From Planctomycetota bacterium (GTDB lineage Bacteria > Planctomycetota > Planctomycetia > Pirellulales > Lacipirellulaceae): DNA of 64,000 nucleotides. Positions 1 to 64,000 of this stretch are shown here, piece after piece; within the stretch, counting starts at the first letter, position 1, and each line of letters begins with the position of its first letter. The notes beneath the pieces were generated by a model that saw nothing but the letters and a program-made list of their open reading frames with translations, was not told where the DNA came from and searched no databases. Location of the stretch: positions 124,001-188,000 of the forward strand of contig JAJRSE010000071.1 of NCBI GenBank assembly GCA_024278955.1, in the 5' to 3' direction. The translations under genes and the position numbers were made by a program.

Positions 1-129
1 ATACTGCGCGGTTCCAACGCAGTCGCGCCGACCGAGCCTTCGGGACGGGTCCTACGTCTGAGCTCGCAGGAAGTCGGCGACGTTTACGACATTCTCTCGC
101 TGGGCTCTCGGGTCGTGATACGAAGGTAA
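1..129 (+). CDS. C-terminal end of an unidentified protein (partial)
   Basis: An open frame runs in from the left edge in frame 1 and stops at TAA 127-129, giving 42 visible residues ending DILSLGSRVVIRR. It is open from the first base and its codon use resembles the neighbouring genes, so it is probably the tail of a real gene that starts outside the window. Too little is visible to name a family. The next gene, pyrE, starts 254 bases later on the same strand, separated by a palindromic repeat, so an operon link is not clear. Confidence 0.5.
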   Translation: MLRGSNAVAPTEPSGRVLRLSSQEVGDVYDILSLGSRVVIRR

Positions 130-135
130 GCGGTT

Positions 136-272
136 CTAGTATTGCGTCGCAGCTTAATTTCCGGGTGCCACTCCTGGCTTGTCCAGCAGTGCGAAGCGGG
201 TACCCGGTGTCCACTGCTGGGCAAGCCAGCAGTGGCACCCAACTCGAAAGTTGAGCTGCGACGCTCCACTAG
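136..272. repeat. Palindromic MITE-like repeat, family A, copy 1
   Basis: The outer ends form an inverted repeat: 136-154 pairs with 254-272 at 16 of 19 positions, including a perfect 11-bp core (144-154 with 254-264). The interior is itself palindromic, built from the words GGGTGCCAC, TGCTGG and GGGTACCC. A second copy lies at 1690-1812 in opposite orientation. There is no coding capacity. The structure resembles a non-autonomous miniature transposable element or a REP-like palindrome. Short frames inside it are artefacts of the repeat. Confidence 0.8.
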
Positions 273-382
273 TGTGCCGGCAGCAAACAAGTATCGGTAC
301 GTCTGCACTTAATTGTAATCGCTCTTCATGTTATGCTCCTGAGGTTCACGAACTTCCGTTACGCTAAGGGGCACCGTTACCG

Positions 383-922
383 ATGTACGATCGACAATCA
401 CTAATCGAGTTAATCCGTAAACAGGCTTTGCAGTTTGGCAACTTTACGCTTGCCTCGGGAAAGAAGGCGACATTTTATCTTGATTGCCGCAAGGTAACCC
501 TTGATGCCTGCGGTGCAAGGCTGATTGGCGAAGGGATGCTTGACCTTTTGGCCGACGACATGCCTCCGCTCGTAGGCGGGATGGCCATTGGTGCCGATCC
601 GATCACGGCTTCGATTCTCACCTTGGCCGGCATACGAGAGCAACCGCTTCGAGGGATTATTGTCCGTAAAGAGTCGAAAGAGCATGGCACCGGTCGATTT
701 GTAGAAGGCCCTTACGAGTCGGGCGAAGAGCTGGTCATTGTCGAAGATGTGGTTACCACAGGTGGTTCGTCGCTCAAGGCGATTGAGCGATGCGAAGCTG
801 TGGGACTCAAGGTGAAGCGTGTTCTTGCGATCGTCGACCGCTTGTCAGGCGGCAAAGAAGCGTTTGCCGAGCGTGGCTACGAGTTAACCACGCTGCTGAC
901 GATCAAAGATCTCGGCATCTGA
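383..922 (+). CDS. pyrE: Orotate phosphoribosyltransferase
   Basis: The enzyme transfers phosphoribose from PRPP to orotate, giving orotidine monophosphate in pyrimidine synthesis; it is cytosolic. The 179-aa product has the usual length for bacterial PyrE. An N-terminal block FTLASGKKATFYLDCRK matches the orotate-binding region, and residues about 118-131 (VIVEDVVTTGGS) are the PRPP-binding loop of type I phosphoribosyltransferases. The start ATG 383 gives the normal N terminus. No other pyr gene is adjacent, so it is probably transcribed alone. Confidence 0.95.
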   Translation: MYDRQSLIELIRKQALQFGNFTLASGKKATFYLDCRKVTLDACGARLIGEGMLDLLADDMPPLVGGMAIGADPITASILTLAGIREQPLRGIIVRKESKEHGTGRFVEGPYESGEELVIVEDVVTTGGSSLKAIERCEAVGLKVKRVLAIVDRLSGGKEAFAERGYELTTLLTIKDLGI

Positions 923-1010
923 GCGATTGCGGATCTCGGATTGCGGAATAGTTGAGGCTGACATATTTTTCGCCATCTCAAACTCGAATTCTCCAATCTA
1001 AAATCGAAAC

Positions 1011-1688
1011 ATGGAAACTTCGCTTCATCGGCAGCTCAAGTTGCACTACGCCGCGGGATCCGACCAGCTTGAGGTTGCTTTCGAGGGGTATCGCATTGAT
1101 GCGATCCGTGGCAAAGAGTTGATTGAAATCCAGCACGGATCGCTCGCCGCGATTCGCGACAAGATTGCCAAGCTGCTGATCAAACACCGAGTCACCGTAG
1201 TCAAGCCGATTGTGGCCCGTAAAACTTTGGTCAAACTCGACAAGCGAGACGGCGAAGTCGTCGGTCGCCGGTTGAGCCCCAAACGGGGGCAACTTTTGAA
1301 TTTATTCGACGAAATGGTTTACTTCACCCGCGTCTTTCCTCACAAACGACTCACGCTTGAAGTGGCCCTGGTCGAAGTCGAAGAACTCCGTTACCCGGGC
1401 CACGGTCGCCGTCGGCGTCATCGCGAAAACGACTTTCAAGTGGAAGATCAACTGCTCGTTTCGATTCTTGAAACCCATCGATTCAAGACTTTGCGTGATT
1501 TAAGAAGGTTGCTGCCTCGGAGTTTGGAGTCGACGTTTCACACAGGCCAGCTGGCCAAATCGCTGGGCGTGCGACGACCTATCGCCCAACGAATTGCCTA
1601 CTGCATGCGGGAAACCGGCGCCATCCACATTGTGGGCAAACAAGGCAATTCGGTCCTCTATAGCAAGCGGAAACGCCTGGCTGCGTAG
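1011..1688 (+). CDS. Conserved planctomycete-type protein, possible PD-(D/E)XK nuclease with C-terminal winged helix
   Basis: 225 aa, no signal peptide, cytosolic. The N-terminal 70 residues carry the pattern YRIDAI then KELIEIQ, followed by a helix with DKIAKLLIKH. This is the order of acidic residue, strand and E-x-(Q/K) seen in PD-(D/E)XK-fold nucleases. Residues about 140-220 are basic and helical (KTLRDLRRLLP, then QRIAYCMRETGAI), like a winged helix that would bind DNA. The sequence reads cleanly, without frameshift. The nuclease assignment is an inference from motif order only; an ordinary planctomycete hypothetical protein is the fallback. The next gene, fabH, is separated by a palindromic repeat. 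Confidence 0.55.
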   Translation: METSLHRQLKLHYAAGSDQLEVAFEGYRIDAIRGKELIEIQHGSLAAIRDKIAKLLIKHRVTVVKPIVARKTLVKLDKRDGEVVGRRLSPKRGQLLNLFDEMVYFTRVFPHKRLTLEVALVEVEELRYPGHGRRRRHRENDFQVEDQLLVSILETHRFKTLRDLRRLLPRSLESTFHTGQLAKSLGVRRPIAQRIAYCMRETGAIHIVGKQGNSVLYSKRKRLAA

Positions 1689-1689
1689 A

Positions 1690-1812
1690 CACTACCGCAG
1701 CTCAAATTTCGAGTTGGGTGCCACTGCTGGCCTGCCCAGCAGTAGACTCCGGGTACCCGCTTCGCAGTGCTGGACGAGCCAGCAGTGGCACCCGAAAACC
1801 AAGCTGCGATGG
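1690..1812. repeat. Palindromic MITE-like repeat, family A, copy 2
   Basis: The segment matches the reverse complement of copy 1 (136-272) nearly base for base over about 105 bases. The outer ends CGCAGCT (1696-1702) and AGCTGCG (1802-1808) are inverted. It begins directly behind the stop codon of the 1011-1688 gene. Its outermost bases are less conserved than in copy 1. Confidence 0.8.
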
Positions 1813-1956
1813 AATACGAGGGGACCATTTGCATCTAACGCTGGGCTTGCGATTGTGTCTGCGAGTGCGTACCCTGCTAGCTTCAAATTGAGTCGCATCA
1901 AGTGGACCTCTTGGTCCTATTTTTCTATCTAAGTTTGTCGGGGGAGGTTTTCTGTC

Positions 1957-2976
1957 ATGAGCGAGCGAAGCGAACTGAAATCCAGATCGCCGGTGCGAAA
2001 GCTTATGGGCGTACAGGTTGTCGGAACCGGCAGCTTTGTGCCTGACAATGTGGTTACGAACGAGGACCTGGAGTCGCTTGGTTGCGATGCCGACTGGATT
2101 CTCCAGCGCACCGGTATCCGCGAACGCCGCCATGCGCCACCGGGGATGGCAACCGGCGACATGGCGATTGCCGCTGCCGAGATCGCGCTCAGCGAGAGCG
2201 GCGTCAATCGCGATGAGATCGACATGCTGATTTTGGCCACGCTTTCGCCCGACCGTTTGATGCCAGCTACCGCTACGACGGTTCAAGATAAGCTCGGATT
2301 GCGCTGCGGGGCCATGGATCTCTCGGCTGCTTGCTCGGGTTTTCTTTACTCGCTTGTAACGGGAATACAGTACATCTCGACCGGCTGTTGTCGGCAAGTG
2401 TTGGTGATTGGCTCCGATGCGAATTCAAGGGTCATCAATCCCAAAGACAAAAAGACGTACCCTCTGTTTGGCGACGGCGCCGGCGCCGTTGTCTTGGCAC
2501 CGGGGAGCCCTGAACAAGGAGCGTTGTCGTACACGCTCGGAGCCGATGGCTCGGGAACCGAACTTCTTTGGCGAGATGCAGGGGGCTCCTGCAATCCGTT
2601 CGATCCAGAGAAATCGAAAGACGGTTCTTGGTTTGTCGACATGGACGGTCGTGCTGTTTTTAAGTGGGCGGTTCGTATGGTTGAGCAATGTTCCCGCGAT
2701 GTGGTGAGTGCGGCCGGGCTTGAGATCGACGACGTCGATTGGTGGTTGCTTCATCAAGCGAATGCAAGAATTCTTGATTCCGCCGTTGAATCGCTCGGCA
2801 TCAATCGCGACAAAGTCGTCATGCACCTCGACCGCTACGGAAACACTTCCGCAGGGACCGTGCCCCTGGCTCTCGACGAATTGTTACGAGAGGGAAAGGT
2901 CGAACGAGGCCAGACCTTAGTTATGTCGGGCTTCGGTGCCGGTCTGACTTGGGGTTCCACCGTCTGGCGCTGGTAG
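1957..2976 (+). CDS. fabH: 3-oxoacyl-[acyl-carrier-protein] synthase III
   Basis: KAS III condenses acetyl-CoA with malonyl-ACP to start fatty acid synthesis. The 339-aa product has the full catalytic triad: Cys126 in SAACSGF, His266 in LLHQANARI and Asn296 in GNTSAG. A purine-rich GGGGGAGG lies about 10 bases upstream of ATG 1957 and decides this start. It leaves a short basic N-terminal extension (about 16 residues) before the usual beginning MGVQVVGTGSFVP at 2005, where no ribosome site is seen. plsX, rpmF and acpP, common neighbours elsewhere, are not present, so the gene appears solitary. Confidence 0.95.
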   Translation: MSERSELKSRSPVRKLMGVQVVGTGSFVPDNVVTNEDLESLGCDADWILQRTGIRERRHAPPGMATGDMAIAAAEIALSESGVNRDEIDMLILATLSPDRLMPATATTVQDKLGLRCGAMDLSAACSGFLYSLVTGIQYISTGCCRQVLVIGSDANSRVINPKDKKTYPLFGDGAGAVVLAPGSPEQGALSYTLGADGSGTELLWRDAGGSCNPFDPEKSKDGSWFVDMDGRAVFKWAVRMVEQCSRDVVSAAGLEIDDVDWWLLHQANARILDSAVESLGINRDKVVMHLDRYGNTSAGTVPLALDELLREGKVERGQTLVMSGFGAGLTWGSTVWRW

Positions 2977-3030
2977 CTTTTTGACCCGTCGTAAGAAACC
3001 ACGAATCACACGAATGGATAACTAGTCTCT

Positions 3031-4848
3031 ATGGCCGCAAGCAAAAAACGTCAGAAGACTCTGCCCACACGAAATAAAGTCAAGGTGGCCGATACTTGGA
3101 ATCTCGACTCGCTGTATTCTAGCGACAAAGCGTGGGAAACGGACTTCACGAAGTGGGAAAAGCAGATCAAACGGTACACGGCCTTTCAAGGCACGCTCGG
3201 CAAGAGCGCAGCCAAGTTGGCTGCTTGCTTGAAATTCGACGTGAAGTTCGATCGCCTTACCGAGCGGCTTGGCACCTATGCGTTTCTTAAAACGACCGAA
3301 GATACTGCCGACGGCACTTATCAGCGCATGATGGGGCGTTTCCAGCATGCCGCCACCGAGGCAAGCCAAGCGGCCAGTTTTATGCGTCCAGAAATATTGG
3401 CGATCCCCGATCGAAAGTATCGACAGTATCTCAAGTCGAAGGAACTCAAGGCCTATCAGCTCGTTTTGGAACGCTTGGTACGCTACAAACCGCATACGCT
3501 TAGCAACGCCGAAGAGCGGCTATTGGCCATGCAGGGCCAAATGGCCGATGTGGCGAACCATGCGTTCGGGCAGTTGACCGATGCCGATCTCAAGTTTGGG
3601 ATGATCAAAAACGAAAAAGGCGAATCGATCGAGTTATCCCACTCGTCCTTCTCTGCACTCTTACATTCGCCCAAACGCTCGGTCCGAAGCAAAGCCTTCC
3701 ATCAGTATTACGACGTCTTCGAGGGGCACGAAAATGTCTTGGCCGCGACCCTCTCGGGATCGGTGCAGTGTGATGTCTACAACGCGAAGGCCCGCGGGTT
3801 TGACAGCGCAATTTCCGCTTCGCTCTTTTCCGACAACATGCCCCAAAGCGTCTACGACAGTCTCATCTCGGCGGTTCGCAGCCGGCAACCGGCGATTTGT
3901 CGTTATCTCGAACTGCGTCGCCGCAAGATGCGACTCAAAGACCTTCACCAGTACGATACTTATGTGCCAATTCTGAGCGAGCTTGATCAGCGCCGCACTT
4001 GGAAACAGGCGATTGACGTCGTGATGCGATCGCTTGAACCTTTGGGAGAAGAATACTGCCAAGTGCTCCGAAGCGGGCTTACCGACCTGCGGTGGTGCGA
4101 CCGCTATCCCAACCGTGGCAAGCAAAGCGGTGCCTTTAGTGCGGGCACTTTTGATGGCGCTCCGTATATTATGATGAACTATCAGCCGTCGGTGCTCGAC
4201 CATGTCTTTACGCTTGCCCATGAAGCCGGCCATTCGATGCACAGCTACTACTCGGCCAAGAATCAACCGTTTCAGTATTACAACTACACGATATTTGTCG
4301 CCGAAGTGGCCAGCACTTTTAATGAGCAACTACTTAGTCGGCACTTGATGAAGCAAGCCAAGACCGATCAAGAACGAGCCTATTTGGTCAATCGCGACAT
4401 CGACGCCATCCGCGGTACCATCATTCGCCAAACGATGTTCGCCGAGTTTGAAAAAACGATTCATGCCCTGGCCGAAGCAGGCGAGCCGCTCACGGTCGAC
4501 TGCTTTAAGTCGGAGTACCGCAAACTGCTCGAAGCTTATTTCGGCCCCGACTTTGTGATCGACGAACAGCTGAAGCTCGAATGCCTGCGAATCCCGCATT
4601 TCTATCGTGCATTCTACGTTTACAAATACGCGACCGGCCTTTCTGCCGCGATCGCGCTGAGCGAACGTGTGCTGGGCGGCGGACAGCAAGAACTCAACGA
4701 TTATCTGTCGTTCCTCAAAGGCGGCTGTTCAAAATATCCGCTAGATTTGTTACGCGACGCCGGGGTCGACATGACGAAACCTGAGCCGGTGCAAACGGCC
4801 CTTGACCGGTTCGAGTCGCTAGTCGAGGAGTTGGATGAGTTGCTTTGA
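3031..4848 (+). CDS. pepF: Oligoendopeptidase F family zinc peptidase (M3)
   Basis: A cytosolic peptidase that cleaves short peptides. At 605 aa it has the standard length. The zinc motif HEAGH is at residues 397-401 within LAHEAGHSMHSYYS, and the downstream block FVAEVASTFNE supplies the third zinc ligand. The N terminus is basic (MAASKKRQK) with no signal peptide. It starts 54 bases after fabH on the same strand, so co-transcription is possible but there is no functional link. Confidence 0.93.
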   Translation: MAASKKRQKTLPTRNKVKVADTWNLDSLYSSDKAWETDFTKWEKQIKRYTAFQGTLGKSAAKLAACLKFDVKFDRLTERLGTYAFLKTTEDTADGTYQRMMGRFQHAATEASQAASFMRPEILAIPDRKYRQYLKSKELKAYQLVLERLVRYKPHTLSNAEERLLAMQGQMADVANHAFGQLTDADLKFGMIKNEKGESIELSHSSFSALLHSPKRSVRSKAFHQYYDVFEGHENVLAATLSGSVQCDVYNAKARGFDSAISASLFSDNMPQSVYDSLISAVRSRQPAICRYLELRRRKMRLKDLHQYDTYVPILSELDQRRTWKQAIDVVMRSLEPLGEEYCQVLRSGLTDLRWCDRYPNRGKQSGAFSAGTFDGAPYIMMNYQPSVLDHVFTLAHEAGHSMHSYYSAKNQPFQYYNYTIFVAEVASTFNEQLLSRHLMKQAKTDQERAYLVNRDIDAIRGTIIRQTMFAEFEKTIHALAEAGEPLTVDCFKSEYRKLLEAYFGPDFVIDEQLKLECLRIPHFYRAFYVYKYATGLSAAIALSERVLGGGQQELNDYLSFLKGGCSKYPLDLLRDAGVDMTKPEPVQTALDRFESLVEELDELL

Positions 4849-4893
4849 CCGCGATCTGGTTGGCTGGTACGATTTAGTGAAGGAGAACAAACG

Positions 4894-5202
4894 ATGCCCT
4901 ACCAACTGCCACCCGATATTCAACAGCGCATCAAGAGCTATCTTGAAGTTGGGTCCGGCGACAGTGAAGACCATGTTCTTCGTCTCGCATTGGATGCGTT
5001 AGACTGGCAAGAGGAAGAAGTTCGTGCGATTGGACAAGGCATCGACGACATGGAAGCGGGCCGCGTTCGACCTTTGCGCGAGTTTGATAAGGAGTTTCGG
5101 ACGCAAAAAAAATCGCACAGGATGCGTGATGCACGAAGTCATTCTGACGAAGCAGGCGGGAGAATACCTGCTGTTATCGGTTTATTTCCATTACGATCTT
5201 GA
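4894..5202 (+). pseudogene. ParD/CopG-like antitoxin with a frameshift in an A8 tract
   Basis: A good ribosome site (AAGGAGAA) precedes ATG 4894. The first 70 residues, with LRLALDALDWQEEEVRAIGQGI and LREFDKEF, look like the antitoxins that pair with ParE toxins. At 5105-5112 there are eight A residues. Adding one A would give the ending RTQKKIAQDA and a stop at 5127-5129 that overlaps the toxin start as TGATG. In the sequence as given the frame instead runs on to 5202 with unrelated residues. Either the pair is decayed, the tract slips, or the base count is wrong. Confidence 0.7.
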
Positions 5203-5236
5203 GGTACCTGGCCGTGAATTTGCAACATCTCAATAA
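5129..5236 (+). pseudogene. Truncated ParE-like toxin start
   Basis: The frame from ATG 5129 begins MHEVILTKQAGEYLL, the typical beginning of ParE/RelE-type toxins, but stops after 35 codons where about 95 are expected. The residues after about position 15 no longer look like the family. The ATG would overlap the repaired antitoxin stop by one base, as in functional pairs. The toxin is therefore a dead 5' remnant; the next gene begins inside it at 5214. Confidence 0.65.
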
Positions 5237-5450
5237 AGTTTGCTTCACAATATGCATCGTCTGTATCGTTCTTGGAACAGTTTTATCCTTGGCAATGATT
5301 TGGGGCGATATCCGAGACAGCGAATTCGTGTGGAAGTCGTGGCTTACAATTGGTGTGTTTTTTCTTTCCTCCGCCCTTACGTTGATCGTGAGTAAGACGC
5401 TCGGGGCACGAGCTGAACACCGCGATGATCAACGGGGTCCTTTCTTGTAA
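5214..5450 (+). CDS. Small two-helix membrane protein
   Basis: From GTG 5214, with GAGG about 9 bases upstream, the product has 78 residues. Two hydrophobic segments (about residues 8-30 and 42-61) are separated by a short polar loop, and the tail is charged. No catalytic motif is visible. An earlier ATG at 5199 is possible but lacks a ribosome site. The function is unknown; similar short two-helix proteins are common in planctomycete genomes. Confidence 0.6.
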   Translation: MNLQHLNKVCFTICIVCIVLGTVLSLAMIWGDIRDSEFVWKSWLTIGVFFLSSALTLIVSKTLGARAEHRDDQRGPFL

Positions 5451-5527
5451 TGCCGGTCGACGCCAACGATGTCCGGCGCATTGAGCCAGGCGAAGTGTTG
5501 CACGCTCGGCGAACCGCGTAGGCCCCG

Positions 5528-6120
5528 CTACAGAAACTCATCGTCTTCTTCTTCGGGAAGAATCTCCTCGGCTACCAATTGCCGCCAGATCGCCAGGACT
5601 TCTGGCCGAGCCCCCAGAGCTTCAAGTCGCTCTTGGACCGGGCCTTCCTTGATTTTGAGTTCCGGGAATGTTAGCAGCAGGTGGGCCAGGTCGCGCCAAT
5701 CGGTACCTGCCTTCGGTCTCCCTTTACGATGGTGATAGGCAAGAACTTTGTCGGCGATGATGTTGGCTGGTGTGAGAACCAAGACGCCGCCGATTCGCTG
5801 AGTAGCAGGCAATGATTCAACCGATCGTAGGTCTACTAGATGACGATTCTTTGGCTTGGCGAGCTGGACCAGCCGATATCCGGATCCCTCGCCGACGGTG
5901 CAAATCCGTACGGCAATGCCAAACTTTTGGCTGAGATGTTCTTTGAGTTCTTCTGCTAGTTGCTCGGCTACGGGCGAAATGATATTTACGTCTTCGGTCA
6001 TCCGGCGCTCGTCGACGTAAGCGTTTACGGCCATCGCCCCAAGAGGGCGGCGTCGTCGCGACCTTCCAGGAAATTAATGACGGCTTGTTGAATCGTTCCC
6101 TTGGGCAGGGGATCGTTCAT
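5528..6120 (-). pseudogene. AbiEii-like nucleotidyltransferase with a frameshift near the N terminus
   Basis: A 31-codon frame starting at ATG 6120 (MNDPLPKGTIQQAVINFLEG) runs into a stop at 6025-6027. The overlapping frame from 6034 continues MAVNAYVDERRMTEDVNII to 5528. One extra G in the GGGG run just before this overlap would join them as LLGAMAVNAYVDERRMTEDV, the continuous form expected for nucleotidyltransferase-fold proteins (small G, then T-x-D-V). An in-frame ATG at 6159 could extend the N terminus. The rest, 168 aa, is intact. AbiEii-type proteins act as toxins or accessory nucleotidyltransferases. The gene is either broken or carries a one-base sequence error. Confidence 0.6.
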
Positions 6121-6193
6121 GACAATCTCTCGAAATGTTAAGCCGGCGTCGACAAGCATCTTCAGTTCTCTTTTGTCCTATATTTACTCCCAC

Positions 6194-7231
6194 CTACTCT
6201 GCCCGCAAGCTCTCTTCGCCAAACTGGGTAACCCAATAAAAGGGCTGGCCTAGTTCGTCGACCCGTAGTTCGCCGGCGAGTCGTGCTTGGCTGAGGATTC
6301 GGTCGACCGCTTTTTTGAGATAAGTTTTTCCCCGCTTGAGTTTGACTTGAACCTCGTCGGGCTGAATGTTTTTTCTCCGGAGGATCCATTCGTCCATGAC
6401 CACGGGGACGCCGAGCCGAGGTTTCAGGGCGTTGAGCGCTTGGGTTAACGAGTAGCCGGCGATTTCGAGAGTCAGCGATTCAAACATTTTGGGAGCGAGT
6501 CGGCGAGGGCTGGCTTCCGACTGCCATCCGACGGGCCAAGTTTCGATGCGGTGGTCGTAGCGAATCACACGTATCCGCAAGGGCTTGCCGCGGAGTTTTT
6601 CTGGCTGGAGAGCGAGGCCTTGCTGCCTGAGGACGAGAGCCAACGAAGTGCCGGCTGCCATGCCTCGCAGCTCCTTGGCCAATGGCAGTTTGGTGAGCAT
6701 GACTTTTGCAACGGGGTCGATCTCGACGGGCGTGGCAAACTTTTTGGCTAGACGGCTTAGCAGCTCGGTTCGGGTGATGCCTACGGTCGAGAAATCGACA
6801 AGCGACTCGAAGTCGGTGTAGATGGTTTGAAACTGTTGGTCGGTGAGATCGAATCGCCCCCGAGGATCGTCCCCTTCGGCCAGGTCGAGGGGAAGTTCTT
6901 TGAAGTACTTTCGTAGAGCAGCCAACTGGTGTGATTTGAATCGGCGTTTGGGGAGCACCAATTCATTACGACGGCTGAGGATAGCCAACACCTTGATTCG
7001 TTCGCCGGAGGTTGCTAGGACCTGCGGTCGGTCGTCTGCGTGAGCGATACGAAGCTGGACTCGGCTGAGCCCGATTTTCCCCAGCGTTTTGGCCCATTGT
7101 TGTGGGGCAGTCAGGGCAACCCCGGGCTCGATTGCTACTTCGATCGAGATCGAGGGCGCTGCGCAGGCAAAATTCCCTAAAGAAATTGTGAGGAAGCATA
7201 AAACGTTGGCTAAGCCGAGGCGAATTGTCAT
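6194..7231 (-). CDS. Exported protein of unknown function
   Basis: From ATG 7231 (AGGA about 11 bases upstream) the product has 345 aa and starts with a clear signal peptide (MTIRLGLANVLCFLTISLG, cleavage near CAA). The rest is soluble, basic and without a recognisable motif. It has two parts, an N-terminal half with a LTDQQFQTIY stretch and a C-terminal half rich in K/R that ends in a compact block with YWVTQFGEE. It is divergent from the sugar-isomerase gene at 7415. The longer reading frame to 7300 is unlikely to be used because it would bury the signal peptide. Confidence 0.65.
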   Translation of the reverse strand: MTIRLGLANVLCFLTISLGNFACAAPSISIEVAIEPGVALTAPQQWAKTLGKIGLSRVQLRIAHADDRPQVLATSGERIKVLAILSRRNELVLPKRRFKSHQLAALRKYFKELPLDLAEGDDPRGRFDLTDQQFQTIYTDFESLVDFSTVGITRTELLSRLAKKFATPVEIDPVAKVMLTKLPLAKELRGMAAGTSLALVLRQQGLALQPEKLRGKPLRIRVIRYDHRIETWPVGWQSEASPRRLAPKMFESLTLEIAGYSLTQALNALKPRLGVPVVMDEWILRRKNIQPDEVQVKLKRGKTYLKKAVDRILSQARLAGELRVDELGQPFYWVTQFGEESLRAE

Positions 7232-7414
7232 CTCAAAAATCCTACTATTTCCCGCCCATCGCCATGTTGGTTTCCAAGTCCCGCTTTTGAAGTATAGCAC
7301 TCAGAAGTCGGGGATTGCGTCGGTTGCGAATCTGAGTGAATCTGTAAAAATACGGGTCTCGATTTTACCGAGAGAAATTAGCACAATCGCCTTGAAACAG
7401 GAGCCTCGAACAAT

Positions 7415-8428
7415 ATGTCGCGTCCCGTCACACTCTGTACCGGTCAATGGGCCGATCTCCCGCTCGAAGATTTGGCCCGTTTGGCCCGAGAGTTGGGCTT
7501 CGATGGCCTGGAGTTGGCCTGCTGGGGAGATCATTTTGAAGTCGACAAGGCGATGGCCGACGACAGCTATCTGAAGGCAAAGCGAGACTTGCTCGAAAGC
7601 CACGACATGCAGTGCCATGCGATCAGCGCCCATCTGGTTGGCCAAGCCGTTTGCGACATCATCGACGATCGTCACCAATCGATTCTTCCCCCACATGTCT
7701 GGGGCGACGGCCTGAGCTCTGGGGACGGAGGTGCAGGTGTCAACAAGCGAGCTGTTGAGGAAATCAAGAATACCGCCCGGGCGGCACAAAAGTTTGGCGT
7801 CGACGTAGTCAACGGATTTACAGGTTCGAGCATCTGGCATTTACTCTACTCGTTTCCCCCGGTGCCAGAATCGACTCTCGAAAAGGGTTTTGCCGATTTC
7901 GCAGACACCTGGAACCCCATTCTTGATGTCTTTGCCGAATGTGGCGTCCGGTTTGCGCTCGAAGTGCATCCTACCGAGATTGCTTTCGACATCCACACCG
8001 CCAAGCGGGCGCTCGACGCCATTGGGCATCGCGAAGAGTTTGGTTTTAATTTTGACCCAAGCCATCTCATTTGGCAGGGCATCGACCCGGTGGAGTTCAT
8101 TCGTGCGTTCCCCGATCGTATCTACCATGTCCATATGAAGGACGCGATCGTGACGCTTAACGGTACGTCGGGCATCTTGGCGAGCCATTTGAATTTTGGC
8201 GATGCTCGTCGGGGTTGGGATTTCCGTTCGGTCGGTCGCGGCAGCGTAAATTTTGAAGAGATCGTTCGTGCCCTGAACATCGTTGGCTACAACGGTCCGC
8301 TGAGTGTCGAGTGGGAAGATGCACGCATGGATCGTGAGCATGGCGCCCGAGAGGCTTGTGAGTTTGTCAAAAAGCTTGACTTCAAGCCCGCCAACGTCGC
8401 CTTTGACGCCGCGTTTTCCAAGGACTAG
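7415..8428 (+). CDS. Sugar phosphate isomerase/epimerase family protein (TIM barrel)
   Basis: 337 aa, cytosolic, of the xylose-isomerase-like TIM-barrel family. Metal ligands are visible in family positions: ALEVHPTE (Glu and His), [14 protein letters not shown] (Asp and His), HVHMKDA (His) and SVEWED (Glu). AGGAG about 12 bases before ATG 7415 supports the start. Relatives isomerise or epimerise sugars and inositols, but the substrate cannot be read from the sequence. An extended -10 promoter for the next gene lies directly behind this one. Confidence 0.88.
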
Positions 8429-8455
8429 ACTTCCGGCAAAGCCTGTTGAGGCCCG

Positions 8456-8464
8456 TGCTATAAT
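8456..8464 (+). promoter_or_regulatory. Extended -10 promoter element
   Basis: The sequence TGCTATAAT carries a perfect TATAAT (8459-8464) preceded by TG one base upstream, the extended -10 form. No good -35 hexamer is found at 16-18 bases, which fits extended -10 promoters. It lies 44 bases before the GTG start of the secreted protein at 8508. Confidence 0.55.
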
Positions 8465-8507
8465 AGTCGGTAGAGGGCGTTGTCTTTTTTTCCGCTGACG
8501 GTTTCAG

Positions 8508-9857
8508 GTGAGTTGGTTGTTGCGACAGTCTTTGTTGATTTTGTTCTGTGCTTTCACTTGGCCCTGGGCCTTGAGGGCGGAAGGTCCGTCGGACTTGCCA
8601 ACGGGCGAGCTGTTGTTTGTGGCGAGCGATGTTTACTCGGCGGCCGAAAAATCGAGCGAGACAAACCTTTCGCCCGAGCGACAACAGCGTGCCGAAGAAT
8701 GTTTTCGCCAAGCTCGGGCCGCTTGCGAGCAGGGCCATGTCGGGGCTGCGCTGCGATGGGCGACCCAGACGGTTGCTTTCGATCCGAATCATGAAGCGGC
8801 GCGGCGCGTCTTGGGAACTCGCCGAGTGGGAGACACTTGGGCAGGAGCTTACGCGGCGAAGCGATTAGCAAGTGGCGAAATTTGGAATATGCGGTTTGGC
8901 TGGATTCGTGCCGAGGACGTCTCTCGCTACGAAGCGGGCGAGCGACGACATGGCGGGCGTTGGATCTCAGCTGAGAAAGATGCTCAGATCCATCGGACCA
9001 TCAAAAAAGGATGGCAAATTCGTACCGACCATTTTCGGGTTGTGACGAACCACGATCGCGAAGATGCGAGCGGTTTGGCAGTTCGCTTAGAGCGGCTCTA
9101 TCAACTTTGGCGGCAGCTGTTTGGCGGCTTCTATATCGAGGGACCTGAGTTGCTCAAACGGTTTGATGGCAAGCAGGTGAGCGGCTATCGGAGCAAACCG
9201 TTCCGAGTAGTTTATTATGGATCGCGAAACGAGTACAACGCGACCCTTCGACGCCAGCAGCCACGGATTGGAATGACGCTAGGGATTTATTTCGATACGA
9301 GTAACACGTCGCATTTTTTTGCGGGGCCCGAGCAAGATCCTGGCACGATTTACCATGAGGCCGTTCACCAGCTGTTCTACGAATCGGCCCGGTCGTCACA
9401 CGAAGTGGGGGCAAAGGCCAATGCTTGGATTCTGGAGGGGGTGGCTTGTTACTTTGAGTCGTTGCAGGAGCATGAAGACGCTTCGATGGGGCAGTTCTAT
9501 TCGTTGGGAACGGTTGGGGCTGGGCGGTTGCCGGCGGCTCGGTTTCGGCTGCTGAAGAGCGACTATTACGTGCCGCTAGCAGAGCTTTCGGCCTTAGGGA
9601 TGAAGGGTTTGCAGAATCGCAAGGACCTCCCTCGGTTGTATAGCCAGTCTGCCGGATTGGCGACCTTCCTCCTCCATGGCCAGCAGGGTAAGTATCGCCC
9701 GGCGCTAGTCAAGCTGCTGCGGCTCATCTATACTGGCCGCGACAAGCCAACCAGCTTGCAGCAGCTCGCTGGCTGCGATTTCGCGGTTCTCGACCGACAG
9801 TACAGAGATTTTCTCGAAAATCTTCCCGTACCCGTCGACGCAGAATCAACCAAGTAA
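8508..9857 (+). CDS. Secreted HExxH (gluzincin-like) protein
   Basis: 449 aa from GTG 8508. Residues 1-24 form a signal peptide (LLILFCAFTWPWALRA). Residues about 55-110 look like a TPR-type helical repeat. A zinc motif HEAVH is at 283-287, and the downstream block NAWILEGVACYFES places a glutamate where gluzincin peptidases have their third ligand. The arrangement matches the DUF1570-like predicted peptidases common in planctomycetes. A protein of the same overall plan lies at 22482 on the other side of the island. The substrate is unknown. Confidence 0.75.
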   Translation: MSWLLRQSLLILFCAFTWPWALRAEGPSDLPTGELLFVASDVYSAAEKSSETNLSPERQQRAEECFRQARAACEQGHVGAALRWATQTVAFDPNHEAARRVLGTRRVGDTWAGAYAAKRLASGEIWNMRFGWIRAEDVSRYEAGERRHGGRWISAEKDAQIHRTIKKGWQIRTDHFRVVTNHDREDASGLAVRLERLYQLWRQLFGGFYIEGPELLKRFDGKQVSGYRSKPFRVVYYGSRNEYNATLRRQQPRIGMTLGIYFDTSNTSHFFAGPEQDPGTIYHEAVHQLFYESARSSHEVGAKANAWILEGVACYFESLQEHEDASMGQFYSLGTVGAGRLPAARFRLLKSDYYVPLAELSALGMKGLQNRKDLPRLYSQSAGLATFLLHGQQGKYRPALVKLLRLIYTGRDKPTSLQQLAGCDFAVLDRQYRDFLENLPVPVDAESTK

Positions 9858-9909
9858 CAAAACCAACCAAATAACAGTCTCACCCCAAAAAAGCAGGAGT
9901 TTTTTCGCG

Positions 9910-10035
9910 ATGCCTATCAGCTCACTTGCGCATGTGACATTGACTGAGGTCCCGACCGGCATGTTGCTTTTTGTAGCAGGCCTTATTCTGGGAGGAGCGG
10001 TAGTTTTGGCTCTTCGGAAAGTGCGAACACGATGA
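9910..10035 (+). CDS. 41-aa single-helix membrane protein
   Basis: A strong ribosome site AGGAG sits about 11 bases before ATG 9910. The product MPISSLAHVTLTEVPTGMLL continues with one hydrophobic helix and ends in the basic tail LRKVRTR. One transmembrane segment (about residues 18-35) with a positive C terminus suggests an inner-membrane peptide. It lies between the secreted peptidase gene and tRNA-His. The function is unknown. Confidence 0.6.
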   Translation: MPISSLAHVTLTEVPTGMLLFVAGLILGGAVVLALRKVRTR

Positions 10036-10106
10036 AGTTTCTGGGTGTCGTGGTAGTAGGTTGACCGTTTTCGTCGTCTGCAATACGATCAAAAGATTCG
10101 ACCAAT

Positions 10107-10181
10107 GGTGGCTGTAGTTCAGCTGGTTAGAACGCCGGATTGTGATTCCGGAGGTCGGGGGTTCGAGTCCCCTCAGCCACC
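10107..10181 (+). tRNA. tRNA-His (GTG anticodon)
   Basis: A complete cloverleaf can be drawn: acceptor arm 10108-10114 with 10174-10180, D arm GTTC/GAAC, anticodon arm CCGGA-TTGTGAT-TCCGG with anticodon GTG, and a T arm with TTCGAGT. A G at 10107 provides the G-1 that marks histidine tRNAs, opposite discriminator C 10181. CCA is not encoded. The 3' half is overlapped by the minus-strand integrase tail, which is typical of an attachment site. Confidence 0.96.
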
Positions 10182-10730
10182 CTCTTTGTTTCGCGGGAAA
10201 CACTTTGTTTTTCAGGGTGAGAACGCTCTTCTAGGCAATCACCCCTCACGGCCCAATTGTCAGCAATTGCCCCCGATATGCACCCTTTGTTAGAATTTGG
10301 TGCAAGCATTGGTGCAACCGACTTGTCCACGTTTGTACAGGTGCGGTTGAGCGGGTCAATGTCGCGGGCGTCGGTGCCGGTGGCTCGCTGGTAGTGGTCG
10401 ATTTGTGGCATCATCACCGACAGAAACTAGCCCGCTTCTTACTCGCTCGGCCCTTGCTACCAAGTCTCGCAGCACGGCTTGGGCTGCGGTCTTATCTCGG
10501 CAGCCGGTCGCCGATTCTTGGACGATGCCCGACCCGTCGCGGTACTTGGCCGTAAAGGTCCCGGCTTCGGTTCGGATTCGTAAAGAGCCGTTTCGACCCT
10601 CAACGACGGGTGCCGTTTGTCGCTTACCAGAACGGTCTCGCCAGCAGGCTAGTTGTTCGCCCTTGCGAGTGATTAGTTCAGCATCAGCGGGCAGATTGCG
10701 GGTCACGGTCTTTCGATAAACGCTAGCCAT
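10127..10730 (-). pseudogene. Tyrosine recombinase (integrase) with the catalytic domain deleted
   Basis: Reading from ATG 10730, the first about 105 residues (MASVYRKTVTRNLPADAELI, then CWRDRSGKRQT and GTFTAKYRDGSGIVQESATG) are the N-terminal domain of a planctomycete-type site-specific integrase. The frame ends at 10356. A second frame from 10417 carries a typical integrase C-terminal tail (HYQRATGTDARDIDPL, VAPMLAPNS) and runs on into tRNA-His. The central part with the catalytic Arg, His-x-x-Arg and Tyr is missing. This looks like an internal deletion near 10410-10420. The element could not excise with this protein. Confidence 0.8.
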
Positions 10731-10951
10731 CAGTTGCGCCCCTTTCGTTCGGTTAGTTCCAAGCCGAAATACTCGGCTAATTTATCGGCGAAATCAAGCC
10801 GGAGACTTGCTTCACTTCGGGCGAACCGCATCAATGATTGCCGCGTAACCCCTGTTTCCTGCTCCAACGCTTGGAACGATAGGGGGCAGTCGTTCACCGC
10901 ATCCCGTAGATGGTCGGTAATTGTCATCGGTTTTTTCTTTCGTTTGCTCAT
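10730..10951 (-). CDS. Small XRE-like helix-turn-helix protein, copy 1
   Basis: 73 aa with a basic N terminus (MSKRKKKPMTITDHLRDAVN) and a helix-turn-helix at about residues 25-62 (SFQALEQETGVTRQSLMRFA). Its stop overlaps the integrase start, so both were translated as a unit. It is likely a DNA-binding regulator or excision factor of the element. A paralogue of nearly the same length lies at 18637-18870. The two share the layout SFxALExETGxxRQxLMxF and SLRLDxADKLAxYFGL. Confidence 0.8.
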   Translation of the reverse strand: MSKRKKKPMTITDHLRDAVNDCPLSFQALEQETGVTRQSLMRFARSEASLRLDFADKLAEYFGLELTERKGRN

Positions 10952-10991
10952 GTACTATTTCTTACACGATATGCGTATTTGAGTCAAGAGA

Positions 10992-11252
10992 TTATCGCTT
11001 CGCTCTCTCGGGCTTGCCCGTTTCTACGTCGTAACCCCAAAACTGCCCGCAGCTTTTACAGGTTACCCGACGGAAGCCTGCCCGCCCGTAGCGGTCGGGG
11101 CCGTATCGCCAGTTGCCGGCATTATGGTGGTCGAGCGGGCAGCCTAAGGGCTTCGGTAGTTTTGGCAGCCTAGTTGCCCTCTCGGTTGTCGGCATCGCCG
11201 TTGGCGGCGTGCTGGCGGTCCAGAGTTGGGCGATTTGATCGGTTAGGTTCAT
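10992..11252 (-). CDS. Small zinc-ribbon protein
   Basis: 86 aa. Two cysteine pairs or ligands are visible: CPLDHH near residue 38 and CKSCG near residue 66, the latter in FRRVTCKSCGQFWGYDVET. This is a treble-clef or zinc-ribbon pattern. It lies upstream of the HTH-integrase pair on the same strand and is probably in the same operon. The 3' half (10980-11101) is repeated almost exactly at 18896-19018. The function is unknown; such ribbons often bind nucleic acid. Confidence 0.65.
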   Translation of the reverse strand: MNLTDQIAQLWTASTPPTAMPTTERATRLPKLPKPLGCPLDHHNAGNWRYGPDRYGRAGFRRVTCKSCGQFWGYDVETGKPERAKR

Positions 11253-11300
11253 CGAGCCGCGCTTTCTTTCGATTGGTGAATCCCGTTGCCGCAGGCAAAA

Positions 11301-11400
11301 AGGGATTCTCTTATGGAATCCTTATGGGATATAGGAACCAATGAGTTCCTCTGTGAATGCACCCAAAGTTCCGCTGTACGTAGGAACTAATGGGTTCCTA
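11301..11400. promoter_or_regulatory. Cluster of three short palindromes, likely operator sites
   Basis: Two similar palindromes, TAGGAACCAATGAGTTCCT (11332-11350) and TAGGAACTAATGGGTTCCTA (11381-11400), are 49 bases apart. A related inverted repeat GGATTC-7-GAATCC lies at 11303-11321. They sit between the end of the winged-helix gene and the start of the zinc-ribbon gene, upstream of the HTH/integrase operon. Similar half sites at nearly constant spacing suggest binding of a dimeric regulator, possibly the HTH protein encoded next door. This is an inference from position and symmetry. Confidence 0.6.
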
Positions 11401-11407
11401 CGTGAAG

Positions 11408-11824
11408 CTACGGCGGTGTCCCCGAGGAGGGGGGCAGCGGCAGCACTCGGTAGCGAGACATTCCGCGATTCAACCCGCCTCGATAAACGACTTTCAGCAG
11501 CCCGCGTTTTTCCAATCGCCGCAGGGCCTTTGCTACGCCACGCACGGACAAGCCGCTACGACGTGCTAAGTCGCTCTGAGCGGTGCGAGCCGTGCCGTCG
11601 CGGGTATCGCGGTAAAGAATCAGCCAAACGACAACATCGCCTCGACAAAGGGTGCTGAGCGTTTCGTCAACAAACGAATTTAGCACTTCAAAACGCTTGC
11701 CCGTTGTTTTGTGTTTGGGCTTGCCGCTCGGCGACGGTCCCGCGGCTTGCTCCGGTCGCTCATACTCTCGGTTCGCCTGCGGTGTTCCCATCGGCGGCGG
11801 CAAAGGCGGTAGTCGCTTGCTCAT
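11408..11824 (-). CDS. Winged-helix DNA-binding protein of the element
   Basis: 138 aa from ATG 11824, which overlaps the upstream ATPase stop as ATGA. The first 50 residues are proline-rich and disordered. Residues about 70-125 form a winged helix: TLCRGDVVVWLILYRDT, then ARTAQSDLARRSGLSVRGVA and RLEKRGLLKVV. The pattern resembles replication or partition helper proteins of phages and plasmids. It closes the replication operon (primase, ATPase, winged helix). Confidence 0.7.
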   Translation of the reverse strand: MSKRLPPLPPPMGTPQANREYERPEQAAGPSPSGKPKHKTTGKRFEVLNSFVDETLSTLCRGDVVVWLILYRDTRDGTARTAQSDLARRSGLSVRGVAKALRRLEKRGLLKVVYRGGLNRGMSRYRVLPLPPSSGTPP

Positions 11825-12705
11825 ACCGTCTCCCCCCCAGCAGGCAGGCCCCACAACTCGGTAGGCGACGTATCGAACGAGGTATCAAGCACCGGCGGCG
11901 TGAATCGCTGGACACTTCCGGCCCATTCCAGGTCGACGCCCGTCGGTTCGCCGTGGCGATTCTTCAGACACGCCAGCTTGGCCTTGCTCGGCCCGTCGGG
12001 GCAAAGCATGTAGGCCGCGTCGGCTCCGAACTCCAGTTCGCTCGATTCCCGAAAACTAGCAAGATTCAACCCGTTCGAGTCATAGCTACTACGGCCTTGC
12101 TTGTCCTTCGTCCGGCCAACGGCAGCCAGCACTAGCAGACCGCAACCGGCGTCGGCGAATCGCCGCAAGTAGTCCATCAGCCGATTCACCTGCTGTCGTT
12201 TTTCGTCGGCACCCGCGTCGAATCGCTGAGCATAATCAATCACAATCAGATTGGCGTCGGTCGCGTCGGCAGCCGCGGCGACGTTGGGCAAACTGAAAGG
12301 CGATTGCAAGAACGTCAGCCGGTCGGCTACCGTGTCGAGAATCTCAAAAGCGTCGGCCAGCCGTTCGCCATGCGATTTGTCTAGCACTCGATCGCGAATT
12401 AGGTTGAGCGGTACGCCCGACAGCCGCGACAACTGCCGGTCGAGCAAAACCGCCGGTGAGCTTTCGACATTGGCAACCAACACCCGCAGCGATTCGTCGA
12501 TCCGCAAAGCGTCGACCACCCACTGCATGGCGAGTGCCGTTTTGCCGGCACCCGGTGCCCCGCCCAATAGCACCACCATACCGGGGCCAAGTTCGAGACA
12601 ATCAAAACCATTGCCGACCGACCACCGCAGCGGTTTTTTGCCACTTAGCACGTCGTCACGCCAAGCGGCGATGGCGTCAGTGGCCGGAAGAAAGCTAGGT
12701 TCCAT
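11821..12705 (-). CDS. RecA/DnaB-like replicative helicase ATPase
   Basis: 294 aa from ATG 12705, which overlaps the primase stop. Walker A is GGAPGAGKTA at residues 48-57, and Walker B is LIVIDYAQRF. A block with LVLAAVGRTKDKQG resembles DnaB motif H3/sensor regions, and AAYMLCPD with CLKNRHGEPTG resembles the arginine-finger end of DnaB C-terminal domains. It lacks a DnaB N-terminal domain, so it is a RepA- or phage-type single-domain helicase. It sits between the primase and the winged-helix protein, as expected for a replication module. Confidence 0.8.
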   Translation of the reverse strand: MEPSFLPATDAIAAWRDDVLSGKKPLRWSVGNGFDCLELGPGMVVLLGGAPGAGKTALAMQWVVDALRIDESLRVLVANVESSPAVLLDRQLSRLSGVPLNLIRDRVLDKSHGERLADAFEILDTVADRLTFLQSPFSLPNVAAAADATDANLIVIDYAQRFDAGADEKRQQVNRLMDYLRRFADAGCGLLVLAAVGRTKDKQGRSSYDSNGLNLASFRESSELEFGADAAYMLCPDGPSKAKLACLKNRHGEPTGVDLEWAGSVQRFTPPVLDTSFDTSPTELWGLPAGGETV

Positions 12706-13675
12706 CGCTTGCCCCCTTCGCTTCCAAGCCACACTGAATCTGCCGTCGCACTTCCTTCGGCGCAAGCCCGCTATCAAGCCCCGGTTCGGTGAGCAACGCA
12801 TGGGCAAGCCCCGTCGGGCAACCAAACTCGGCCAAGTTGGCTGCCGCCGAGAACAACAGCCGATGCCGGTCGCCCTCGATCGCCCCCTCGACCATAAACG
12901 CCCGCGTTTGTCGGTTGAGCGTTGCCATGGGGTTGGCGATTCGACGTTCGGCTAGTGCCGACGCCTCTTGTTCGACCGCCGACACCGCCCTCGCCCAATC
13001 GTCGACCGCTTGCGGGTTCGCCGCAGGCTCTGCGGGCAAATCAAACGCCTCGGGCGTCGCGGCCATGCGAACGATCGCGTCGACGCTCAGCCCCATCAGT
13101 TCGCCAAACGTCAGCCGGCGTTTGTGCAAGCCCGTTTTCGGGTGCCGCGAATTCGGAGCCCGAAACGCCCGCACCCGGTCGTAAACGCCGTGGTCGATCG
13201 TCACGCCAAGTTGCTCGGCTAAACCGCAAGCGAACTGCCGGGCGACCTTGTGGAACGTAACCGATGGGGGGGGTGAACCTACCAATGCCATCGGCAACCC
13301 CACATGAAAACCTTTCGCACCACTAAAAAACATCAGCAGCGCGTCGCCGTCAATTCCGTATCGCTCGACAATACCCGCACACAATCGCCGGGTTTGCGCC
13401 GTGGCGTGTTCTAGCTCGCCTTCGGCATCAATGTCGAACCAAAGCCACGACGCACCACAGCGGCCAGCGTAGCCTTTGGTCGAGCGGGTTTCGGTTAGGT
13501 GTTCGCCGAATTCGTCTGCAAACGTGAACGCCGAAAGGTATGCTTCGCGGTCAACTTCGGCTCTAGTGTCGCATTGGCAATAGGCGGCCAGTGCGGCTTG
13601 CCAATCGACAAGCCGCCTTTCGCCCGTGCAATTGCCGACGATCCGGAAACCAAGCTGACTATCGTCAGAATTCAT
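12695..13675 (-). CDS. Archaeo-eukaryotic-type DNA primase
   Basis: 326 aa from ATG 13675, which overlaps the stop of the gene before. The catalytic signature of AEP primases is visible. WLWFDIDAEGE gives the two metal-binding aspartates (Asp81, Asp83), and FFSGAKGFHVGLP (about 116-128) gives the Ser-x-x-Lys-x-x-His motif. A third block carries YDRVRAFRAPNSRHPKTGLH. A C-terminal helical domain follows and may help bind DNA. AEP primases of this kind drive replication of plasmids, phages and satellites. Together with the helicase it suggests the element replicates or once replicated by itself. Confidence 0.82.
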   Translation of the reverse strand: MNSDDSQLGFRIVGNCTGERRLVDWQAALAAYCQCDTRAEVDREAYLSAFTFADEFGEHLTETRSTKGYAGRCGASWLWFDIDAEGELEHATAQTRRLCAGIVERYGIDGDALLMFFSGAKGFHVGLPMALVGSPPPSVTFHKVARQFACGLAEQLGVTIDHGVYDRVRAFRAPNSRHPKTGLHKRRLTFGELMGLSVDAIVRMAATPEAFDLPAEPAANPQAVDDWARAVSAVEQEASALAERRIANPMATLNRQTRAFMVEGAIEGDRHRLLFSAAANLAEFGCPTGLAHALLTEPGLDSGLAPKEVRRQIQCGLEAKGASDGT

Positions 13676-14156
13676 CGTTGCCCCCTTCCGACTGAGGGGC
13701 AAACGGGTCGACTTCCGGCTTGTCGATGCCGAGTACCGAAAACCGCACCACCCGATTGCGTTCGGTCCCGTCGTCGTCCTTTCGCAACGCCACCCGCACT
13801 TTACAGCGAATGCCCGGCGGTAGCGGCTGTTCGAGCTTCTCCGGCGAATCGATGCCGAGTTTTACGAGATCGCGTTTGGCCATCGGCAGCGCCGCCGGCG
13901 TCAGAAACAAATCAAGCCAGACCAATCGGCCCGCATATTGCGTTTCGGTGCCGGGGCCCTCGATCACTTTGAACGTCAGCGAGTAACTTGGCGTCCCGGT
14001 GCGAGCCGTTTTCAGCTCACCCCGATCGGCATGGCAAACGTATTCACCGGGTGGCAGCGGCTTAAATTCGTCCGCCGCTTCGGTGTTTCGCCAAGTTTGT
14101 GAAAAATCATCGCGACCGAAGCCGCCACTTGCTAAAATATCTGAGAGTTTACCCAT
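13665..14156 (-). CDS. DUF669-like phage replication accessory protein
   Basis: 163 aa from ATG 14156, with AAGGAA upstream. The body follows the DUF669 pattern: PPGEYVCHADRGELKTARTG, SYSLTFKVIEG, RLVWLDLFLTPAALPMAKRD, then a beta-rich section. The tail PFAPQSEGGNDEF is acidic, as in single-strand-binding proteins. DUF669 genes lie next to phage primase and helicase genes and are thought to act with ssDNA. The gene overlaps both neighbours by a few bases. Confidence 0.7.
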   Translation of the reverse strand: MGKLSDILASGGFGRDDFSQTWRNTEAADEFKPLPPGEYVCHADRGELKTARTGTPSYSLTFKVIEGPGTETQYAGRLVWLDLFLTPAALPMAKRDLVKLGIDSPEKLEQPLPPGIRCKVRVALRKDDDGTERNRVVRFSVLGIDKPEVDPFAPQSEGGNDEF

Positions 14157-14634
14157 CTGGGATTCCTTCCTTGAATTGTGGGAATGATTGTTGAACCGAA
14201 GCCGCGCCGGTCGCACCCGGCGTGGCTTCACTTTTTGCCAGTTCGGCGGCGGTCGAGAGTCGCGAATCCATCGCCGCCACCAGGCCCGTCAACAGCAGCC
14301 CCGCCCTGCGACGATCAACTAACTGCCAACGCGTCACATAGCCCCGATGCCGGCTAGGGCGTTCACTCTTTTCGACACCAACCCGCTCGATCAGTTGGGC
14401 CATCGCAAGCGTCCGGCAAACTGTGCCGCGCCACTTGCCGCCGTCGCCGAACGACTCAGCCAGATCGGTCGTCGCATCATCGATCGTCGCCGTCCCGTCA
14501 GCCGAGGCAAGCAGCGCCCGCAACAGAGCAATTTTGCCAGTCGATACTCGGTCGTGCCGAGCGTTAGCGGCGAGCGTCATGCCGAGTAGCTTGGCCGCTT
14601 CGCCACGGTCCCGTAATTTAATTTCAGGGGTCAT
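14149..14634 (-). CDS. Element protein of unknown function, helical
   Basis: 161 aa from ATG 14634, which overlaps the previous stop as ATGA. The central part (ARHDRVSTGKIALLRALL, then TTDLAESFGDGGKWRGTV) is helical, with a stretch like a winged helix before YVTRWQLVDRR. The N terminus is short and charged. No family is recognised. The position between the AlpA-like regulator and the DUF669 gene suggests a role in replication control of the element. Confidence 0.55.
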   Translation of the reverse strand: MTPEIKLRDRGEAAKLLGMTLAANARHDRVSTGKIALLRALLASADGTATIDDATTDLAESFGDGGKWRGTVCRTLAMAQLIERVGVEKSERPSRHRGYVTRWQLVDRRRAGLLLTGLVAAMDSRLSTAAELAKSEATPGATGAASVQQSFPQFKEGIPDG

Positions 14635-14852
14635 CGGCGGCCCCCCTTCACCGTGCGGACGGAGGGGCAGCCGGCGGCCAGCCAATCGTTTAGGTCGGTG
14701 CGAGGCCATCGCACTAGCGCGCCGAGCTTGACGGGCCGCGGCAGTCGCCCGGCATCGGCCAATCGGTAAACGTGCCGCGTCGAACAGTCGAGCAGCTCGG
14801 CAACCGCTTCAACGTCCAGTAAGGCGGCTTGCCCTTTTTCAAGAATAGTCAT
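14631..14852 (-). CDS. AlpA/excisionase-like helix-turn-helix protein
   Basis: 73 aa. Residues about 11-55 form the MerR-like HTH used by excisionases and AlpA regulators (VEAVAELLDCSTRHVYRLAD, then RLPRPVKLGALVRWPRTDL). It is the first gene of the minus-strand replication operon, directly downstream of the palindrome-rich region 14952-15056, and could bind there. Confidence 0.8.
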   Translation of the reverse strand: MTILEKGQAALLDVEAVAELLDCSTRHVYRLADAGRLPRPVKLGALVRWPRTDLNDWLAAGCPSVRTVKGGRR

Positions 14853-15184
14853 CGGGATTCCTTCGGTCGTCGTGGTTGGGCGTGCCCAGTCGTCTCATAC
14901 GACTGCCACAACACGCCCAGTACAGACCACAGACCGGACTGGCCGGACCCCAACCGGATTTTCCGCCAATGTCCAGGAAAGACCAGAAAACAAGGGGTTC
15001 GTCAGAAATAGCCCCCAAACCGGATTTTTAGAAAAATCCGGTTTCGTCCGGTTTGCCACGCAATTGCCTATCCCTGGCTAGCCGATAAAGCTAAAATGAA
15101 ATAGGTTCGGTGCCGCTCGTCGGCTCGATAGGGTTCGCCCCGCCGAACTTTATCTTTTCTTTGGTAAGCGTAGGAAACACCAAG
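14853..15184. promoter_or_regulatory. Palindrome-rich control region or origin of the element
   Basis: This gene-free stretch separates the minus-strand replication operon from the plus-strand pair at 15185. It holds a perfect inverted repeat with 13-bp arms and a 2-base loop, AAACCGGATTTTT (15017-15029) and its complement (15032-15044). The half site AACCGGATTTT recurs at 14952-14962. Further CCGG-centred words occur at 14930-14955 and 15045-15055. An AT-rich segment lies at 15085-15110. Next to a primase-helicase operon, such iterated half sites could be a replication origin or the operator of the AlpA-like regulator. This is not proven. Confidence 0.6.
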
Positions 15185-15445
15185 GTGAAAAACAAAATCC
15201 GACTCTACCGATCTCAAACTATTTCCCGTGGCCAGGCCGTAGGCACACGGACGGCGCGTCTCAATGAATTGGGGGTCGTGGCAGGAATCGGGAGTCTTCT
15301 CGATCTTGCCGGAACAGGCTTTTCGTTTACACCGACGAAACGCATCCCAGGCTTTGAGTCCGACGTGCAAAACCTTCGTAGCGATTTTGACGCTGCCGTA
15401 GAACGTGCGAGCCAAACACACCCACAGATGCGTATCAAAGGCTGA
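15185..15445 (+). CDS. Small hypothetical protein upstream of DUF2335
   Basis: 86 aa from GTG 15185, with AGGAAA about 8 bases upstream. The sequence is basic at the start (KNKIRLYRSQTISRGQAVG) and amphipathic at the end, without a membrane segment. It ends two bases before the DUF2335 gene, so the two form an operon. An earlier ATG at 15110 would add 25 residues but has no ribosome site. No family is recognised. Confidence 0.5.
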   Translation: MKNKIRLYRSQTISRGQAVGTRTARLNELGVVAGIGSLLDLAGTGFSFTPTKRIPGFESDVQNLRSDFDAAVERASQTHPQMRIKG

Positions 15446-15447
15446 TA

Positions 15448-15912
15448 ATGGCCGATTCTAAAGTCGAACGGACTTCACCAGGCGAAGAGCAACCAGACGA
15501 CAGCGCCGGTGACCTTTCTCAAATTTCAATAGAACGTCACCAGTTCTATCAAGGACCGCTTCCACCTCCTCAATCACTTGCAGAATACGAGAAAATACTG
15601 CCCGGTTTAGCGCAAACGATAGTCGACACGGCTCAGAAGGAACAGGATTCTCGGCACCAAACAACGCATTACGAGCAGGAAACCGAACGGAAATTCTTTC
15701 GTCATGCAGCCATAAAAACCTACCTCGGGCAAATAGGTGCGTTCGTCATTGTGATGACGACCCTTGTCGGCTGCATAGGGCTCATCAAGGATGGCCACTC
15801 GGTGGTGGGCATTGCTGGAATCGTCACCGCGTTAGTAGCACTGTCGGCGGTTTTCATCGTGGGTAAACTATTGAAAGCCAACGAAGCTTCTGAGCCGACC
15901 GATGCAGCTTAG
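15448..15912 (+). CDS. DUF2335-like predicted membrane protein
   Basis: 154 aa. The N-terminal half is polar, with QFYQGPLPPPQSLAEYEKIL, then EQETERKFFRHAAIKTYLGQ. Two hydrophobic helices follow at about residues 98-117 and 120-140, with a short charged tail. This is the layout of DUF2335, a family found in phages and genomic islands. It converges on the 643-aa gene with a 4-base overlap of the 3' ends. The role is unknown; a membrane-acting effector or phage-exclusion protein is a possibility. Confidence 0.65.
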   Translation: MADSKVERTSPGEEQPDDSAGDLSQISIERHQFYQGPLPPPQSLAEYEKILPGLAQTIVDTAQKEQDSRHQTTHYEQETERKFFRHAAIKTYLGQIGAFVIVMTTLVGCIGLIKDGHSVVGIAGIVTALVALSAVFIVGKLLKANEASEPTDAA

Positions 15913-17840
15913 ATTTCGCTTTGTTTGGCCACACTCACACCAGTAGCTCTGTCAGCCCGGGGCAGATTTTTGTTTTCACCGGTCGCCCTGCGAGCTTCTC
16001 GCAAATAGCGTTGCCAAGTGTCAAAAGCAGGCAATTCGTAGCCGACCAAGTCGCCAAAAAAGGTTTCGTCGGGCTGCCCGTTTAACCAGTCGTAAGCCTG
16101 CTGATCGATCAAATTTTCTGCGTGTTGGCTCTCGGCCAACTTCCAGCTAGCCCACGCTTTTTTGACGGCAGGCGACAAGCTCGACAAGCCAGCGGGGGTT
16201 TTTGATTCGGGGGTCTCCACCCCACCGCCGACCACGGGTGGCTCGACAGAAATCGCAACGGGCAACACCGCCAGAATCGCCTTAACAAAATCGCCATCAA
16301 AGCTGTAGACCGTCGCCTGTCGATAGCTGTCGTGTTTTCCCTCAACAATGCCCAATCGCTCTAACTCGGCTACCGCTGCCAGGGCGTCGCCTTGCTCATT
16401 GCGAATACCCTCTTGGAACCGCAAAGCGTGAATCCTGGGGTGATTGTGAACCTGCAAGTGCAACACCAACGCCCGTACCCCGGCAATGCCGTCAGGCGAG
16501 AGTTGAGAAACGATTTCGTCAGGAGTCTGCCGCAGCATCGAAATCAGCAAATCAATCGCATTGATCGATGCTCGCCAAATATTGTTAATCCACGAATACC
16601 AAAACGCTGGCGGATCGCCGACTCGTTCGACTAGCTCGGCAAACTTTCCCATGGAAAGTAAATCGCTCGTTCGCATCCTTGGCAAGTCGTCTATCTTGAG
16701 CTGGTAGTTTTCGTGCCAAGCAAAACGCTCGGCACTCAGTCGGCTTGCTGGCAGTTCCTGCCAAGCCAATTCAAACACGGCATTAGTCCAAAATCCAGCA
16801 GGCTTGGGCTTAACAAACCCATGTGGCCAATCCCGCCAAAGAACTTGCCGGGCAGCTTCCGGTAGGCCATTAAGCAATTGCCCCAACTCAGTAGCCGCGT
16901 CGTTGTATTCGTCGATCGCCTCGGAATAGCTAGATGCGTCGCTCCCTTGAAACATTTTTCCATAGAGCGAGTAAGTCCGCTGCGCACCGGGGTACAACGC
17001 AACCGGCTTTCCATCGCCGTAAACCATCGGCTTTCCTTCGGCATCGAGAAACGGTTTCTTGCCGACGGCTGGTTTCCCGTTCGCGTCAAACAATTGCCGG
17101 ATGTCACAATGCGGCCCGCCGCCTAAGTTGAGTTGGTGATGAGCTTGGTTCTCGCAATTTTCGGGCCAGAATGGCTCAGCCTTGTTCCCTAATTCGGTTC
17201 GATGCACCAGCATCACCGCCAAAACCCGATATTTTTCCGCAGCCGCTTCGAGTCGTTCGCGGCAACGAGTAAGCGAATCGTGAATCAGGCCAGCCCCACC
17301 CGCATCGACTACAGGCGTTTGTTTCGGTGACCCTGCTTGCAGCGTCATAATTTGCCTTGCGTATTCCACTTCGCTTTTGCAGGAACTTCCCGCAAACGGG
17401 CTGGTAACCCGCAACCCACTAGCCAACTCTTCAATCGATGCCGTATCGTCAAGGGTAGCTTGAATGACCGTGAGGATCGCCGCCCGGTCGGCTATGTCGC
17501 TAAGGCCGAACGAATCCCCAGTCGGGTCCCTTCGGTAAAGTCGATGGCATCGCTCGGCGGAAAGACGAATACGATCTTCGTAATCCGTCCCCTTCGCTAG
17601 CTCAACAATGCGGCGAATCGCATCAACTAGAGCGGCTATCGTTTCTGGATCGCCCGGCTTGCTGTAGGTGTTTTCGATCGCTTTCTCGAACGACTCCCAC
17701 GCCTTATTCCAAAGCGAAGTAAATTTTTCATCCCACTCTACCGCGTCATCACAGGCTTGCCGACGCTCTTCGTTTTTTACTTCGACCGTCTTACGATGCT
17801 GAGCCAGAAACTCAGTTGCATTGTTACTTGAGTCGTCCAT
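15909..17840 (-). CDS. Unrecognised 643-aa island protein
   Basis: From ATG 17840 the product has 643 aa, is soluble and has no signal peptide. Residues 1-250 are helical and charged. Residues about 250-310 carry a glycine-rich repeat of the type DANGKPAVGKK, DAEGKPMVYGDGK. A Trp-rich helical section follows (FWYSWINNIWRASINAIDLL). A compact block near 490-530 reads like a winged helix (LAAVAELERLGIVEGKHDSY). The C terminus (YELPAFDTWQRYLREARRAT) recalls tails of other planctomycete mobile-element proteins, from memory only. No enzyme motif is visible. A TTG start at 17897 is less likely. Confidence 0.6.
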   Translation of the reverse strand: MDDSSNNATEFLAQHRKTVEVKNEERRQACDDAVEWDEKFTSLWNKAWESFEKAIENTYSKPGDPETIAALVDAIRRIVELAKGTDYEDRIRLSAERCHRLYRRDPTGDSFGLSDIADRAAILTVIQATLDDTASIEELASGLRVTSPFAGSSCKSEVEYARQIMTLQAGSPKQTPVVDAGGAGLIHDSLTRCRERLEAAAEKYRVLAVMLVHRTELGNKAEPFWPENCENQAHHQLNLGGGPHCDIRQLFDANGKPAVGKKPFLDAEGKPMVYGDGKPVALYPGAQRTYSLYGKMFQGSDASSYSEAIDEYNDAATELGQLLNGLPEAARQVLWRDWPHGFVKPKPAGFWTNAVFELAWQELPASRLSAERFAWHENYQLKIDDLPRMRTSDLLSMGKFAELVERVGDPPAFWYSWINNIWRASINAIDLLISMLRQTPDEIVSQLSPDGIAGVRALVLHLQVHNHPRIHALRFQEGIRNEQGDALAAVAELERLGIVEGKHDSYRQATVYSFDGDFVKAILAVLPVAISVEPPVVGGGVETPESKTPAGLSSLSPAVKKAWASWKLAESQHAENLIDQQAYDWLNGQPDETFFGDLVGYELPAFDTWQRYLREARRATGENKNLPRADRATGVSVAKQSEI

Positions 17841-18028
17841 GAAACCGGTTCTCGTATCCGGTGCGGTTGAATTCTCGAAAACAATAAAGCGGGGCAAGCG
17901 GTCGAGAAACCGCGGTTCAGGTGCTACCCTAGCCCCACTGCACCTTAGCCTTTTCGGCTCGCCTCTTCAAACGACGCCGATGGATTTGTAATTTCGTGCT
18001 CTTCCGTCTGGTCTATTCCTCACCAAAA

Positions 18029-18155
18029 CCCCAGAAAGGACCCGCTCATCTAACACGCCACGCAGTAGGAGCCCGTTATTCCGCCGTGTGAAAGAAAGTG
18101 CCTCGATCGCTACTGGCGTAGCCCCCGGGTATCCCCCCAGGAAGGACCCACTCAT
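18029..18155. repeat. Pair of 21-base direct repeats in the intergenic stretch
   Basis: CCCCAGAAAGGACCCGCTCAT (18029-18049) and CCCCAGGAAGGACCCACTCAT (18135-18155) match at 19 of 21 positions and are 106 bases apart. They lie upstream of the 643-aa gene in the otherwise empty stretch 17841-18210. Read on the minus strand both encode MSGSFLG, and both differences are synonymous, but no longer frame supports a gene. They may be regulator sites or a small local duplication. Confidence 0.5.
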
Positions 18156-18210
18156 GTTTACCTAAACCCCCTCGAAACTAGCGAAAAAATGTGCGCGACT
18201 TAGTGACGGT

Positions 18211-18393
18211 CTACAGGATCACGCCTTCCAGAGATTTGACCCGCCCCCCCTTGGCTGGCAGCCGCCCGAACCATGGCCAAGATGCCCGCTCGAATAGCTT
18301 CGGGCAGGTCGGGCCACGCTTCAAGAACCGAAGCCAATTCAGCGTCTGAGGGCAACAATTCCAAACGCTTCGAGGTTGTTACGTCGGGCTTGC
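18211..18393 (-). pseudogene. Detached C-terminal tail of an integrase-type gene
   Basis: A minus-strand frame without a start codon reads SKPDVTTSKRLELLPSDAEL, then VLEAWPDLPEAIRAGILAMV, and stops at 18211. Such tails (a Leu-rich start, EAWPxLPxAIRAGILAMV) occur at the ends of planctomycete mobile-element proteins. It lies in a shifted frame directly behind the PD-(D/E)XK fragment, so a deletion has joined two unrelated genes. It is clearly a remnant. Confidence 0.55.
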
Positions 18394-18609
18394 TGATTTA
18401 TTCATCCATTTGGGTTTCCCACCGCTGCTCGTCTTAACTTGGATGGACACAGATCGAGTTCCATCTGCACTACTGGCAATAATGTCGATTCCTCGGCTGT
18501 TCCTAAGCGTAATGGAGGCTAGGTATCCCCTTAACGACAATTCTGCAGCCACATAGTATTCTCCAGCAACCCCAACCAACGTACTTTCGAGCTTACTCAC
18601 GTCTGACAT
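18379..18609 (-). pseudogene. Truncated PD-(D/E)XK nuclease-like protein
   Basis: 76 aa. The core AGEYYVAAELSLRGYLASIT, then RGIDIIASSADG and VSIQVKTSS, shows the Glu, Asp and Gln-x-Lys pattern of small PD-(D/E)XK nucleases of the DUF4365 / group I intron endonuclease-like type. These are normally about 140-170 aa. The protein breaks off just after PKWMNK and joins integrase-tail sequence, so the second half is lost. It may be non-functional. Confidence 0.65.
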
Positions 18610-18636
18610 TGCAAATCGTCTCCTAACGACAGCGGA

Positions 18637-18870
18637 CTACTGCACACTCTCCGGATTTTTGTTTCTCGAAACCAGCACCAAGCCGAAATAAGCGGCCAGC
18701 TTGTCGGCTTTGTCGAGCCGCAAGCTTGTTTCGCCACGGGAGAACTTCATTAGCGTTTGTCGCAGCAGTCCGGTCTCCCGTTCCAGGGCTGCGAACGAGA
18801 GTGGCGAACCGTTGATTGCGTCGCGTAGTCGAATTGTCATTGCCGTTAGCTTTCGTTTTTTCTTGGCCAC
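18637..18870 (-). CDS. Small XRE-like helix-turn-helix protein, copy 2
   Basis: 77 aa, paralogous to the protein at 10730-10951, with the same basic start (MAKKKRKLTAMTIRLRDAIN), the same HTH (SFAALERETGLLRQTLMKFS) and the same end of the domain (SLRLDKADKLAAYFGL). It presumably regulated a second related element. Here the integrase that should follow has been replaced by a nuclease fragment. Confidence 0.75.
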   Translation of the reverse strand: MAKKKRKLTAMTIRLRDAINGSPLSFAALERETGLLRQTLMKFSRGETSLRLDKADKLAAYFGLVLVSRNKNPESVQ

Positions 18871-18895
18871 GTAATTACAGTTACCTATTTCTGAG

Positions 18896-19018
18896 TTTGA
18901 GTCAAGAGCTTATCGCTTCGGTCTCTCGGGCTTGCCCGTTTCTACGTCGTAACCCCAAAACCGCCCGCAGCTTTTACAGGTTACCCGACGGAAGCCTGCC
19001 CGCCTGTGGCGGTCGGGG
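18896..19018 (-). pseudogene. Second copy of the zinc-ribbon 3' half
   Basis: About 123 bases are nearly identical to 10980-11101 (only a few substitutions). They encode the C-terminal RRAGFRRVTCKSCGRFWGYD of the zinc-ribbon protein. Upstream of about 19018 the similarity stops abruptly and transposase sequence begins in the same frame, giving a chimeric open frame. The first cysteine pair of the ribbon is lost. Confidence 0.75.
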
Positions 19019-19601
19019 AGTGACAACTCTTGATAGGCAATTGCCTCGGCTTCCACCTCCGCGATGCGTTCATCTCCCACACGCTTGGTCCATCGTTCGA
19101 TCTTCTTTGCGGTAACCGCCACCTCGGCCAGCGCTTCGAGATCTTTCGTCGCCTTCGGGAAGGAACACGATTGAGCTCCGGTGTAGGCGACCTTCCGCAG
19201 CAGACCGGGCGAGAAGGGGCAATCGACCTCAACGCCCATCAAGCTGGTCATCGGGCCCCGTTTTTTGAGTAAGGGGAAGCCCGCCGACAGGCGGGACAGT
19301 AGTACTCGGGTTCGACAAGCGTCGCTGGCCCTCGCCGCGTAAGAAGCTCTCGCTCTCGCTTCCCCCTGTATTGACCCAGTTTGCCACACTTGGGGCAGAC
19401 CGACTCGTCGTCTTGGGGCGGGTACTCGTTCGACCTTTGTTTGAGCAATTCCGCATGCACCGCGTTGGTAATCTCGATCGCCTGGTTCTCGATCGAGTCG
19501 AGCCAGCAGACGCCCTTGCTGGCATCGACTGCACCCATTTCTTCGCTCAACTGGCGCGCATACGCCGCGATTCGTTCCTGAAATCCTGTGGTAGTTGCCA
19601 T
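19019..19601 (-). pseudogene. ISKra4-family transposase remnant
   Basis: The first 117 codons from ATG 19601 (ERIAAYARQLSEEMG, ESVCPKCGKLGQYRGKRERE, VEPEYYCPACRRA) are the N terminus and zinc-finger region of an ISKra4-type transposase. Near 19280 the frame shifts. The second frame continues with FPLLKKRGPMTS, CPFSPGLLRKVAYTGAQSCS and ALAEVAVTAKKIERWTKRVG, as in the family, and is cut off near 19018. The catalytic domain is absent, so the insertion sequence is dead. Its ends could not be located. Confidence 0.8.
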
Positions 19602-19855
19602 CCTTGACTCCTTAAATCCAGCTTCACGCCGGCACGCCCCCCCCTGCGACCAAATTCCCTAGCACAGGTTACCTCAAGACCAGCCAACGCGCAAACCGCG
19701 ACTTGCACCCACCCTGCAGTCACGTGGATAGGCTCCGATGCGTACTTGACCTACTTCAACTACAAAGTGGGGCCTATCGCTGCAACTCAAAATTCTACCG
19801 GCGGACTGGTTTTACGAATGAAGGCGCTGGCGAAGTGGATCCGACTGTGCCATTT

Positions 19856-22144
19856 TCACTTCCGCAGAATTGCCGCTGACCAGCCTTCTGCGAGCCGCAA
19901 TTCGGTCCAGGTCTGTCCGTTTTTTTCCGTGAAGGGTGCGTCGAAGTCCTCCACTTCCACGCCTTGGCCGTTGTACACATGCACTTCGTGCCGTGAACCA
20001 TCGCCCCAGCCGAATTTACCGCTGACCTTGGTGATGATCCGCTCTGCACCGATGACGAAGCCCTGGTGGAGTTCCAAGGGTGTGATGGGAAACATGTGAG
20101 ACGTTAGCGTCTTATGCGTGGGGGTTACGTTCATGTCGTTGTACCAGTGGTAGACGCACCCGTAGTCCAGCGCGGCAAACATGGTCTCGTAGGCGTCCTG
20201 TTGGCTGCGCTCGGTGAGGTGATCTCCCAGGGCAATGGGGGAGTAAAGGTGAGCGAGGGTGCAATTGGTAATGCTCCCGGTCTCTACAAAGCAAGGAAAA
20301 TGCAGTTCGACCATGGCGCGGGTAAAGGGTACGCCATTGCCAATGAGCGAACCGCGGGATTGTATGTATTGCGCCAGATTCACGCGCCAGTCCTCGGTCA
20401 ACAACGTGACCGACGACTTCAGCCCGCGTACTTGCATGGTTTTGCGATCAATATCGCCGGTAAAACGATCCCACGGTTCGCCGTAGTGGTATTGGGCGCT
20501 GCTGTACTCGTGCTCGTCCCAATAGACGCCGTCCGCGTCGATCTTGTCTAGGATAATATCCACGTTCTTACGCACCGCCGCGCCGTAGGTATTGCCGGTC
20601 ATGGGCAGGTAGAGCCGTTGGTGTTCCTTGCCGTAATCCGCCTGCTTGCCGTCGGAGCGCAACGTGCGCGCGTCCGCGTACAACCTGGGCCCGTCGTCGG
20701 TCACGTCGAGGAAGCAGTGAAAGTAAACGAGCCAATTCCCCTGGGGATATAGACCTTGCCAGCGCGCGAAGGATTTCAGGTAGCGTTCATGGTCTACCTG
20801 CTGAAAGGCCGTGCCGTGGCTGTAGCGTCCTTGGTAATCCGAGTGAATCGATGCACAGACGTATTTCGGGTTCTTGTATTCCAGGTAGTTTTTCACCTGC
20901 GTATCGCTCCACGCATCGGTAAGCTTGCCCGCACGAAGAAAGACGAATCCGCCGTCGATGAGGAAGTTCGCGTCCATGAAGCGACGGGCCGTGTTGATGA
21001 ATCGGAAGTAATCCGGCGATTCCACCGGCACGACGATCCACTTGGCAGTGTACGTAGCGCGCGGTGGCAGCACCAAGTTATTGTCGGCCAAGCCGATGGA
21101 GCCGTTGACGCCATAGTTGGTGCTGTGTACCCGAAACACATCGTCCGAAGCGATGAATCCCAGGCCCCAGGTCTCCGCGGCACCGAAGGTGGTGCAGTTG
21201 GCCGGCACACTCGCCTGGCCTGTGCCGCCAGTTTGTTTTAAGCCCGCGACCCACAGATTTTGTAGCGTGTCTCCCATATTCGCCTGGTGCCGGTGCATGA
21301 TTCCCAGGTTATTGTCCGTCAGATTGGTGAAGGTGTCGTAAACCACCACACCCTCGCCACGCTGTTCGATACGCCGACTGTGTTTGAAGTAGTCGTTGCT
21401 CCCGTGAACCCAAGCCGGCTTTGGTGTGGAGAAACGGCTTTCCACGATCACCTCAGCCGAACCGAAGGTGAGGGCGATTTTTGCATCTGGCAGACATTTG
21501 GCGACATACGCAGTGCGGAGGTCATGGCGCGGCGCATAGGTGGGGATGGGTCCGGTCGGCGGCCCGGCTTTGGCCGACTCTGGTGGCAGCGGCACTTGAA
21601 GGACCAACTCCCCCTGGCCCACATGTAGCGCGTTTTTGATACGTTCATCAGAAGTGTGCTGCACGATCAACTCATTCGCGCCTTCTTCAATCACATCGGT
21701 GACGTCCAACTCGAAGAGACAGGGAATTACGTCGTCAAGCAGTCCATAGTAGATGTTGTTGTTCGGGGCGTCGAAATCAGGACTGTAAAAGATGGACATT
21801 CGGTCCCCGGCGTACATGGAATGAACCCGGCCACTCCGGGAAGTCTCTCGAAGTTTTTTGTTCAGCAGTCGGTTGCCCGAAAGGCGCTGCCCGTTGAGCA
21901 CAAGGCGCATCGCTTGCGTATAGCCTGCGACTTTGTCTGAATGCAGGCGTGCCTTGAGTCGCAGCACAGCCTGGCGTCCTTCAGGCACGGGCGGCGCATC
22001 GAATGTTAGAGTCGTTTCCTGCCCCTGAGCAACCTCCAGCTCGTCGAAAACGGGAACGGATGCCGCCCGTCCCTTGGCAATGCCGCTTCCCGCCAGAGAA
22101 ACAACAAGAACACCGACCAAGAAAGTGCATAGACGTCGTATCAT
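19856..22144 (-). CDS. Large secreted protein, TIM-barrel glycosidase-like
   Basis: 762 aa from ATG 22144 (GAGG about 9 bases upstream), starting with a signal peptide (MIRRLCTFLVGVLVVSLAGS). Residues about 35-190 are a beta-rich domain. The C-terminal half contains NVDIILDKIDADGVYWDEHE, the form of a barrel strand ending in acidic residues as in glycoside hydrolases that act on polysaccharides, and WLVYFHCFLD. The family is not recognised. The gene uses GCG, CTG and CGC codons more than its neighbours, which suggests transfer. It lies inside the island between the ISKra4 remnant and an integrase scar, so it is probably cargo. Confidence 0.6.
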   Translation of the reverse strand: MIRRLCTFLVGVLVVSLAGSGIAKGRAASVPVFDELEVAQGQETTLTFDAPPVPEGRQAVLRLKARLHSDKVAGYTQAMRLVLNGQRLSGNRLLNKKLRETSRSGRVHSMYAGDRMSIFYSPDFDAPNNNIYYGLLDDVIPCLFELDVTDVIEEGANELIVQHTSDERIKNALHVGQGELVLQVPLPPESAKAGPPTGPIPTYAPRHDLRTAYVAKCLPDAKIALTFGSAEVIVESRFSTPKPAWVHGSNDYFKHSRRIEQRGEGVVVYDTFTNLTDNNLGIMHRHQANMGDTLQNLWVAGLKQTGGTGQASVPANCTTFGAAETWGLGFIASDDVFRVHSTNYGVNGSIGLADNNLVLPPRATYTAKWIVVPVESPDYFRFINTARRFMDANFLIDGGFVFLRAGKLTDAWSDTQVKNYLEYKNPKYVCASIHSDYQGRYSHGTAFQQVDHERYLKSFARWQGLYPQGNWLVYFHCFLDVTDDGPRLYADARTLRSDGKQADYGKEHQRLYLPMTGNTYGAAVRKNVDIILDKIDADGVYWDEHEYSSAQYHYGEPWDRFTGDIDRKTMQVRGLKSSVTLLTEDWRVNLAQYIQSRGSLIGNGVPFTRAMVELHFPCFVETGSITNCTLAHLYSPIALGDHLTERSQQDAYETMFAALDYGCVYHWYNDMNVTPTHKTLTSHMFPITPLELHQGFVIGAERIITKVSGKFGWGDGSRHEVHVYNGQGVEVEDFDAPFTEKNGQTWTELRLAEGWSAAILRK

Positions 22145-22317
22145 CAGTAAACCTCGTTTCAAAATAGATGGCACTCAGGTGTGGTTGCCCACTGGTCTTC
22201 GGCGGACGGAAAACCATGGTGACATACCGTCGCCGCCGAATCAATGATCTTTGACAACGGAACGGACAAACGCACTGCCGAACGGACTTTGCACCAGTCA
22301 CCCAGGAACGTCGAGCG

Positions 22318-22363
22318 AGCCGGGTGAGCGGGTTGGTGTCGCGGGCGTCGGTGCCGGTGGCGG
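22318..22363 (-). pseudogene. Integrase-derived scar
   Basis: The minus strand reads ATGTDARDTNPLTR, matching the ATGTDARDIDPLNR of the integrase tail at 10127-10417. About 35 bases are nearly identical between 10345-10385 and 22318-22355. No further integrase sequence is attached. It marks the right edge of the island, and the chromosomal peptidase-like gene starts 119 bases further on. The rest of 22145-22481 holds nothing recognisable. Confidence 0.6.
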
Positions 22364-22481
22364 CGTTTTGAACACAAAAAGATCATCCAGCTCGGGAAGA
22401 GGCCGCGATTCGTACCAATGCCTCCTGATTCTCCTTCAGAGCTAGTGCCGGAAGGTCCCGACGTGGTCCGGAAGTAGTAGG

Positions 22482-23741
22482 CTACCGCAGTTTTACCTGC
22501 AGGCTGCCCTGGTTGTCAGACAACTGGGCGGGAGAATCGTTCACTCGCAAGTAGAGCTGCCCGTCCTGTTCGGGCTTGAGCGTTTGCCCGAGGCCAATTG
22601 CAAGCGGCTTGGCATAGGGATTGCCCGTGGCTGATTGAATTGCTCCGAGCAACATTCCTAACGGGCGACCCTCATGGTAGCGGAGCGTGACGCCGCCCGG
22701 TTCGCAGGGCCAGGGCTGCGAGTCGTGGGCGATTTGAAATTGCCCGGTCGCGGTTACTTCGTACTCCTTGCCAGCAAGAAGCTGCCATCCGGTTGCCTGC
22801 CAGCCACGATTGGCGGCGATAGAAACTGTTTTTTTGTTTCTGTTCGTCGCAGAAATTATCGCCATACGCTCGGCATCGTAGCCGTAGTCGAGCGAAGCTA
22901 CGTAGGCATTCCATTCTTGATCGAGTTTCGTATCGCGAAATGTCTCAAGAAAGCGTTGATTGAATTCCGGCTCGGCTACCTGCTGTTGCAACTGGCGAAA
23001 CGTGGACTGCCACTGCGGGTGTGAATCGAGAAACTTGCACAGCGCCCAACACCAAGCGTACTGGTCGGTCGAGAGCATTCCTCGCTGCCCAAGCCCAAGC
23101 ACTGCGTTGAGGCCCAGGGGTTCGCCAGCTCGGCTCGCTTCTCGAATAAGCTTAATGCGACCCCACATCGGTACTTCTTGCCGATCGGTTGGCATCACGC
23201 CGAGCCGTAGCTGCGCATCTTCCCAATGATGGGTCCCCAATAGCTCAGCCATGCCCTCGGAGTACCAACCAGGGCCCGCGCTGCCCAGTTGCGTGTGCAT
23301 AAAACCATGGGTTCCTTCGTGCAATAGCAGGTGACGTCGGTAGTAATCGCTCGGCTGTTCGCTTAACCAGAGCTCGTAACCTTGAGCATAACCATTGACG
23401 AATTCGACATCTCCAGGAGGCAACAACTTGAGTGCTGCAAATTTTTCGCGGTCTCGCATCAAAAATCCCTGCATCTTCCAACGAGAAACATGCTGGGGAG
23501 AGATGCCAAAATACTCGGCCCACTCGGCGACCGCAGCATCGAATACGAGCGGCAATTCATCGACCGCGTTGCTTGCCGGCAGATCGGTATAGAGCCATAA
23601 ATGGCGACCGACAATTTTTCGGATCCCAAGCTGCCCGGCGCGGCGCTCGTCGACTTTGCGGTATTCTGGCCTCTCTGCCACTGCTGCGAGAGAAGTCCCT
23701 AAGAAAAGACAAACGGCAAGAGGTAGCATCCAGGGTCGCAT
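22482..23741 (-). CDS. Secreted HExxH (gluzincin-like) protein
   Basis: 419 aa with a signal peptide (MRPWMLPLAVCLFLGTSLAA). The zinc motif HEGTH is at 141-145, and SEGMAELLG at about 161-169 provides the distal glutamate typical of gluzincins. Residues 300-419 are a beta-rich domain that may bind carbohydrate or the cell surface. The plan resembles the protein at 8508, although the sequences are not closely related. The family is near DUF1570; the substrate is unknown. Confidence 0.72.
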   Translation of the reverse strand: MRPWMLPLAVCLFLGTSLAAVAERPEYRKVDERRAGQLGIRKIVGRHLWLYTDLPASNAVDELPLVFDAAVAEWAEYFGISPQHVSRWKMQGFLMRDREKFAALKLLPPGDVEFVNGYAQGYELWLSEQPSDYYRRHLLLHEGTHGFMHTQLGSAGPGWYSEGMAELLGTHHWEDAQLRLGVMPTDRQEVPMWGRIKLIREASRAGEPLGLNAVLGLGQRGMLSTDQYAWCWALCKFLDSHPQWQSTFRQLQQQVAEPEFNQRFLETFRDTKLDQEWNAYVASLDYGYDAERMAIISATNRNKKTVSIAANRGWQATGWQLLAGKEYEVTATGQFQIAHDSQPWPCEPGGVTLRYHEGRPLGMLLGAIQSATGNPYAKPLAIGLGQTLKPEQDGQLYLRVNDSPAQLSDNQGSLQVKLR

Positions 23742-23855
23742 TATAAATTCTCATGGTAATCAACGGTCGGTGGGAGCGATTGAATAACTTTTCTTTGGCT
23801 CCGGCGATCTCTTGGATCGCGACTGTTGCTTTTTGTGTCTTTGGATAAAAGCCGC

Positions 23856-26800
23856 TTATCGTGATTTGAATAGTTTTTCTAATGCGCGGTTGATCTCGCT
23901 GCCAATCGCTTCGGTTGCGACGCCTTGCAACATTTGGCGAGACAACTCGGCGACGGCACGCTCGTCGATTCTGGGTTTCGAGAATGTGCCTCGGATAGGA
24001 ATTTTGATCGTTTGGCCTGCTAACGACCGCAGTGCGCGCTGTCGGTCGATCCATTTTTTTTGTATCGGGATCTCGATTTCTAGTGCCAGCGTTTGGTCAA
24101 ATCCGACCGAGCCATAAGATCGAACAGGGACGTCATCGATTAAGAATTCGAGGTTACGGTGATAAACACGGCCTTCCGACACTTGAAAATCGATCTGGCG
24201 ATTTTCGACCGTAATCGCCTTGTTACTGCCAGGCGTCACGGAAGCTTGCAGCAACGGTCGACCCTTTGTCAGGGCGTCGATTTGTTCCAAAATTGCGACC
24301 AACTCTGCAATCATCGGACCGGGGGACACCCGCATTTGATGAATCTCAAGCTGGCCCACCACACGGGATTTTTTCGGATCGTCGAAGGGGATCCGCGTTT
24401 CGTTAAGCGTGACGGAGAACTCCCCTTCGGCGCGCGTCGCCCCAGCGAGTATCGGGGCAATGTATTTGAGCATCTTCTCGCTCACCTGCGGCGACACTTG
24501 CACATGAGAAACCAGAGGGCCTTGAGGCAGAATCAACTGCTGCGGAGGAGGGTCCAGAAAAATTTTTGGGCTTGCGGTCAATCGCCCCTCTCCAACACCA
24601 ATATCGAAAGGCAACAATTGAATTTGCCCGTCTCGTAGCGAACCTTTCACTCGCCCGGCGCTCAAAGGCAAACCATAGACCGTGGCAGTCGACCAACCGG
24701 CATCGGTCGAAACGGTCCAGCGACGCGACCAATGGGTCGGCTCGGCCGCTGTTTTGGAATCGGTCAATTGACCCGTTACTTGGAAACGTACCTGACGATC
24801 GCCCTGCAAGCGAACTTCGGGCCCCAAATAGCTTGCTAACAATTGGTCGAGCGTTTCTTCCCGGTATTCCAAAGTGCCGCTGGCCTGTAGCAATCCTTCG
24901 GTAGCAGGCTTATCTAGGGTTGCCGAACCACTGAGGCGAACGGTTTGGCCGGTGAGCTTCAGATCCTCGAACTGCAACCGGTCGGTAGCGATCGTGTAGA
25001 CCGCCTTGCCAACGGCTTCAAGTTGAGGCTCAGCCCAAACAATCTCGGGACGCTCGGTCGACGCAACAGGGGCCGAAGTCATGCGAACAACCTGAAGTTG
25101 ATCAATCGTCGTCGAAAAATCGGCCTGCAACCGCTCGGCGTTACTCGATAGTTTTAGCTTGCCGGTCGTCAAACCACGTAGCCAAGTCGATTCGGGCTGC
25201 CCAGCCATCGCAAAAGCGGCTGCGACTCGTTCGAGATTCGCGTTAAAGGCGACCTCGCCCTGGGCCGTTGGCACATCGGACGACCCCAACTCCACCGCAA
25301 TATTACGCGAACGGAACGTCAGCGAGCTACTCACCAATTGCAGCTCACGACTGTTGAGGCTATTGGCTTGGGCATCCCAGCGACAGTCGCCAGAAAACTG
25401 CACTTTTGGCTCATCGATTGCCATCGCCTGATCGCGCACTCGAAGCCCTGTAATGCTACCTTCCGATTGGAGGACGTGAATGGTTTGATTCGCAAGTTGA
25501 ATCTTCGCATTCAATGTGGCCTCTCCCGCAATATGTTCGGGCACCATTTCTACCCAAGGCCGTAATCGCCCCGCCCATGCTTCAAGCGGTCCGTTGCCGC
25601 GAATTTGCAGTTGCCAATTTTTTTCTTCCGCCCTCAAGTCCACCGGAGCAAGCAGCTCCAAATCAAATGCGTCGAGAGGGCCTTGCAGCTTGATCGTCCC
25701 CGTGGCTAGCTGCTGTGGCTTGAGGTCGACCTCTTGGCCTGTTGCTTGGAGGTCGACTTGCAACTGCGGCTCCGCCCAAATTGTTTGACGGTTGTGAGCC
25801 ACTTCAAACTGGGTAAGCTGGAGGGCAACCGAAGCCTCGAATTGATTGCCTGCCCTACGAGCAAGCGAAAGTTCGCCTTCGCCGGTCCCTCGGAATTGCC
25901 AAGCCCCAAGATCCACAAATTGTCCTAGTTCCTGAGATAGCTGGCCTAAGTCGATTTGAAAATCGCCTGTCGTTTTGTCTGAATTTTTTTGAAAATCGGC
26001 TTCCACGAATGGCGCATGCAACGAAAACTGTTTTACCTGCGGCCCTTGTGCCGCAGCAGCTAACTTGACATGAGCTTCGATCGGTTGTTCCCAACGAATT
26101 GCCCGGCGTCCGTCGCTGCCAACCACATCGCGTATCAGCGCCGAAGCCGTCCACGCAGCATCAGGAGACTTTGGATTGCTCGCAGCTTGAAAGGTCAAAA
26201 CCCCCGAGTCGATTTGAACCCCTTCTCGCAACTGCAAAGCCCGCGGCAACATGGCGGCTAACCGATCGAGCTTCACGTTGCCTGAAATATCGACCTCTCG
26301 CTTGGGAAGGTTCGTCATGCTAAGCGAAGTAAGTTCGTCGGGCGTCAACGAGCCGTTGACGCTAAATTGTGCCCAATCGGCGTCGGCTTTGAGCCGTCCG
26401 ATGTGGATCACCTCTCCGTCGAAGTTTATTTCCCAAGGAACGGAAAGCTTCTGGCAACGCAACCGGTCGCCGGAAAGCAAGTCGGCGGTTACCTCGATTT
26501 GACTTGCTTCAAGGCTTCCGCTGGTTTGTACCAAAGTTTGGCCCTGGGGATCGTGGGTCCAGCGAATCTGCGCCGTCGATGCGACCGTCCCTGCTAAACG
26601 ACTACCCGGCAAGATCCTCGATAGCAAAGGTTCGAGCGGTGCCAAGGGCAACCTCTGGGCCAGCAAATCGAGCTGGTGTTGTTGCTCGGCAATCTGTTGA
26701 AATTGCACCTTCAAACGCCCCGGCGGCCCGTTCTCGCCCGAACTAAGATTCATGGTGCCATTCAATGCGAATCCACCAGCCGCCGCACCGCCCAAATCGA

Positions 26801-27392
26801 CAACGAAGTTCACTTGATCGAGCAACCACTGCTGCTGGGAAGGTTGATCGAAACCGCGCACCACACCTTCAACGATTTCTACCGTAACGGTTGTCGCGGG
26901 GCCGGAGGTCGAAAGAGTCGCGTCGTCCTTAGGCTTTGAGCTTGCTTCTCTCGCAGCCAGGAAATCTTCGAGGTTGCTCCCTTCAGTTCGAGTTACGACG
27001 CTGAGGAGGGGCCTAACAATCTTCAACTTGCCCAAGTCGTTTTGATTTGCCGCAAGAGATAGCAGCCAGCGATCGATCGTAATCGCCTCGGCAGAAAATA
27101 GCTCTTGGCCTGAGGAGTCGACAATCGAGACTCCGGTTAGCGTTTGCTCTCCAGTCCAAGCAAATGTCGCCCGCTCGCTTCGTATGTGCCAGCCCTCGAC
27201 AGGCACGGACTTGCCGAGCAGCATATTGCGCAGAGGCGTGCTGGCTACAATCGTCGGTGCCGCGGCAATAGCCGTCGCCAAGAGCAGCAGCAAGACGATC
27301 AGCCGACGTTTTGCCCTGCGTGGTCGGCGCACGGGATAGTCGTCCGAATTTTCGGCGTCTTTACTTCTTCGGCCTTCGCGGCGAGATCCCAT
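23856..27392 (-). CDS. AsmA/TamB-like very long envelope protein
   Basis: 1178 aa from ATG 27392. A basic N terminus (RRPRRAKRRL) precedes one membrane helix (about residues 30-50); the rest is a long run of beta-rich repeats with many IDRW, LKL and GTLEY strands. This is the layout of AsmA/YhdP/TamB proteins, which bridge the inner and outer membrane and move lipids. The C terminus is helical with a DEIPIQKKWIDR-like basic block. It follows the M50/HlyD gene on the same strand with a short gap, so it may belong to the same envelope cluster. Confidence 0.75.
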   Translation of the reverse strand: MGSRREGRRSKDAENSDDYPVRRPRRAKRRLIVLLLLLATAIAAAPTIVASTPLRNMLLGKSVPVEGWHIRSERATFAWTGEQTLTGVSIVDSSGQELFSAEAITIDRWLLSLAANQNDLGKLKIVRPLLSVVTRTEGSNLEDFLAAREASSKPKDDATLSTSGPATTVTVEIVEGVVRGFDQPSQQQWLLDQVNFVVDLGGAAAGGFALNGTMNLSSGENGPPGRLKVQFQQIAEQQHQLDLLAQRLPLAPLEPLLSRILPGSRLAGTVASTAQIRWTHDPQGQTLVQTSGSLEASQIEVTADLLSGDRLRCQKLSVPWEINFDGEVIHIGRLKADADWAQFSVNGSLTPDELTSLSMTNLPKREVDISGNVKLDRLAAMLPRALQLREGVQIDSGVLTFQAASNPKSPDAAWTASALIRDVVGSDGRRAIRWEQPIEAHVKLAAAAQGPQVKQFSLHAPFVEADFQKNSDKTTGDFQIDLGQLSQELGQFVDLGAWQFRGTGEGELSLARRAGNQFEASVALQLTQFEVAHNRQTIWAEPQLQVDLQATGQEVDLKPQQLATGTIKLQGPLDAFDLELLAPVDLRAEEKNWQLQIRGNGPLEAWAGRLRPWVEMVPEHIAGEATLNAKIQLANQTIHVLQSEGSITGLRVRDQAMAIDEPKVQFSGDCRWDAQANSLNSRELQLVSSSLTFRSRNIAVELGSSDVPTAQGEVAFNANLERVAAAFAMAGQPESTWLRGLTTGKLKLSSNAERLQADFSTTIDQLQVVRMTSAPVASTERPEIVWAEPQLEAVGKAVYTIATDRLQFEDLKLTGQTVRLSGSATLDKPATEGLLQASGTLEYREETLDQLLASYLGPEVRLQGDRQVRFQVTGQLTDSKTAAEPTHWSRRWTVSTDAGWSTATVYGLPLSAGRVKGSLRDGQIQLLPFDIGVGEGRLTASPKIFLDPPPQQLILPQGPLVSHVQVSPQVSEKMLKYIAPILAGATRAEGEFSVTLNETRIPFDDPKKSRVVGQLEIHQMRVSPGPMIAELVAILEQIDALTKGRPLLQASVTPGSNKAITVENRQIDFQVSEGRVYHRNLEFLIDDVPVRSYGSVGFDQTLALEIEIPIQKKWIDRQRALRSLAGQTIKIPIRGTFSKPRIDERAVAELSRQMLQGVATEAIGSEINRALEKLFKSR

Positions 27393-27470
27393 AGAAATCA
27401 ATTCTAAGGGGCGACGCCCGTTGATCCTATAGCGAGTCGAAACGTGTTGTTGCTAGCAGTAAGTGCCTGC

Positions 27471-29717
27471 CTACAAATCGAAACTAAAGGTCCGTCCCAA
27501 GTAGCGAATAAGCCGACTGGCAAGAGTCCTCGGACCGGTCTTGATTCGTGCCTGACCAACGAGCCCGTTGCGAAAAAGTCCACGGGAGTTGTCGAGGCGA
27601 ACAACCGCTTGGTAGGAAGTACTCAGCGGACGCACTGCCCCGGTTGGGTCGGACTGCGCCGGCACGGGGCCGCCCGAAGTGCTTGCAAGTCGAGGCGAAA
27701 GTGTTTCCAGCTCGTCGAGTGCCAAGTAATCGATCGTACTCACAAACACATGAGTGGTCGACTCGTTAAACATCAGTCGCACTTCCTGGCCTTCGGTGAC
27801 AAGGTCTTGCTCACGTTGGTTAATCACCAGCACCGCATCCCATTGATCGGGATCGCCAATTTTGCAAAGCAAATTATGTGGCCCCTCGGGCAGGAGTGTA
27901 GCACCGAGGTTCTCTTTCTCTAACGGCGAACCCGACCAACTTGCAAGCTCCACTTGTTGATCGCCCTGGGGATCGGCGCGGCGCGGCGGTGCAATCACGG
28001 TGCCTGCCACGGGAGCTAGCAACTCCAGTCGTTTGGCATCGCGTAGTTTTTGCTCCAATTGCTCGTTGAGCGCCGCCAGTTGTTCGCGAACCACACTGAT
28101 TTGCCCACCTTGGCCTTCGTCGCGAAATCGAAGCTGTTGCAAACTATCGAGCTGCACCCGGGTTGCGTTACGCTGGCCACGAAGTCGCTGGATATCGATT
28201 GCCAAATCGACATTTCCAAGTCGGGCCAAAATGTCACCCGCTTCGACCTGCTGGCCAGGCTCGACAAGAATTTCCTCCAACGTTCCCTCGACTTCGACAT
28301 ACACCGAAGCAGCACCATGCGGTTGCAGCTCGAAGCTGCAAAGCACACTCGACGGAAACGGGATGAAAAACACCCCACCGACAAACGCGGCTAACAAGAG
28401 CAGGGTTGCGAACATTCGTACCTTTTTCACTTTACTCCACCTCCCGGGGACTCGGAAGAACTTAAACACTTTGACAAATGGCATCACGATAAGCCCATAC
28501 AGCGACATCAGTGCGATCAATTGACCCAGGACCTTGAGTCCATAGGGCTCGAATATTTTGTTGAGAAAATACAGAATCGAGAACAGGATCACCCAGCGGT
28601 ATAAAAACGAAGCGACCGTGTAGAGTGCGAAGATCATGTGATGTCGTTTCGGCAAAAACGGATCGTCGGGCTCTTCGAGCCCCAAGCACCAGCTGCCCAG
28701 TTTTCGATTTAAGATCGTGCTCGCTTTTTGCCGGAGATTTGGAATCTCTAGGATGTCGCTAAGAATGTAGTAGCCATCGTAGCGCAGCAGCGGATTGGCG
28801 TTAAAGAGGATGGTGCTCACCGAGCTGACGAACATGATGTTCAAGCAAACATAGTTCAAGAAGCCCGGTTCGCTGAACCACCAAATAAACGTGGCAAACG
28901 TCGCTATCACAATCTCGACATACATCCCCGCCGCACCGATTGCCGCTCGGTGCCAACGATTGGGCAACATCCACGAATCCGAGACGTTGCAATACAAACA
29001 GGGCGTCAACACCAAAAACATGACACCCATCTCATGGCATTCGCCGCCGAAATGTTTGCATGACAACCCGTGGCCAAACTCATGAATCACCTTGGTCGCG
29101 CCCAGGACGCCCGCAATCAGAAGCCAGTTCTGCGCCGCAAAAAACGACTGGAACGAAGGCAATCGCGATTGGAATACCTCGAACTGAACCATGACCAGCA
29201 TCAGCGCAATCGAGGCCAATATCGTACAAAAAATCGTCGTCTGCACCGAGAAAAACCAGCGGACGTACGGATAGATCGCATTAAGAATCCACTCGGGATC
29301 GAAACCTTTGAAGCGAAACGCCAGAATATTACTAAACGCACCGATTGTTTCCTTGCGTTTACGCTCGTCTCGACGTTTCTTGAGCTGAACTCCTTGACCA
29401 GGGACGTCCGAAAGAATTAGCCCGCTGCGGTACAACATGCCAATAAAGTTTTGTATCTCTTCGACACGAATCGGCACAACGGGGAACTCGGCCTCAAACT
29501 TCTCGACAATCTCTTCAAGACTCGACTGCCCGTCGAGCATCTGAAGGATCGCAAACTCTTCTTCCTCGAAACGGAAATACTGCAAGCCTATCGGATCTTT
29601 CACGACCCAATAAACGCGACCTTGATAACGCTGCCGACGTGCTTTCAGGTCGGGGCGCACCAAGATATTCAGCCTGCGCGACGAGCTAGAAACAATACTG
29701 TCGGCAAGCGTAGACAT
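27471..29717 (-). CDS. PqqD-like / M50 site-2 protease / HlyD fusion membrane protein
   Basis: 748 aa. Residues about 30-105 form a PqqD-like winged helix (YWVVKDPIGLQYFRFEEEEF). Membrane helices start near 155. The zinc site is HEFGH at 212-216, with a second element NANPLLRYDGYY near 307-317 giving the distal Asp, as in M50 proteases. After the last helix (about 435) comes a biotinyl-lipoyl/HlyD section (VEVEGTLEEILVEPGQQVEAG, coiled coil, then VAGTVIAP). It is the third gene of a minus-strand cluster with two HlyD-type proteins. Such proteins are widespread in planctomycetes; their substrate is unknown. Confidence 0.85.
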   Translation of the reverse strand: MSTLADSIVSSSSRRLNILVRPDLKARRQRYQGRVYWVVKDPIGLQYFRFEEEEFAILQMLDGQSSLEEIVEKFEAEFPVVPIRVEEIQNFIGMLYRSGLILSDVPGQGVQLKKRRDERKRKETIGAFSNILAFRFKGFDPEWILNAIYPYVRWFFSVQTTIFCTILASIALMLVMVQFEVFQSRLPSFQSFFAAQNWLLIAGVLGATKVIHEFGHGLSCKHFGGECHEMGVMFLVLTPCLYCNVSDSWMLPNRWHRAAIGAAGMYVEIVIATFATFIWWFSEPGFLNYVCLNIMFVSSVSTILFNANPLLRYDGYYILSDILEIPNLRQKASTILNRKLGSWCLGLEEPDDPFLPKRHHMIFALYTVASFLYRWVILFSILYFLNKIFEPYGLKVLGQLIALMSLYGLIVMPFVKVFKFFRVPGRWSKVKKVRMFATLLLLAAFVGGVFFIPFPSSVLCSFELQPHGAASVYVEVEGTLEEILVEPGQQVEAGDILARLGNVDLAIDIQRLRGQRNATRVQLDSLQQLRFRDEGQGGQISVVREQLAALNEQLEQKLRDAKRLELLAPVAGTVIAPPRRADPQGDQQVELASWSGSPLEKENLGATLLPEGPHNLLCKIGDPDQWDAVLVINQREQDLVTEGQEVRLMFNESTTHVFVSTIDYLALDELETLSPRLASTSGGPVPAQSDPTGAVRPLSTSYQAVVRLDNSRGLFRNGLVGQARIKTGPRTLASRLIRYLGRTFSFDL

Positions 29718-29772
29718 GGGTGAGAGGTGGGGGGTGAGAGTCGAGAGTCAAAAAGAAGCAAAGAGGCGGGGG

Positions 29773-30714
29773 TTAGGACCGTTTTTTTTCTGGTTCAGGA
29801 TTCTTGGCACTCGACTCGGAGCTTAAATGAATCGTCATGCGGGCTCTCAGGCCAGGTTGAATTAGCCAACCATTGCCAACTCGCTGATTCTTCACCTCGG
29901 CTCGCACCACATAGCCGCCATCGCCTTGGACCAACTGGCTCACATGGACCACCTTGCCCTCAACGGTCACTTCGCGTCCCCGCGACTTCGCAATGCTAAC
30001 GGTCACCGATCGGCCTTGGAGTTCTTCGCGATCGAAATCCCGTGCGTATGCGTATCCTTCGACGTAGAGCGAATCGAATCGGACAAACTTCAAAATGGGA
30101 TCGCCCGGATTCACCCATTCCGATTCTTTTCGGTAAGTATCCACCACTTCGCCATCGAAAGGCGCATGGATGGAACGCATCTCAACCGCCATCTCGGCAG
30201 CTTGGCGTTCAGCAAATTTTGTTTTGGCATCGAGCCGCGCCAGCTCACGGTCTTTTTGTGCTTTCTCGATCTGCAAACTCGACCTCTCCCAACCGAGTTT
30301 TTTCTGCCTCACTTCGATATCGGGAACCGCGTTGGGAGTTTTTTCGTTTGCCTCGACAGACCTATCCCAGTCGACTTTGGCAAACTCAGCTGCCTTGCTG
30401 GCATATTTTTCTTCGATTTTATCGTTGGCACGTTGCTTGGCCGCATCGAAAGCATATTCGGCGATTTTTAGTCCCATCTTCGCTTCACGGTCGTCGATCG
30501 TGGCAAGCACGTCGCCTTTCGATAATCGCGAGCCTTCCTTCACCGACATTTTGATCAGTACGCCCGCCTCTTGAGCCGGAATGCGCACCTCGTCTTGCAC
30601 CTTGACGATACACGGATCGAGCACCGGATCGCCCCCCTCGGCTGCGTATGACTTACCGGCACCACCTAACTGGGTCGTCAGAGTCAAAACGAGTAGTAAT
30701 AAAGTAGCAGCCAT
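29773..30714 (-). CDS. HlyD-type periplasmic adaptor
   Basis: 313 aa from ATG 30714 (GAGGTGAG just upstream), with a signal peptide (MAATLLLLVLTLTTQLGGAG). Lipoyl-like half motifs flank a long coiled coil (about residues 75-175): QEAGVLIKMSVKEGSRLSKG before it and IHAPFDGEVVDTYRKESEWV after it. A beta-barrel domain follows. It is a membrane-fusion-type adaptor, but no ABC or RND pump gene is nearby. It lies between the GAF-HlyD and the M50-HlyD genes, so it probably forms a complex with them. Confidence 0.85.
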   Translation of the reverse strand: MAATLLLLVLTLTTQLGGAGKSYAAEGGDPVLDPCIVKVQDEVRIPAQEAGVLIKMSVKEGSRLSKGDVLATIDDREAKMGLKIAEYAFDAAKQRANDKIEEKYASKAAEFAKVDWDRSVEANEKTPNAVPDIEVRQKKLGWERSSLQIEKAQKDRELARLDAKTKFAERQAAEMAVEMRSIHAPFDGEVVDTYRKESEWVNPGDPILKFVRFDSLYVEGYAYARDFDREELQGRSVTVSIAKSRGREVTVEGKVVHVSQLVQGDGGYVVRAEVKNQRVGNGWLIQPGLRARMTIHLSSESSAKNPEPEKKRS

Positions 30715-30826
30715 ACGACTCACCTCAAAAGAAAACAGTAGGGTGCGTGCAGTCTTTACAAAACGCACCACAGAAGCTTCTAAACACTTTTTTTCCAACA
30801 CCTAGATTCACCAACAAGAAACACAA

Positions 30827-32959
30827 TCAAAGCCGGAACAAAATTTTCGAGCGAACAAAATCAAACAAGTCGCTAAACAGCACAAACCCGACTGCCCGCT
30901 CTCCACACTGGACCTTGGCTTTCACATCGGCCCCGACCTTGAGTTCAATCGCCGGGTTGTCGACCAATTTTTTCAAATCTTCTTGTGGAAAAGAAACTTT
31001 CATGCGAACCGTGTTGCCGCTCTCGCCTTGCACTTCAGCGCTGGTATCGATCTGCACGATATGCCCTTCCAGACGAACAGCCGAATGGGTGGCGAGGATA
31101 AAGGTTACCTCAAGCTTCGCCTCGGGGTCCTCAGCACGGCGTTTCTGCATGTACTCAACGATGTGGCCCATCTTGGCCTCGGGTACATAGATTTCTAGTT
31201 CCCAGCGGCTTGTCGGGTCTGCGATTTCCATCAATCGCTGGCCCTTTCGCACGGGACGGTTTTCTATCAGCTCACGTACCTTCCAGGTGACCACCTTGCC
31301 GCTAATGGGGCTGGTGATCTTGAGCATCTCACGTTTTTCGCCAAGCAGGGCTCGCTGTTTCTGTAAACTGATAACCGATTCGCGTAGCTGAGCCATCCGA
31401 CCGGTAAGCTCTTCGATTTCTATCTCCTCGGCTTGCCCACGATCGAGCAATTGCCGCTGACGATTGGTCGATTGAATGTCCTGCTGGGTCTCGGCAAGCT
31501 GCCCCGTTATTTGCATTATCTGCGCCTCAAGATCGACGCTCCGCTGTTGCGCCAAAACTTGGCCTTTTTCCACTAATTGGCCATGGCTCACAGAAACTTT
31601 TTCGACCATCCCGTCGAGGTGGGCGAAAACATCGCGCCGCAGCTCGGGCAGCAACTTACCATCGGCCACCACGGTAAAATCGTATCTCATAAAACAAAGC
31701 GCGGAAACCAGGCCTACCACTGCAACCGTGGCGAGCAAAGTCTTCGGAAGATTTCGAGCCGTGACAAGAACCTGGGTTTTGCCTAACAGCCGCCATAACG
31801 GCATCAGAAACAACGACTCATGTTCCTGGGCATTTGTCAAAGCGGTGGAGCTGTGTCGTCGGACAACTTCGATGCGTTGCAACATCCCTTCGGGCTGCTG
31901 ACTGTCGACCAACTGCTCGACGATGATCGCGCCAAGAATATTCTCTCGTTTCTTTTTCTTCTTCTCGCCGGGATGCTCGTCCGCTTCGCTCTCGGCTTCG
32001 CGAAGTGGCAAGACCGCCAACTGTTTGGTATGTGATTCGTCGACATATTCGTTGACCGCTTTTTCTACTTGCGGAGCTAAGTCGGAAGTATCGCCATCGA
32101 ACCAAAGATCTTCGCCGGTTCGTGCCACGGTCGTAGCAAGCTTGCGTAACAACCGAACCACATTCGATCGTTTGTCGAACGTATCCTGGCCGCTAATGGC
32201 TTCGACCCGGTACTTGGAACCTCGGCGAAGCACAACCGTCACACGATCGCAACCTACGAGTCGGCGTCCTTCGTTTGCGATCGTGTAAGCAGTTTCGCGC
32301 GAATCGAGTGCCTGGTGAACCAGCCCCGTGAAGGCTTCTAACTGTTCCCAAAGCGTCTGTTTCGTTGCAAAGTGGCGAAGCCGACGAGACTTGACGTACT
32401 CGCCAGCCAACTCGCAAATCTGTGACAGAAACCTGAGGTATCCCCGCTGAGTTGTCGGTCGTGCTCCGGCCCGTTGGAAAATTTCAACGAGGCCGTCCAC
32501 ACCGCGATCGCTCTTAATTGGCGCAAGCACTAAAAGAAAATCAGTCGGATTAGCAACCACGTCTTCGTCGCCAGAGCTTTCGCCAAATCCTGAATGAGGA
32601 GGGACCAGCACCGGCTCGCCTTTAGCTATCACCTGCTGCAAGAGTCGGCCATGTTGCATCTGGGCCTCTTCGCTTTCGGCGAGGCCCGTCTCACGAAGAT
32701 TCACTTGGTATTCGAGGCCTAACGGAGCGCCATCTTCCTGGGTCCAGACCACGCCGCCGACTGCCGCCAGGGCTGTGACCGACTTGTCGAGCAGCGCAGA
32801 ATAGAATTCGGCAGGCTCGATCTCCGAACGCGAAAGCTCGACGACCTCCTGAACAAGCCCTTGGATTTCCTGCTTGGCCCGATGGACCGCCCCCTCGTCG
32901 ATTGCGCTGGCAGATCGCTGACCTTCGGGAGACGGATCGGAATGGGATGATGTGCTCAC
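30827..32959 (-). CDS. GAF-domain / HlyD fusion membrane protein
   Basis: 710 aa from GTG 32959. Two GAF-like domains occupy about residues 30-200 and 215-390, the second containing a lysine-rich insert (HPGEKKKKKRENILGAIIVE). One membrane helix follows near 404-424. The C-terminal part has lipoyl/HlyD sections (VFAHLDGMVEKVSVSHGQLV and ITSPISGKVVTWKVRELIEN) separated by a coiled coil. The GAF half should lie in the cytoplasm and the HlyD half outside, so it could couple a cytoplasmic signal to an envelope complex. It is the first gene of the three-gene cluster. Confidence 0.82.
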   Translation of the reverse strand: MSTSSHSDPSPEGQRSASAIDEGAVHRAKQEIQGLVQEVVELSRSEIEPAEFYSALLDKSVTALAAVGGVVWTQEDGAPLGLEYQVNLRETGLAESEEAQMQHGRLLQQVIAKGEPVLVPPHSGFGESSGDEDVVANPTDFLLVLAPIKSDRGVDGLVEIFQRAGARPTTQRGYLRFLSQICELAGEYVKSRRLRHFATKQTLWEQLEAFTGLVHQALDSRETAYTIANEGRRLVGCDRVTVVLRRGSKYRVEAISGQDTFDKRSNVVRLLRKLATTVARTGEDLWFDGDTSDLAPQVEKAVNEYVDESHTKQLAVLPLREAESEADEHPGEKKKKKRENILGAIIVEQLVDSQQPEGMLQRIEVVRRHSSTALTNAQEHESLFLMPLWRLLGKTQVLVTARNLPKTLLATVAVVGLVSALCFMRYDFTVVADGKLLPELRRDVFAHLDGMVEKVSVSHGQLVEKGQVLAQQRSVDLEAQIMQITGQLAETQQDIQSTNRQRQLLDRGQAEEIEIEELTGRMAQLRESVISLQKQRALLGEKREMLKITSPISGKVVTWKVRELIENRPVRKGQRLMEIADPTSRWELEIYVPEAKMGHIVEYMQKRRAEDPEAKLEVTFILATHSAVRLEGHIVQIDTSAEVQGESGNTVRMKVSFPQEDLKKLVDNPAIELKVGADVKAKVQCGERAVGFVLFSDLFDFVRSKILFRL

Positions 32960-33425
32960 TGAATACCGTGCTATCTAGAGATGCCCATTGCTAGCCAATA
33001 ACCCGGAACTCTCGAAAGACTCGCCTTCCGAATGACGCAGAAAAGCAGGTCCTACCTGACGCCCTAAGTCCCTACCCACTATTGTCTTCCTTTCACGGGT
33101 GACGTCAAACTCGATAGTGCCCTGAGTCGCTGTAAAGGCCCTTTTTTTCTTCCTCACTATCCCCCCAATCGTACCTTATTGCCTCCGGCTACCTGATGGG
33201 CAGTTGAGGCCTCGCTCCTGACCGGCCCCACAACTCCGACTCTAAACCAGCAAACGGACCGCAGAAGAGGGCCAAACGGCTTAAATTCGCGTCGCCGCAA
33301 GTGTTATTGTATGTTAGACTTGGGGCTTGGCCGCACTGCACGACGAATCGTCTACGAGGCGCCCGTTTTCACTATCGCCCGAATTTATCGTCGGCATTTC
33401 CACCAAAACCAAATACGGAGAATCA
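32960..33425. other. Gene-free stretch between divergent operons
   Basis: 466 bases between the GAF-HlyD operon (minus) and infA (plus). No gene, tRNA or strong palindrome was found. An AT-rich segment around 33278-33318 could hold the infA promoter. The minus-strand promoter is presumably near 33100-33180, where a polypyrimidine tract lies. Confidence 0.4.
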
Positions 33426-33650
33426 ATGACAAAGCAAAAAGAAGAAGCCCTTGAAGTAGAAGGAGTTGTTGTCCAGGCACTGGCAAATACCAGATTTCGC
33501 GTCGAAATCGAGGGTGGCCATATTGTCAACGCTCATGTCGCTGGTCGCATGCGGAAGCATTTTATTCGGATTGTCCCTGGCGACAAAGTCCGAGTTGAGC
33601 TATCCCCTTACGATCTGACCAAGGGTCGCATCACCTACCGCGAGCGCTAA
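33426..33650 (+). CDS. infA: Translation initiation factor IF-1
   Basis: 74 aa from ATG 33426 (GGAG upstream). It has the single S1/OB-fold of IF-1, from [20 protein letters not shown] through [20 protein letters not shown] to [11 protein letters not shown]-1 binds the ribosomal A site during initiation. No ribosomal protein genes flank it here. The N terminus ([10 protein letters not shown]) is slightly longer than the E. coli protein. The frame upstream to 33327 is not coding. Confidence 0.95.
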
Positions 33651-33802
33651 TCCCCCGCCTGCTCGACTCCAGCCCTCTTTCCTGCCCGGTCGCTGCGCTA
33701 CTCGACAGCGATAGCATTGCCTCTTGATATACATTCTCTTTCTTCGGCTATTTTTTTGCAGAATGTGGACAAGAATCTCGTACCTGCGGACGTAACACAG
33801 TA

Positions 33803-33838
33803 TAACTAGCTTCTTCAAGATAACTCGCTTCTTCAAGT
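33803..33838 (+). repeat. Tandem 18-base direct repeat
   Basis: TAACTAGCTTCTTCAAGA (33803-33820) is followed directly by TAACTCGCTTCTTCAAGT (33821-33838), matching at 16 of 18 positions. It lies in the 326-base gene-free stretch 33651-33976 upstream of the exported protein gene, where nothing else stands out. It could be a paired regulator site or a replication slip. Confidence 0.55.
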
Positions 33839-33976
33839 CGCAGCCTGCCCTGCAAGAATTCGTAGGAACCTTGCCCCGGTTGTTGACGTAGAGGAAGACG
33901 CTAGAGCTTGCGATGTATTTCGCATCGAGAGCCGCCTGCCAACCCACTCTATCCTACCTGAACGGGAGAAAAAACC

Positions 33977-35692
33977 GTGACCTCACTCAAGACCCGCTGG
34001 ACAGCCAAAGCCATGCTTGTCGCTGTCGCAACTTTTTTCGCCGCATGTGCCGGCCCACTCGCCAGCACAGCTGTGGCCCAAGCAGAAGGCAGCACCAAAC
34101 CGATAGCAATCGTGGCCCTCTCGGGTTACGACTCGCTGATCGACGACATCAACTTTGTCGGCAGCTTGGGCGGCCAACCGGCTTTGGCTCAAAATGTGGA
34201 ACAGATGATCATGCTGTTCACCCAAAACAAGGGCCTCGTAGGTCTTGTCAAAGACAAACCGATTGGCTTAGTCGTCCAGTCCGATGGCATGAGCATCAGC
34301 GGAGCACTTTGCATTCCGGTCACAAGTCTCGAAGAACTCACCACCACGCTCGCTCCTTTCGGAGTGATGTCCGAAGACGCAGGCGACGGTATTACTAAGA
34401 TCTCGGTAAGTGGCCAAACCCTAGTCGCCCGCGAAGTTGATGGTTGGGCTTTCCTCTCGATGATGCCTCAGATGCTTGAGAATCTGCCTGAAGATCCAGG
34501 CACCGCTCTTGGCACTTTGACCAGCGAATACGACTTGGGCATCCGAGTTAACGTGCAGAACATCCCCGAGCCTTTCCGGCAAATGGCGGTTCAGCAGCTT
34601 CAGGATGGCATGGAAAGCAACATGCAGAAGTTGCCGGACGAGAGTGACGAACAGTTTGAAGCTCGCAAGGAACTGTCCACAGCGCAAATCGATCAGCTCA
34701 AACGCATGATCAACGAAATCGACGAAGTGACCGTTGGCCTCACGCTTGATAACGAGCAACAGCGAGCCTTTTTCGATTTTGCCTATACGGCTGTTCCCGA
34801 AACTCAACTAGCCGAGCAGTTCGCCCTCAACAGCGATCCTAAAACCAATTTCGCGGGTTTCTTCCAACCAGACGCTGCGATGATGCTATCGTTCGCCGGA
34901 AAAATTACCGAAGCCGACATGGCACAAGCCGAACAAATGTTCGCGGCGCTCGCCAAGCAAATTCAAGTCGCAATCGAGGAAGAAGCCGACTTGCCTAGCG
35001 ACGAGGCCCGTGAGGTGTTGAAGAGCGCAGCCGATGACTTCCTAGACGCTCTCAAAGCGACCGTCCAAACCGGCATGATGGACGGCGGCGCAGTGCTCAG
35101 CATGGCACCCAACTCGGTAACGCTCGTAGCCGGCGGCTTTCTGGGCGATCCGGGCAAAGTGGAAAGCGCTTTAAAGAAGCTGGCCGAACTTGCCAAAGAA
35201 GAACCCAAATTCCCAGGCGTCAACTGGGATGCCGACAAACATGCCGACGTTCGCCTTCACACACTTACAATTCCCATCCCTGAAAGCGAAGAGAAGCCGC
35301 GTCAAATTTTCGGCGAGGCGGTTGAGGTCGTGATTGGCATCGGCAAAGACTCGGCCTATTTGGCCTTGGGTCGCGACTGTGTTGAGGCTCTCAAGGGCAT
35401 CATCGACACCTCGGCCGCGAATCCACAAAAATCGATTCCTCCGATGGAAATGACTTTTTCTCTTGGCCAAATCATGGAATTCGCCGCCGCGGTTGCCGAC
35501 GAAGACGCCCAGCCGTTGATCGAAACGATCAGCAGCATGCTGGCCGACGAAGCGAGCGGTCGCGACCACGTTAAAATCCTCGCCACGCCAATCCCCAATG
35601 GCATACGTACTCGCTTCGAGCTCGAAGAGGGGGTGCTCAAAGCGATCGGCTTGGGCGTTATGCAGGCCCAAGGACAGGGCGCCGGATTCTGA
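33977..35692 (+). CDS. Exported planctomycete-type protein of unknown function
   Basis: 571 aa from GTG 33977 (GGGAGAA upstream). Residues 1-35 form a signal peptide ending ASTAVAQA. The mature part is acidic, without cysteine-rich or catalytic motifs, and has the character of a duplicated alpha/beta fold (SGYDSLIDDINFVGSLGG in the first half, GKITEADMAQAEQMFAAL in the second). Similar long exported proteins are common in planctomycetes. A rho-independent terminator follows at 35733. Confidence 0.65.
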   Translation: MTSLKTRWTAKAMLVAVATFFAACAGPLASTAVAQAEGSTKPIAIVALSGYDSLIDDINFVGSLGGQPALAQNVEQMIMLFTQNKGLVGLVKDKPIGLVVQSDGMSISGALCIPVTSLEELTTTLAPFGVMSEDAGDGITKISVSGQTLVAREVDGWAFLSMMPQMLENLPEDPGTALGTLTSEYDLGIRVNVQNIPEPFRQMAVQQLQDGMESNMQKLPDESDEQFEARKELSTAQIDQLKRMINEIDEVTVGLTLDNEQQRAFFDFAYTAVPETQLAEQFALNSDPKTNFAGFFQPDAAMMLSFAGKITEADMAQAEQMFAALAKQIQVAIEEEADLPSDEAREVLKSAADDFLDALKATVQTGMMDGGAVLSMAPNSVTLVAGGFLGDPGKVESALKKLAELAKEEPKFPGVNWDADKHADVRLHTLTIPIPESEEKPRQIFGEAVEVVIGIGKDSAYLALGRDCVEALKGIIDTSAANPQKSIPPMEMTFSLGQIMEFAAAVADEDAQPLIETISSMLADEASGRDHVKILATPIPNGIRTRFELEEGVLKAIGLGVMQAQGQGAGF

Positions 35693-35732
35693 TTCCTGTG
35701 AGCGAACCAATCTCACACTTCAATGTCTAATC

Positions 35733-35771
35733 AACGGGCATGGGTCGCAAGCGCGGTCGATGCCCGTTTTT
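35733..35771 (+). terminator. Rho-independent terminator
   Basis: AACGGGCAT (35733-35741) pairs perfectly with ATGCCCGTT (35760-35768), followed by a run of five T. It lies 40 bases after the exported protein gene and separates it from lysA. Confidence 0.85.
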
Positions 35772-35811
35772 GTTATACTCGCACTCCGAACTTTCAAGCA
35801 AAAAATTCCCA

Positions 35812-37086
35812 ATGACAACCGAAACCGTGCAATTCCCTACCTTAGTTAGCAAAGTCGCTGGCCTGCCTGTTGGCAAGCTGGCCGAGCAATTCGGCACTCC
35901 GCTCTACGTCTACGACGCAGCCACCATTGCCGAGCGAATTTGCGAGCTGACCCAATTCGACGCGGTGCGCTACGCCCAAAAAGCCTGTTCCAACTTAGCA
36001 ATTCTCGATCTCGTACGCCGCCACGGCGCGGTCGTCGATGCCGTGAGCGCCTACGAAATTCGCCGTGCGCTCGCAGCCGGTTTTGTTGGCGGCCCTGGCG
36101 AACCTGCGCAGATTTATTACACGGCCGATATCTTTGATCGGGAAACGCTTGACCTCGTTGTCGAACACAAAATTCCCGTCAACTGCGGTTCGCCTGACAT
36201 GATCGACCAATACGGCGAGCGAGTTCCAGGCGGCCAGATCACCCTGCGCATCAATCCCGGCTTCGGTCACGGCCACAGCAAAAAAACCAACACGGGCGGC
36301 GACGGATCGAAGCACGGCATTTGGCACGAACAACTAGACGATTGCCTCGAACGTGCAAAACGCAACCAGCTCACGGTCACGGGCCTACATATGCACATTG
36401 GCTCGGGCACCGACATGGAGCACCTTAGCCAAGTCTGCGGTGCAATGGAGAAGGCCGCCCATGTTGTCGGGCCAACCTTACGCTCGATCAGCGCGGGCGG
36501 CGGGCTGCCAACACCCTACCGCGAAGGCGAAGAGCGCGTCGAGATCGCGGCCTACTTCGACCTCTGGGACGCCACTCGCAACCGCCTAGCGACAACCTAC
36601 GGCAACCCGATCAGCTTAGAAATCGAGCCCGGCCGATTCTTGGCCGCCGAAAGCGGTAGTCTCATTGCCGAGATCCGCGCAATCAAGCACATGGGAGAAA
36701 AACTCTACTATCTCGTTGATGCAGGATTCAACAACCTCGCCCGACCAATTCTTTATGGCGCTTACCATCCGATGGCGATTTGCTTTGCTGATGGAGGTGA
36801 GGGAAGTGAGGAAACCGTCGACGCGATTGTTGGCGGTCCCCTGTGCGAATCGGGCGATATTTTCACCCAAGAAGAAGGCGGCTACGTCACCTGCCGCACA
36901 CTGCCCAAGGCCTCGGTCGGCGATTACTTAGTCATCGGTTGTGCAGGCGCCTACGGCGCTGTGATGAGCAGCAACTACAACAGCAAGCCGTTCGCTGCCG
37001 AGGTGCTTGTCGAAAACAGCAAGCCAAACCTTATCCGAACCCGGCAAACATTCGACGACCTCATCCGCGGTGAAGTCATTCCCTAA
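35812..37086 (+). CDS. lysA: Diaminopimelate decarboxylase
   Basis: 424 aa from ATG 35812. The PLP enzyme makes L-lysine from meso-diaminopimelate. Catalytic Lys57 lies in VRYAQKACSN. The PLP-phosphate loop is SAGGGLPTPY, and the substrate-site block GGPLCESGDIF with the C-terminal GCAGAYG are present. The substrate specificity helix ISLEIEPGRFLAAESG is intact. The start at 35740 would read through the terminator and is not used. Confidence 0.92.
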   Translation: MTTETVQFPTLVSKVAGLPVGKLAEQFGTPLYVYDAATIAERICELTQFDAVRYAQKACSNLAILDLVRRHGAVVDAVSAYEIRRALAAGFVGGPGEPAQIYYTADIFDRETLDLVVEHKIPVNCGSPDMIDQYGERVPGGQITLRINPGFGHGHSKKTNTGGDGSKHGIWHEQLDDCLERAKRNQLTVTGLHMHIGSGTDMEHLSQVCGAMEKAAHVVGPTLRSISAGGGLPTPYREGEERVEIAAYFDLWDATRNRLATTYGNPISLEIEPGRFLAAESGSLIAEIRAIKHMGEKLYYLVDAGFNNLARPILYGAYHPMAICFADGGEGSEETVDAIVGGPLCESGDIFTQEEGGYVTCRTLPKASVGDYLVIGCAGAYGAVMSSNYNSKPFAAEVLVENSKPNLIRTRQTFDDLIRGEVIP

Positions 37087-37116
37087 CCACCCAACCCTTT
37101 GAAAAACCCACAAGCC

Positions 37117-37635
37117 ATGCCCAGCACCTCCTTGGTACTCACCATCCTCGGCCAAGACCGCCCCGGTCTGGTCGACTCGATTGCCCAAACCGTCGCCGAG
37201 CATGGTGGCAACTGGGTCGAAAGCCGGATGGCCCATCTGGCAGGCCAATTCGCTGGCATCCTGCGAGTCGATGTCGAAGAGTCTCATGCCGAAGAGCTCA
37301 CTACCGCAATCCAGGCCCTGGCAACTGCTGGCCTGGAATCGGTAGTTCGCAGCGTCCCAATCGCCGTGACAGCGTCGGAAAACCCGGTCGTTCGCCTCTC
37401 GCTTGTAGGCCAAGACCGCCCTGGCATCGTCCGTGAGATCAGCCAAGTGCTGGCTGCCCACGGGATAAACGTCGAAGAACTCAATACCGAGTGCCGCCGG
37501 GCCGCCAATTCTGGCCAAGAACTGTTCCAAGCCGACGCCCTACTCCGACTTCCCAGCGGCTTTTCGACCGAATTGCTCCGAGCCGCCCTCGAACAGGTAG
37601 CAGCCGATATGATGGTCGATCTCTCGCTGGAGTAA
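37117..37635 (+). CDS. GcvR-like protein with two ACT domains
   Basis: 172 aa from ATG 37117. Two ACT domains follow each other: TSLVLTILGQDRPGLVDSIA (start) and VVRLSLVGQDRPGIVREISQ (about residue 88). This is the GcvR plan, a regulator that senses glycine and controls glycine cleavage by protein contact. No gcv genes are near. A TTG start at 37099 is possible. It follows lysA by 30 bases and may be co-transcribed. Confidence 0.8.
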   Translation: MPSTSLVLTILGQDRPGLVDSIAQTVAEHGGNWVESRMAHLAGQFAGILRVDVEESHAEELTTAIQALATAGLESVVRSVPIAVTASENPVVRLSLVGQDRPGIVREISQVLAAHGINVEELNTECRRAANSGQELFQADALLRLPSGFSTELLRAALEQVAADMMVDLSLE

Positions 37636-37763
37636 GCCTTGGCCCTCTGCCGATGATAAGGTAAGATCGTGACAGATTTCACAATCTCGTAGCCTCCGAC
37701 GATCTGTCAGATCTCGGCAATTTTTACTCGAATCTCACGACTCATAACCCGCGACTCACTGCC

Positions 37764-38162
37764 ATGGCCAAAAAAGGTCCCCGCAAAAAAGTTCCCAAAG
37801 AGTTGGCGATTATCAACGCCGACAACTGCACGGGGTGTGAGTCCTGTCTTGAGGTCTGCCCGGTCGACTGCATCGAGCTAAAAAAGCTAGACCGCGGTGT
37901 GATGCTTAATGGTATGCAACAATGGTGCGAAATCGACCTCGAACGCTGTGTCGGTTGCGAAGTCTGCGTCCACATCCCCGGCAAAAAGTCGAATCCCTAC
38001 GAACTTTTGGTCTGCCCTTGGGATGCCATCGAAATGGTGCCGACCGAAAACGCAGCCCAGGTAATGGCCCAAGTTGGCGGCCCACCCGAATACATCTACG
38101 AAAACTGGGACCGGCTAGTCACCACGGCCCAAAATCTGGCCGAGCTACGGGCTTCTAGCTGA
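37764..38162 (+). CDS. 4Fe-4S dicluster ferredoxin
   Basis: 132 aa. The first cluster motif is CTGCESCLEVCPVDC. The second is CVGCEVCVHIPGKKSNPYEL followed by VCPWD; here the fourth Cys of the regular motif is separated by an insertion of about 14 residues. The protein is small, soluble and starts with a basic stretch (MAKKGPRKKVPKE). It acts as an electron carrier; the partner is not visible in the window. Confidence 0.88.
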   Translation: MAKKGPRKKVPKELAIINADNCTGCESCLEVCPVDCIELKKLDRGVMLNGMQQWCEIDLERCVGCEVCVHIPGKKSNPYELLVCPWDAIEMVPTENAAQVMAQVGGPPEYIYENWDRLVTTAQNLAELRASS

Positions 38163-38347
38163 GCTTTCTCAGACGGCTAAATAGACATTCTGTCTTTCGG
38201 CGGAATCTTTTTCGCAAATCTCTTGAATCGATCTTCACATTCCGGTAATCTAATGTGTACATGCGCCCACCATTCACATTGTGCAAAATAGGTGACAATG
38301 CATTCCTCTTTCTATTTCCTACCGAACGGATTCCTAAGGCTCCTACG

Positions 38348-39310
38348 ATGGCACGCAAACCCTCGAAACTCTCTCCCGGAAAAATCCATCAGGGCGACTG
38401 CCTCAAGTTGATGAAACGCATTGACGAGGGCACGGTTGATCTCGTTTTCGCCGACCCCCCGTTTAATATCGGCTACGAATACGACAAGTACGACGACCGG
38501 CAGGACGACGAAAAATATCTTGATTGGTGCCGACAGTGGATTGCCGAAGCCCATCGGGTGCTTTCCCCAACCGGAACTTTCTGGCTCGCCATCGGCGACG
38601 AGTACGCTGCCGAACTCAAAGTCGCCGCCCAACGAGAGATCGGTTTTACGACTCGCAGTTGGGTTATCTGGTACTACACCTTTGGCGTGAACTGCAAATA
38701 CAAATTCAGTCGTTCGCATGTCCACCTTTTTCAGTTTGTCAAAGACAAGAAAAAATTCACCTTCAACGCCGACGACCCTGCCATTCGCGTCCCCTCGGCC
38801 CGCGCACTCGTCTACGGCGACAAGCGAGCCAACCCCAAAGGCCGCCTGCCCGACGACACCTGGATTCTCCGGCCCCAAGATTTCCAGAGTGACAAATACG
38901 GCTTCACTGCCGAACAAGACACCTGGTTTTTCTCCCGCGTAGCCGGCACCTTCAAGGAACGCCAAGGTTTTCACGGATGCCAAATGCCAGAGCAATTGCT
39001 CGGTCGCATCATCCGTGCCAGTTCCAACGAAGGCGACCTCGTACTCGACCCCTTCGCCGGCAGCGGCACTACGCTCGCGGTCGCCAAAAAACTGGGCCGC
39101 AACTGGATGGGCTGCGAACTGTCGGAAGATTATGTCGACTACGCCACCGAGCGACTTGAAGCAGTCAACTCGAACGACGCCCTCGACGGCCCCGCCGACC
39201 CGATTGCCAGCGCTCCCAGCACCAAGAACGGCACCACGCTCAAATCCCGCAATCGCCGGATGGCGGCGAAAGAGCGACAGAAGTCGCTTATTCCTGAAGG
39301 TGATGACTAG
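38348..39310 (+). CDS. Orphan site-specific DNA methyltransferase (beta class)
   Basis: 320 aa from ATG 38348. The catalytic motif DPPF is at 36-39 and the AdoMet motif FAGSGTT at 236-242. This order (DPPx first) marks the beta class, to which CcrM and HinfI-type enzymes belong. No restriction endonuclease gene is adjacent, apart from an HNH gene 330 bases further on that belongs to another family. The C terminus is basic ([14 protein letters not shown]). It may be an epigenetic, solitary methylase. Confidence 0.85.
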
Positions 39311-39407
39311 CGTTTAGTTTACAACAACGCAAAACACCCTCGCAATTCAGAGCACTACTGAATAAAATAAGGCATGTGAATTCACTTAATAAAACGAGGT
39401 CGAAGTT

Positions 39408-39629
39408 ATGTCCCAAGCCGTCCATTTAGAACTTGAAGTTCCAGACGACTTAGCTGCCTTTCATCTTCCTGGGGCTGTGCAGCGACGCTTGAACACTTTG
39501 CTTGATCGTCAGGATCAAGGGAAAACGCTCTCAGACGAAGAACGCTCCGAGGCAAAAGGGCTGGTCGACTTAGCCGATCTACTTACTCTGCTTAAACTTC
39601 GTGCGGAACGTTCTAACGGTCAAAGCTAG
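39408..39629 (+). CDS. Small partner protein of HNH endonuclease
   Basis: 73 aa, preceded by a GAGG ribosome site. The sequence is acidic and helical: LELEVPDDLAAFHLPGAVQR, then LDRQDQGKTLSDEERSEAKG. This resembles small proteins that occur next to HNH nucleases in planctomycetes and cyanobacteria, which may be antitoxins or accessory proteins. Its stop is 7 bases before the HNH start. Function is not established. Confidence 0.6.
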   Translation: MSQAVHLELEVPDDLAAFHLPGAVQRRLNTLLDRQDQGKTLSDEERSEAKGLVDLADLLTLLKLRAERSNGQS

Positions 39630-39636
39630 TGCCACG

Positions 39637-40050
39637 ATGAGCTACATTCCAAATGTTCTCAGGAAGCAAGTCGTTGAACGAGCCGAAAATTGTTGCGAAT
39701 ACTGCAAGCTTTCTCAGACAGGCCAAGAGGCTACGTTCCATATCGACCATGTGCAACCAGTCAAACACCTTGGGAAAACCGCCTTTGATAATCTTGCCCT
39801 CGCCTGCGTTTCTTGCTCCTTGCACAAAGCGGCGAAGACTACCGCTACCGATCATGAAACAGGCGAAGAGACCCCTCTGTTTAATCCTCGCAAGTCAACA
39901 TGGCAGCAACACTTCCGGTGGAACGGGGTAGAATTGCAAGCAAAGGATACTTGTGGACGAGCAACTATTGCTACCATGCGAATCAACCGGCCTTTGGCAT
40001 TGGCTGTCAGGCTGGAGGAACGGCTCCTCGGCAGACATCCTGAGCAATAG
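39637..40050 (+). CDS. HNH endonuclease
   Basis: 137 aa from ATG 39637. The HNH core is ENCCEYCKLSQ, then FHIDHVQPVKHLGKTAFDNL and ACVSCSLHKA, giving the CxxC zinc pairs and the His-Asn-His residues. It acts on DNA or RNA. The gene follows its small partner by 7 bases. Together they look like a two-gene module, possibly toxin-antitoxin or host defence. Confidence 0.85.
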   Translation: MSYIPNVLRKQVVERAENCCEYCKLSQTGQEATFHIDHVQPVKHLGKTAFDNLALACVSCSLHKAAKTTATDHETGEETPLFNPRKSTWQQHFRWNGVELQAKDTCGRATIATMRINRPLALAVRLEERLLGRHPEQ

Positions 40051-40078
40051 ACAACCGCTGAAGCGGGACCTCTGCTTT

Positions 40079-41146
40079 CTACTTTTGTTTGAAAAGTGTA
40101 GTCGCATGATGACGCTGGATCGTTCGATTCTCTTTCTTCACCAACTGCCCACACGCTGCATCGATATCTGCGCCTAGCGAATAGCGTATCGTGGTTTTGT
40201 ATCCCGCCTGCTTGAGCTGCCTCGCAAATGCGTCTCGACCGGGGCGTTCGGTTGCGACTAACTGCGGTGCGTCTTCGATCGGGTTGTACGGAATTAGGTT
40301 CACATGGACGTCGAGACCTTGTAGCCATGCGATCAGCGCGTCGGCATCTTCGCTGGCGTCGTTCACGCCGGCGAGCATGAGGTACTCGATCATCACTGGC
40401 TTTTGCTGAATCCGATTGATCTCAACTATCGCCCGGCGGAGCTGCTCTAACGGATACTTTTTCGCTAGCGGGATAATTTTTTCGCGCGACTCCTGTCGGG
40501 CACTGTGCAAACTCAACGCCTGATTCACTTCCGGAAAACGTCTTGCACATCGAATCATCGCGTCAGGAATCCCAACCGTCGAGACCAAGATTTTGGCCGG
40601 CGAATGATGAAACAGTTCGGATGCTGTGAGTGCGCCGATCGCCAGATACAAATTCTCTTCATTATGAAAAGGCTCGCCCATCCCCATGAAAACAAGATTC
40701 CGAATTTTGCGACCTTCGCTCGCCAGCAACTGCCCCGCCTGGAGCACTTGATCGAGAATTTCGCTGGCTGAGAGGTCTTGAGCCACCCCCATTTTTCCGG
40801 TTGCACAAAACTCGCACGCCGCCGCACAGCCAACCTGGCTCGAAACACAAAGAGTTGTCCTCCCAGTGGCAATTCGCAAGACAACCGACTCGATCAGCAT
40901 TCCCGCCTGGGTACGAAAAAGCAGCTTCGACGCACCGTCGAGCTCCGAATCGCATCGGCGATAAACCTCTAGGCTGTGCAGCCTCACCTGATCGCTTGCC
41001 GGAAACTTGGCAAGCACGTCGGCATCGGAGTCAAAATGTTTCAACAAGCGATTGCGAAGCTGGCGTACCTGCTGCGGATCAATTCGCAGTTCTCGCCGCA
41101 ACTGATCGAACCCTTGCAAATCGTAAATACTGATTGGTTGACTCAT
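40079..41146 (-). CDS. rlmN: RlmN-family radical SAM methyltransferase
   Basis: 355 aa. The 4Fe-4S cluster is held by C107-x3-C111-x2-C114. The two catalytic cysteines correspond to C100 (TLCVSSQVG) and C332 (DIDAACGQL). RlmN methylates A2503 of 23S rRNA at C2 and some tRNAs. The motif CATGKMG is also seen in Cfr proteins, which methylate C8, so the product site is not certain. The start overlaps the epmB stop as ATGA, so the two are translationally coupled. Confidence 0.85.
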   Translation of the reverse strand: MSQPISIYDLQGFDQLRRELRIDPQQVRQLRNRLLKHFDSDADVLAKFPASDQVRLHSLEVYRRCDSELDGASKLLFRTQAGMLIESVVLRIATGRTTLCVSSQVGCAAACEFCATGKMGVAQDLSASEILDQVLQAGQLLASEGRKIRNLVFMGMGEPFHNEENLYLAIGALTASELFHHSPAKILVSTVGIPDAMIRCARRFPEVNQALSLHSARQESREKIIPLAKKYPLEQLRRAIVEINRIQQKPVMIEYLMLAGVNDASEDADALIAWLQGLDVHVNLIPYNPIEDAPQLVATERPGRDAFARQLKQAGYKTTIRYSLGADIDAACGQLVKKENRTIQRHHATTLFKQK

Positions 41147-42168
41147 GCGAGCACCAACTTGTGCGGCTGGCCTGCAACTTCCTGAACGTAACGCGGCACC
41201 GCGTATCCGGGAAGTTGCTTGCGTAGTTCTTCCATCAACCGCCGGCCTTCAGCAACCGGCACTTCGAAATGTGCCGCCCCAGTCACACGATCGAGTTGGT
41301 GTAAATAGTATGGCACCACACCGATATCGATCAGCCGCTCGCTGAGCGCAACTTGCGCCGCTACGCTATTGTTCACCCCTCGCAAGAGCACCGTTTGATT
41401 CAACAAGGTCACCCCAGCCAGCTTTAGTTTCGACAGCGAATGGGCCACCAATTCATCAAGCTCTTGGACATGATTCGCATGAATCACAACGACCGGTGTC
41501 AATCGCCCATCGGTCAGCCACGCTAGCATTTCTTTGGTTACGCGCGAAGGAACCATAATCGGCAGACGGGTGTGAACCCGCAACCAGCGAACATGAGCAA
41601 TTGCTGTGATTTTTTCTACAAGGCTTGCCAATCGAGAGTCGACCAACATCAGGGGATCGCCGCCGCTGAGAATCACTTCGCGAATCGAAGTGTCGGCGGC
41701 AATCGAGGCGATCGCCGCATCCCAGGCAGCATCGCTGTGCGGCGACTGCTCGTAAGGAAAATGACGCCGGAAGCAGTATCGGCAATGCACCGCACACGCA
41801 CCGGTAGTCACCAACAGCGCTCGACCTTGGTACTTCTGAAGCACCCCAGGCTGTAAACTGGCCGCCGCATCGTCGACCGGATCACTGCTATAGCCCGAAA
41901 CAACCTTCGTTTCTCCCCTGTCGGGCAGCACCTGGAGCAACAGCGGGTCGCGAATATCGCCCGATTTGATCCGAGCCAAATAGCTCGGCGGCACAAAAAC
42001 CGGGAATTGCTCTGCCCCGCCAGAGGCCCCAAGGGCCAATTCTTGCGGCAACTGGAGCCTACGGCAAAGCTCGCCTGCATCGCGTACCGCATCCCGCAAC
42101 TCGCCCTGCCAACGGGGTGAATCTGAAACGGCGCGGACAGACCGCGAAAAACCGGTTAGAATGCTCAC
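41143..42168 (-). CDS. epmB: EF-P beta-lysylation protein EpmB (lysine 2,3-aminomutase-like)
   Basis: 341 aa from GTG 42168 (AGGAAA 5 bases upstream), 364 from the longer frame at 42237. The radical SAM cluster motif is CAVHCRYC (C148, C152, C155 in the longer numbering), and SGGDPLM and MVPSRVTKEM fit the KamA fold. EpmB makes beta-lysine, which EpmA puts on EF-P. efp lies directly upstream on the opposite strand, and epmA at 45664. Confidence 0.85.
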   Translation of the reverse strand: MSILTGFSRSVRAVSDSPRWQGELRDAVRDAGELCRRLQLPQELALGASGGAEQFPVFVPPSYLARIKSGDIRDPLLLQVLPDRGETKVVSGYSSDPVDDAAASLQPGVLQKYQGRALLVTTGACAVHCRYCFRRHFPYEQSPHSDAAWDAAIASIAADTSIREVILSGGDPLMLVDSRLASLVEKITAIAHVRWLRVHTRLPIMVPSRVTKEMLAWLTDGRLTPVVVIHANHVQELDELVAHSLSKLKLAGVTLLNQTVLLRGVNNSVAAQVALSERLIDIGVVPYYLHQLDRVTGAAHFEVPVAEGRRLMEELRKQLPGYAVPRYVQEVAGQPHKLVLA

Positions 42169-42273
42169 TTGGTTTCCTAACAAGCCCAGGAGGTTCAACT
42201 TCTGGGCTTTGGGGCTCATTTTCATGAAAATCAACAATACCTAGAACATACTCACGAAACAGGAAAATACCCA

Positions 42274-42849
42274 GTGTCTAGCTATAGTACCAACGAATTT
42301 CGCAAAGGACTTAAAATCCAAATCGATGGCGTTCCGTTCCAAATCATCGAAATGAATTTCCGTAAGCCTGGCAAAGGTGCCTCGCTGTACGAATGCAAGA
42401 TGAAAAATCTCATTCGCGGCACCGTCACCGACAAGACCTATCGGGCCGGGCAAAGCCTCGAAGCCGCAGACGTTGAAGAATTCACGGCCCAGTTCCTCTA
42501 CCGACAGGGAACCGACTATGTCTTCATGAAAAACGACGATTACGAACAGTACGAACTCACCAACGAACAAGTTGGCGACGTCGGCAAATTCATCAAAGAA
42601 GGCCTCGACTGCCAACTGATGATTTACAACAACAACCCAATCGCCGTCACGGCCCCCAACCACGTCATCCTGCAAGTCGAGTACTGCGAACCAGCAACCA
42701 AAGGCAACACCGCGACCAATGTCTCGAAACCCGTCAAAATGGAAACGGGAGCCGAGATTCTCGCCCCCGCGTTTATCAACATCGGCGACTGGCTTCGAGT
42801 AGATACCCGAACTGCGGAATACATCGAACGATCAAAAAAACCAGAATAA
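42274..42849 (+). CDS. efp: Elongation factor P
   Basis: 191 aa from GTG 42274. Lysine 34 in NFRKPGKGAS is the site of beta-lysylation in the E. coli type. The three-domain beta-barrel plan is intact and the C terminus GDWLRVDTRTAEYIER is typical. EF-P rescues ribosomes at polyproline. It is divergent from epmB, with about 105 bases between, enough for promoters of both. Confidence 0.95.
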   Translation: MSSYSTNEFRKGLKIQIDGVPFQIIEMNFRKPGKGASLYECKMKNLIRGTVTDKTYRAGQSLEAADVEEFTAQFLYRQGTDYVFMKNDDYEQYELTNEQVGDVGKFIKEGLDCQLMIYNNNPIAVTAPNHVILQVEYCEPATKGNTATNVSKPVKMETGAEILAPAFINIGDWLRVDTRTAEYIERSKKPE

Positions 42850-42958
42850 CTTTTTTCCGCCAAGATTCTTTGCCTCGCAACGAACCCTAAGATGAAGCCC
42901 CGTTCCTCACGGAGCAATTAGGCTCATCTCCCCTCATCATTTCCTGAAGGAGACCCTC

Positions 42959-43570
42959 ATGCTACTAGCCGCTACTGCCTGGATAATTCTCGCTGTCATA
43001 CTCGGCGTGGGGCTACTGGTGATGATGTACGGTGTCGGAATCTACAACCGGCTCGTAACGCTTCGCAATCGATTTGAGAATGCTTTTTCGCAAATCGAAG
43101 TCCAGCTCAAGCGGCGATACGACCTGATTCCTAACTTGATCGAAACCGCCAAAGGCTACATGAAGCATGAGAAAGAAACCTTTGAAGCAGTTATCCAAGC
43201 ACGCAACCAAGCCGCAGGCGGCCTGCAAAAAGCTGCCGCCAACCCGGGCGACGCTGCCGCGATGAAAGAGCTGATGGTTGCCGAACAGGCCCTCACCGGC
43301 TCGCTCGGAAAGTTCTTCGCCCTCGCCGAAGCCTACCCCGACCTCAAAGCCAATGAAAGCATGGCTTCGCTCACCGAGGAACTCACCTCAACCGAAAACC
43401 GCGTCGCCTTCGCACGTCAGGCTTACAACGATTCGGTAACCTCTTACAACACCTATCGTCAAACCTTCCCACCAATCATCTTTGCCAACCTCTTCGGGCA
43501 CAGCACCGATGCCGAGCTTCTTGAGTTCGACAGCCAAGCAATCGCCGAAGCGCCGAAGGTATCGTTCTAG
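42959..43570 (+). CDS. lemA: LemA-type membrane protein
   Basis: 203 aa, with AGGAG upstream. One N-terminal membrane helix (about residues 5-27) is followed by the LemA helical bundle with YNRLVTLRNRFENAFSQIEV, IPNLIETAKGYM and FARQAYNDSVTSYNTYRQTF. LemA often sits with an M48-type protease, and here one follows 94 bases later on the same strand. Confidence 0.9.
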   Translation: MLLAATAWIILAVILGVGLLVMMYGVGIYNRLVTLRNRFENAFSQIEVQLKRRYDLIPNLIETAKGYMKHEKETFEAVIQARNQAAGGLQKAAANPGDAAAMKELMVAEQALTGSLGKFFALAEAYPDLKANESMASLTEELTSTENRVAFARQAYNDSVTSYNTYRQTFPPIIFANLFGHSTDAELLEFDSQAIAEAPKVSF

Positions 43571-43664
43571 GTTGAAGGTATAAGGCTGTAGAACCAACCG
43601 CATTACGTCCTAGCAGCTTCCTAAACTAAAGCCCCGAAACCCTACCACCTAAAGCCTCCCCTCC

Positions 43665-45632
43665 ATGTCCACCGAATTCTTTGAGCGACAGTCCAGTGCC
43701 CGCCGCTCGACGAAGTGGCTTGTGGTCATGTTTTTTTTGGCCGTAGTCGGAATCGTCGCCTTGGTGTTTGTGGCTTCCGCTGCGGCAGTAGGTGCTTACA
43801 ACGAGATACCCGAGGTTCGCCAGTCTTTTGGAAATACCAAGCCGGTAGCTCCCTGGGTGTTCCCTGCCGGAGCCAGCGCGGCAGCTCTGCTGCTAATCGT
43901 TGGAGGCAGCTTTTTCAAGGTGGCCCAGCTCAGCGGCGGCGGAACCACGGTTGCCGAAAGCGTCGGCGGACGGCGCATCACGCACAATGCTGCCAACGCC
44001 TCAGAAAGAAGAGTCCTCAACGTCGTCGAAGAAATGGCTCTTGCCTCGGGAGTGCCCGTGCCACCGGTCTTTATTCTCCCCGACGAACAAGCAATCAATG
44101 CCTTTGCGGCAGGCTATTCGCCCAGCGATGCCGTGGTCGCGGTCACGCGAGGAACGGCCGAGCAACTATCCCGCGACCAGCTCCAAGGGGTCATTGCTCA
44201 CGAATTCAGCCATATCCTCAACGGCGACATGCGTCTGAACATCCGCCTGATCGGCGTACTACACGGCATTTTGCTGCTAGGTCTGATGGGCCAACTGCTC
44301 TTTCGAGGAGCTGCCTACAGCGGTCGCTCTCGCTCAAAGGAAGGCGGCGGCGCTGTCATGGCCATGTTCGCGATTGGGCTTGCGCTTGTGCTAATCGGAT
44401 TTATTGGAACTCTCTTTGGCAATCTAATTAAGGCCGCCGTATCGAGACAACGAGAGTACTTGGCCGACTCCTCTGCCGTGCAGTTCACGCGTAACCCAAA
44501 GGGAATCGCCGGCGCACTCAAACGAATCGGAGGCGCGGTGATGGGCTCGCGTCTCAAGCACCCAAACGCGGCCGAGATGAGCCACATGTATTTTGGGCAA
44601 GGCGTCTGGGAAGGTTTTTCAGGGCTCATGGCAACCCACCCCCCGCTTCAAGATCGCATTTCACGTCTTGATCCAGAATGGAATGGGAAGTTCCCTAAGT
44701 CGACAGGCACCGCCGCTACTGTATCGCAGGTCGCTGGCATGGCAGGGCTCGTCGGAGCGGTTGCGGCTAACGAAAAACTCTCGGTTGAAGTCGTCGAAAA
44801 CGCGGCCGACCAAGTGGGCGCACCGACCGAAGACCATCGACTCTATGCCAGTCGTTTGCTTCGCGAGTTACCTCAAGAAATTACCGAAGCGGTACACGAA
44901 CCCTACGGCGCCCGAGCGGTCATCTTCGCCTTGCTGCTCGACAACCAGCAAGATGTGCAAACAGTCCAAATGGATGCCCTTGCTGCTACCACTACGCCAG
45001 ACATCGTTGCACTAACGGCCAAGCTGGCCCCCGCGATTCGACAACTCGACACTCGCGCAAGACTCCCGCTGGTCGATATGTCGCTCCCCGCACTGCGATC
45101 GATAACCAAATCGCAATACACCGAGTTCTCGAAGGCATTCCAAGAACTGGTCCGCGCCGACAATCGGCTCGGGCTCTTCGAGTGGACGCTCCACCGAATC
45201 TTGCTCAGGCACCTGCGTCCCCAATTTGAAGAAGTCGCGGCACCGCGAATCGCCCACTACGGCCTCCAGCGGCTAGCCGAACCATGCTCAATACTCCTCT
45301 CAACACTCGCCTACACTGGCGGCACCAACACCCAAGCCGCCCAAGCTGTGGCCGACGCAGCCACCCATCTACCCAACGTCGATATCAAATTTTTGCCCGT
45401 TGAACGATGCAGCCTAGCGAAGCTCGAAGCAGCGCTCGACCAGCTAACTAAAGTTTCGGCCAAACATCGTGGCAGGCTCGTCCAAGCGTGTGCGGCCGCG
45501 ATTTGTGCCGATGAAGAGGTCAACATCCGCGAAGCAGAACTGCTACGAGGCATCTCCGACATGCTCGACTGCCCCATGCCTCCGCTGCTGCCGGGCCAGC
45601 AAGTAAGCCGCATGAAACATCACAAAAAGTAG
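43665..45632 (+). CDS. M48-family membrane zinc protease with large C-terminal domain
   Basis: 655 aa. Two N-terminal helices (about 19-45 and 66-82) precede the M48 domain with HEFSH at 179-183 and REYLADSSAV, the distal glutamate block. Two further helices lie at about 198-214 and 226-248. The C-terminal 300 residues (from about 350) are a separate helical domain not present in HtpX (about 300 aa). The pair with lemA is conserved in many bacteria; the C-terminal domain is unusual. Confidence 0.88.
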   Translation: MSTEFFERQSSARRSTKWLVVMFFLAVVGIVALVFVASAAAVGAYNEIPEVRQSFGNTKPVAPWVFPAGASAAALLLIVGGSFFKVAQLSGGGTTVAESVGGRRITHNAANASERRVLNVVEEMALASGVPVPPVFILPDEQAINAFAAGYSPSDAVVAVTRGTAEQLSRDQLQGVIAHEFSHILNGDMRLNIRLIGVLHGILLLGLMGQLLFRGAAYSGRSRSKEGGGAVMAMFAIGLALVLIGFIGTLFGNLIKAAVSRQREYLADSSAVQFTRNPKGIAGALKRIGGAVMGSRLKHPNAAEMSHMYFGQGVWEGFSGLMATHPPLQDRISRLDPEWNGKFPKSTGTAATVSQVAGMAGLVGAVAANEKLSVEVVENAADQVGAPTEDHRLYASRLLRELPQEITEAVHEPYGARAVIFALLLDNQQDVQTVQMDALAATTTPDIVALTAKLAPAIRQLDTRARLPLVDMSLPALRSITKSQYTEFSKAFQELVRADNRLGLFEWTLHRILLRHLRPQFEEVAAPRIAHYGLQRLAEPCSILLSTLAYTGGTNTQAAQAVADAATHLPNVDIKFLPVERCSLAKLEAALDQLTKVSAKHRGRLVQACAAAICADEEVNIREAELLRGISDMLDCPMPPLLPGQQVSRMKHHKK

Positions 45633-45663
45633 CCACGTTCCAACAGATTGCCGGAACCCTTTC

Positions 45664-46578
45664 ATGTGTCCCAAACTCTCCAACCTTGAACACCGAAGCA
45701 AGCTGCTCGCCGACCTACGCCACTTCTTCTCCCAACGCAACTTTCTCGAAGTAGAAACCCCCCTACTCTCCTCAGAAGTCATACCCGAACAACACATCGA
45801 GCCTCTTGTCGTTCATTCGCAATACCTCCAAGCCTCTCCCGAACTTCACATGAAGCGGCTTCTAGCCGCAGGCATGACTTCGATCTACCAAGTCACACGT
45901 TCCTTCCGAGGTCACGAACAAGGCACACTCCACGCCCCTGAGTTCACCATCGTCGAGTGGTATCGCGTCGGCGACGACATGCAAGCCGGCATTACGCTGC
46001 TCGACGAACTTTGCCAGTCGCTCCTCGACACCCGACCAGCGACTCGTACCAGCTACAGCGAATCTTTTTCTCGTCACGTCGGCATCTGCCCGCACACCTC
46101 GACCGTAAGCACGCTGATCGATCGGGCTCGGGCTCTTAGAATTGAAATCCCGGCAAACATGCCTCAACACGATCGCGACGAGTGGCTCAACCTGCTACTC
46201 GCCACACAAGTCGAACCGAATCTAGGCATCAAGGGCCCCGAAATACTGTTCGACTACCCGGCCAGCCAAGCGGCGCTCGCAAAAATTGCTCCTCGCAAAG
46301 ACGGCATCCAAGTTGCCCGCCGATTTGAGCTCTACTGGCGAGGCGTCGAACTAGCCAACGGTTACGACGAACTCACCGATGCCGCAGAGCTGCAAAACCG
46401 CCTTGAAAACGTCAACGAAAAACGAGTTGCCGACGACCGCCCTGCCTTGTCTCTTCCCAAGTCGCTACTTCAAGCCATGGAAAGAGGGCTCCCCGCCTGT
46501 TCAGGCTGCGCCCTCGGCTTCGACCGACTCGCCATGCTGGCACTCGGGAAAAAATCCATCGCCGAGGTCATGCCGTAA
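45664..46578 (+). CDS. epmA: EF-P-(R)-beta-lysine ligase EpmA
   Basis: 304 aa, the size of EpmA/GenX, without the anticodon domain of lysyl-tRNA synthetase. Class II motifs are seen: FLEVETPLLSSEVIPEQHIE (motif 1), SIYQVTRSFRGHEQGTLHAP (motif 2) and GCALGFDRLAMLALG (motif 3). It activates beta-lysine made by EpmB and attaches it to EF-P. It is on the same strand as efp, 2.8 kb further on, separated by lemA and the protease. Confidence 0.9.
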   Translation: MCPKLSNLEHRSKLLADLRHFFSQRNFLEVETPLLSSEVIPEQHIEPLVVHSQYLQASPELHMKRLLAAGMTSIYQVTRSFRGHEQGTLHAPEFTIVEWYRVGDDMQAGITLLDELCQSLLDTRPATRTSYSESFSRHVGICPHTSTVSTLIDRARALRIEIPANMPQHDRDEWLNLLLATQVEPNLGIKGPEILFDYPASQAALAKIAPRKDGIQVARRFELYWRGVELANGYDELTDAAELQNRLENVNEKRVADDRPALSLPKSLLQAMERGLPACSGCALGFDRLAMLALGKKSIAEVMP

Positions 46579-46623
46579 ACCTGCGTACAACAATCGCCAA
46601 AGGTAATGCTGCTGCCAAGCGTT

Positions 46624-47235
46624 CTAGTTATCGGAGAGGCGCTTATCCTCACCTTTCCTTCCGCACTCCTTGTGCCGGTAGCAGCTCACTAAATGGTCGT
46701 TCACCATTCCTACCGCTTGCATATGGGCATACATAATCGTGCTGCCCACAAACTTGAAGCCACGTTTTTTCAGATCTTTGCTCAGAGCGTCTGATTCCCT
46801 CGTCGTGACAGGAATATCTTTCAACCGCTTCCACTTATTTTGAATCGTCTTGCCGCCAACAAATTGCCAGATGTAGTCGTCGAAACTACCGAACTCTTCT
46901 TGCACGGCCAAAAAATACTGCGCATTGGTCACGGCAGAACGAACTTTGAGCTTGTTGCGAACTATGCCAGGATTCTCCAGCAGCTTGAGGATCCGTTTCT
47001 CAGTAAAACGAGCTACCTTCTCAGGATCGAAATCCGCAAACGCCTTACGATAGCCTTCTCGTTTGTTAAGCACAGTCCACCAACTGAGTCCCGCCTGGGC
47101 CCCTTCAAGAATCAAAAACTCAAACTGCAGGCGATCGTTATGAACCGGCACTCCCCACTCTTGGTCGTGGTAGGCCAGGTACGCAGGCTCGGCTGGCACG
47201 ATCCAATCACAGCGTTTCTTTTCAGCTTTCACCAT
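46624..47235 (-). CDS. tag: DNA-3-methyladenine glycosylase I
   Basis: 203 aa from ATG 47235. It cuts 3-methyladenine out of alkylated DNA. Conserved positions include RCDW near the start, YHDQEWGVPVHND, EGAQAGLSWWTVL and the C-terminal VSCYRHKEC that helps hold zinc. The sequence follows E. coli Tag closely. It converges on epmA, the stop codons being about 45 bases apart. Confidence 0.94.
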   Translation of the reverse strand: MVKAEKKRCDWIVPAEPAYLAYHDQEWGVPVHNDRLQFEFLILEGAQAGLSWWTVLNKREGYRKAFADFDPEKVARFTEKRILKLLENPGIVRNKLKVRSAVTNAQYFLAVQEEFGSFDDYIWQFVGGKTIQNKWKRLKDIPVTTRESDALSKDLKKRGFKFVGSTIMYAHMQAVGMVNDHLVSCYRHKECGRKGEDKRLSDN

Positions 47236-47327
47236 TGTCACCTCATAATCGGACGTGCAGACGAGGGGCAAAGCGATAACATCGAAGACGCTTTACGGCA
47301 GGTGCCACGGAATGAGATCGGCATTTT

Positions 47328-49514
47328 TCAATGGGCCGCGGCAACAGCCGCCGTCTCGCCCATTCGCTGTTCCGCTAACTGCGTATCGACCGCTAGGCGA
47401 ATCGTGACGCTCCAACAGCCGTTGGTGTCGGGCAGCAAGTGCCAATGCGGCACGACGGCAACGGATTGATGGACTAGCTCGAAACCGCCCTCCGATTGGC
47501 TAACCGTTTCGACCGGGTAGGTCCAGATTGAAGTCGGTCGATCGAAATGAAGGTCGACATCAATTCCTAACCATTGGTCAACGAGACCCAATTCGGTTTT
47601 GTCGTTCAGATCGAGTTGCTGGCCAAGCTGGCCAAGGGAATTACCCTCGGCATCGCGAAAGAAACGGTCGTCGGCTCCGCTAGGCAAACCAGCAAAGTTA
47701 AATTCTGGTGCAAAGTGGACGGGGAGATCGTTGGGTAAGTTCTCGATGAGATAAGCAATTTCTAGCACCGCATCGCTAGCGTTGAGCGTAACGCCTTTGG
47801 TCACTCGTAACGAGTGACCGGCAACCGTACCTTCGCGCGTCATTTGCAATTGCACTCGGCCCTCGCTTCGCCGTAGCTTGGTCTCGTACGAGCCATGCAC
47901 AAAGTCGCCCTGTTCCTCGGCGTTTCCAGAAGCCACATCGGCTGAAAAAGCGTCGGCCGAATAGAAATGGTCTACCAGACAATGCCGATTCCAAGAGTCG
48001 TAGCCTAACCGTTGGTCGAGACCTTCTTGCTTGAAGATTACCTGATCGTGAATGCTCGATACCTCGCCCTCGCCCGACGAAGGACCTTGAAGTACTTTCC
48101 GGTGATATGCTTCGGGGCGACGAGAAAGTGTTGCCTGCAAATTATGGCAAATCGATTTTACATCGAGTTCATAGAGCTGCCCGCCTTCGACAGGACTGAC
48201 AAGCGCCATGAGCCGATTGTTGGCCAGTTGTACTTCGAGGCGTCCGTCTAAATTATAATCCTCGGCGTCGAGCTCAACCCACGATTGCTGGTCGGCTTGC
48301 CAGCCGCGATTTTCTGCTTGATCAAGCAAGTTGTCGGCTGCGATAAGATGCTGATAAATGGCGTTACGCAAATGGGGCAAATAGGTTCCACCAAAGGCTC
48401 CGTGCCAGTAGGCACAGTTGCACTGGCCACGATATAACTCGAGCCGAGCCTGGTCAACAAGCTCGCCCGTGTCGCCACGTTCGACAACTTGCTGAAGCCG
48501 GCGGCTAACCATCTGCATCCGGCAATACATGACGTTGGTTTCAGGATACTTTACTTTGAAGTTGCGCCAGTAGCCGCCGCGGACGAATTGCGCAACCTTG
48601 TGCCAAAGACCTTGGGCTTCAAACTCATGGTGGACATCTTCGTATTCATTGATCTTAGCGGCAGGCAGTGCCCATTCGGTCATTTCGCGATAGCTGCCTT
48701 CAGGAATGTAGAGCTTCCCTAGGGGCGGTACGCTGTCGATTGCTTCGCTTGGCGTGGTAACTTTCAGCCAATCGCTGTTGGCGACCAAGGCATCGAAAAA
48801 CTGGACTAACCAGCCGCGATCGTAAACGTGCTCTTTCGTACCAGGCCAAGTGCCGAATTTTTCGCCATCGTCGCCAAAAACGACTAACGAGCCGGGACGC
48901 TGCTCGGCTACATACCGGAGGTAGTTAATACTTTCCTCGGGCTGCTGGAAAGGAATCTTGTAGCGCATCGGCTCACTACCAGGCAAAACATTGAGCACGC
49001 GGCCATCGTCTTCGGTAACGTAGTAACCGTGTAACTGTTCTTCGGTGAGCCCCGCATTCTTGAAATGAAAATCGTCGAGAATCGTGTAACCGATTCCAGC
49101 ATTTACGAGATCGCTGGCCATCGATTGTTCCCAAACTCGTTCAGGCACCCACATGCCGCGAATGGTCGCGCCGAGCCGATCTTGCAGCCACTTGGTGTAG
49201 GTTGTGATCTGCCCGACTCGATCGCGGGAAGGGATCATAGCCAAGATGGGCTCGAAGTACGCTCCGCCAACGATTTCTATTCTCCCCGAAGCGACCAACC
49301 CAGCTAGGCGATCGACGTACTCGGGATGATTGGCATCAAGCCATTCCATGAGCGAGCCGCTTGTGTGGATCGCAATGCGAAGCTTCTCGTAACGCTCGAA
49401 GACATCAAGAAACGGCAAGTAGCTATCCTGATAGGCTTGCTCGAAAACGCCATCAAAATTGCCTACCGGCTGATGGTTGTGAAAAACAAGGACAAGGCGG
49501 AGCGGATGATTCAT
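47328..49514 (-). CDS. GH57 alpha-glucan enzyme (amylase / 4-alpha-glucanotransferase type)
   Basis: 728 aa. The GH57 nucleophile is Glu125 in MWVPERVWEQ and the acid is in GDDGEKFGTW (Asp215/216), matching positions 123 and 214 of the archaeal 4-alpha-glucanotransferase. The C-terminal half carries a DUF1926-type beta domain (about 430-720). No signal peptide, so it is cytosolic and fits glycogen turnover. It lies on the same strand as galT-like and glgA genes. Confidence 0.88.
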   Translation of the reverse strand: MNHPLRLVLVFHNHQPVGNFDGVFEQAYQDSYLPFLDVFERYEKLRIAIHTSGSLMEWLDANHPEYVDRLAGLVASGRIEIVGGAYFEPILAMIPSRDRVGQITTYTKWLQDRLGATIRGMWVPERVWEQSMASDLVNAGIGYTILDDFHFKNAGLTEEQLHGYYVTEDDGRVLNVLPGSEPMRYKIPFQQPEESINYLRYVAEQRPGSLVVFGDDGEKFGTWPGTKEHVYDRGWLVQFFDALVANSDWLKVTTPSEAIDSVPPLGKLYIPEGSYREMTEWALPAAKINEYEDVHHEFEAQGLWHKVAQFVRGGYWRNFKVKYPETNVMYCRMQMVSRRLQQVVERGDTGELVDQARLELYRGQCNCAYWHGAFGGTYLPHLRNAIYQHLIAADNLLDQAENRGWQADQQSWVELDAEDYNLDGRLEVQLANNRLMALVSPVEGGQLYELDVKSICHNLQATLSRRPEAYHRKVLQGPSSGEGEVSSIHDQVIFKQEGLDQRLGYDSWNRHCLVDHFYSADAFSADVASGNAEEQGDFVHGSYETKLRRSEGRVQLQMTREGTVAGHSLRVTKGVTLNASDAVLEIAYLIENLPNDLPVHFAPEFNFAGLPSGADDRFFRDAEGNSLGQLGQQLDLNDKTELGLVDQWLGIDVDLHFDRPTSIWTYPVETVSQSEGGFELVHQSVAVVPHWHLLPDTNGCWSVTIRLAVDTQLAEQRMGETAAVAAAH

Positions 49515-49779
49515 GGTTGCTTTAAGTGATTGTCGCGATTGGAAGCGTGCTAGCGTCGGCTCTCTTAGGATCGTAGACCCTTTAAGATTGCCGGTCGGCG
49601 AGACTTAGGCTAGCGGTTAGCAGGGCGTCTTCTGGAATGATCGGCAGAATCGGCACGACGACAACTCACTAGCCGCTACAGGCCTCAAGGCCATCGAAGG
49701 CTACCCATCTTACAAGATCGACAGCCTATGCCGAGAGTTTTGTTGGACTTCTTCGCTAAATACAAGACATTCCCAAGCT

Positions 49780-50781
49780 TTAGCTCCCAGCTTCTCGCAA
49801 CAATTTGGCCGCCCGCTCAGGCGAAAGCGAATTGATGTATACACCTGCTCCCCACTCCAACCCCGCTAATTGGGCGGTTCGCGGGATGAGCTCAAAGTGC
49901 CAGTGATAAGAATCCGACGCCTGCTCGCCAAATGGAGCTGAATGCAAAACGAGGTTATAACTGAGCGGCTTGAGTTGGGTTTGAAGCCGGCGAACGACCT
50001 GTTGAAGCAAGCGGGCGAGAGGGCGAGCTTGGTCGTCGGCTAGTTGTTCGTAATGCGAGGCGTGCCTTGTTGGCAAAATCCAGGTTTCAAAAGCCTGCCG
50101 GCCTGCATATGCGCAGAAGGCTATGAAATCGCCCTCTTCGCCCACCAACCGCTCACGCAGATTGATTTCTTCCTGAAGCAACTTGCAGAAGATACATGCC
50201 CCTTCTTGATCGTGAAAATTCTTGGCAGCCTGGAGCTCGTTTGAGATTGCCTCGGGAACGAAAGGCAAGGCCACGAGCTGGCTATGCAGGTGCTGAAGCG
50301 AGGCTCCTGCTTTATGACCAACGTTCTTGAATAGAGTTGCGTGGCGCATCGACGGGTCGCGGGACCAATGCCGCAAGCGATCGCGGTAGACAAGCAGGAC
50401 GGTGGATAACTCGGCTATCGATAGCTCGGTAAGATCCTGAATGTGCCGGGGCGACTCGACGATTACTTCGTGAGCGCCATAGGCGGGCTGCGTGCTAAGA
50501 AGCTGCGTACCAGTTGTCTCGCTCCGCTCGGTGCCAACCTTCAAAACGGCCGGATATTTGTTTGGGATAACGCGTACCTGCCAGTTGCCATGTTTGTCTA
50601 GCAGCTCAAGCAACGCCTCGGGCGTGTCTCGCTCGTGCCCCACGCAGAAAGGACAAAATGACGGGTCGGAAGTAGGGACCGCGGCGGTCGACTCGAAGTC
50701 GTTAGGCCGGCCTGCTCGATCTTCGGCGATGAGTACTTTGCGGCCCGAGATTGGGTCGGTGCGTAGTTCTGAGATCGACAC
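49780..50781 (-). CDS. GalT-family nucleotidylyltransferase, close to ADP-glucose phosphorylase
   Basis: 333 aa from GTG 50781, which lies 5 bases after the glgA stop. Zinc cysteines FCPFC are near residue 44. The nucleotide-binding histidine motif is HLHSQ in GASLQHLHSQLVALP; the family's second half carries SYHWHFELIPR. The HxHSQ form and GAS-x-Q-H context recall plant ADP-glucose phosphorylase more than GalT, whose motif is HPHGQ. Together with glgA and a GH57 enzyme this suggests ADP-glucose turnover instead of the Leloir pathway. The assay would decide; the family is certain. Confidence 0.82.
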   Translation of the reverse strand: MSISELRTDPISGRKVLIAEDRAGRPNDFESTAAVPTSDPSFCPFCVGHERDTPEALLELLDKHGNWQVRVIPNKYPAVLKVGTERSETTGTQLLSTQPAYGAHEVIVESPRHIQDLTELSIAELSTVLLVYRDRLRHWSRDPSMRHATLFKNVGHKAGASLQHLHSQLVALPFVPEAISNELQAAKNFHDQEGACIFCKLLQEEINLRERLVGEEGDFIAFCAYAGRQAFETWILPTRHASHYEQLADDQARPLARLLQQVVRRLQTQLKPLSYNLVLHSAPFGEQASDSYHWHFELIPRTAQLAGLEWGAGVYINSLSPERAAKLLREAGS

Positions 50782-50786
50782 GTTGA

Positions 50787-52277
50787 TTAACTCAACACCT
50801 CTTGCCGAGCATGGGCGCAGGTTCGCTGATATAGTTCCGCGTACTCCTGAGCACTGCGTCTCCAGGACCAATCTTGTTGCATTCCGGTTTTGATAAGCTG
50901 CAACCATGCCGGTTTTGATGCGTACAGTCCGCAGGCTCGGGAGATTGCGTCGGAGAACGCCAAGGAAGTATATTCGCCAAACGTAAAGCCAGTTGCGGTG
51001 CCCTCGGCAATTGATTGGGGCGTGGCGTCCACCACAGTATCTGCCAAGCCCCCTGTCGAACGAACGACAGGCACTGTGCCGTATTTCAAGCTATAGAGCT
51101 GATTCAAGCCGCAAGGCTCGTACTGACTGGGCATAAGGAACATGTCGGCCCCAGCCTCGATGCGATGGGCCAACTCGTTTGAAAACTCTAAACGCACGGC
51201 AATTTTTTGCGGAAATTCCTCTGCCATTTGCCCAAACACCTGATGGTACTTGGGGTCTCCGGTGCCAAGAATCACCCACTGGGCATCGGACTGTTTGGCC
51301 CACTGCTGCATCACTCGGGCAATTAAATCGAAACCTTTTTGGTCGGCCAATCGGCCTACGGCAGCAAGCAGCGGAATGTCGGCGTTTACTGGCAAGCCCA
51401 TTTCGGCTTGCAATGCAGCTTTGCAAGCCGGTTTGCCTATCTCAAAAGTTTCGACGTCGTAAGTATTTTCGCCGAGAAAAGAATCGGTCGCCGGGTTCCA
51501 ATCGCCGTAGTCAGCACCATTAAGAATGCCAAAAAGTTCTTCGCGTCGATGCTGCAACGCGCCCTCCAAGCCACAGCTGAGTGGCGGACGCATGATTTCG
51601 CGTGCATAAGTTGGACTCACCGTGCTGACCGCGTCGGCGAAAGCGATGCCCGACTTCATGAAGCTCAGGTTGCCGTAGAACTCCATCTGCCGCCAATTGA
51701 AATGTTTCCAATCGATGCCGGTAAGTACCATGTCCCAATGCCAAAAATTTCCCTGGTAAGCCAAATTGTGAATCGTATAAAGCGAAGCGATTTGGTCGAA
51801 AGGCGCTCGGTCGCGATAAAGCGTTTTGAGATAAGCAGGGATCAAGCCCGCACACCAGTCGTGGCAATGCAAGATGTCGGTGCCAAGGTCCAGGCTCACC
51901 ACGGCTTCAAGCACCGCGCGGCTGAAAAACGTAAACCGCTCGCAATTGTCGCGGTACTCTTCACCCTCTTCGCCGTAGAGTTCGGGACGATCGAAGTACT
52001 CGGGTTGCTCGACAAAGTAAACCGGAACATCCGAGCCCGGCAGTTGGCTCCTGAGGAATTGGCCCTGGACCATTTTCTGGCCTATGGGAATTTGAAACGT
52101 AACGCCGGTCGGCTCGATCTCGGCGCCCGAGTCGAAAACGTGTCGAAACGCTGGCAGAATGACCGTTGGTTGGTGCCCCAGCTTGGCCAGTTCTCGCGGC
52201 AAGCTACCGCAGACATCGCCCAAGCCTCCGGTTTTGCAAAAGGGTACCGCTTCGGCAGTGGCGAAGAGGATGTTCAC
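50787..52277 (-). CDS. glgA: Glycogen synthase (ADP-glucose-dependent)
   Basis: 496 aa from GTG 52277 (start at VNILFATAE); a GTG at 52316 would add 13 residues. The ADP-glucose-binding motif is KTGGLGDV at the N terminus, and the C-terminal GT5 block reads SQYEPCGLNQLYSLKYGTVP and VVRSTGGLADTV. It extends alpha-1,4-glucan chains. The GalT-like gene follows within 5 bases, so they are one operon. Confidence 0.93.
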   Translation of the reverse strand: MNILFATAEAVPFCKTGGLGDVCGSLPRELAKLGHQPTVILPAFRHVFDSGAEIEPTGVTFQIPIGQKMVQGQFLRSQLPGSDVPVYFVEQPEYFDRPELYGEEGEEYRDNCERFTFFSRAVLEAVVSLDLGTDILHCHDWCAGLIPAYLKTLYRDRAPFDQIASLYTIHNLAYQGNFWHWDMVLTGIDWKHFNWRQMEFYGNLSFMKSGIAFADAVSTVSPTYAREIMRPPLSCGLEGALQHRREELFGILNGADYGDWNPATDSFLGENTYDVETFEIGKPACKAALQAEMGLPVNADIPLLAAVGRLADQKGFDLIARVMQQWAKQSDAQWVILGTGDPKYHQVFGQMAEEFPQKIAVRLEFSNELAHRIEAGADMFLMPSQYEPCGLNQLYSLKYGTVPVVRSTGGLADTVVDATPQSIAEGTATGFTFGEYTSLAFSDAISRACGLYASKPAWLQLIKTGMQQDWSWRRSAQEYAELYQRTCAHARQEVLS

Positions 52278-52370
52278 GATGGGGTTCTCTTGTCTGTCTG
52301 GAGTGACGAATTTCACTCCTTGAGCGTAGCAAAATGCTGAGACTGTGGGTAGCTGACTTCAGCGGGGCTG

Positions 52371-52703
52371 CTAGAGAAAAATCACCCGCCCGTGGAAATC
52401 AGTGGCGGAGCTTTCAAAGCAGAGAGAGTCAATGTCTTTGATGACCTGCCCGAAGTGGCGTTTGGATTTCCAGTAGATAATTCCGGCATGTTGAACCCCT
52501 TGGGAACTGAGAACGACGAAATCTCTATCCCGGGTAATCGTGATCCGACCCTCCTTCAAGGCATAGGCAAGATGGTCGGGGTCGTGCGCCGCCAGGAGGC
52601 CAACTCCTTTGGGCGTCGTACAATCACGACCACGTTTGCGAAGCCCTTCCGCAATCTCAGTCGTTACGCTCTCGTCAAGATGGAATCGCGGGGCTTGCTG
52701 CAT
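52371..52703 (-). CDS. DUF5615 PIN-like toxin
   Basis: 110 aa. Acidic residues of the PIN-like fold are seen at HLDESV, LAAHDPDHLAYA and TITRDRDFVVL. DUF5615 proteins are predicted RNases and pair with DUF433 antitoxins. The start overlaps the DUF433 gene by 29 bases, so both are expressed from one message. Confidence 0.85.
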   Translation of the reverse strand: MQQAPRFHLDESVTTEIAEGLRKRGRDCTTPKGVGLLAAHDPDHLAYALKEGRITITRDRDFVVLSSQGVQHAGIIYWKSKRHFGQVIKDIDSLCFESSATDFHGRVIFL

Positions 52704-53004
52704 CCGTGCTTCCTCCTCGACGCGAACCGTCTAGCTGATCCTGTAATCGCTGAATCGAAGATTCATCCTCGCGGATCATTTGGCGAACTTCATCACGATT
52801 GTCATGATAATACGCCAGAGCGGCATAAACCTGAGCTATGGAAACATTGTCGTAGCCGCGAGCAATTGCCTCGGGATCAATGCCATGCCATTCGTGATCT
52901 TTCACGAGGTATTGAACTTCGACGCGCGTACCGACAATAAACGGCCGCATGGCGCCGTCCTTTTTCGCTCGAAAATCAATATGCTTTTTGCCGTTGGTTT
53001 CCAT
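52675..53004 (-). CDS. DUF433 antitoxin
   Basis: 109 aa. The DUF433 core MRPFIVGTRVEVQYLVKDHE, then GIDPEAIARGYDNVSIAQVY and AALAYYHDNRDE, is intact. It forms a helix-turn-helix-like fold, binds the partner and likely represses its own promoter. It precedes the DUF5615 toxin, the usual order. The C terminus is Ser/Ala-rich and disordered. Confidence 0.87.
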   Translation of the reverse strand: METNGKKHIDFRAKKDGAMRPFIVGTRVEVQYLVKDHEWHGIDPEAIARGYDNVSIAQVYAALAYYHDNRDEVRQMIREDESSIQRLQDQLDGSRRGGSTDAASPAIPS

Positions 53005-53070
53005 GCTTCAATTATACCCCAAGATCACACTCCCGGGCAAAGGGAAATTAGTGACCACAGGCATGCCCGA

Positions 53071-53328
53071 TCACCACAGGATGATGTCCTTGGGAAAGCC
53101 CTCGCTGCTAATTGCCTGAAAAACTGGCACACTCTTTTGGCCAACGATGCCCGGCACTTGTCTGTCTTCAATCCTTTTTAAGAGCAGACCAGGGTCGCAA
53201 GAATAAAAAGGGGCGATTTGCGTCAAGACCAACCGCATGTCATACCGCCCCGCCAAGTGAACGAGCAAGGCAGAGCCCTTGGGGGGGGGAGGTTTGTCCA
53301 GATGCACGACTACATCCGAAATGGTCAT
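53071..53328 (-). CDS. Small protein of unknown function with C9 tract near its start
   Basis: 85 aa (MTISDVVVHLDKPPPPKGSA and on), beginning about 80 bases before the DUF1579 gene's end on the same strand. A run of nine C (plus-strand G 53281-53289) encodes four prolines at codons 13-16, where slippage would shift the frame. The rest (VHLAGRYDMRLVLTQIAPFY, then EDRQVPGIVGQKSVPVFQAI) has no recognised family. It may be a real but phase-variable gene, or an old fragment. Confidence 0.4.
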   Translation of the reverse strand: MTISDVVVHLDKPPPPKGSALLVHLAGRYDMRLVLTQIAPFYSCDPGLLLKRIEDRQVPGIVGQKSVPVFQAISSEGFPKDIILW

Positions 53329-53415
53329 CTCGACTGAAAACTCTCTAACACGTAGCGTTCAAACGACTTGGTATAAGTGCGACGAAGTTCGGCAATACCC
53401 ACTTAACACGGCAGC

Positions 53416-53979
53416 CTACTTTTCTCTTGTGTATTTGATTTCCATCATCTTCCACCACTCACCTTTTTTGCCTTTGACGGCACCGAACATCTCGAAGGTT
53501 TTGTGGTCGTCGTCGGAATAGGTGGTGACCATTTTGCTAAGGCTCTCTTCGCCGGTTTGCGCATCGCGGCCTTTGGAGAGCATGGTGAGCGTTCGGGTGG
53601 CGCTGTCCATGGAGCCCTCCATGACGCTAAGGTAGGGGCTCGTGGTGTCGATCCAGGTGCCGATAAACTTTTTGGCTGTGGGGTCGTATCCAAATTGTCC
53701 ATGGCCTTCGAAGGCCATGCCTCCTAAATCGCTTTTGAATTGAGATACGATCCAGAACTGTCCTAATAGGACGTTGGTTTCGACCGCTTTGCTTTCAAGC
53801 GGGGCAGAGTCAGGCGTCATCCAGAACTTTGATGTGGCATTCCAGACCCCAACTTCGTTGATAATAAAATCGCGTTCGATGGATGGCCGCGTTTGTGCTG
53901 AGGCTGGACCTGAGCTTGCGAGAAGGAGGCCAAGTGCTAGCGAGAGAAGTTGCAGACGCATGATAATGTGGATTGCCAT
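53416..53979 (-). CDS. DUF1579 exported protein
   Basis: 187 aa from ATG 53979, decided by AGGAG six bases upstream. A signal peptide (MRLQLLSLALGLLLASSGPA) begins at residue 7. The mature part is a beta-barrel-like DUF1579 domain (VGVWNATSKFW, HGQFGYDPTAKKFIGTWIDT). Function unknown in general; proteins of this family are often linked to lipid or small-molecule binding. Confidence 0.85.
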   Translation of the reverse strand: MAIHIIMRLQLLSLALGLLLASSGPASAQTRPSIERDFIINEVGVWNATSKFWMTPDSAPLESKAVETNVLLGQFWIVSQFKSDLGGMAFEGHGQFGYDPTAKKFIGTWIDTTSPYLSVMEGSMDSATRTLTMLSKGRDAQTGEESLSKMVTTYSDDDHKTFEMFGAVKGKKGEWWKMMEIKYTREK

Positions 53980-54239
53980 TTTGGGCTCCTTGGAGTTTGG
54001 TTTTTTTGAGGAGAGGGTACGTCGTTACCGAAATAAGGCGGCATGAATTGCTTGGGATTATACTCGATTTAGAGTGGCTTGTTGGGAAAAGATTTTTCGG
54101 AGGAGGAAAGGAAAGGGTTTAGTTAGGCCTCAGAACGCCGTTTCGCCTTGTTTGCTGGCATTGACCCGTTTGTGGGGTTTTCCTATTCTCCCGGACTTAA
54201 ATATCCCGAAGAACTGGCCAAGTGTGCTGAGGAGACCTT

Positions 54240-55442
54240 ATGCCTAATCGACCGCTACGATCGACTTCCGATTCTTCCGCTGCTAGCAGCCCGGTGCCGA
54301 TGCTTGATGTGAACAGGCAGAACGGGCCTTTGAGTGAAGAGATCGATGCTGCGATCGCGACGGTGACGAAGTCGGGCGCGTTTGTCCATGGGCCTGCTTG
54401 CCGGGAGTTTGAGACGTCGATTGCTTCTTACTGTGGAACTCAATATGCGGTTGGCTGTGCTTCGGGAAGCGATGCTTTGTTGTTGTCGTTGATGGTGTCG
54501 GGTGTTCAAGCAGGCGATGAGGTCGTGCTGCCGAGTTTCACCTTCTTTGCCACTGCCGGTGCGGTATCGCGACTTGGCGCGAAGCCAGTTTTTGCGGACA
54601 TTCTTCCCGATACTTTTAATCTCGATCCTGCGGATGTAGAGCGGAAGATTACGCCACGGACCAAGGCAATCCTTCCTGTTCACTTGTTTGGTCAATGCTG
54701 CGATATGGACCAGCTTGCAGAAATTGCCGAGACGAAAAACATTCCATTGATCGAGGATGCTGCCCAAGCGATTGGCGCCGAAATCGGTGGAAGGCGTGCT
54801 GGATCGTTAGGATCGCTTGGCTGTTTTTCTTTTTACCCAACCAAAAACTTAGGCGGTTTTGGCGATGGTGGAATGATTACGACCGACGACCAAAAGTTGG
54901 CTGATGCGTTACGTATTCTCCGAGACCATGGCCAGCATCCGCGTTATCATCACTCGCTAGTCGGAGTTAATAGTCGGCTCGATACTTTACAAGCGGCCGT
55001 TTTGAATGTCAAATTATTACGACTTGACGATTGGAGCGCAGGACGCGAGCGGCATGCTCAGCGTTACGCAAGTGAGTTGACCAGCCCGCAATTGAAGAGT
55101 CAGGTAAGTGTGCCCACGGTAGCCGAAGGGTACACTAGCGTATGGAACCAGTACACGGTTCGTGTTGCTGAAGGGCGGCGTGACGAATTGCAAAGCCATT
55201 TGGCTTCGCAGCAGATTGGCTCAGCCGTTTACTATCCTATTCCGTTGCACTTGCAAAAGTGTTTCGCTGAGTTGGGGTATAAAAAAGGCAGCTTGCCCGT
55301 GACGGAGCAGGCCGCTGAAGAGGTGCTCAGCTTGCCAGTTTTCGCCGAATTGACCGAAGCCGAACAAGGCCAGGTGATCGGGGCGGTTGCCGGGTTCTGC
55401 GGAGTGGAATCTGCAGGCGAAGGCGAACATCTGGCTGCGTGA
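54240..55442 (+). CDS. DegT/DnrJ/EryC1/StrS family aminotransferase
   Basis: 400 aa, with GAGGAG upstream. PLP-binding Lys202 lies in SFYPTKNLGGFGDGG, and IEDAAQAIGAEIGGRRAG is the conserved segment with the Asp that binds the PLP nitrogen. Such enzymes aminate sugar nucleotides for surface polysaccharides or antibiotics. No glycosyltransferase or sugar-dehydratase gene is adjacent, so the substrate is not indicated by context. Confidence 0.92.
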   Translation: MPNRPLRSTSDSSAASSPVPMLDVNRQNGPLSEEIDAAIATVTKSGAFVHGPACREFETSIASYCGTQYAVGCASGSDALLLSLMVSGVQAGDEVVLPSFTFFATAGAVSRLGAKPVFADILPDTFNLDPADVERKITPRTKAILPVHLFGQCCDMDQLAEIAETKNIPLIEDAAQAIGAEIGGRRAGSLGSLGCFSFYPTKNLGGFGDGGMITTDDQKLADALRILRDHGQHPRYHHSLVGVNSRLDTLQAAVLNVKLLRLDDWSAGRERHAQRYASELTSPQLKSQVSVPTVAEGYTSVWNQYTVRVAEGRRDELQSHLASQQIGSAVYYPIPLHLQKCFAELGYKKGSLPVTEQAAEEVLSLPVFAELTEAEQGQVIGAVAGFCGVESAGEGEHLAA

Positions 55443-55502
55443 TGAAAAAGGCCGGACAGAAGGCGTTGCTGCCTTATTCAGTTTTTGCCATTTCTTTGCA
55501 GG

Positions 55503-55607
55503 TCAATCGGCGGTCTTGGGTCGCTGAAAATCTTTTGCGCGGCCACTGGGTCTTAACGCTCCGAAAGCGCCGAGAATGATGCATAAGAGGATGAGTCCCC
55601 AAGCCAT
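55503..55607 (-). CDS. 34-aa small membrane protein
   Basis: The product MAWGLILLCIILGAFGALRP ends with SGRAKDFQRPKTAD: one hydrophobic helix followed by a basic, proline-containing tail. It lies between the DegT gene and a palindromic repeat. Proteins of the same shape (about 34-40 aa, helix then KRPK-like tail) appear in other planctomycetes from memory. It is close to the limit of what can be trusted. Confidence 0.45.
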   Translation of the reverse strand: MAWGLILLCIILGAFGALRPSGRAKDFQRPKTAD

Positions 55608-55628
55608 GACAGGCCTCGTTTTCTGTTT

Positions 55629-55735
55629 GTTTAGTGCATATCGCACGGGCGTGTTTCGGTCACCGCACGGGCATTTCAGCGTCAAACCGTGCTCTGAGCG
55701 GAACACCCGCCTGGGACTTGCTCTAGTGGGTAAAT
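55629..55735. repeat. Palindromic repeat family B, copy 1
   Basis: The segment with TTAGTGCATATCGCACGGGC, then GAGCGGAACACCCGCCTGGG, matches copy 2 (56488-56597) in the same orientation at roughly four out of five positions. Left and right halves are imperfect inverted repeats (CACGGGCGTGTTTCGGTCA against the complement of TGAGCGGAACACCCGCCTG). It is non-coding and resembles a MITE. Confidence 0.7.
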
Positions 55736-55757
55736 GTGGTCACTACTCGGGTCCATT

Positions 55758-56345
55758 CTAGTTGCCCAGGGAGCTTGGGCCACCCAGTTCTTTGGTAGGT
55801 TTTTCTAAATCGTCGTCGCGAGGTGCGAAATCCTGGAGGCCGAGGATCGAATCGAAGGGGATGGCTGCCTGGCGGAACAGGCGGGCTGGCATCGAGACGG
55901 TTTGCCAACGAGCGGAGAGAGGCCTAGAAAACTGGATGTAGTCGGCGACTCGTACGGCAAGAAATGCGTACCAGCGATCTCGGAAGGCAAATAGCCGCTC
56001 AGATTCTACTGGGGAGCGAGTGGCGACCACGTGGAAAGCGAATACCAGCAGGGCACAGCTTCCGGTGCCAAGCTTGTCTTGCCAGCGGGCCATGCTGCTC
56101 AGATCGTCCCAGGTTGACCAGTTTTTCCAGTACTGCTTGTGATTCGTCCCCGAGGGGAAACGCCGCCCTTTGATGTCAACTAGTAGCGAGACCGTGTCTG
56201 AGGGCGAGACGATAAAGTCGAGACTTTTGAGGGATCCTTGGGCAGTCAGGCTACGCCGCTGTTCGTTGACGGCCACGTAGGCCACGCGGTGCTTGCGTAG
56301 GTAAGCTTCAAATGCCAGTTCGTAATGATTGTGACGCTGGGTCAT
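55758..56345 (-). CDS. PD-(D/E)XK nuclease-like protein
   Basis: 195 aa from ATG 56345. The nuclease pattern is seen as Glu in LAFEAYLRKH, Asp in LKSLDFIVSP, and Asp-x-Lys in LLVDIKGRRFPSG. The C-terminal half is helical and aromatic (DRWYAFLAVRVADYIQF). It is soluble. No DNA-repair neighbour is present. It may be a Holliday-junction-type or other structure-specific nuclease; the fold is inferred from motif order. It sits between two copies of repeat family B. Confidence 0.6.
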   Translation of the reverse strand: MTQRHNHYELAFEAYLRKHRVAYVAVNEQRRSLTAQGSLKSLDFIVSPSDTVSLLVDIKGRRFPSGTNHKQYWKNWSTWDDLSSMARWQDKLGTGSCALLVFAFHVVATRSPVESERLFAFRDRWYAFLAVRVADYIQFSRPLSARWQTVSMPARLFRQAAIPFDSILGLQDFAPRDDDLEKPTKELGGPSSLGN

Positions 56346-56487
56346 GGGAGGCGATTTTCTCGGACTGGTTGCCCGCGAAAGGTGCGAAAAACGCGAAGGC
56401 TGTGGGGGCTGGGGTTCTCGCATTCTACGGGAAAAGCTTGCTGCTAGGGAGCTTAGTAAGAACTCTATAGGTGACATGAGTATGTCA

Positions 56488-56597
56488 CTTAGTGCGTGTC
56501 GCACGGACGTGTTCTGGTCACCGCACTGGCATTACAGCGTCCAGCTGTGCTATGAGCGGAACACCCGTCTGAGGATTGCTTTAGTACTACATCGCTA
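56488..56597. repeat. Palindromic repeat family B, copy 2
   Basis: Direct copy of 55629-55735: TTAGTGCGTGTCGCACGGAC at the left, GAGCGGAACACCCGTCTGAG at the right, with imperfect inverted symmetry. Its right end overlaps the left arm of the larger inverted repeat at 56584-56789. Confidence 0.7.
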
Positions 56598-56789
56598 AGT
56601 CATTGGAACCACAACGACACGACGAACACCACGCCCTGGCAAAAAACTAGGCTTTGTTGAGTCGACATTTCTCAGGAAACAACATGCCAACTTGCTGGTC
56701 GAGGCAAAGTCATTGAAACCCCAGTATTTCTAGCTCTGTTTCGTTGTGCCCGTCGTGTCGTCGTGGTTCAACCTAGCGTTGTAGTATTA
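56584..56789. repeat. Long inverted-repeat element, family C
   Basis: GAACCACAACGACACGACG (56606-56624) is inverted at 56751-56769 with one mismatch. The outer bases extend the pairing (TAGTACTACATCGCTAAGT against the complement of ACCTAGCGTTGTAGTATTA), giving arms of about 40 bases around a 125-base centre. The right arm reaches the hisS stop codon at 56787. It has the look of a miniature element inserted at the end of hisS. Apart from it and copy 2 of family B the stretch 56346-56786 is empty. Confidence 0.7.
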
Positions 56790-58130
56790 GGGCTGTAGGA
56801 TATTACGAATCTTGGCTATGAGAGCTTGGGCATCGTCTGCGAGGGCAACGGTATGGCTTTCGCCGACCGCTAGATCTTTCACCTGGCATTCAGCAGCGGC
56901 AAATTCATCGCCTCCAAGGATTAGCGCAATGCGAAAGCCGCGACGATTGGCGTATTGCAGTTGTTTGCCCAGTTTTTTCGCATCAGGGAAAAATTCGACG
57001 CCAATGCCTGCCGCACGAAGTTTGGCAGCAATCTGCAAGTAATCGTTACGGCGTTCCGAGTCGAAGAAGGGGATAAAGACTTCGGCGGTCGTTTGCACTT
57101 TTTCAAGTCGGCCCAGTTCTTCTAGGGCAGCGAGCAAGCGATCGAGGCCGAGCGAAGCACCTACGCCGGGTAGTTGTTGGCTTGTGTAGAGGTTGGCAAG
57201 GTTGTCGTAGCGTCCGCCGCTGGCGACGCTGCCGATTCCAGGGAGGTCGTTAAGCGTAGTTTCGAGAACAATTCCGGTATAGTAGTCAAGGCCACGGCAG
57301 ATGGATGGTGCGAATTGAATGCGACTGATTGCCTCGGAAGGAAGAGTCGCTGCGACGCTGTTGATCAATTCTCGAAGCTGGGAAACGCCGTGCTCTCCTG
57401 CTTCGGTGCCGGTGACCAGTTTTTCTGCCTCGGCAAGCATTCCTTCATTCGAGCCGTCAAGTGAGCTGAGTTTCAGCAACTGGTCGGCTTGGTTTGTAGT
57501 GGCACCGATGGTTTCGGTCAGCTCGCGAAGCACTTTTTCTTCGCCGATTTTGGCCAGTTTGTCGAGGGTTCGTAGAATGTTGACTGTTTTGTCGGCAAGG
57601 CCAAGTTTTTCTAGTAAGCCGTTGAGTACGCCGCGGTGGTTGATGTGGATCGTAAACTCGCCAACCTCGAGGGCGGTGAGTAAATCGTGAATGACGAGTA
57701 CCATTTCGATATCGGAGGAAAGCGAAGTGGTGCCGATGGTGTCGAAATCGCACTGCATGAATTCGCGATACCGACCTCGCTGAGTATTTTCGCCCCGCCA
57801 TACATTGGCAATTTGGTATCGCTTAAAAGGCGTGCCTAGCGTTTGGATATGTTGGGCAACAAAACGGGCGAGCGGAACCGTGAGATCAAACCTCATGCCA
57901 ACGGGTCGACCGCCATGATCTTCAAACCGATACAATTGTTTGTCGGTTTCGTCGCTTCCTTTGCCCGTGAGGATCTCAAGGTGTTCGAGGGCCGGCGTAT
58001 CGATGGGGCTGAATCCATAGGAACGATAGACTCGTCGCGCAGTTTCGATGATCCACTCGCGAGGGATCATTTTTTCTGGGGGATAGTCTCGGAAGCCCTT
58101 GAGAGTACGAGGCTTGATTCTTTCAGACAT
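56787..58130 (-). CDS. hisS: Histidyl-tRNA synthetase
   Basis: 447 aa from ATG 58130. It charges tRNA-His. Class II motifs: motif 1 near ALEHLEIL, motif 2 KRYQIANVWRGENTQRGRYR, the histidine motifs CRGLDYYTGIVLE and GGRYDNLAN, and motif 3 GVGASLGLDRLLAAL. The C-terminal anticodon domain FIPFFDSERRNDYLQIAAKL is intact. A longer frame upstream to 58547 overlaps the YkgJ gene and is not used. Confidence 0.95.
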   Translation of the reverse strand: MSERIKPRTLKGFRDYPPEKMIPREWIIETARRVYRSYGFSPIDTPALEHLEILTGKGSDETDKQLYRFEDHGGRPVGMRFDLTVPLARFVAQHIQTLGTPFKRYQIANVWRGENTQRGRYREFMQCDFDTIGTTSLSSDIEMVLVIHDLLTALEVGEFTIHINHRGVLNGLLEKLGLADKTVNILRTLDKLAKIGEEKVLRELTETIGATTNQADQLLKLSSLDGSNEGMLAEAEKLVTGTEAGEHGVSQLRELINSVAATLPSEAISRIQFAPSICRGLDYYTGIVLETTLNDLPGIGSVASGGRYDNLANLYTSQQLPGVGASLGLDRLLAALEELGRLEKVQTTAEVFIPFFDSERRNDYLQIAAKLRAAGIGVEFFPDAKKLGKQLQYANRRGFRIALILGGDEFAAAECQVKDLAVGESHTVALADDAQALIAKIRNILQP

Positions 58131-58203
58131 AAGAAGGGGGGATGTTTGATGTGAGATGTTTGATTGTTGATGTCTGGAACGCGCGTGCACCGACTTATTC
58201 GCG

Positions 58204-58644
58204 CTACGCCATAGGCAAAAGGGCCGGTTTTCGGCTGCGGATGCTTTTGCCTTTAGGCTGGATGACGGCTTCGGTGTAGTCGGCGACTTGTTCGGCCGAT
58301 TCGAGGTAGAACTCGTAGGTCCAGTCGTCGTCGTATTCGCAGTTTTTGGTGGTGTATTCGCGGCAAATTTCAGGACGTGTGTCGTAGATGCCACACAGGT
58401 TGTTGTCTTGGAGGAATTTGCATTGGGTGTGGACCAGCAGGTACCAATCGTCGTCTTCTTTGAAGACACTGGCCCGATCGTGTAGTAGAAACCAGCGTAG
58501 GTATTCCAGTTCGTTGTAGGTATCGGGAGTCTCGATCGGCAGAGCAAAGTAGCGGCAGCATTTGGCTGTGCAGTATTCGCATAAAACCTCTCCTTCTGGA
58601 AGGTTTTTTCGGTCGATCTTTACGATACCAAAAGCGTCGGACAT
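58204..58644 (-). CDS. YkgJ-family cysteine cluster protein
   Basis: 146 aa. The cysteine cluster is CEYCTAKCCRYFALPI, CKFLQDNNLCGIYDTRPEIC and a late Cys, the zinc/iron-binding pattern of the YkgJ family. Its role is unknown; it lies upstream of hisS on the same strand and may be co-transcribed with it. Confidence 0.88.
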   Translation of the reverse strand: MSDAFGIVKIDRKNLPEGEVLCEYCTAKCCRYFALPIETPDTYNELEYLRWFLLHDRASVFKEDDDWYLLVHTQCKFLQDNNLCGIYDTRPEICREYTTKNCEYDDDWTYEFYLESAEQVADYTEAVIQPKGKSIRSRKPALLPMA

Positions 58645-58752
58645 GTTGCCGTTTCCTTGGAAATGCAGTCTTTGAGAGAAAGAGGGAAGGTTTCGCCCAG
58701 GCCGGGTAATTTATCACGTTTAAGGCGGAGAGGGAAGGTAATGACGAATTTG

Positions 58753-58787
58753 GAATGACGAATGCCGAAGTGGGGCATTCGTCATTC
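58753..58787 (-). terminator. Perfect 14-bp inverted repeat at the end of the NUDIX gene
   Basis: GAATGACGAATGCC (58753-58766) and GGCATTCGTCATTC (58774-58787) form a perfect hairpin with a 7-base loop that overlaps the NUDIX stop codon. No T-run follows on either strand, so it may be a terminator of weaker type or a member of the GAATGACGAATG intergenic word family seen in planctomycetes. Confidence 0.5.
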
Positions 58788-59363
58788 TGCATCTCCCCAA
58801 GCTTCTGCTTTGCGTAGCATTCTTAGAACGCTTTCTTCTTGGGTGAGGTCCATGATCTCCTGGCGGGAGAACCAGCGGACCTCGTGTGACTCTTCGCTTA
58901 GTACGAGCGGCTGTTCAGAAGTTGCGCGAAAGAGGAAGCGGAGGTCGTGGTGGTCGTGGGCATCTTCGAGGAGTTCGCCTGAGGGGTCGACTCTTGCAGG
59001 GATACGGTGGATATCGATGTCGAAAGGGATCGGCTGGCCGTGGGGCTGGATTCGCTCTAATTCGGTGAGGCCAGTTTCTTCGTGAACTTCTTTAAGGGCC
59101 ACGGCCACGACGTCGGAGTTGCCATCGGCGTGGCCGCCCGGCTGAAGCCAGCGGTTAAGTTTTCGATGAAGAACGAGCGCAGAGCGGCGATGGTCGCGAG
59201 AGAGTACCCAGGCTGAGGCGGTAATGTGCCCTGGGCGACAGTGACGTTCAAAGCAGTCGGGGGACGTCGTAATTAGATGGCAAATGCGGTCTGCGACTTT
59301 TGCCTCTTCAGGGTGGTGCGACTTGTATCGTACCAGCATGTTGAGTAGTGGTTGGCGATGCAT
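58782..59363 (-). CDS. NUDIX hydrolase
   Basis: 193 aa from ATG 59363. The NUDIX box is GGHADGNSDVVAVALKEVHE followed by ETGL, with the expected Glu residues. It hydrolyses nucleoside diphosphate derivatives; the substrate is not shown. A start at 59414 would overlap the lipoate-ligase gene by 31 bases. Confidence 0.88.
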   Translation of the reverse strand: MHRQPLLNMLVRYKSHHPEEAKVADRICHLITTSPDCFERHCRPGHITASAWVLSRDHRRSALVLHRKLNRWLQPGGHADGNSDVVAVALKEVHEETGLTELERIQPHGQPIPFDIDIHRIPARVDPSGELLEDAHDHHDLRFLFRATSEQPLVLSEESHEVRWFSRQEIMDLTQEESVLRMLRKAEAWGDAE

Positions 59364-59383
59364 GGCGTCACCGGAGCCGATCT

Positions 59384-60157
59384 TTAGGAGTTGTGCGGGT
59401 TGAAGATTGTCCAACTAGGGATTTTTGCATAGCGATTTTTCACTAGATCGGCGACTCGTTGGTGAGGCCAAGATGCTAGCGGGCTTTGTGCGTTCCAGCC
59501 TTTTATCAAGGCTTGGGCAAGTTCGTCACTTTGCCGTGGTAAGTTTGTGACAAAGTCCATGTGGCTTCGGTTATCTCGATAGTCGGGTTGTCGCGTTGCT
59601 GTCTTCAACAGTTGCTCGATTTTTTTGAGTTGAAAATTATAAAACAGAGTGCCGTGGTAGAGGAAATGGTTGCGTTTGATGCGAAGAGCGTTGCCTGAAA
59701 ATTTTCGTTCAGGCCTTGGCATCGTTCGCGTAACGCTGTCAGTCGCCGGCAGGGTTACCAAATCGCTGGTTCCCGCTATTGCAACCGTGGGTAGAAACGG
59801 GAGCAGGATACCTGAGAGTCGTTGGAGGACGTGTTGGTGTGCGAGGTCAACCGCTCGAAGCTGAGGGAGGGTCGTTAGGTTGAGGACTACCGCGTACATG
59901 AGACAGCCAGGGCCGGCGACAATTGTCCCTCCGCCACTGCTGCGTCGGAGCACTGGGATGCCTGCTGCGCGGCAAGCTGGCAAGTTGACTTCAATTTCGA
60001 CCTTAGACGATCTTCCTAGGACGACGCAGTATTCGGGCGATTCCCAGAGACGAAGCACATTGTGAGAGATTTCGCCCGCCTCAGCCGCATCGAGCAGAGC
60101 CTCGTCCAAAGACAAGTTCTGGGCAGGCGTCTCAAGCGTCAACTGCAAGTGTTTCAT
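59384..60157 (-). CDS. Lipoate-protein ligase A family protein
   Basis: 257 aa. The lipoate/biotin ligase core is RRSSGGGTIVAGPG, with the active lysine in KFSGNALRIKRNHFLYHGT. It attaches lipoate or octanoate to carrier proteins. Starts with MKHLQLTLETPAQNLSLDEA. The length is shorter than E. coli LplA and lacks its C-terminal domain, so it may be an LplA-like octanoyltransferase. The NUDIX gene follows on the same strand. Confidence 0.88.
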   Translation of the reverse strand: MKHLQLTLETPAQNLSLDEALLDAAEAGEISHNVLRLWESPEYCVVLGRSSKVEIEVNLPACRAAGIPVLRRSSGGGTIVAGPGCLMYAVVLNLTTLPQLRAVDLAHQHVLQRLSGILLPFLPTVAIAGTSDLVTLPATDSVTRTMPRPERKFSGNALRIKRNHFLYHGTLFYNFQLKKIEQLLKTATRQPDYRDNRSHMDFVTNLPRQSDELAQALIKGWNAQSPLASWPHQRVADLVKNRYAKIPSWTIFNPHNS

Positions 60158-60344
60158 CGAGAGTATAGGAGTTGGAGTGCCCAGCGAGTCATGTTCTCAT
60201 TTTGTCTCTCGCCCCCAGGCCCTCGCCGACGGCCAGTCGCTATGCTAATTTGGTTGTTTGGGTCCTGTTTCAGACGTTGCCTCTGTGGACCTTCACTGCC
60301 GCACTGTCCGATAAGCGGTAACCACTATCTTGACACGAATTGAC

Positions 60345-61403
60345 ATGACCTCCAAGCCAGCTCCCGAAAATTTCGATACCGAAAAAGGTGCGCCGCAGCA
60401 TCCGACTTCCGACGAATTGTTGCCTCCGATCGAGCCGCCCAATGCGGGTTTTATTCTACAGCTTTTCATCGTACCAGGACTTATCGTCCTTGCTGTTTTT
60501 CTTTTAGTGATGGCAATCGGCTGGGCACGGTCGGCTACTGAAGACCCGTTGGCCAAGGTTCAGGCTTTACGGCAGGGGAATCAGGCTCGATGGCAACAGG
60601 CCTTTGAACTCGCCCAAATGCTGGTGAGTGACGGGGGCGAATCGCCGGGGCTGAAAGACCATGTCGAATTGGCAAAGGAGATTTCGACGTTACTTGAGGA
60701 GGAGTTGGTCGCAGCTAGTACTGACGAGAACTCGGTTAGTTTACGGTACTACCTCTGCCGGATGCTAGGCGAGTTCCGGGTTGACGAAGGGGTAGGAGTT
60801 TTGCTCGAGACGGCGCGCCACGACGCCGAGCGTGATGTGCGTCGCGAAGCAATCAACGCTTTGGCGGTGCTCAGTCATACGTTCAACTCGATGGTTCCAC
60901 CGCAGGAGATTGAGCATACGAAGCTGGTCGAGACGCTGGTCGAGTTGTCCAGCGATCCGGACGAACTGATTCGATCTCAGACAGCGTATGCTCTCGGTTT
61001 CTTTGCGATGCAACACGAGGCGGATGCCCGGCTTGTGTTGGAGTTGGAAAAGCTGGCAGACGATCTTTATGGAGATGCCCGCTATAACGCGGCGATTGCG
61101 TTAGCGAGGCTTGGCAATCTTCGGGCCGTCGATGCCGTGGTTGAGATGTTCGATTTGGATGCCATTGCGATTAGCATCGCCAAAGAAAAAACGCCCAGCT
61201 TGCGAGCTTTCAAACGTGACACGATGTTAAAGAATGCACTGGATGCGGCGGATTCTCTTCGGAGCAAAAATCCGCATGTCGAGTTGCTCGAGATCACTGA
61301 GGCGATGGAGCGTTTTGTCGAAAGAGCCTCGGAGTGGAAAGATCCGGCGCCAGTTCCTGGCGTTCTGGTTGAACGTGCAAAGGAACTCCTGGCAGGGCCC
61401 TGA
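60345..61403 (+). CDS. Membrane-anchored protein with HEAT-like repeats
   Basis: 352 aa from ATG 60345. One membrane helix (about residues 36-61, LFIVPGLIVLAVFLLVMAIG) follows a proline-rich head. The rest is helical repeats of the HEAT type: LETARHDAERDVRREAINAL, SSDPDELIRSQTAYALG and GDARYNAAIALARLGNLRA. Such proteins serve as scaffolds. No enzyme motif is present. A TTG at 60330 could add five residues. Confidence 0.75.
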   Translation: MTSKPAPENFDTEKGAPQHPTSDELLPPIEPPNAGFILQLFIVPGLIVLAVFLLVMAIGWARSATEDPLAKVQALRQGNQARWQQAFELAQMLVSDGGESPGLKDHVELAKEISTLLEEELVAASTDENSVSLRYYLCRMLGEFRVDEGVGVLLETARHDAERDVRREAINALAVLSHTFNSMVPPQEIEHTKLVETLVELSSDPDELIRSQTAYALGFFAMQHEADARLVLELEKLADDLYGDARYNAAIALARLGNLRAVDAVVEMFDLDAIAISIAKEKTPSLRAFKRDTMLKNALDAADSLRSKNPHVELLEITEAMERFVERASEWKDPAPVPGVLVERAKELLAGP

Positions 61404-61812
61404 TTGCATTTCCATGCTTCTTTGAGGTGAGTTTCTGGGGTGTCGTGCATTCCGTTTGTCTCCCAGGTGCGGGGCGATGTCGAGTCGTTTAGGGCCTCTC
61501 GCGTTAAGCTGTGGTGGCTGTGACGATTGTAGTGGCGGCAGTTTGCTTTTTTCCTATCGCAATGGGTTTCTCCCATTGCTGACCCCAGCTTGTTTTGCAC
61601 AAATTAGAGGGATGCAAGCTGGCTGTAGCTGCTGTTTCATAGGCTTTTTGCTACGGGTTGGCTTGCTAGCACGAGAATTTTAAGGGTCTACTATTTGCCA
61701 CACGCTGTTTTGTCCGCAACACTCTCATAGAGGGATCTTTTCGAAAGGGCTAAAGCAGATTTGTGCAGATGGCCCGTTTTCTATTCAACTCTATTTGGAT
61801 GAGGTCGAAGTT
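61404..61812. other. Gene-free stretch before the YTV gene
   Basis: The stretch holds one clear hairpin, GCAATGGG (61559-61566) with CCCATTGC (61572-61579) and a 5-base loop. It lacks a T-run behind it on the plus strand, but a T-rich stretch lies in front. The ribosome site GAGGT lies 7 bases before ATG 61813. No further structure was seen; the hairpin might be an mRNA leader element for a strongly expressed wall protein. Confidence 0.4.
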
Positions 61813-62982
61813 ATGAACAGCATTCGCTGCTCGATTTCGTTTGCGCTGGTCGCAGCCTGCCTGGGGTTTACCGGGTCTCAGAATGCGGTTGCCCAGTGCG
61901 ACGCCTGTTTGCAGCCAGCTTATCGCTTGCAATCTCAGACCGTTTACGAAGAACGCCAGGTGACGGTTTTTAAGGTAACACAGGAAACCGAGTATGAACA
62001 ACGTCAGGTAACACGGAAAGTTCCCGTTTGGGAAACCCAGACGCGAGAAAGACGATACATGGTAGTTCGCCCGGTACGGGAAACGAGCGTCCATGAAGAA
62101 CGCTATACCGTGCAACGTCCTGTCTGGGAAACTCAGATACGCGATTGCAGCTATAATCGGGTGCGTAATATCGTAGAAACGTCGCAGCGTGAAGAGCGTT
62201 ACACCGTTCAACGTCCTGTCTGGGAAACCAGCGAACGAGAAGAGCATTACACGGTCATGCGACCCGTAACAGAAACCGTGGAGTACGAGCGTCGCTACAC
62301 GGTGATGCGACCTGTTGTGAACTACGAAACTCGCTACGCCGATCAAGGTTGCTATGTGAACCAAGTCTCGTATGTGCAGGGTGCGCCTGCTCGACGCGGA
62401 CTTACATGGATGCCTGCGACGCCCGTGGTTAGCCCGATTACAGGCGCCCCGCAATTCCAGCGACCTGGCCTTGTTTGGGCAAATGTGCAAACGCCCGCTC
62501 AGCAGGTGGTCACCAAAGTATGGAAGCCAAATCTCGTTGCGGTGCAGGTGCCTGTGACCAAGTATTGTCCTCAAGAAGTTGTGCAAAAAGTTCCAGTCCA
62601 AGTATGCCGCCAGGTGCCTCAGCAAATGGTGCGCAAAGTGCCAGTGCGAGTTTGTCGCATGGTGCAAGAAGAGCATGTGCGGATGGTTCCACATACCACT
62701 TGTCGACAAGTAACCGAGCGAGTCGAACGCAAGGTGTCTGTGCGGGTTTGCCGTATGGTGCAGGAAGAGCATGTGCGCAAAGTGCCGGTCACGGTTTGCC
62801 GATTTGTTCGTGAAGAGCGAGTCGAGCCCTATCAGGTACGAGTTTGCCGTATGGTTGAGAAGCAAGAGACGATTAGCGTTCCGCGCACTGTATGCCGCAA
62901 AGTACCGGTTACTTACACCTATCGAGTGCCCCATACCGTGATGGTACGTGTGCCGCTGGAGCAGCCTTGCTGTGGCCCGTAG
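61813..62982 (+). CDS. YTV-domain cell wall repeat protein
   Basis: 389 aa from ATG 61813. A signal peptide (MNSIRCSISFALVAACLGFT) leads to a repeat region. Residues about 50-175 consist of repeats with YTVQRPVWET or YTVMRPV; residues about 245-380 have repeats of the form VPVRVCRMVQEEHVR with one Cys each. YTV proteins were found in the SDS-insoluble cell wall of Rhodopirellula, so this is a planctomycete marker. The regular cysteines suggest disulphide cross-links. The repeats are Arg/Val-rich. Confidence 0.9.
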   Translation: MNSIRCSISFALVAACLGFTGSQNAVAQCDACLQPAYRLQSQTVYEERQVTVFKVTQETEYEQRQVTRKVPVWETQTRERRYMVVRPVRETSVHEERYTVQRPVWETQIRDCSYNRVRNIVETSQREERYTVQRPVWETSEREEHYTVMRPVTETVEYERRYTVMRPVVNYETRYADQGCYVNQVSYVQGAPARRGLTWMPATPVVSPITGAPQFQRPGLVWANVQTPAQQVVTKVWKPNLVAVQVPVTKYCPQEVVQKVPVQVCRQVPQQMVRKVPVRVCRMVQEEHVRMVPHTTCRQVTERVERKVSVRVCRMVQEEHVRKVPVTVCRFVREERVEPYQVRVCRMVEKQETISVPRTVCRKVPVTYTYRVPHTVMVRVPLEQPCCGP

Positions 62983-63038
62983 GCCAGACTGGTAGAGAAA
63001 GTTGAAGAGCGTTGACAATCGGCAGCTTTCGTCGGAAA

Positions 63039-64000
63039 ATGAAGGATTCTTCACCGGCTTCTCCCCGTAGTGCTTCCGTCATGGCGATTTCCTCAGATCC
63101 TCTTCCCGTGGATTCTTCCGAGCAGCGTTTGTCTGGCCAGTCGGTTGCTTTTATAGGCAAACTGGTGGGCATGACTCGTGACGAAGCTTGCAAGGCGGTA
63201 GTTACTGAGGGTGCGGAGGTTGTGTCTGGCAGTAGCCCGGCGCCGACCTTGGTAGTCATCAGCGATGGTTTACCTGACTTGGCTAGTGCGGTGCAGGACA
63301 AAAATTCGGTCCATTTGAAGTATGCCGAGGATGTTGCCTGTGGGCGTGCGATTCTTATTCGAGAATCCGAACTATGGAGTCGTCTCGGTCTGATCGACGA
63401 AAAGCACGGGGTAAAACAGCTGTACACGCCAGCCATGTTGGCTGAGTTGTTGGAAGTGCCTATTGTGGCGATTCGTCGTTGGCATCGCCGGGGTGTTTTG
63501 ATTGCTTGCCATAGTGTGCGGCGTCTCCCTTATTTCGATTTTGTTGATGTCGCTGTGGCTCGGCATCTGGCCGCTTTATTGAAGGCCGGTTGTACGCTAC
63601 ACACGATCGATCGCAAATTGATTGAACTAAAACGATGTATGCCAGAGGTGGGGCGACCGCTTTGCGATCCCTCGATTGTGGTTTCGAGTGGTCGGTTGTT
63701 TGTACGACGCGGTGAGGAGCTTACCGAACCGGGTGGTCAAAGGCTGATTGATTTTGATACATCTCCCGGGGAATCGCAAAAAGATTTTTCGCAGCCGCTG
63801 TTGTCGATTGCTGGCCACTCGATGGCCTCCTCGGAGGAACAATTTGAGGGTTCGGTTGAGAGTCTTTCAGCATTTGATGAAATGCAACTTGAGGCGCAAG
63901 ATTGGGAAGATCGAGGAGAGCTACAGCGGGCCGAAGAAATTTATCGAACGATGCTTGTTGCTGGAGGTTCCAAGGCAGAGCTTCATTTTGCTTTGGCAGA
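63039..64000 (+). CDS. BRCT-like / MerR-type HTH / TPR protein (partial at right edge)
   Basis: The frame from ATG 63039 is open to the window end (320 visible residues); ATG 63081 is an alternative start. Residues about 35-75 (VAFIGKLVGMTRDEACKAVV, then GAEVVSGSSPAPTLVVISDG) look like a BRCT domain. Residues about 125-200 form a MerR-type HTH (MLAELLEVPIVAIRRWHRRG, LPYFDFVDVAVARHLAALLK). The visible end (WEDRGELQRAEEIYRTMLVA) is the start of TPR repeats. Such fusions seem planctomycete-specific. It probably acts as a DNA-binding scaffold; the target is unknown. Confidence 0.75.
   Translation, partial: MKDSSPASPRSASVMAISSDPLPVDSSEQRLSGQSVAFIGKLVGMTRDEACKAVVTEGAEVVSGSSPAPTLVVISDGLPDLASAVQDKNSVHLKYAEDVACGRAILIRESELWSRLGLIDEKHGVKQLYTPAMLAELLEVPIVAIRRWHRRGVLIACHSVRRLPYFDFVDVAVARHLAALLKAGCTLHTIDRKLIELKRCMPEVGRPLCDPSIVVSSGRLFVRRGEELTEPGGQRLIDFDTSPGESQKDFSQPLLSIAGHSMASSEEQFEGSVESLSAFDEMQLEAQDWEDRGELQRAEEIYRTMLVAGGSKAELHFALA

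Follow-up and report, generated by a model that had tools for sequence, protein, structure and literature searches.

A tRNA-His-adjacent element with a broken integrase in a planctomycete genome: immobilised remnant of a probable phage-satellite family of the Pirellulales

Beside a tRNA-His gene in a planctomycete genome lies a compact set of replication genes that ends in a damaged recombinase, and it raises the question of what kind of mobile element this once was. The earlier note on this DNA had taken it for a satellite or a replicating integrative element. The replication genes, the dead recombinase and the recurring gene order that this reading calls for are all there; that the element is a satellite, however, is our inference, with packaging genes recognised in a minority of its relatives and helper dependence presumed. 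What is left here is the stranded relic of a small element that used to integrate at tRNA genes in Pirellulales and that carries genes for copying its own DNA. We think it probable that the locus is an immobilised remnant of a family of Pirellulales integrative elements, 7-19 kb long where they are bounded, and that these are most likely phage satellites. Most of the phage satellites known come from a small number of bacterial lineages, and a search of the openly readable, non-preprint literature found, among the titles listed, no work on them in planctomycetes.

The tRNA-His is the sole tRNA that ARAGORN recognises in the window, by which we mean the full 64-kb stretch analysed. The operon of overlapping genes that had been described beside it is there, every listed gene being present on the minus strand and in the order given:

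10108-10182, plus strand: tRNA-His(gtg), the attachment target (ARAGORN), with the element on its 3' side
10127-10417, minus strand: tyrosine integrase, C-terminal piece, aligned to the tails of full-length integrases; overlaps the tRNA 3' end
10356-10730, minus strand: tyrosine integrase, N-terminal piece, about 108 homologous residues, aligned to full-length relatives
10730-10951, minus strand: small Cro/C1-type HTH (HTH_3 3.1e-4, below its cut-off); adjoins the integrase, as in several relatives
10992-11252, minus strand: zinc-ribbon-like small protein (Cys/His motif read by eye)
11408-11854, minus strand: winged helix that resembles DnaD-type loaders and initiators of phage replication (HTH_24 6.8e-7)
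11821-12825, minus strand: DnaB C-terminal-type ATPase, helicase domain only (DnaB_C 1.6e-18)
12695-13702, minus strand: archaeo-eukaryotic-type (AEP) primase (PHROG primase 2e-17; DNA_primase_S 1.1e-3)
13665-14231, minus strand: DUF669-like protein, predicted to bind single-strand DNA (DUF669 4.7e-4, narrowly below its cut-off)
14149-14709, minus strand: core protein, modelled by AlphaFold as a winged helix with a long C-terminal helix
14631-14852, minus strand: AlpA-like/HTH_17 regulator or excisionase (HTH_17 1.1e-12)

The overlaps of ATGA or about 10 bases that had been reported for these genes are found only if inner starts are used; with the starts as listed, several genes overlap by more than 10 bases. 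The primase keeps the D-x-D, SGxKGxH and later D motifs, at positions that are invariant or nearly so in 26 sequences; its profile matches PriS at 1.6e-5, and its only Pfam match is DNA_primase_S. The P-loop positions of the DnaB-type ATPase are likewise conserved in 20 aligned sequences. PHROG matches connect the winged helix at 11408-11854 with a helicase loader (5e-6) and also with initiators, the DUF669-like protein with single-strand DNA binding (0.004), and the AlpA-like gene with an excisionase/regulator (1.6e-9). The zinc-ribbon protein found no family in Pfam/PHROG-type searches, and similar ORFs occur in 13 other loci. The core protein at 14149-14709, previously called unknown, indeed has no Pfam or PHROG family match, but it can now be modelled as a winged helix (mean pLDDT 79.3, with most of residues 61-150 above 85); a fold search with this model gave no match at E up to 0.001.

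What had been seen as an integrase tail is a broken integrase of which both ends remain, while the catalytic part between them is absent. The alignment to full-length relatives bears out that the recombinase is dead: compared with relative L165, which the C-terminal piece matches in DNA at 83%, the missing middle amounts to about 1.17 kb and includes the catalytic part. A full-length integrase of the family, that of L040, matches Phage_integrase at 5.7e-18, and the overlap of the integrase with the tRNA 3' end is common to many relatives. The window copy cannot be excised by its own integrase. Since another integrase piece of the family, with its catalytic part (57% identity over 280 aa), lies at a tRNA-Asp of the same genome, an integrase may nevertheless act on the window copy in trans.

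The replication genes of the window copy are still open reading frames in spite of the dead integrase, as would be the case if the locus had been domesticated to serve the host, for instance in repair or phage defence. A recent inactivation, however, would leave the frames open too. The dN/dS values of 0.09-0.27 to two relatives mostly record the time before inactivation. The distribution speaks against domestication: of 13 tRNA-His loci that ARAGORN found in relatives from the genus and family, not one has the core genes next to it, and the primase is patchy in the order, being present in 40 of 396 sampled Pirellulales genomes (the window genome counted) and 29 of 144 genera, with 35 of the 40 matching at E <1e-70. 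A chromosomal gene set shared by all relatives, which the earlier note had named as counter-evidence, was thus not found, and we consider domestication very improbable indeed.

The element extends further than first thought. It had been ended at 15056, which is wrong, as a 662-aa gene beyond that point has homologues just upstream of the alpA of relatives; the rightward reach is at least 17897. The features on this side are as follows:

14952-14962, palindrome 15017-15044, and 15047-15055, no strand: repeated half-sites AACCGGATTTT before alpA, read from the sequence
15448-15912, plus strand: DUF2335/phrog_3996 membrane protein (Pfam, PHROG); it separates the half-sites from the variable upstream gene and may have been inserted later
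15909-17897, minus strand: variable upstream gene (662 aa); its C-terminal domain of about 100 aa is conserved and has homologues upstream of relatives' alpA
18637-18870, minus strand: HTH that belongs to a second, remnant element and has 60% identity to that of the first (sequence comparison)
18896-19018, minus strand: zinc-ribbon remnant of the second element, 123 nt, 96% identical to 10978-11100

The remnants of the second element span 18637-19018. GC is 0.60-0.61 across 11-15 kb and lower, at 0.52-0.58, in the adjoining 5 kb to the left and right; relatives without the element keep the same tRNA-His and the same gene upstream of it. When the 64 kb were searched for the tRNA-His gene and for its 3' edge, at three mismatch settings, no far att site came up; the single match, at 35.7 kb, is to the middle of the tRNA-His sequence. 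The window copy thus shows neither a second tRNA-His 3' end nor an integrase with its catalytic part, the two things by which an integrative element bounded by tRNA repeats would be recognised. Nor did synteny place the right junction, no protein of the right flank in the window adjoining tRNA-His in relatives except for matches to 27471-32959, which at 26-35% identity were taken as paralogues.

The relatives are far more informative about the ends. We examined 44 of them (36 fetched first, L149-L155 and L165), and the gene order alpA, winged helix, DUF669, primase, DnaB, winged helix, (zinc ribbon), (HTH), integrase recurs among them. Direct repeats holding part of a tRNA bound 25 of the 44, at ten tRNA types, and enclose 7.2-19 kb: 23 span 7.2-11.9 kb, L041 15.5 kb and L037 19.0 kb. 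In 24 of the 25 it is the 3' part of the tRNA that is repeated, in L052 the 5' part. L034, L044 and L039 have short repeats of 18-24 nt. The 22 bounded relatives that were scored all carry the DUF669 and primase genes, 21 the integrase, 20 each the DnaB and winged-helix genes, and 15 alpA; L051, read by eye, has another integrase type. With repeats at both ends and an integrase gene, the bounded relatives have the form of tRNA-adjacent tyrosine-recombinase elements. The repeat pair was left unmapped in 19 of the 44 loci, some of them on short contigs, and L033, L058 and L059 show no pair across the 26-32 kb searched. L049 and L153, 84-96% identical over several kb, are not independent. The closest relative, L165, matches at 87% in DnaB and at 91% over 45 aa of the primase; it occupies a tRNA-Ala in a different genome of the genus, and its own integrase is split between two frames. 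The earlier note had proposed looking for the same gene order at tRNA-His elsewhere; it does recur in other Pirellulales, but L056 is the only one of the 25 bounded relatives at tRNA-His, and the 13 loci above gave none. One member lies in the chromosome of a named strain, Adhaeretor mobilis HG15A2, at a tRNA-Leu, with its ends computed at about 1,721,820 and 1,731,344 of NZ_CP036263.1. In other collections the yield depended on the query: a scan of genome contigs with one protein, not an alignment, gave 4 loci, and in IMG/VR the window primase alone found one distant locus while an alignment found 24. Phage and plasmid collections held distant primases only, all below 60% identity.

These bounded sizes bear directly on whether the locus could be a decayed prophage, a temperate phage stripped of its structural genes and reduced to its replication and integration end. 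A similar cassette does adjoin the terminase large subunit in the viral contigs G913 and L167, and a portal gene too in G913, which shows that such genes are not confined to satellites and can be part of a phage. However, 25 relatives with mapped ends, 7-19 kb long, spread over ten tRNA types and mostly with an integrase gene, are hardly expected from repeated independent decay, and no complete prophage, another outcome that would have spoken against the first reading, was found for the window copy. The earlier note had seen no capsid or conjugation gene; in our searches no structural PHROG family appears among the ORFs of the window element, where a weak terminase small subunit listing (0.06) falls on the AlpA-like HTH, and no relaxase or conjugation family among the ORFs of the window in Pfam. 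We disfavour decay from a prophage and regard it as improbable.

Packaging genes are found in a few of the relatives. The cargo of L034 includes an HNH gene (4e-33), a terminase small subunit (2e-5) and a major head protein (3.5e-49), L044 carries a terminase small subunit at 2e-25, and L040 and L046 have weak matches of this type. The capsid protein of L034 has distant phage relatives and none in IMG/VR, and L034 may be a shrunken prophage. For most members no packaging gene was recognised among the best 25 of 37 Pfam families and the best 25 of 72 PHROGs, in a cargo ORF tally that leaves aside L150, L152, L153 and L155. One alternative to a satellite is a cryptic self-replicating integrative element, plasmid-like and spread through conjugation in trans, in vesicles or by uptake. 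The bounded members hold mostly replication, integration, variable upstream and cargo genes, including restriction-modification families, and AEP-bearing integrated elements without conjugation or phage homologues are described in the part of the literature consulted (PMC5862659, Kazlauskas 2018). Against this are the terminase small subunit, HNH or capsid genes of some members, and, in a viral contig, a complete-looking prophage immediately beside one member, at a tRNA-Val half. Among the best 25 of the 37 Pfam families (91 ORFs) there is, moreover, none for a relaxase or for conjugation, the remaining 12 being single-member families that follow after E 3.3e-6. We hold such a cryptic element to be a good deal less likely than a satellite, but considerably more likely than a decayed prophage. 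The better-preserved relatives, a few of them with packaging genes, look like a phage-satellite family.

If the element is a phage satellite, its AlpA-type protein would, on induction, turn on the operon, aid excision, or do both. Replication of the excised circle would fall to proteins that the element itself encodes: the initiator-like winged helix, the AEP primase, the DnaB-type helicase and the SSB-like protein. The particle would come from a phage, with some members contributing HNH, terminase small subunit or capsid genes of their own. It is probable that the product of the variable gene in front of alpA binds to the repeated half-sites and switches the operon or starts replication; the 662-aa product is accordingly proposed as a regulator or initiator. 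It has no match among solved structures. Its C-terminal domain, modelled as four helices (mean pLDDT 73) and without a match in a fold search at E up to 0.001, is proposed to bind DNA on the grounds of its position, this model and the half-site pattern.

The palindrome at 15017-15044 is perfect (13+13) and is followed by a further half-site at 15047-15055; the excess of repeats in this region has p=0.005 against shuffles. The link between half-site and C-terminal type was first seen in the window copy, L036, L039, L041 and L046. Among later loci of the same C-terminal type, L158, L159 and L160 have at least 2 CCGGAT, in gaps of 0.5 kb for L158 and 1.4 kb for L159, while L155 and L161 have zero; L155 shares another half-site, AAAGCGGAC, with L035. 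No repeat excess was found in 11 of 24 gaps and no palindrome excess in 20 of 30. What appears to be new here is that half-sites in the gap tend to track the C-terminal type of the variable gene before alpA, as they would if regulator and operator (or initiator and origin) formed an exchangeable pair. It is possible, and we offer it tentatively, that this is a new Pirellulales satellite family with exchangeable control cassettes, in which C-terminal types and matching half-sites are swapped as pairs between elements. The variable product would then be a sensor-regulator, pairs would also have moved onto elements with other replication genes, and the swaps would perhaps match different helper phages. 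The Stl repressors of SaPIs match different helper phages by another route. With mapped ends, the member in A. mobilis HG15A2 and the paired cassettes of upstream gene and half-sites, helper sensing and the start of replication become testable in this phylum.

Comparison of the loci shows a tRNA-adjacent integrase, repeats of a tRNA part at the bounded ends, a conserved replication cassette and, in the window, an integrase without its catalytic part. Like the present family, tycheposons and capsid-forming PICIs are integrated, and capsid or terminase genes occur in some of them; their integrase and replication genes, as generally described, differ from those here. Capsid-forming PICIs are defined by capsid, portal and connector genes of their own. 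None of these is present in the window element, and L034 has a capsid gene with no portal among the 5 cargo ORFs scanned. The cryptic integrated elements with PrimPol-PV1 primases, often in tRNA genes and some without phage or conjugation genes (PMC5862659, as excerpted), share an AEP primase, recognised here by its AEP motifs, and integration at tRNA genes. The gene set found here, however, is absent from their description in those excerpts, and the main text has no word beginning with planctomyc. The PICMI of Vibrionaceae (PMC10803314, as excerpted) have DUF3987/DUF5906 primases and insert beside fis. They are similar in their core of integrase, alpA and primase, small size, a gene overlapping the integrase and, for most members here, no recognisable packaging genes, but this family has an AEP primase that matches only DNA_primase_S, and inserts at tRNA genes. 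The PICI of Gram-negative bacteria, in the portion of PMC6092414 consulted, comprise an integrase, alpA, a primase/replication module, accessory genes and an optional terminase small subunit. The present family differs in having the AEP primase and DnaB-type helicase as separate ORFs and in carrying further genes of the DUF669, winged-helix and variable upstream kinds; its helper dependence is presumed. A terminase small subunit is recognised in L034 and L044, more weakly in L040 and L046, and not in the window element. The family is like the PICI in being a small island with accessory genes and in the trio of integrase (broken in the window), AlpA-type regulator (15 of the 22 scored) and primase/replication module.

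The operon described in the earlier note was borne out: minus-strand ORFs run from 14852 to 10127 in the claimed order, heading to the tRNA-His gene (10108-10182), and family searches backed the AlpA/HTH_17, DUF669-like, primase, DnaB_C, winged-helix and HTH identities. The primase has the AEP-type positions W-x-D-x-D, SGxKGxH and a later D, all fully or almost fully conserved across 26 sequences; its profile matches PriS (1.6e-5), and the window genome carries one copy. A structure model gives the 186-aa protein without a family match a winged-helix fold (mean pLDDT 79.3; top match among solved structures, E 0.029). GC content is 0.60-0.61 across 11-15 kb, as compared to 0.52-0.58 nearby.

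Within the order, 40 of 396 genomes encode the primase, the window genome counted, as do 18/241, 6/119 and 9/72 genomes of three of its families, in samples overlapping the 396. A phylum sample of 392 genomes, which also includes order genomes without a primase match, gave nine matches: the window genome, a strong one in the same class (1.7e-81), and seven weaker ones (1.6e-36 to 1.8e-4). Adhaeretor mobilis HG15A2 (Lacipirellulaceae, Pirellulales) is a named carrier. We examined 44 relatives over 3-20 kb each, and 25 are bounded at both ends by direct repeats containing part of a tRNA gene, the 3' part in 24 and the 5' part in one (L052). Their targets are tRNA-Val, Pro, Ala, Ser, Leu, Lys, Arg, Met, His and Glu; 23 measure 7.2-11.9 kb, and the other two 15.5 kb (L041) and 19.0 kb (L037). 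Two relatives are near copies of each other (L049, L153), and in two distant members (L062, L063) the genes found are limited to the DUF669-like gene, primase and integrase. In six relatives (L042, L046, L047, L048, L056, L150) the att repeats extend 37-124 nt beyond the tRNA and reach into the integrase end; this extra stretch may be a tRNA terminator carried by the element or the leftover of one that inserted earlier.

The single-ORF integrases of relatives have 487-686 residues, with a Phage_integrase domain in L040, the one scanned. What is left of the window integrase is about the first 108 residues and a C-terminal tail, in different frames; the catalytic part is gone, and some 1.17 kb is absent relative to L165, a relative's locus. 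The nearest relative, at a tRNA-Ala gene in a different genome of the same genus, has its integrase split into two frames in the assembly. On another contig of the window genome (L196), a region with a second integrase piece of the family (8742-9708) ends at a tRNA-Asp gene, and therefore another element remnant lies there. This piece (8742-9623, 57% over 280 aa) contains the catalytic part, so its action in trans on the window element is possible. Among 17 comparison stretches, one is the G202 element, two have no visible tRNA-His, one has it by similarity only, and in 13 ARAGORN places a tRNA-His next to the same neighbor gene upstream; none of these 13 carries core genes there, though some contigs stop 2-5 kb beyond the tRNA. 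Comparison of the loci shows a family that inserts at tRNA genes with a conserved replication cassette, and a window copy whose integrase is broken. The element seen in the earlier note is real, and the note was right to call it replicating and dead.

Before alpA lies a large, variable gene, in most elements separated from it by a gap of 126-342 bp; a DUF3800-like gene intervenes in L046. In the window this gene encodes 662 aa (15909-17897), and its C-terminal ~100 residues are common to genes upstream of alpA in L035, L036, L039, L041, L046 and L066. One further feature lies between this gene and its half-sites:

15448-15912, opposite strand, DUF2335 / phrog_3996 membrane protein

Recurrence of 7-mers exceeded dinucleotide shuffles in 13 of 24 gaps (p<0.05), and the best palindrome was longer than in shuffles in 10 of 30; the repeated words vary from element to element. 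At least two CCGGAT words occur in 6/10 gaps immediately preceded by a gene of the window's C-terminal type versus 2/22 without one (p=0.005), and in 8/12 versus 0/20 (p=4.7e-5) when the two exceptions, L046 and L158, whose window-type gene is farther upstream, are counted with that type, p-values that serve as a guide only, since the regrouping was made post hoc after the data were seen, the five loci that had suggested the idea are included, gap lengths are unequal and the elements are related. The half-sites in the gap are a putative operator or origin. Three loci (L158, L159, L161) have the window-type C-terminal domain in the upstream gene and an alpA match, but where the primase cassette would be, to which they show no match, they hold different genes; the control part may therefore travel as a module.

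Beyond the 662-aa gene, an HTH gene (18637-18870) with 60% identity to the first HTH and 123 nt sharing 96% identity with the zinc-ribbon gene are remnants of a second, related element. Within 18379-19607 these remnants are fused to a fragment of transposase-like appearance, presumably ISKra4-type. A search of the 64-kb window found no second tRNA-His 3' end.

The cargo tally covers 91 ORFs, 89 from relatives and two from the window, with L150, L152, L153 and L155 outside the scan. Restriction-modification is prominent among the Pfam and PADLOC families listed, and no relaxase appears among the 25 Pfam families listed out of 37. One bounded member (L034, 2326-11957, 9.6 kb) carries HNH, terminase small subunit and major head protein genes, with no portal or large terminase in the five cargo ORFs scanned. 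A terminase small subunit is also present in L044, with weak matches in L040 and L046.

Of 24 viral contigs retrieved with a primase alignment, three (L166, L167, L168) have at least three cassette genes; in the others the primase is a distant one, accompanied in some by a DnaB or DUF669 that is likewise distant. A terminase large subunit gene adjoins the cassette in L167 and in L168 (IMG/VR contig G913), the latter with a portal gene too. In the 54.7-kb IMG/VR contig G911 (L166), 32 of the 60 ORFs of at least 120 aa include matches to integrase, RecE/RecT, repressor, terminase, portal, major head and tape measure (25 of 61 families listed). After its phage genes come a tRNA-Val 3' half and a family member in reverse orientation. 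We read this locus (L195:8660-14711) as two elements stacked at a single tRNA gene, a complete-looking prophage and a member of the family, with no intact copy of the tRNA on the contig; the two are a candidate helper-satellite pair. In the proposed life cycle of the family, an integrated element would excise, the circle would replicate and a helper would package it, with the protein encoded before alpA acting as a possible regulator.

No earlier description of this order-wide family was found in the literature searched. We do not claim a place for it in PICI or PICMI; the window element is a single broken copy belonging to this family, which resembles phage satellites.
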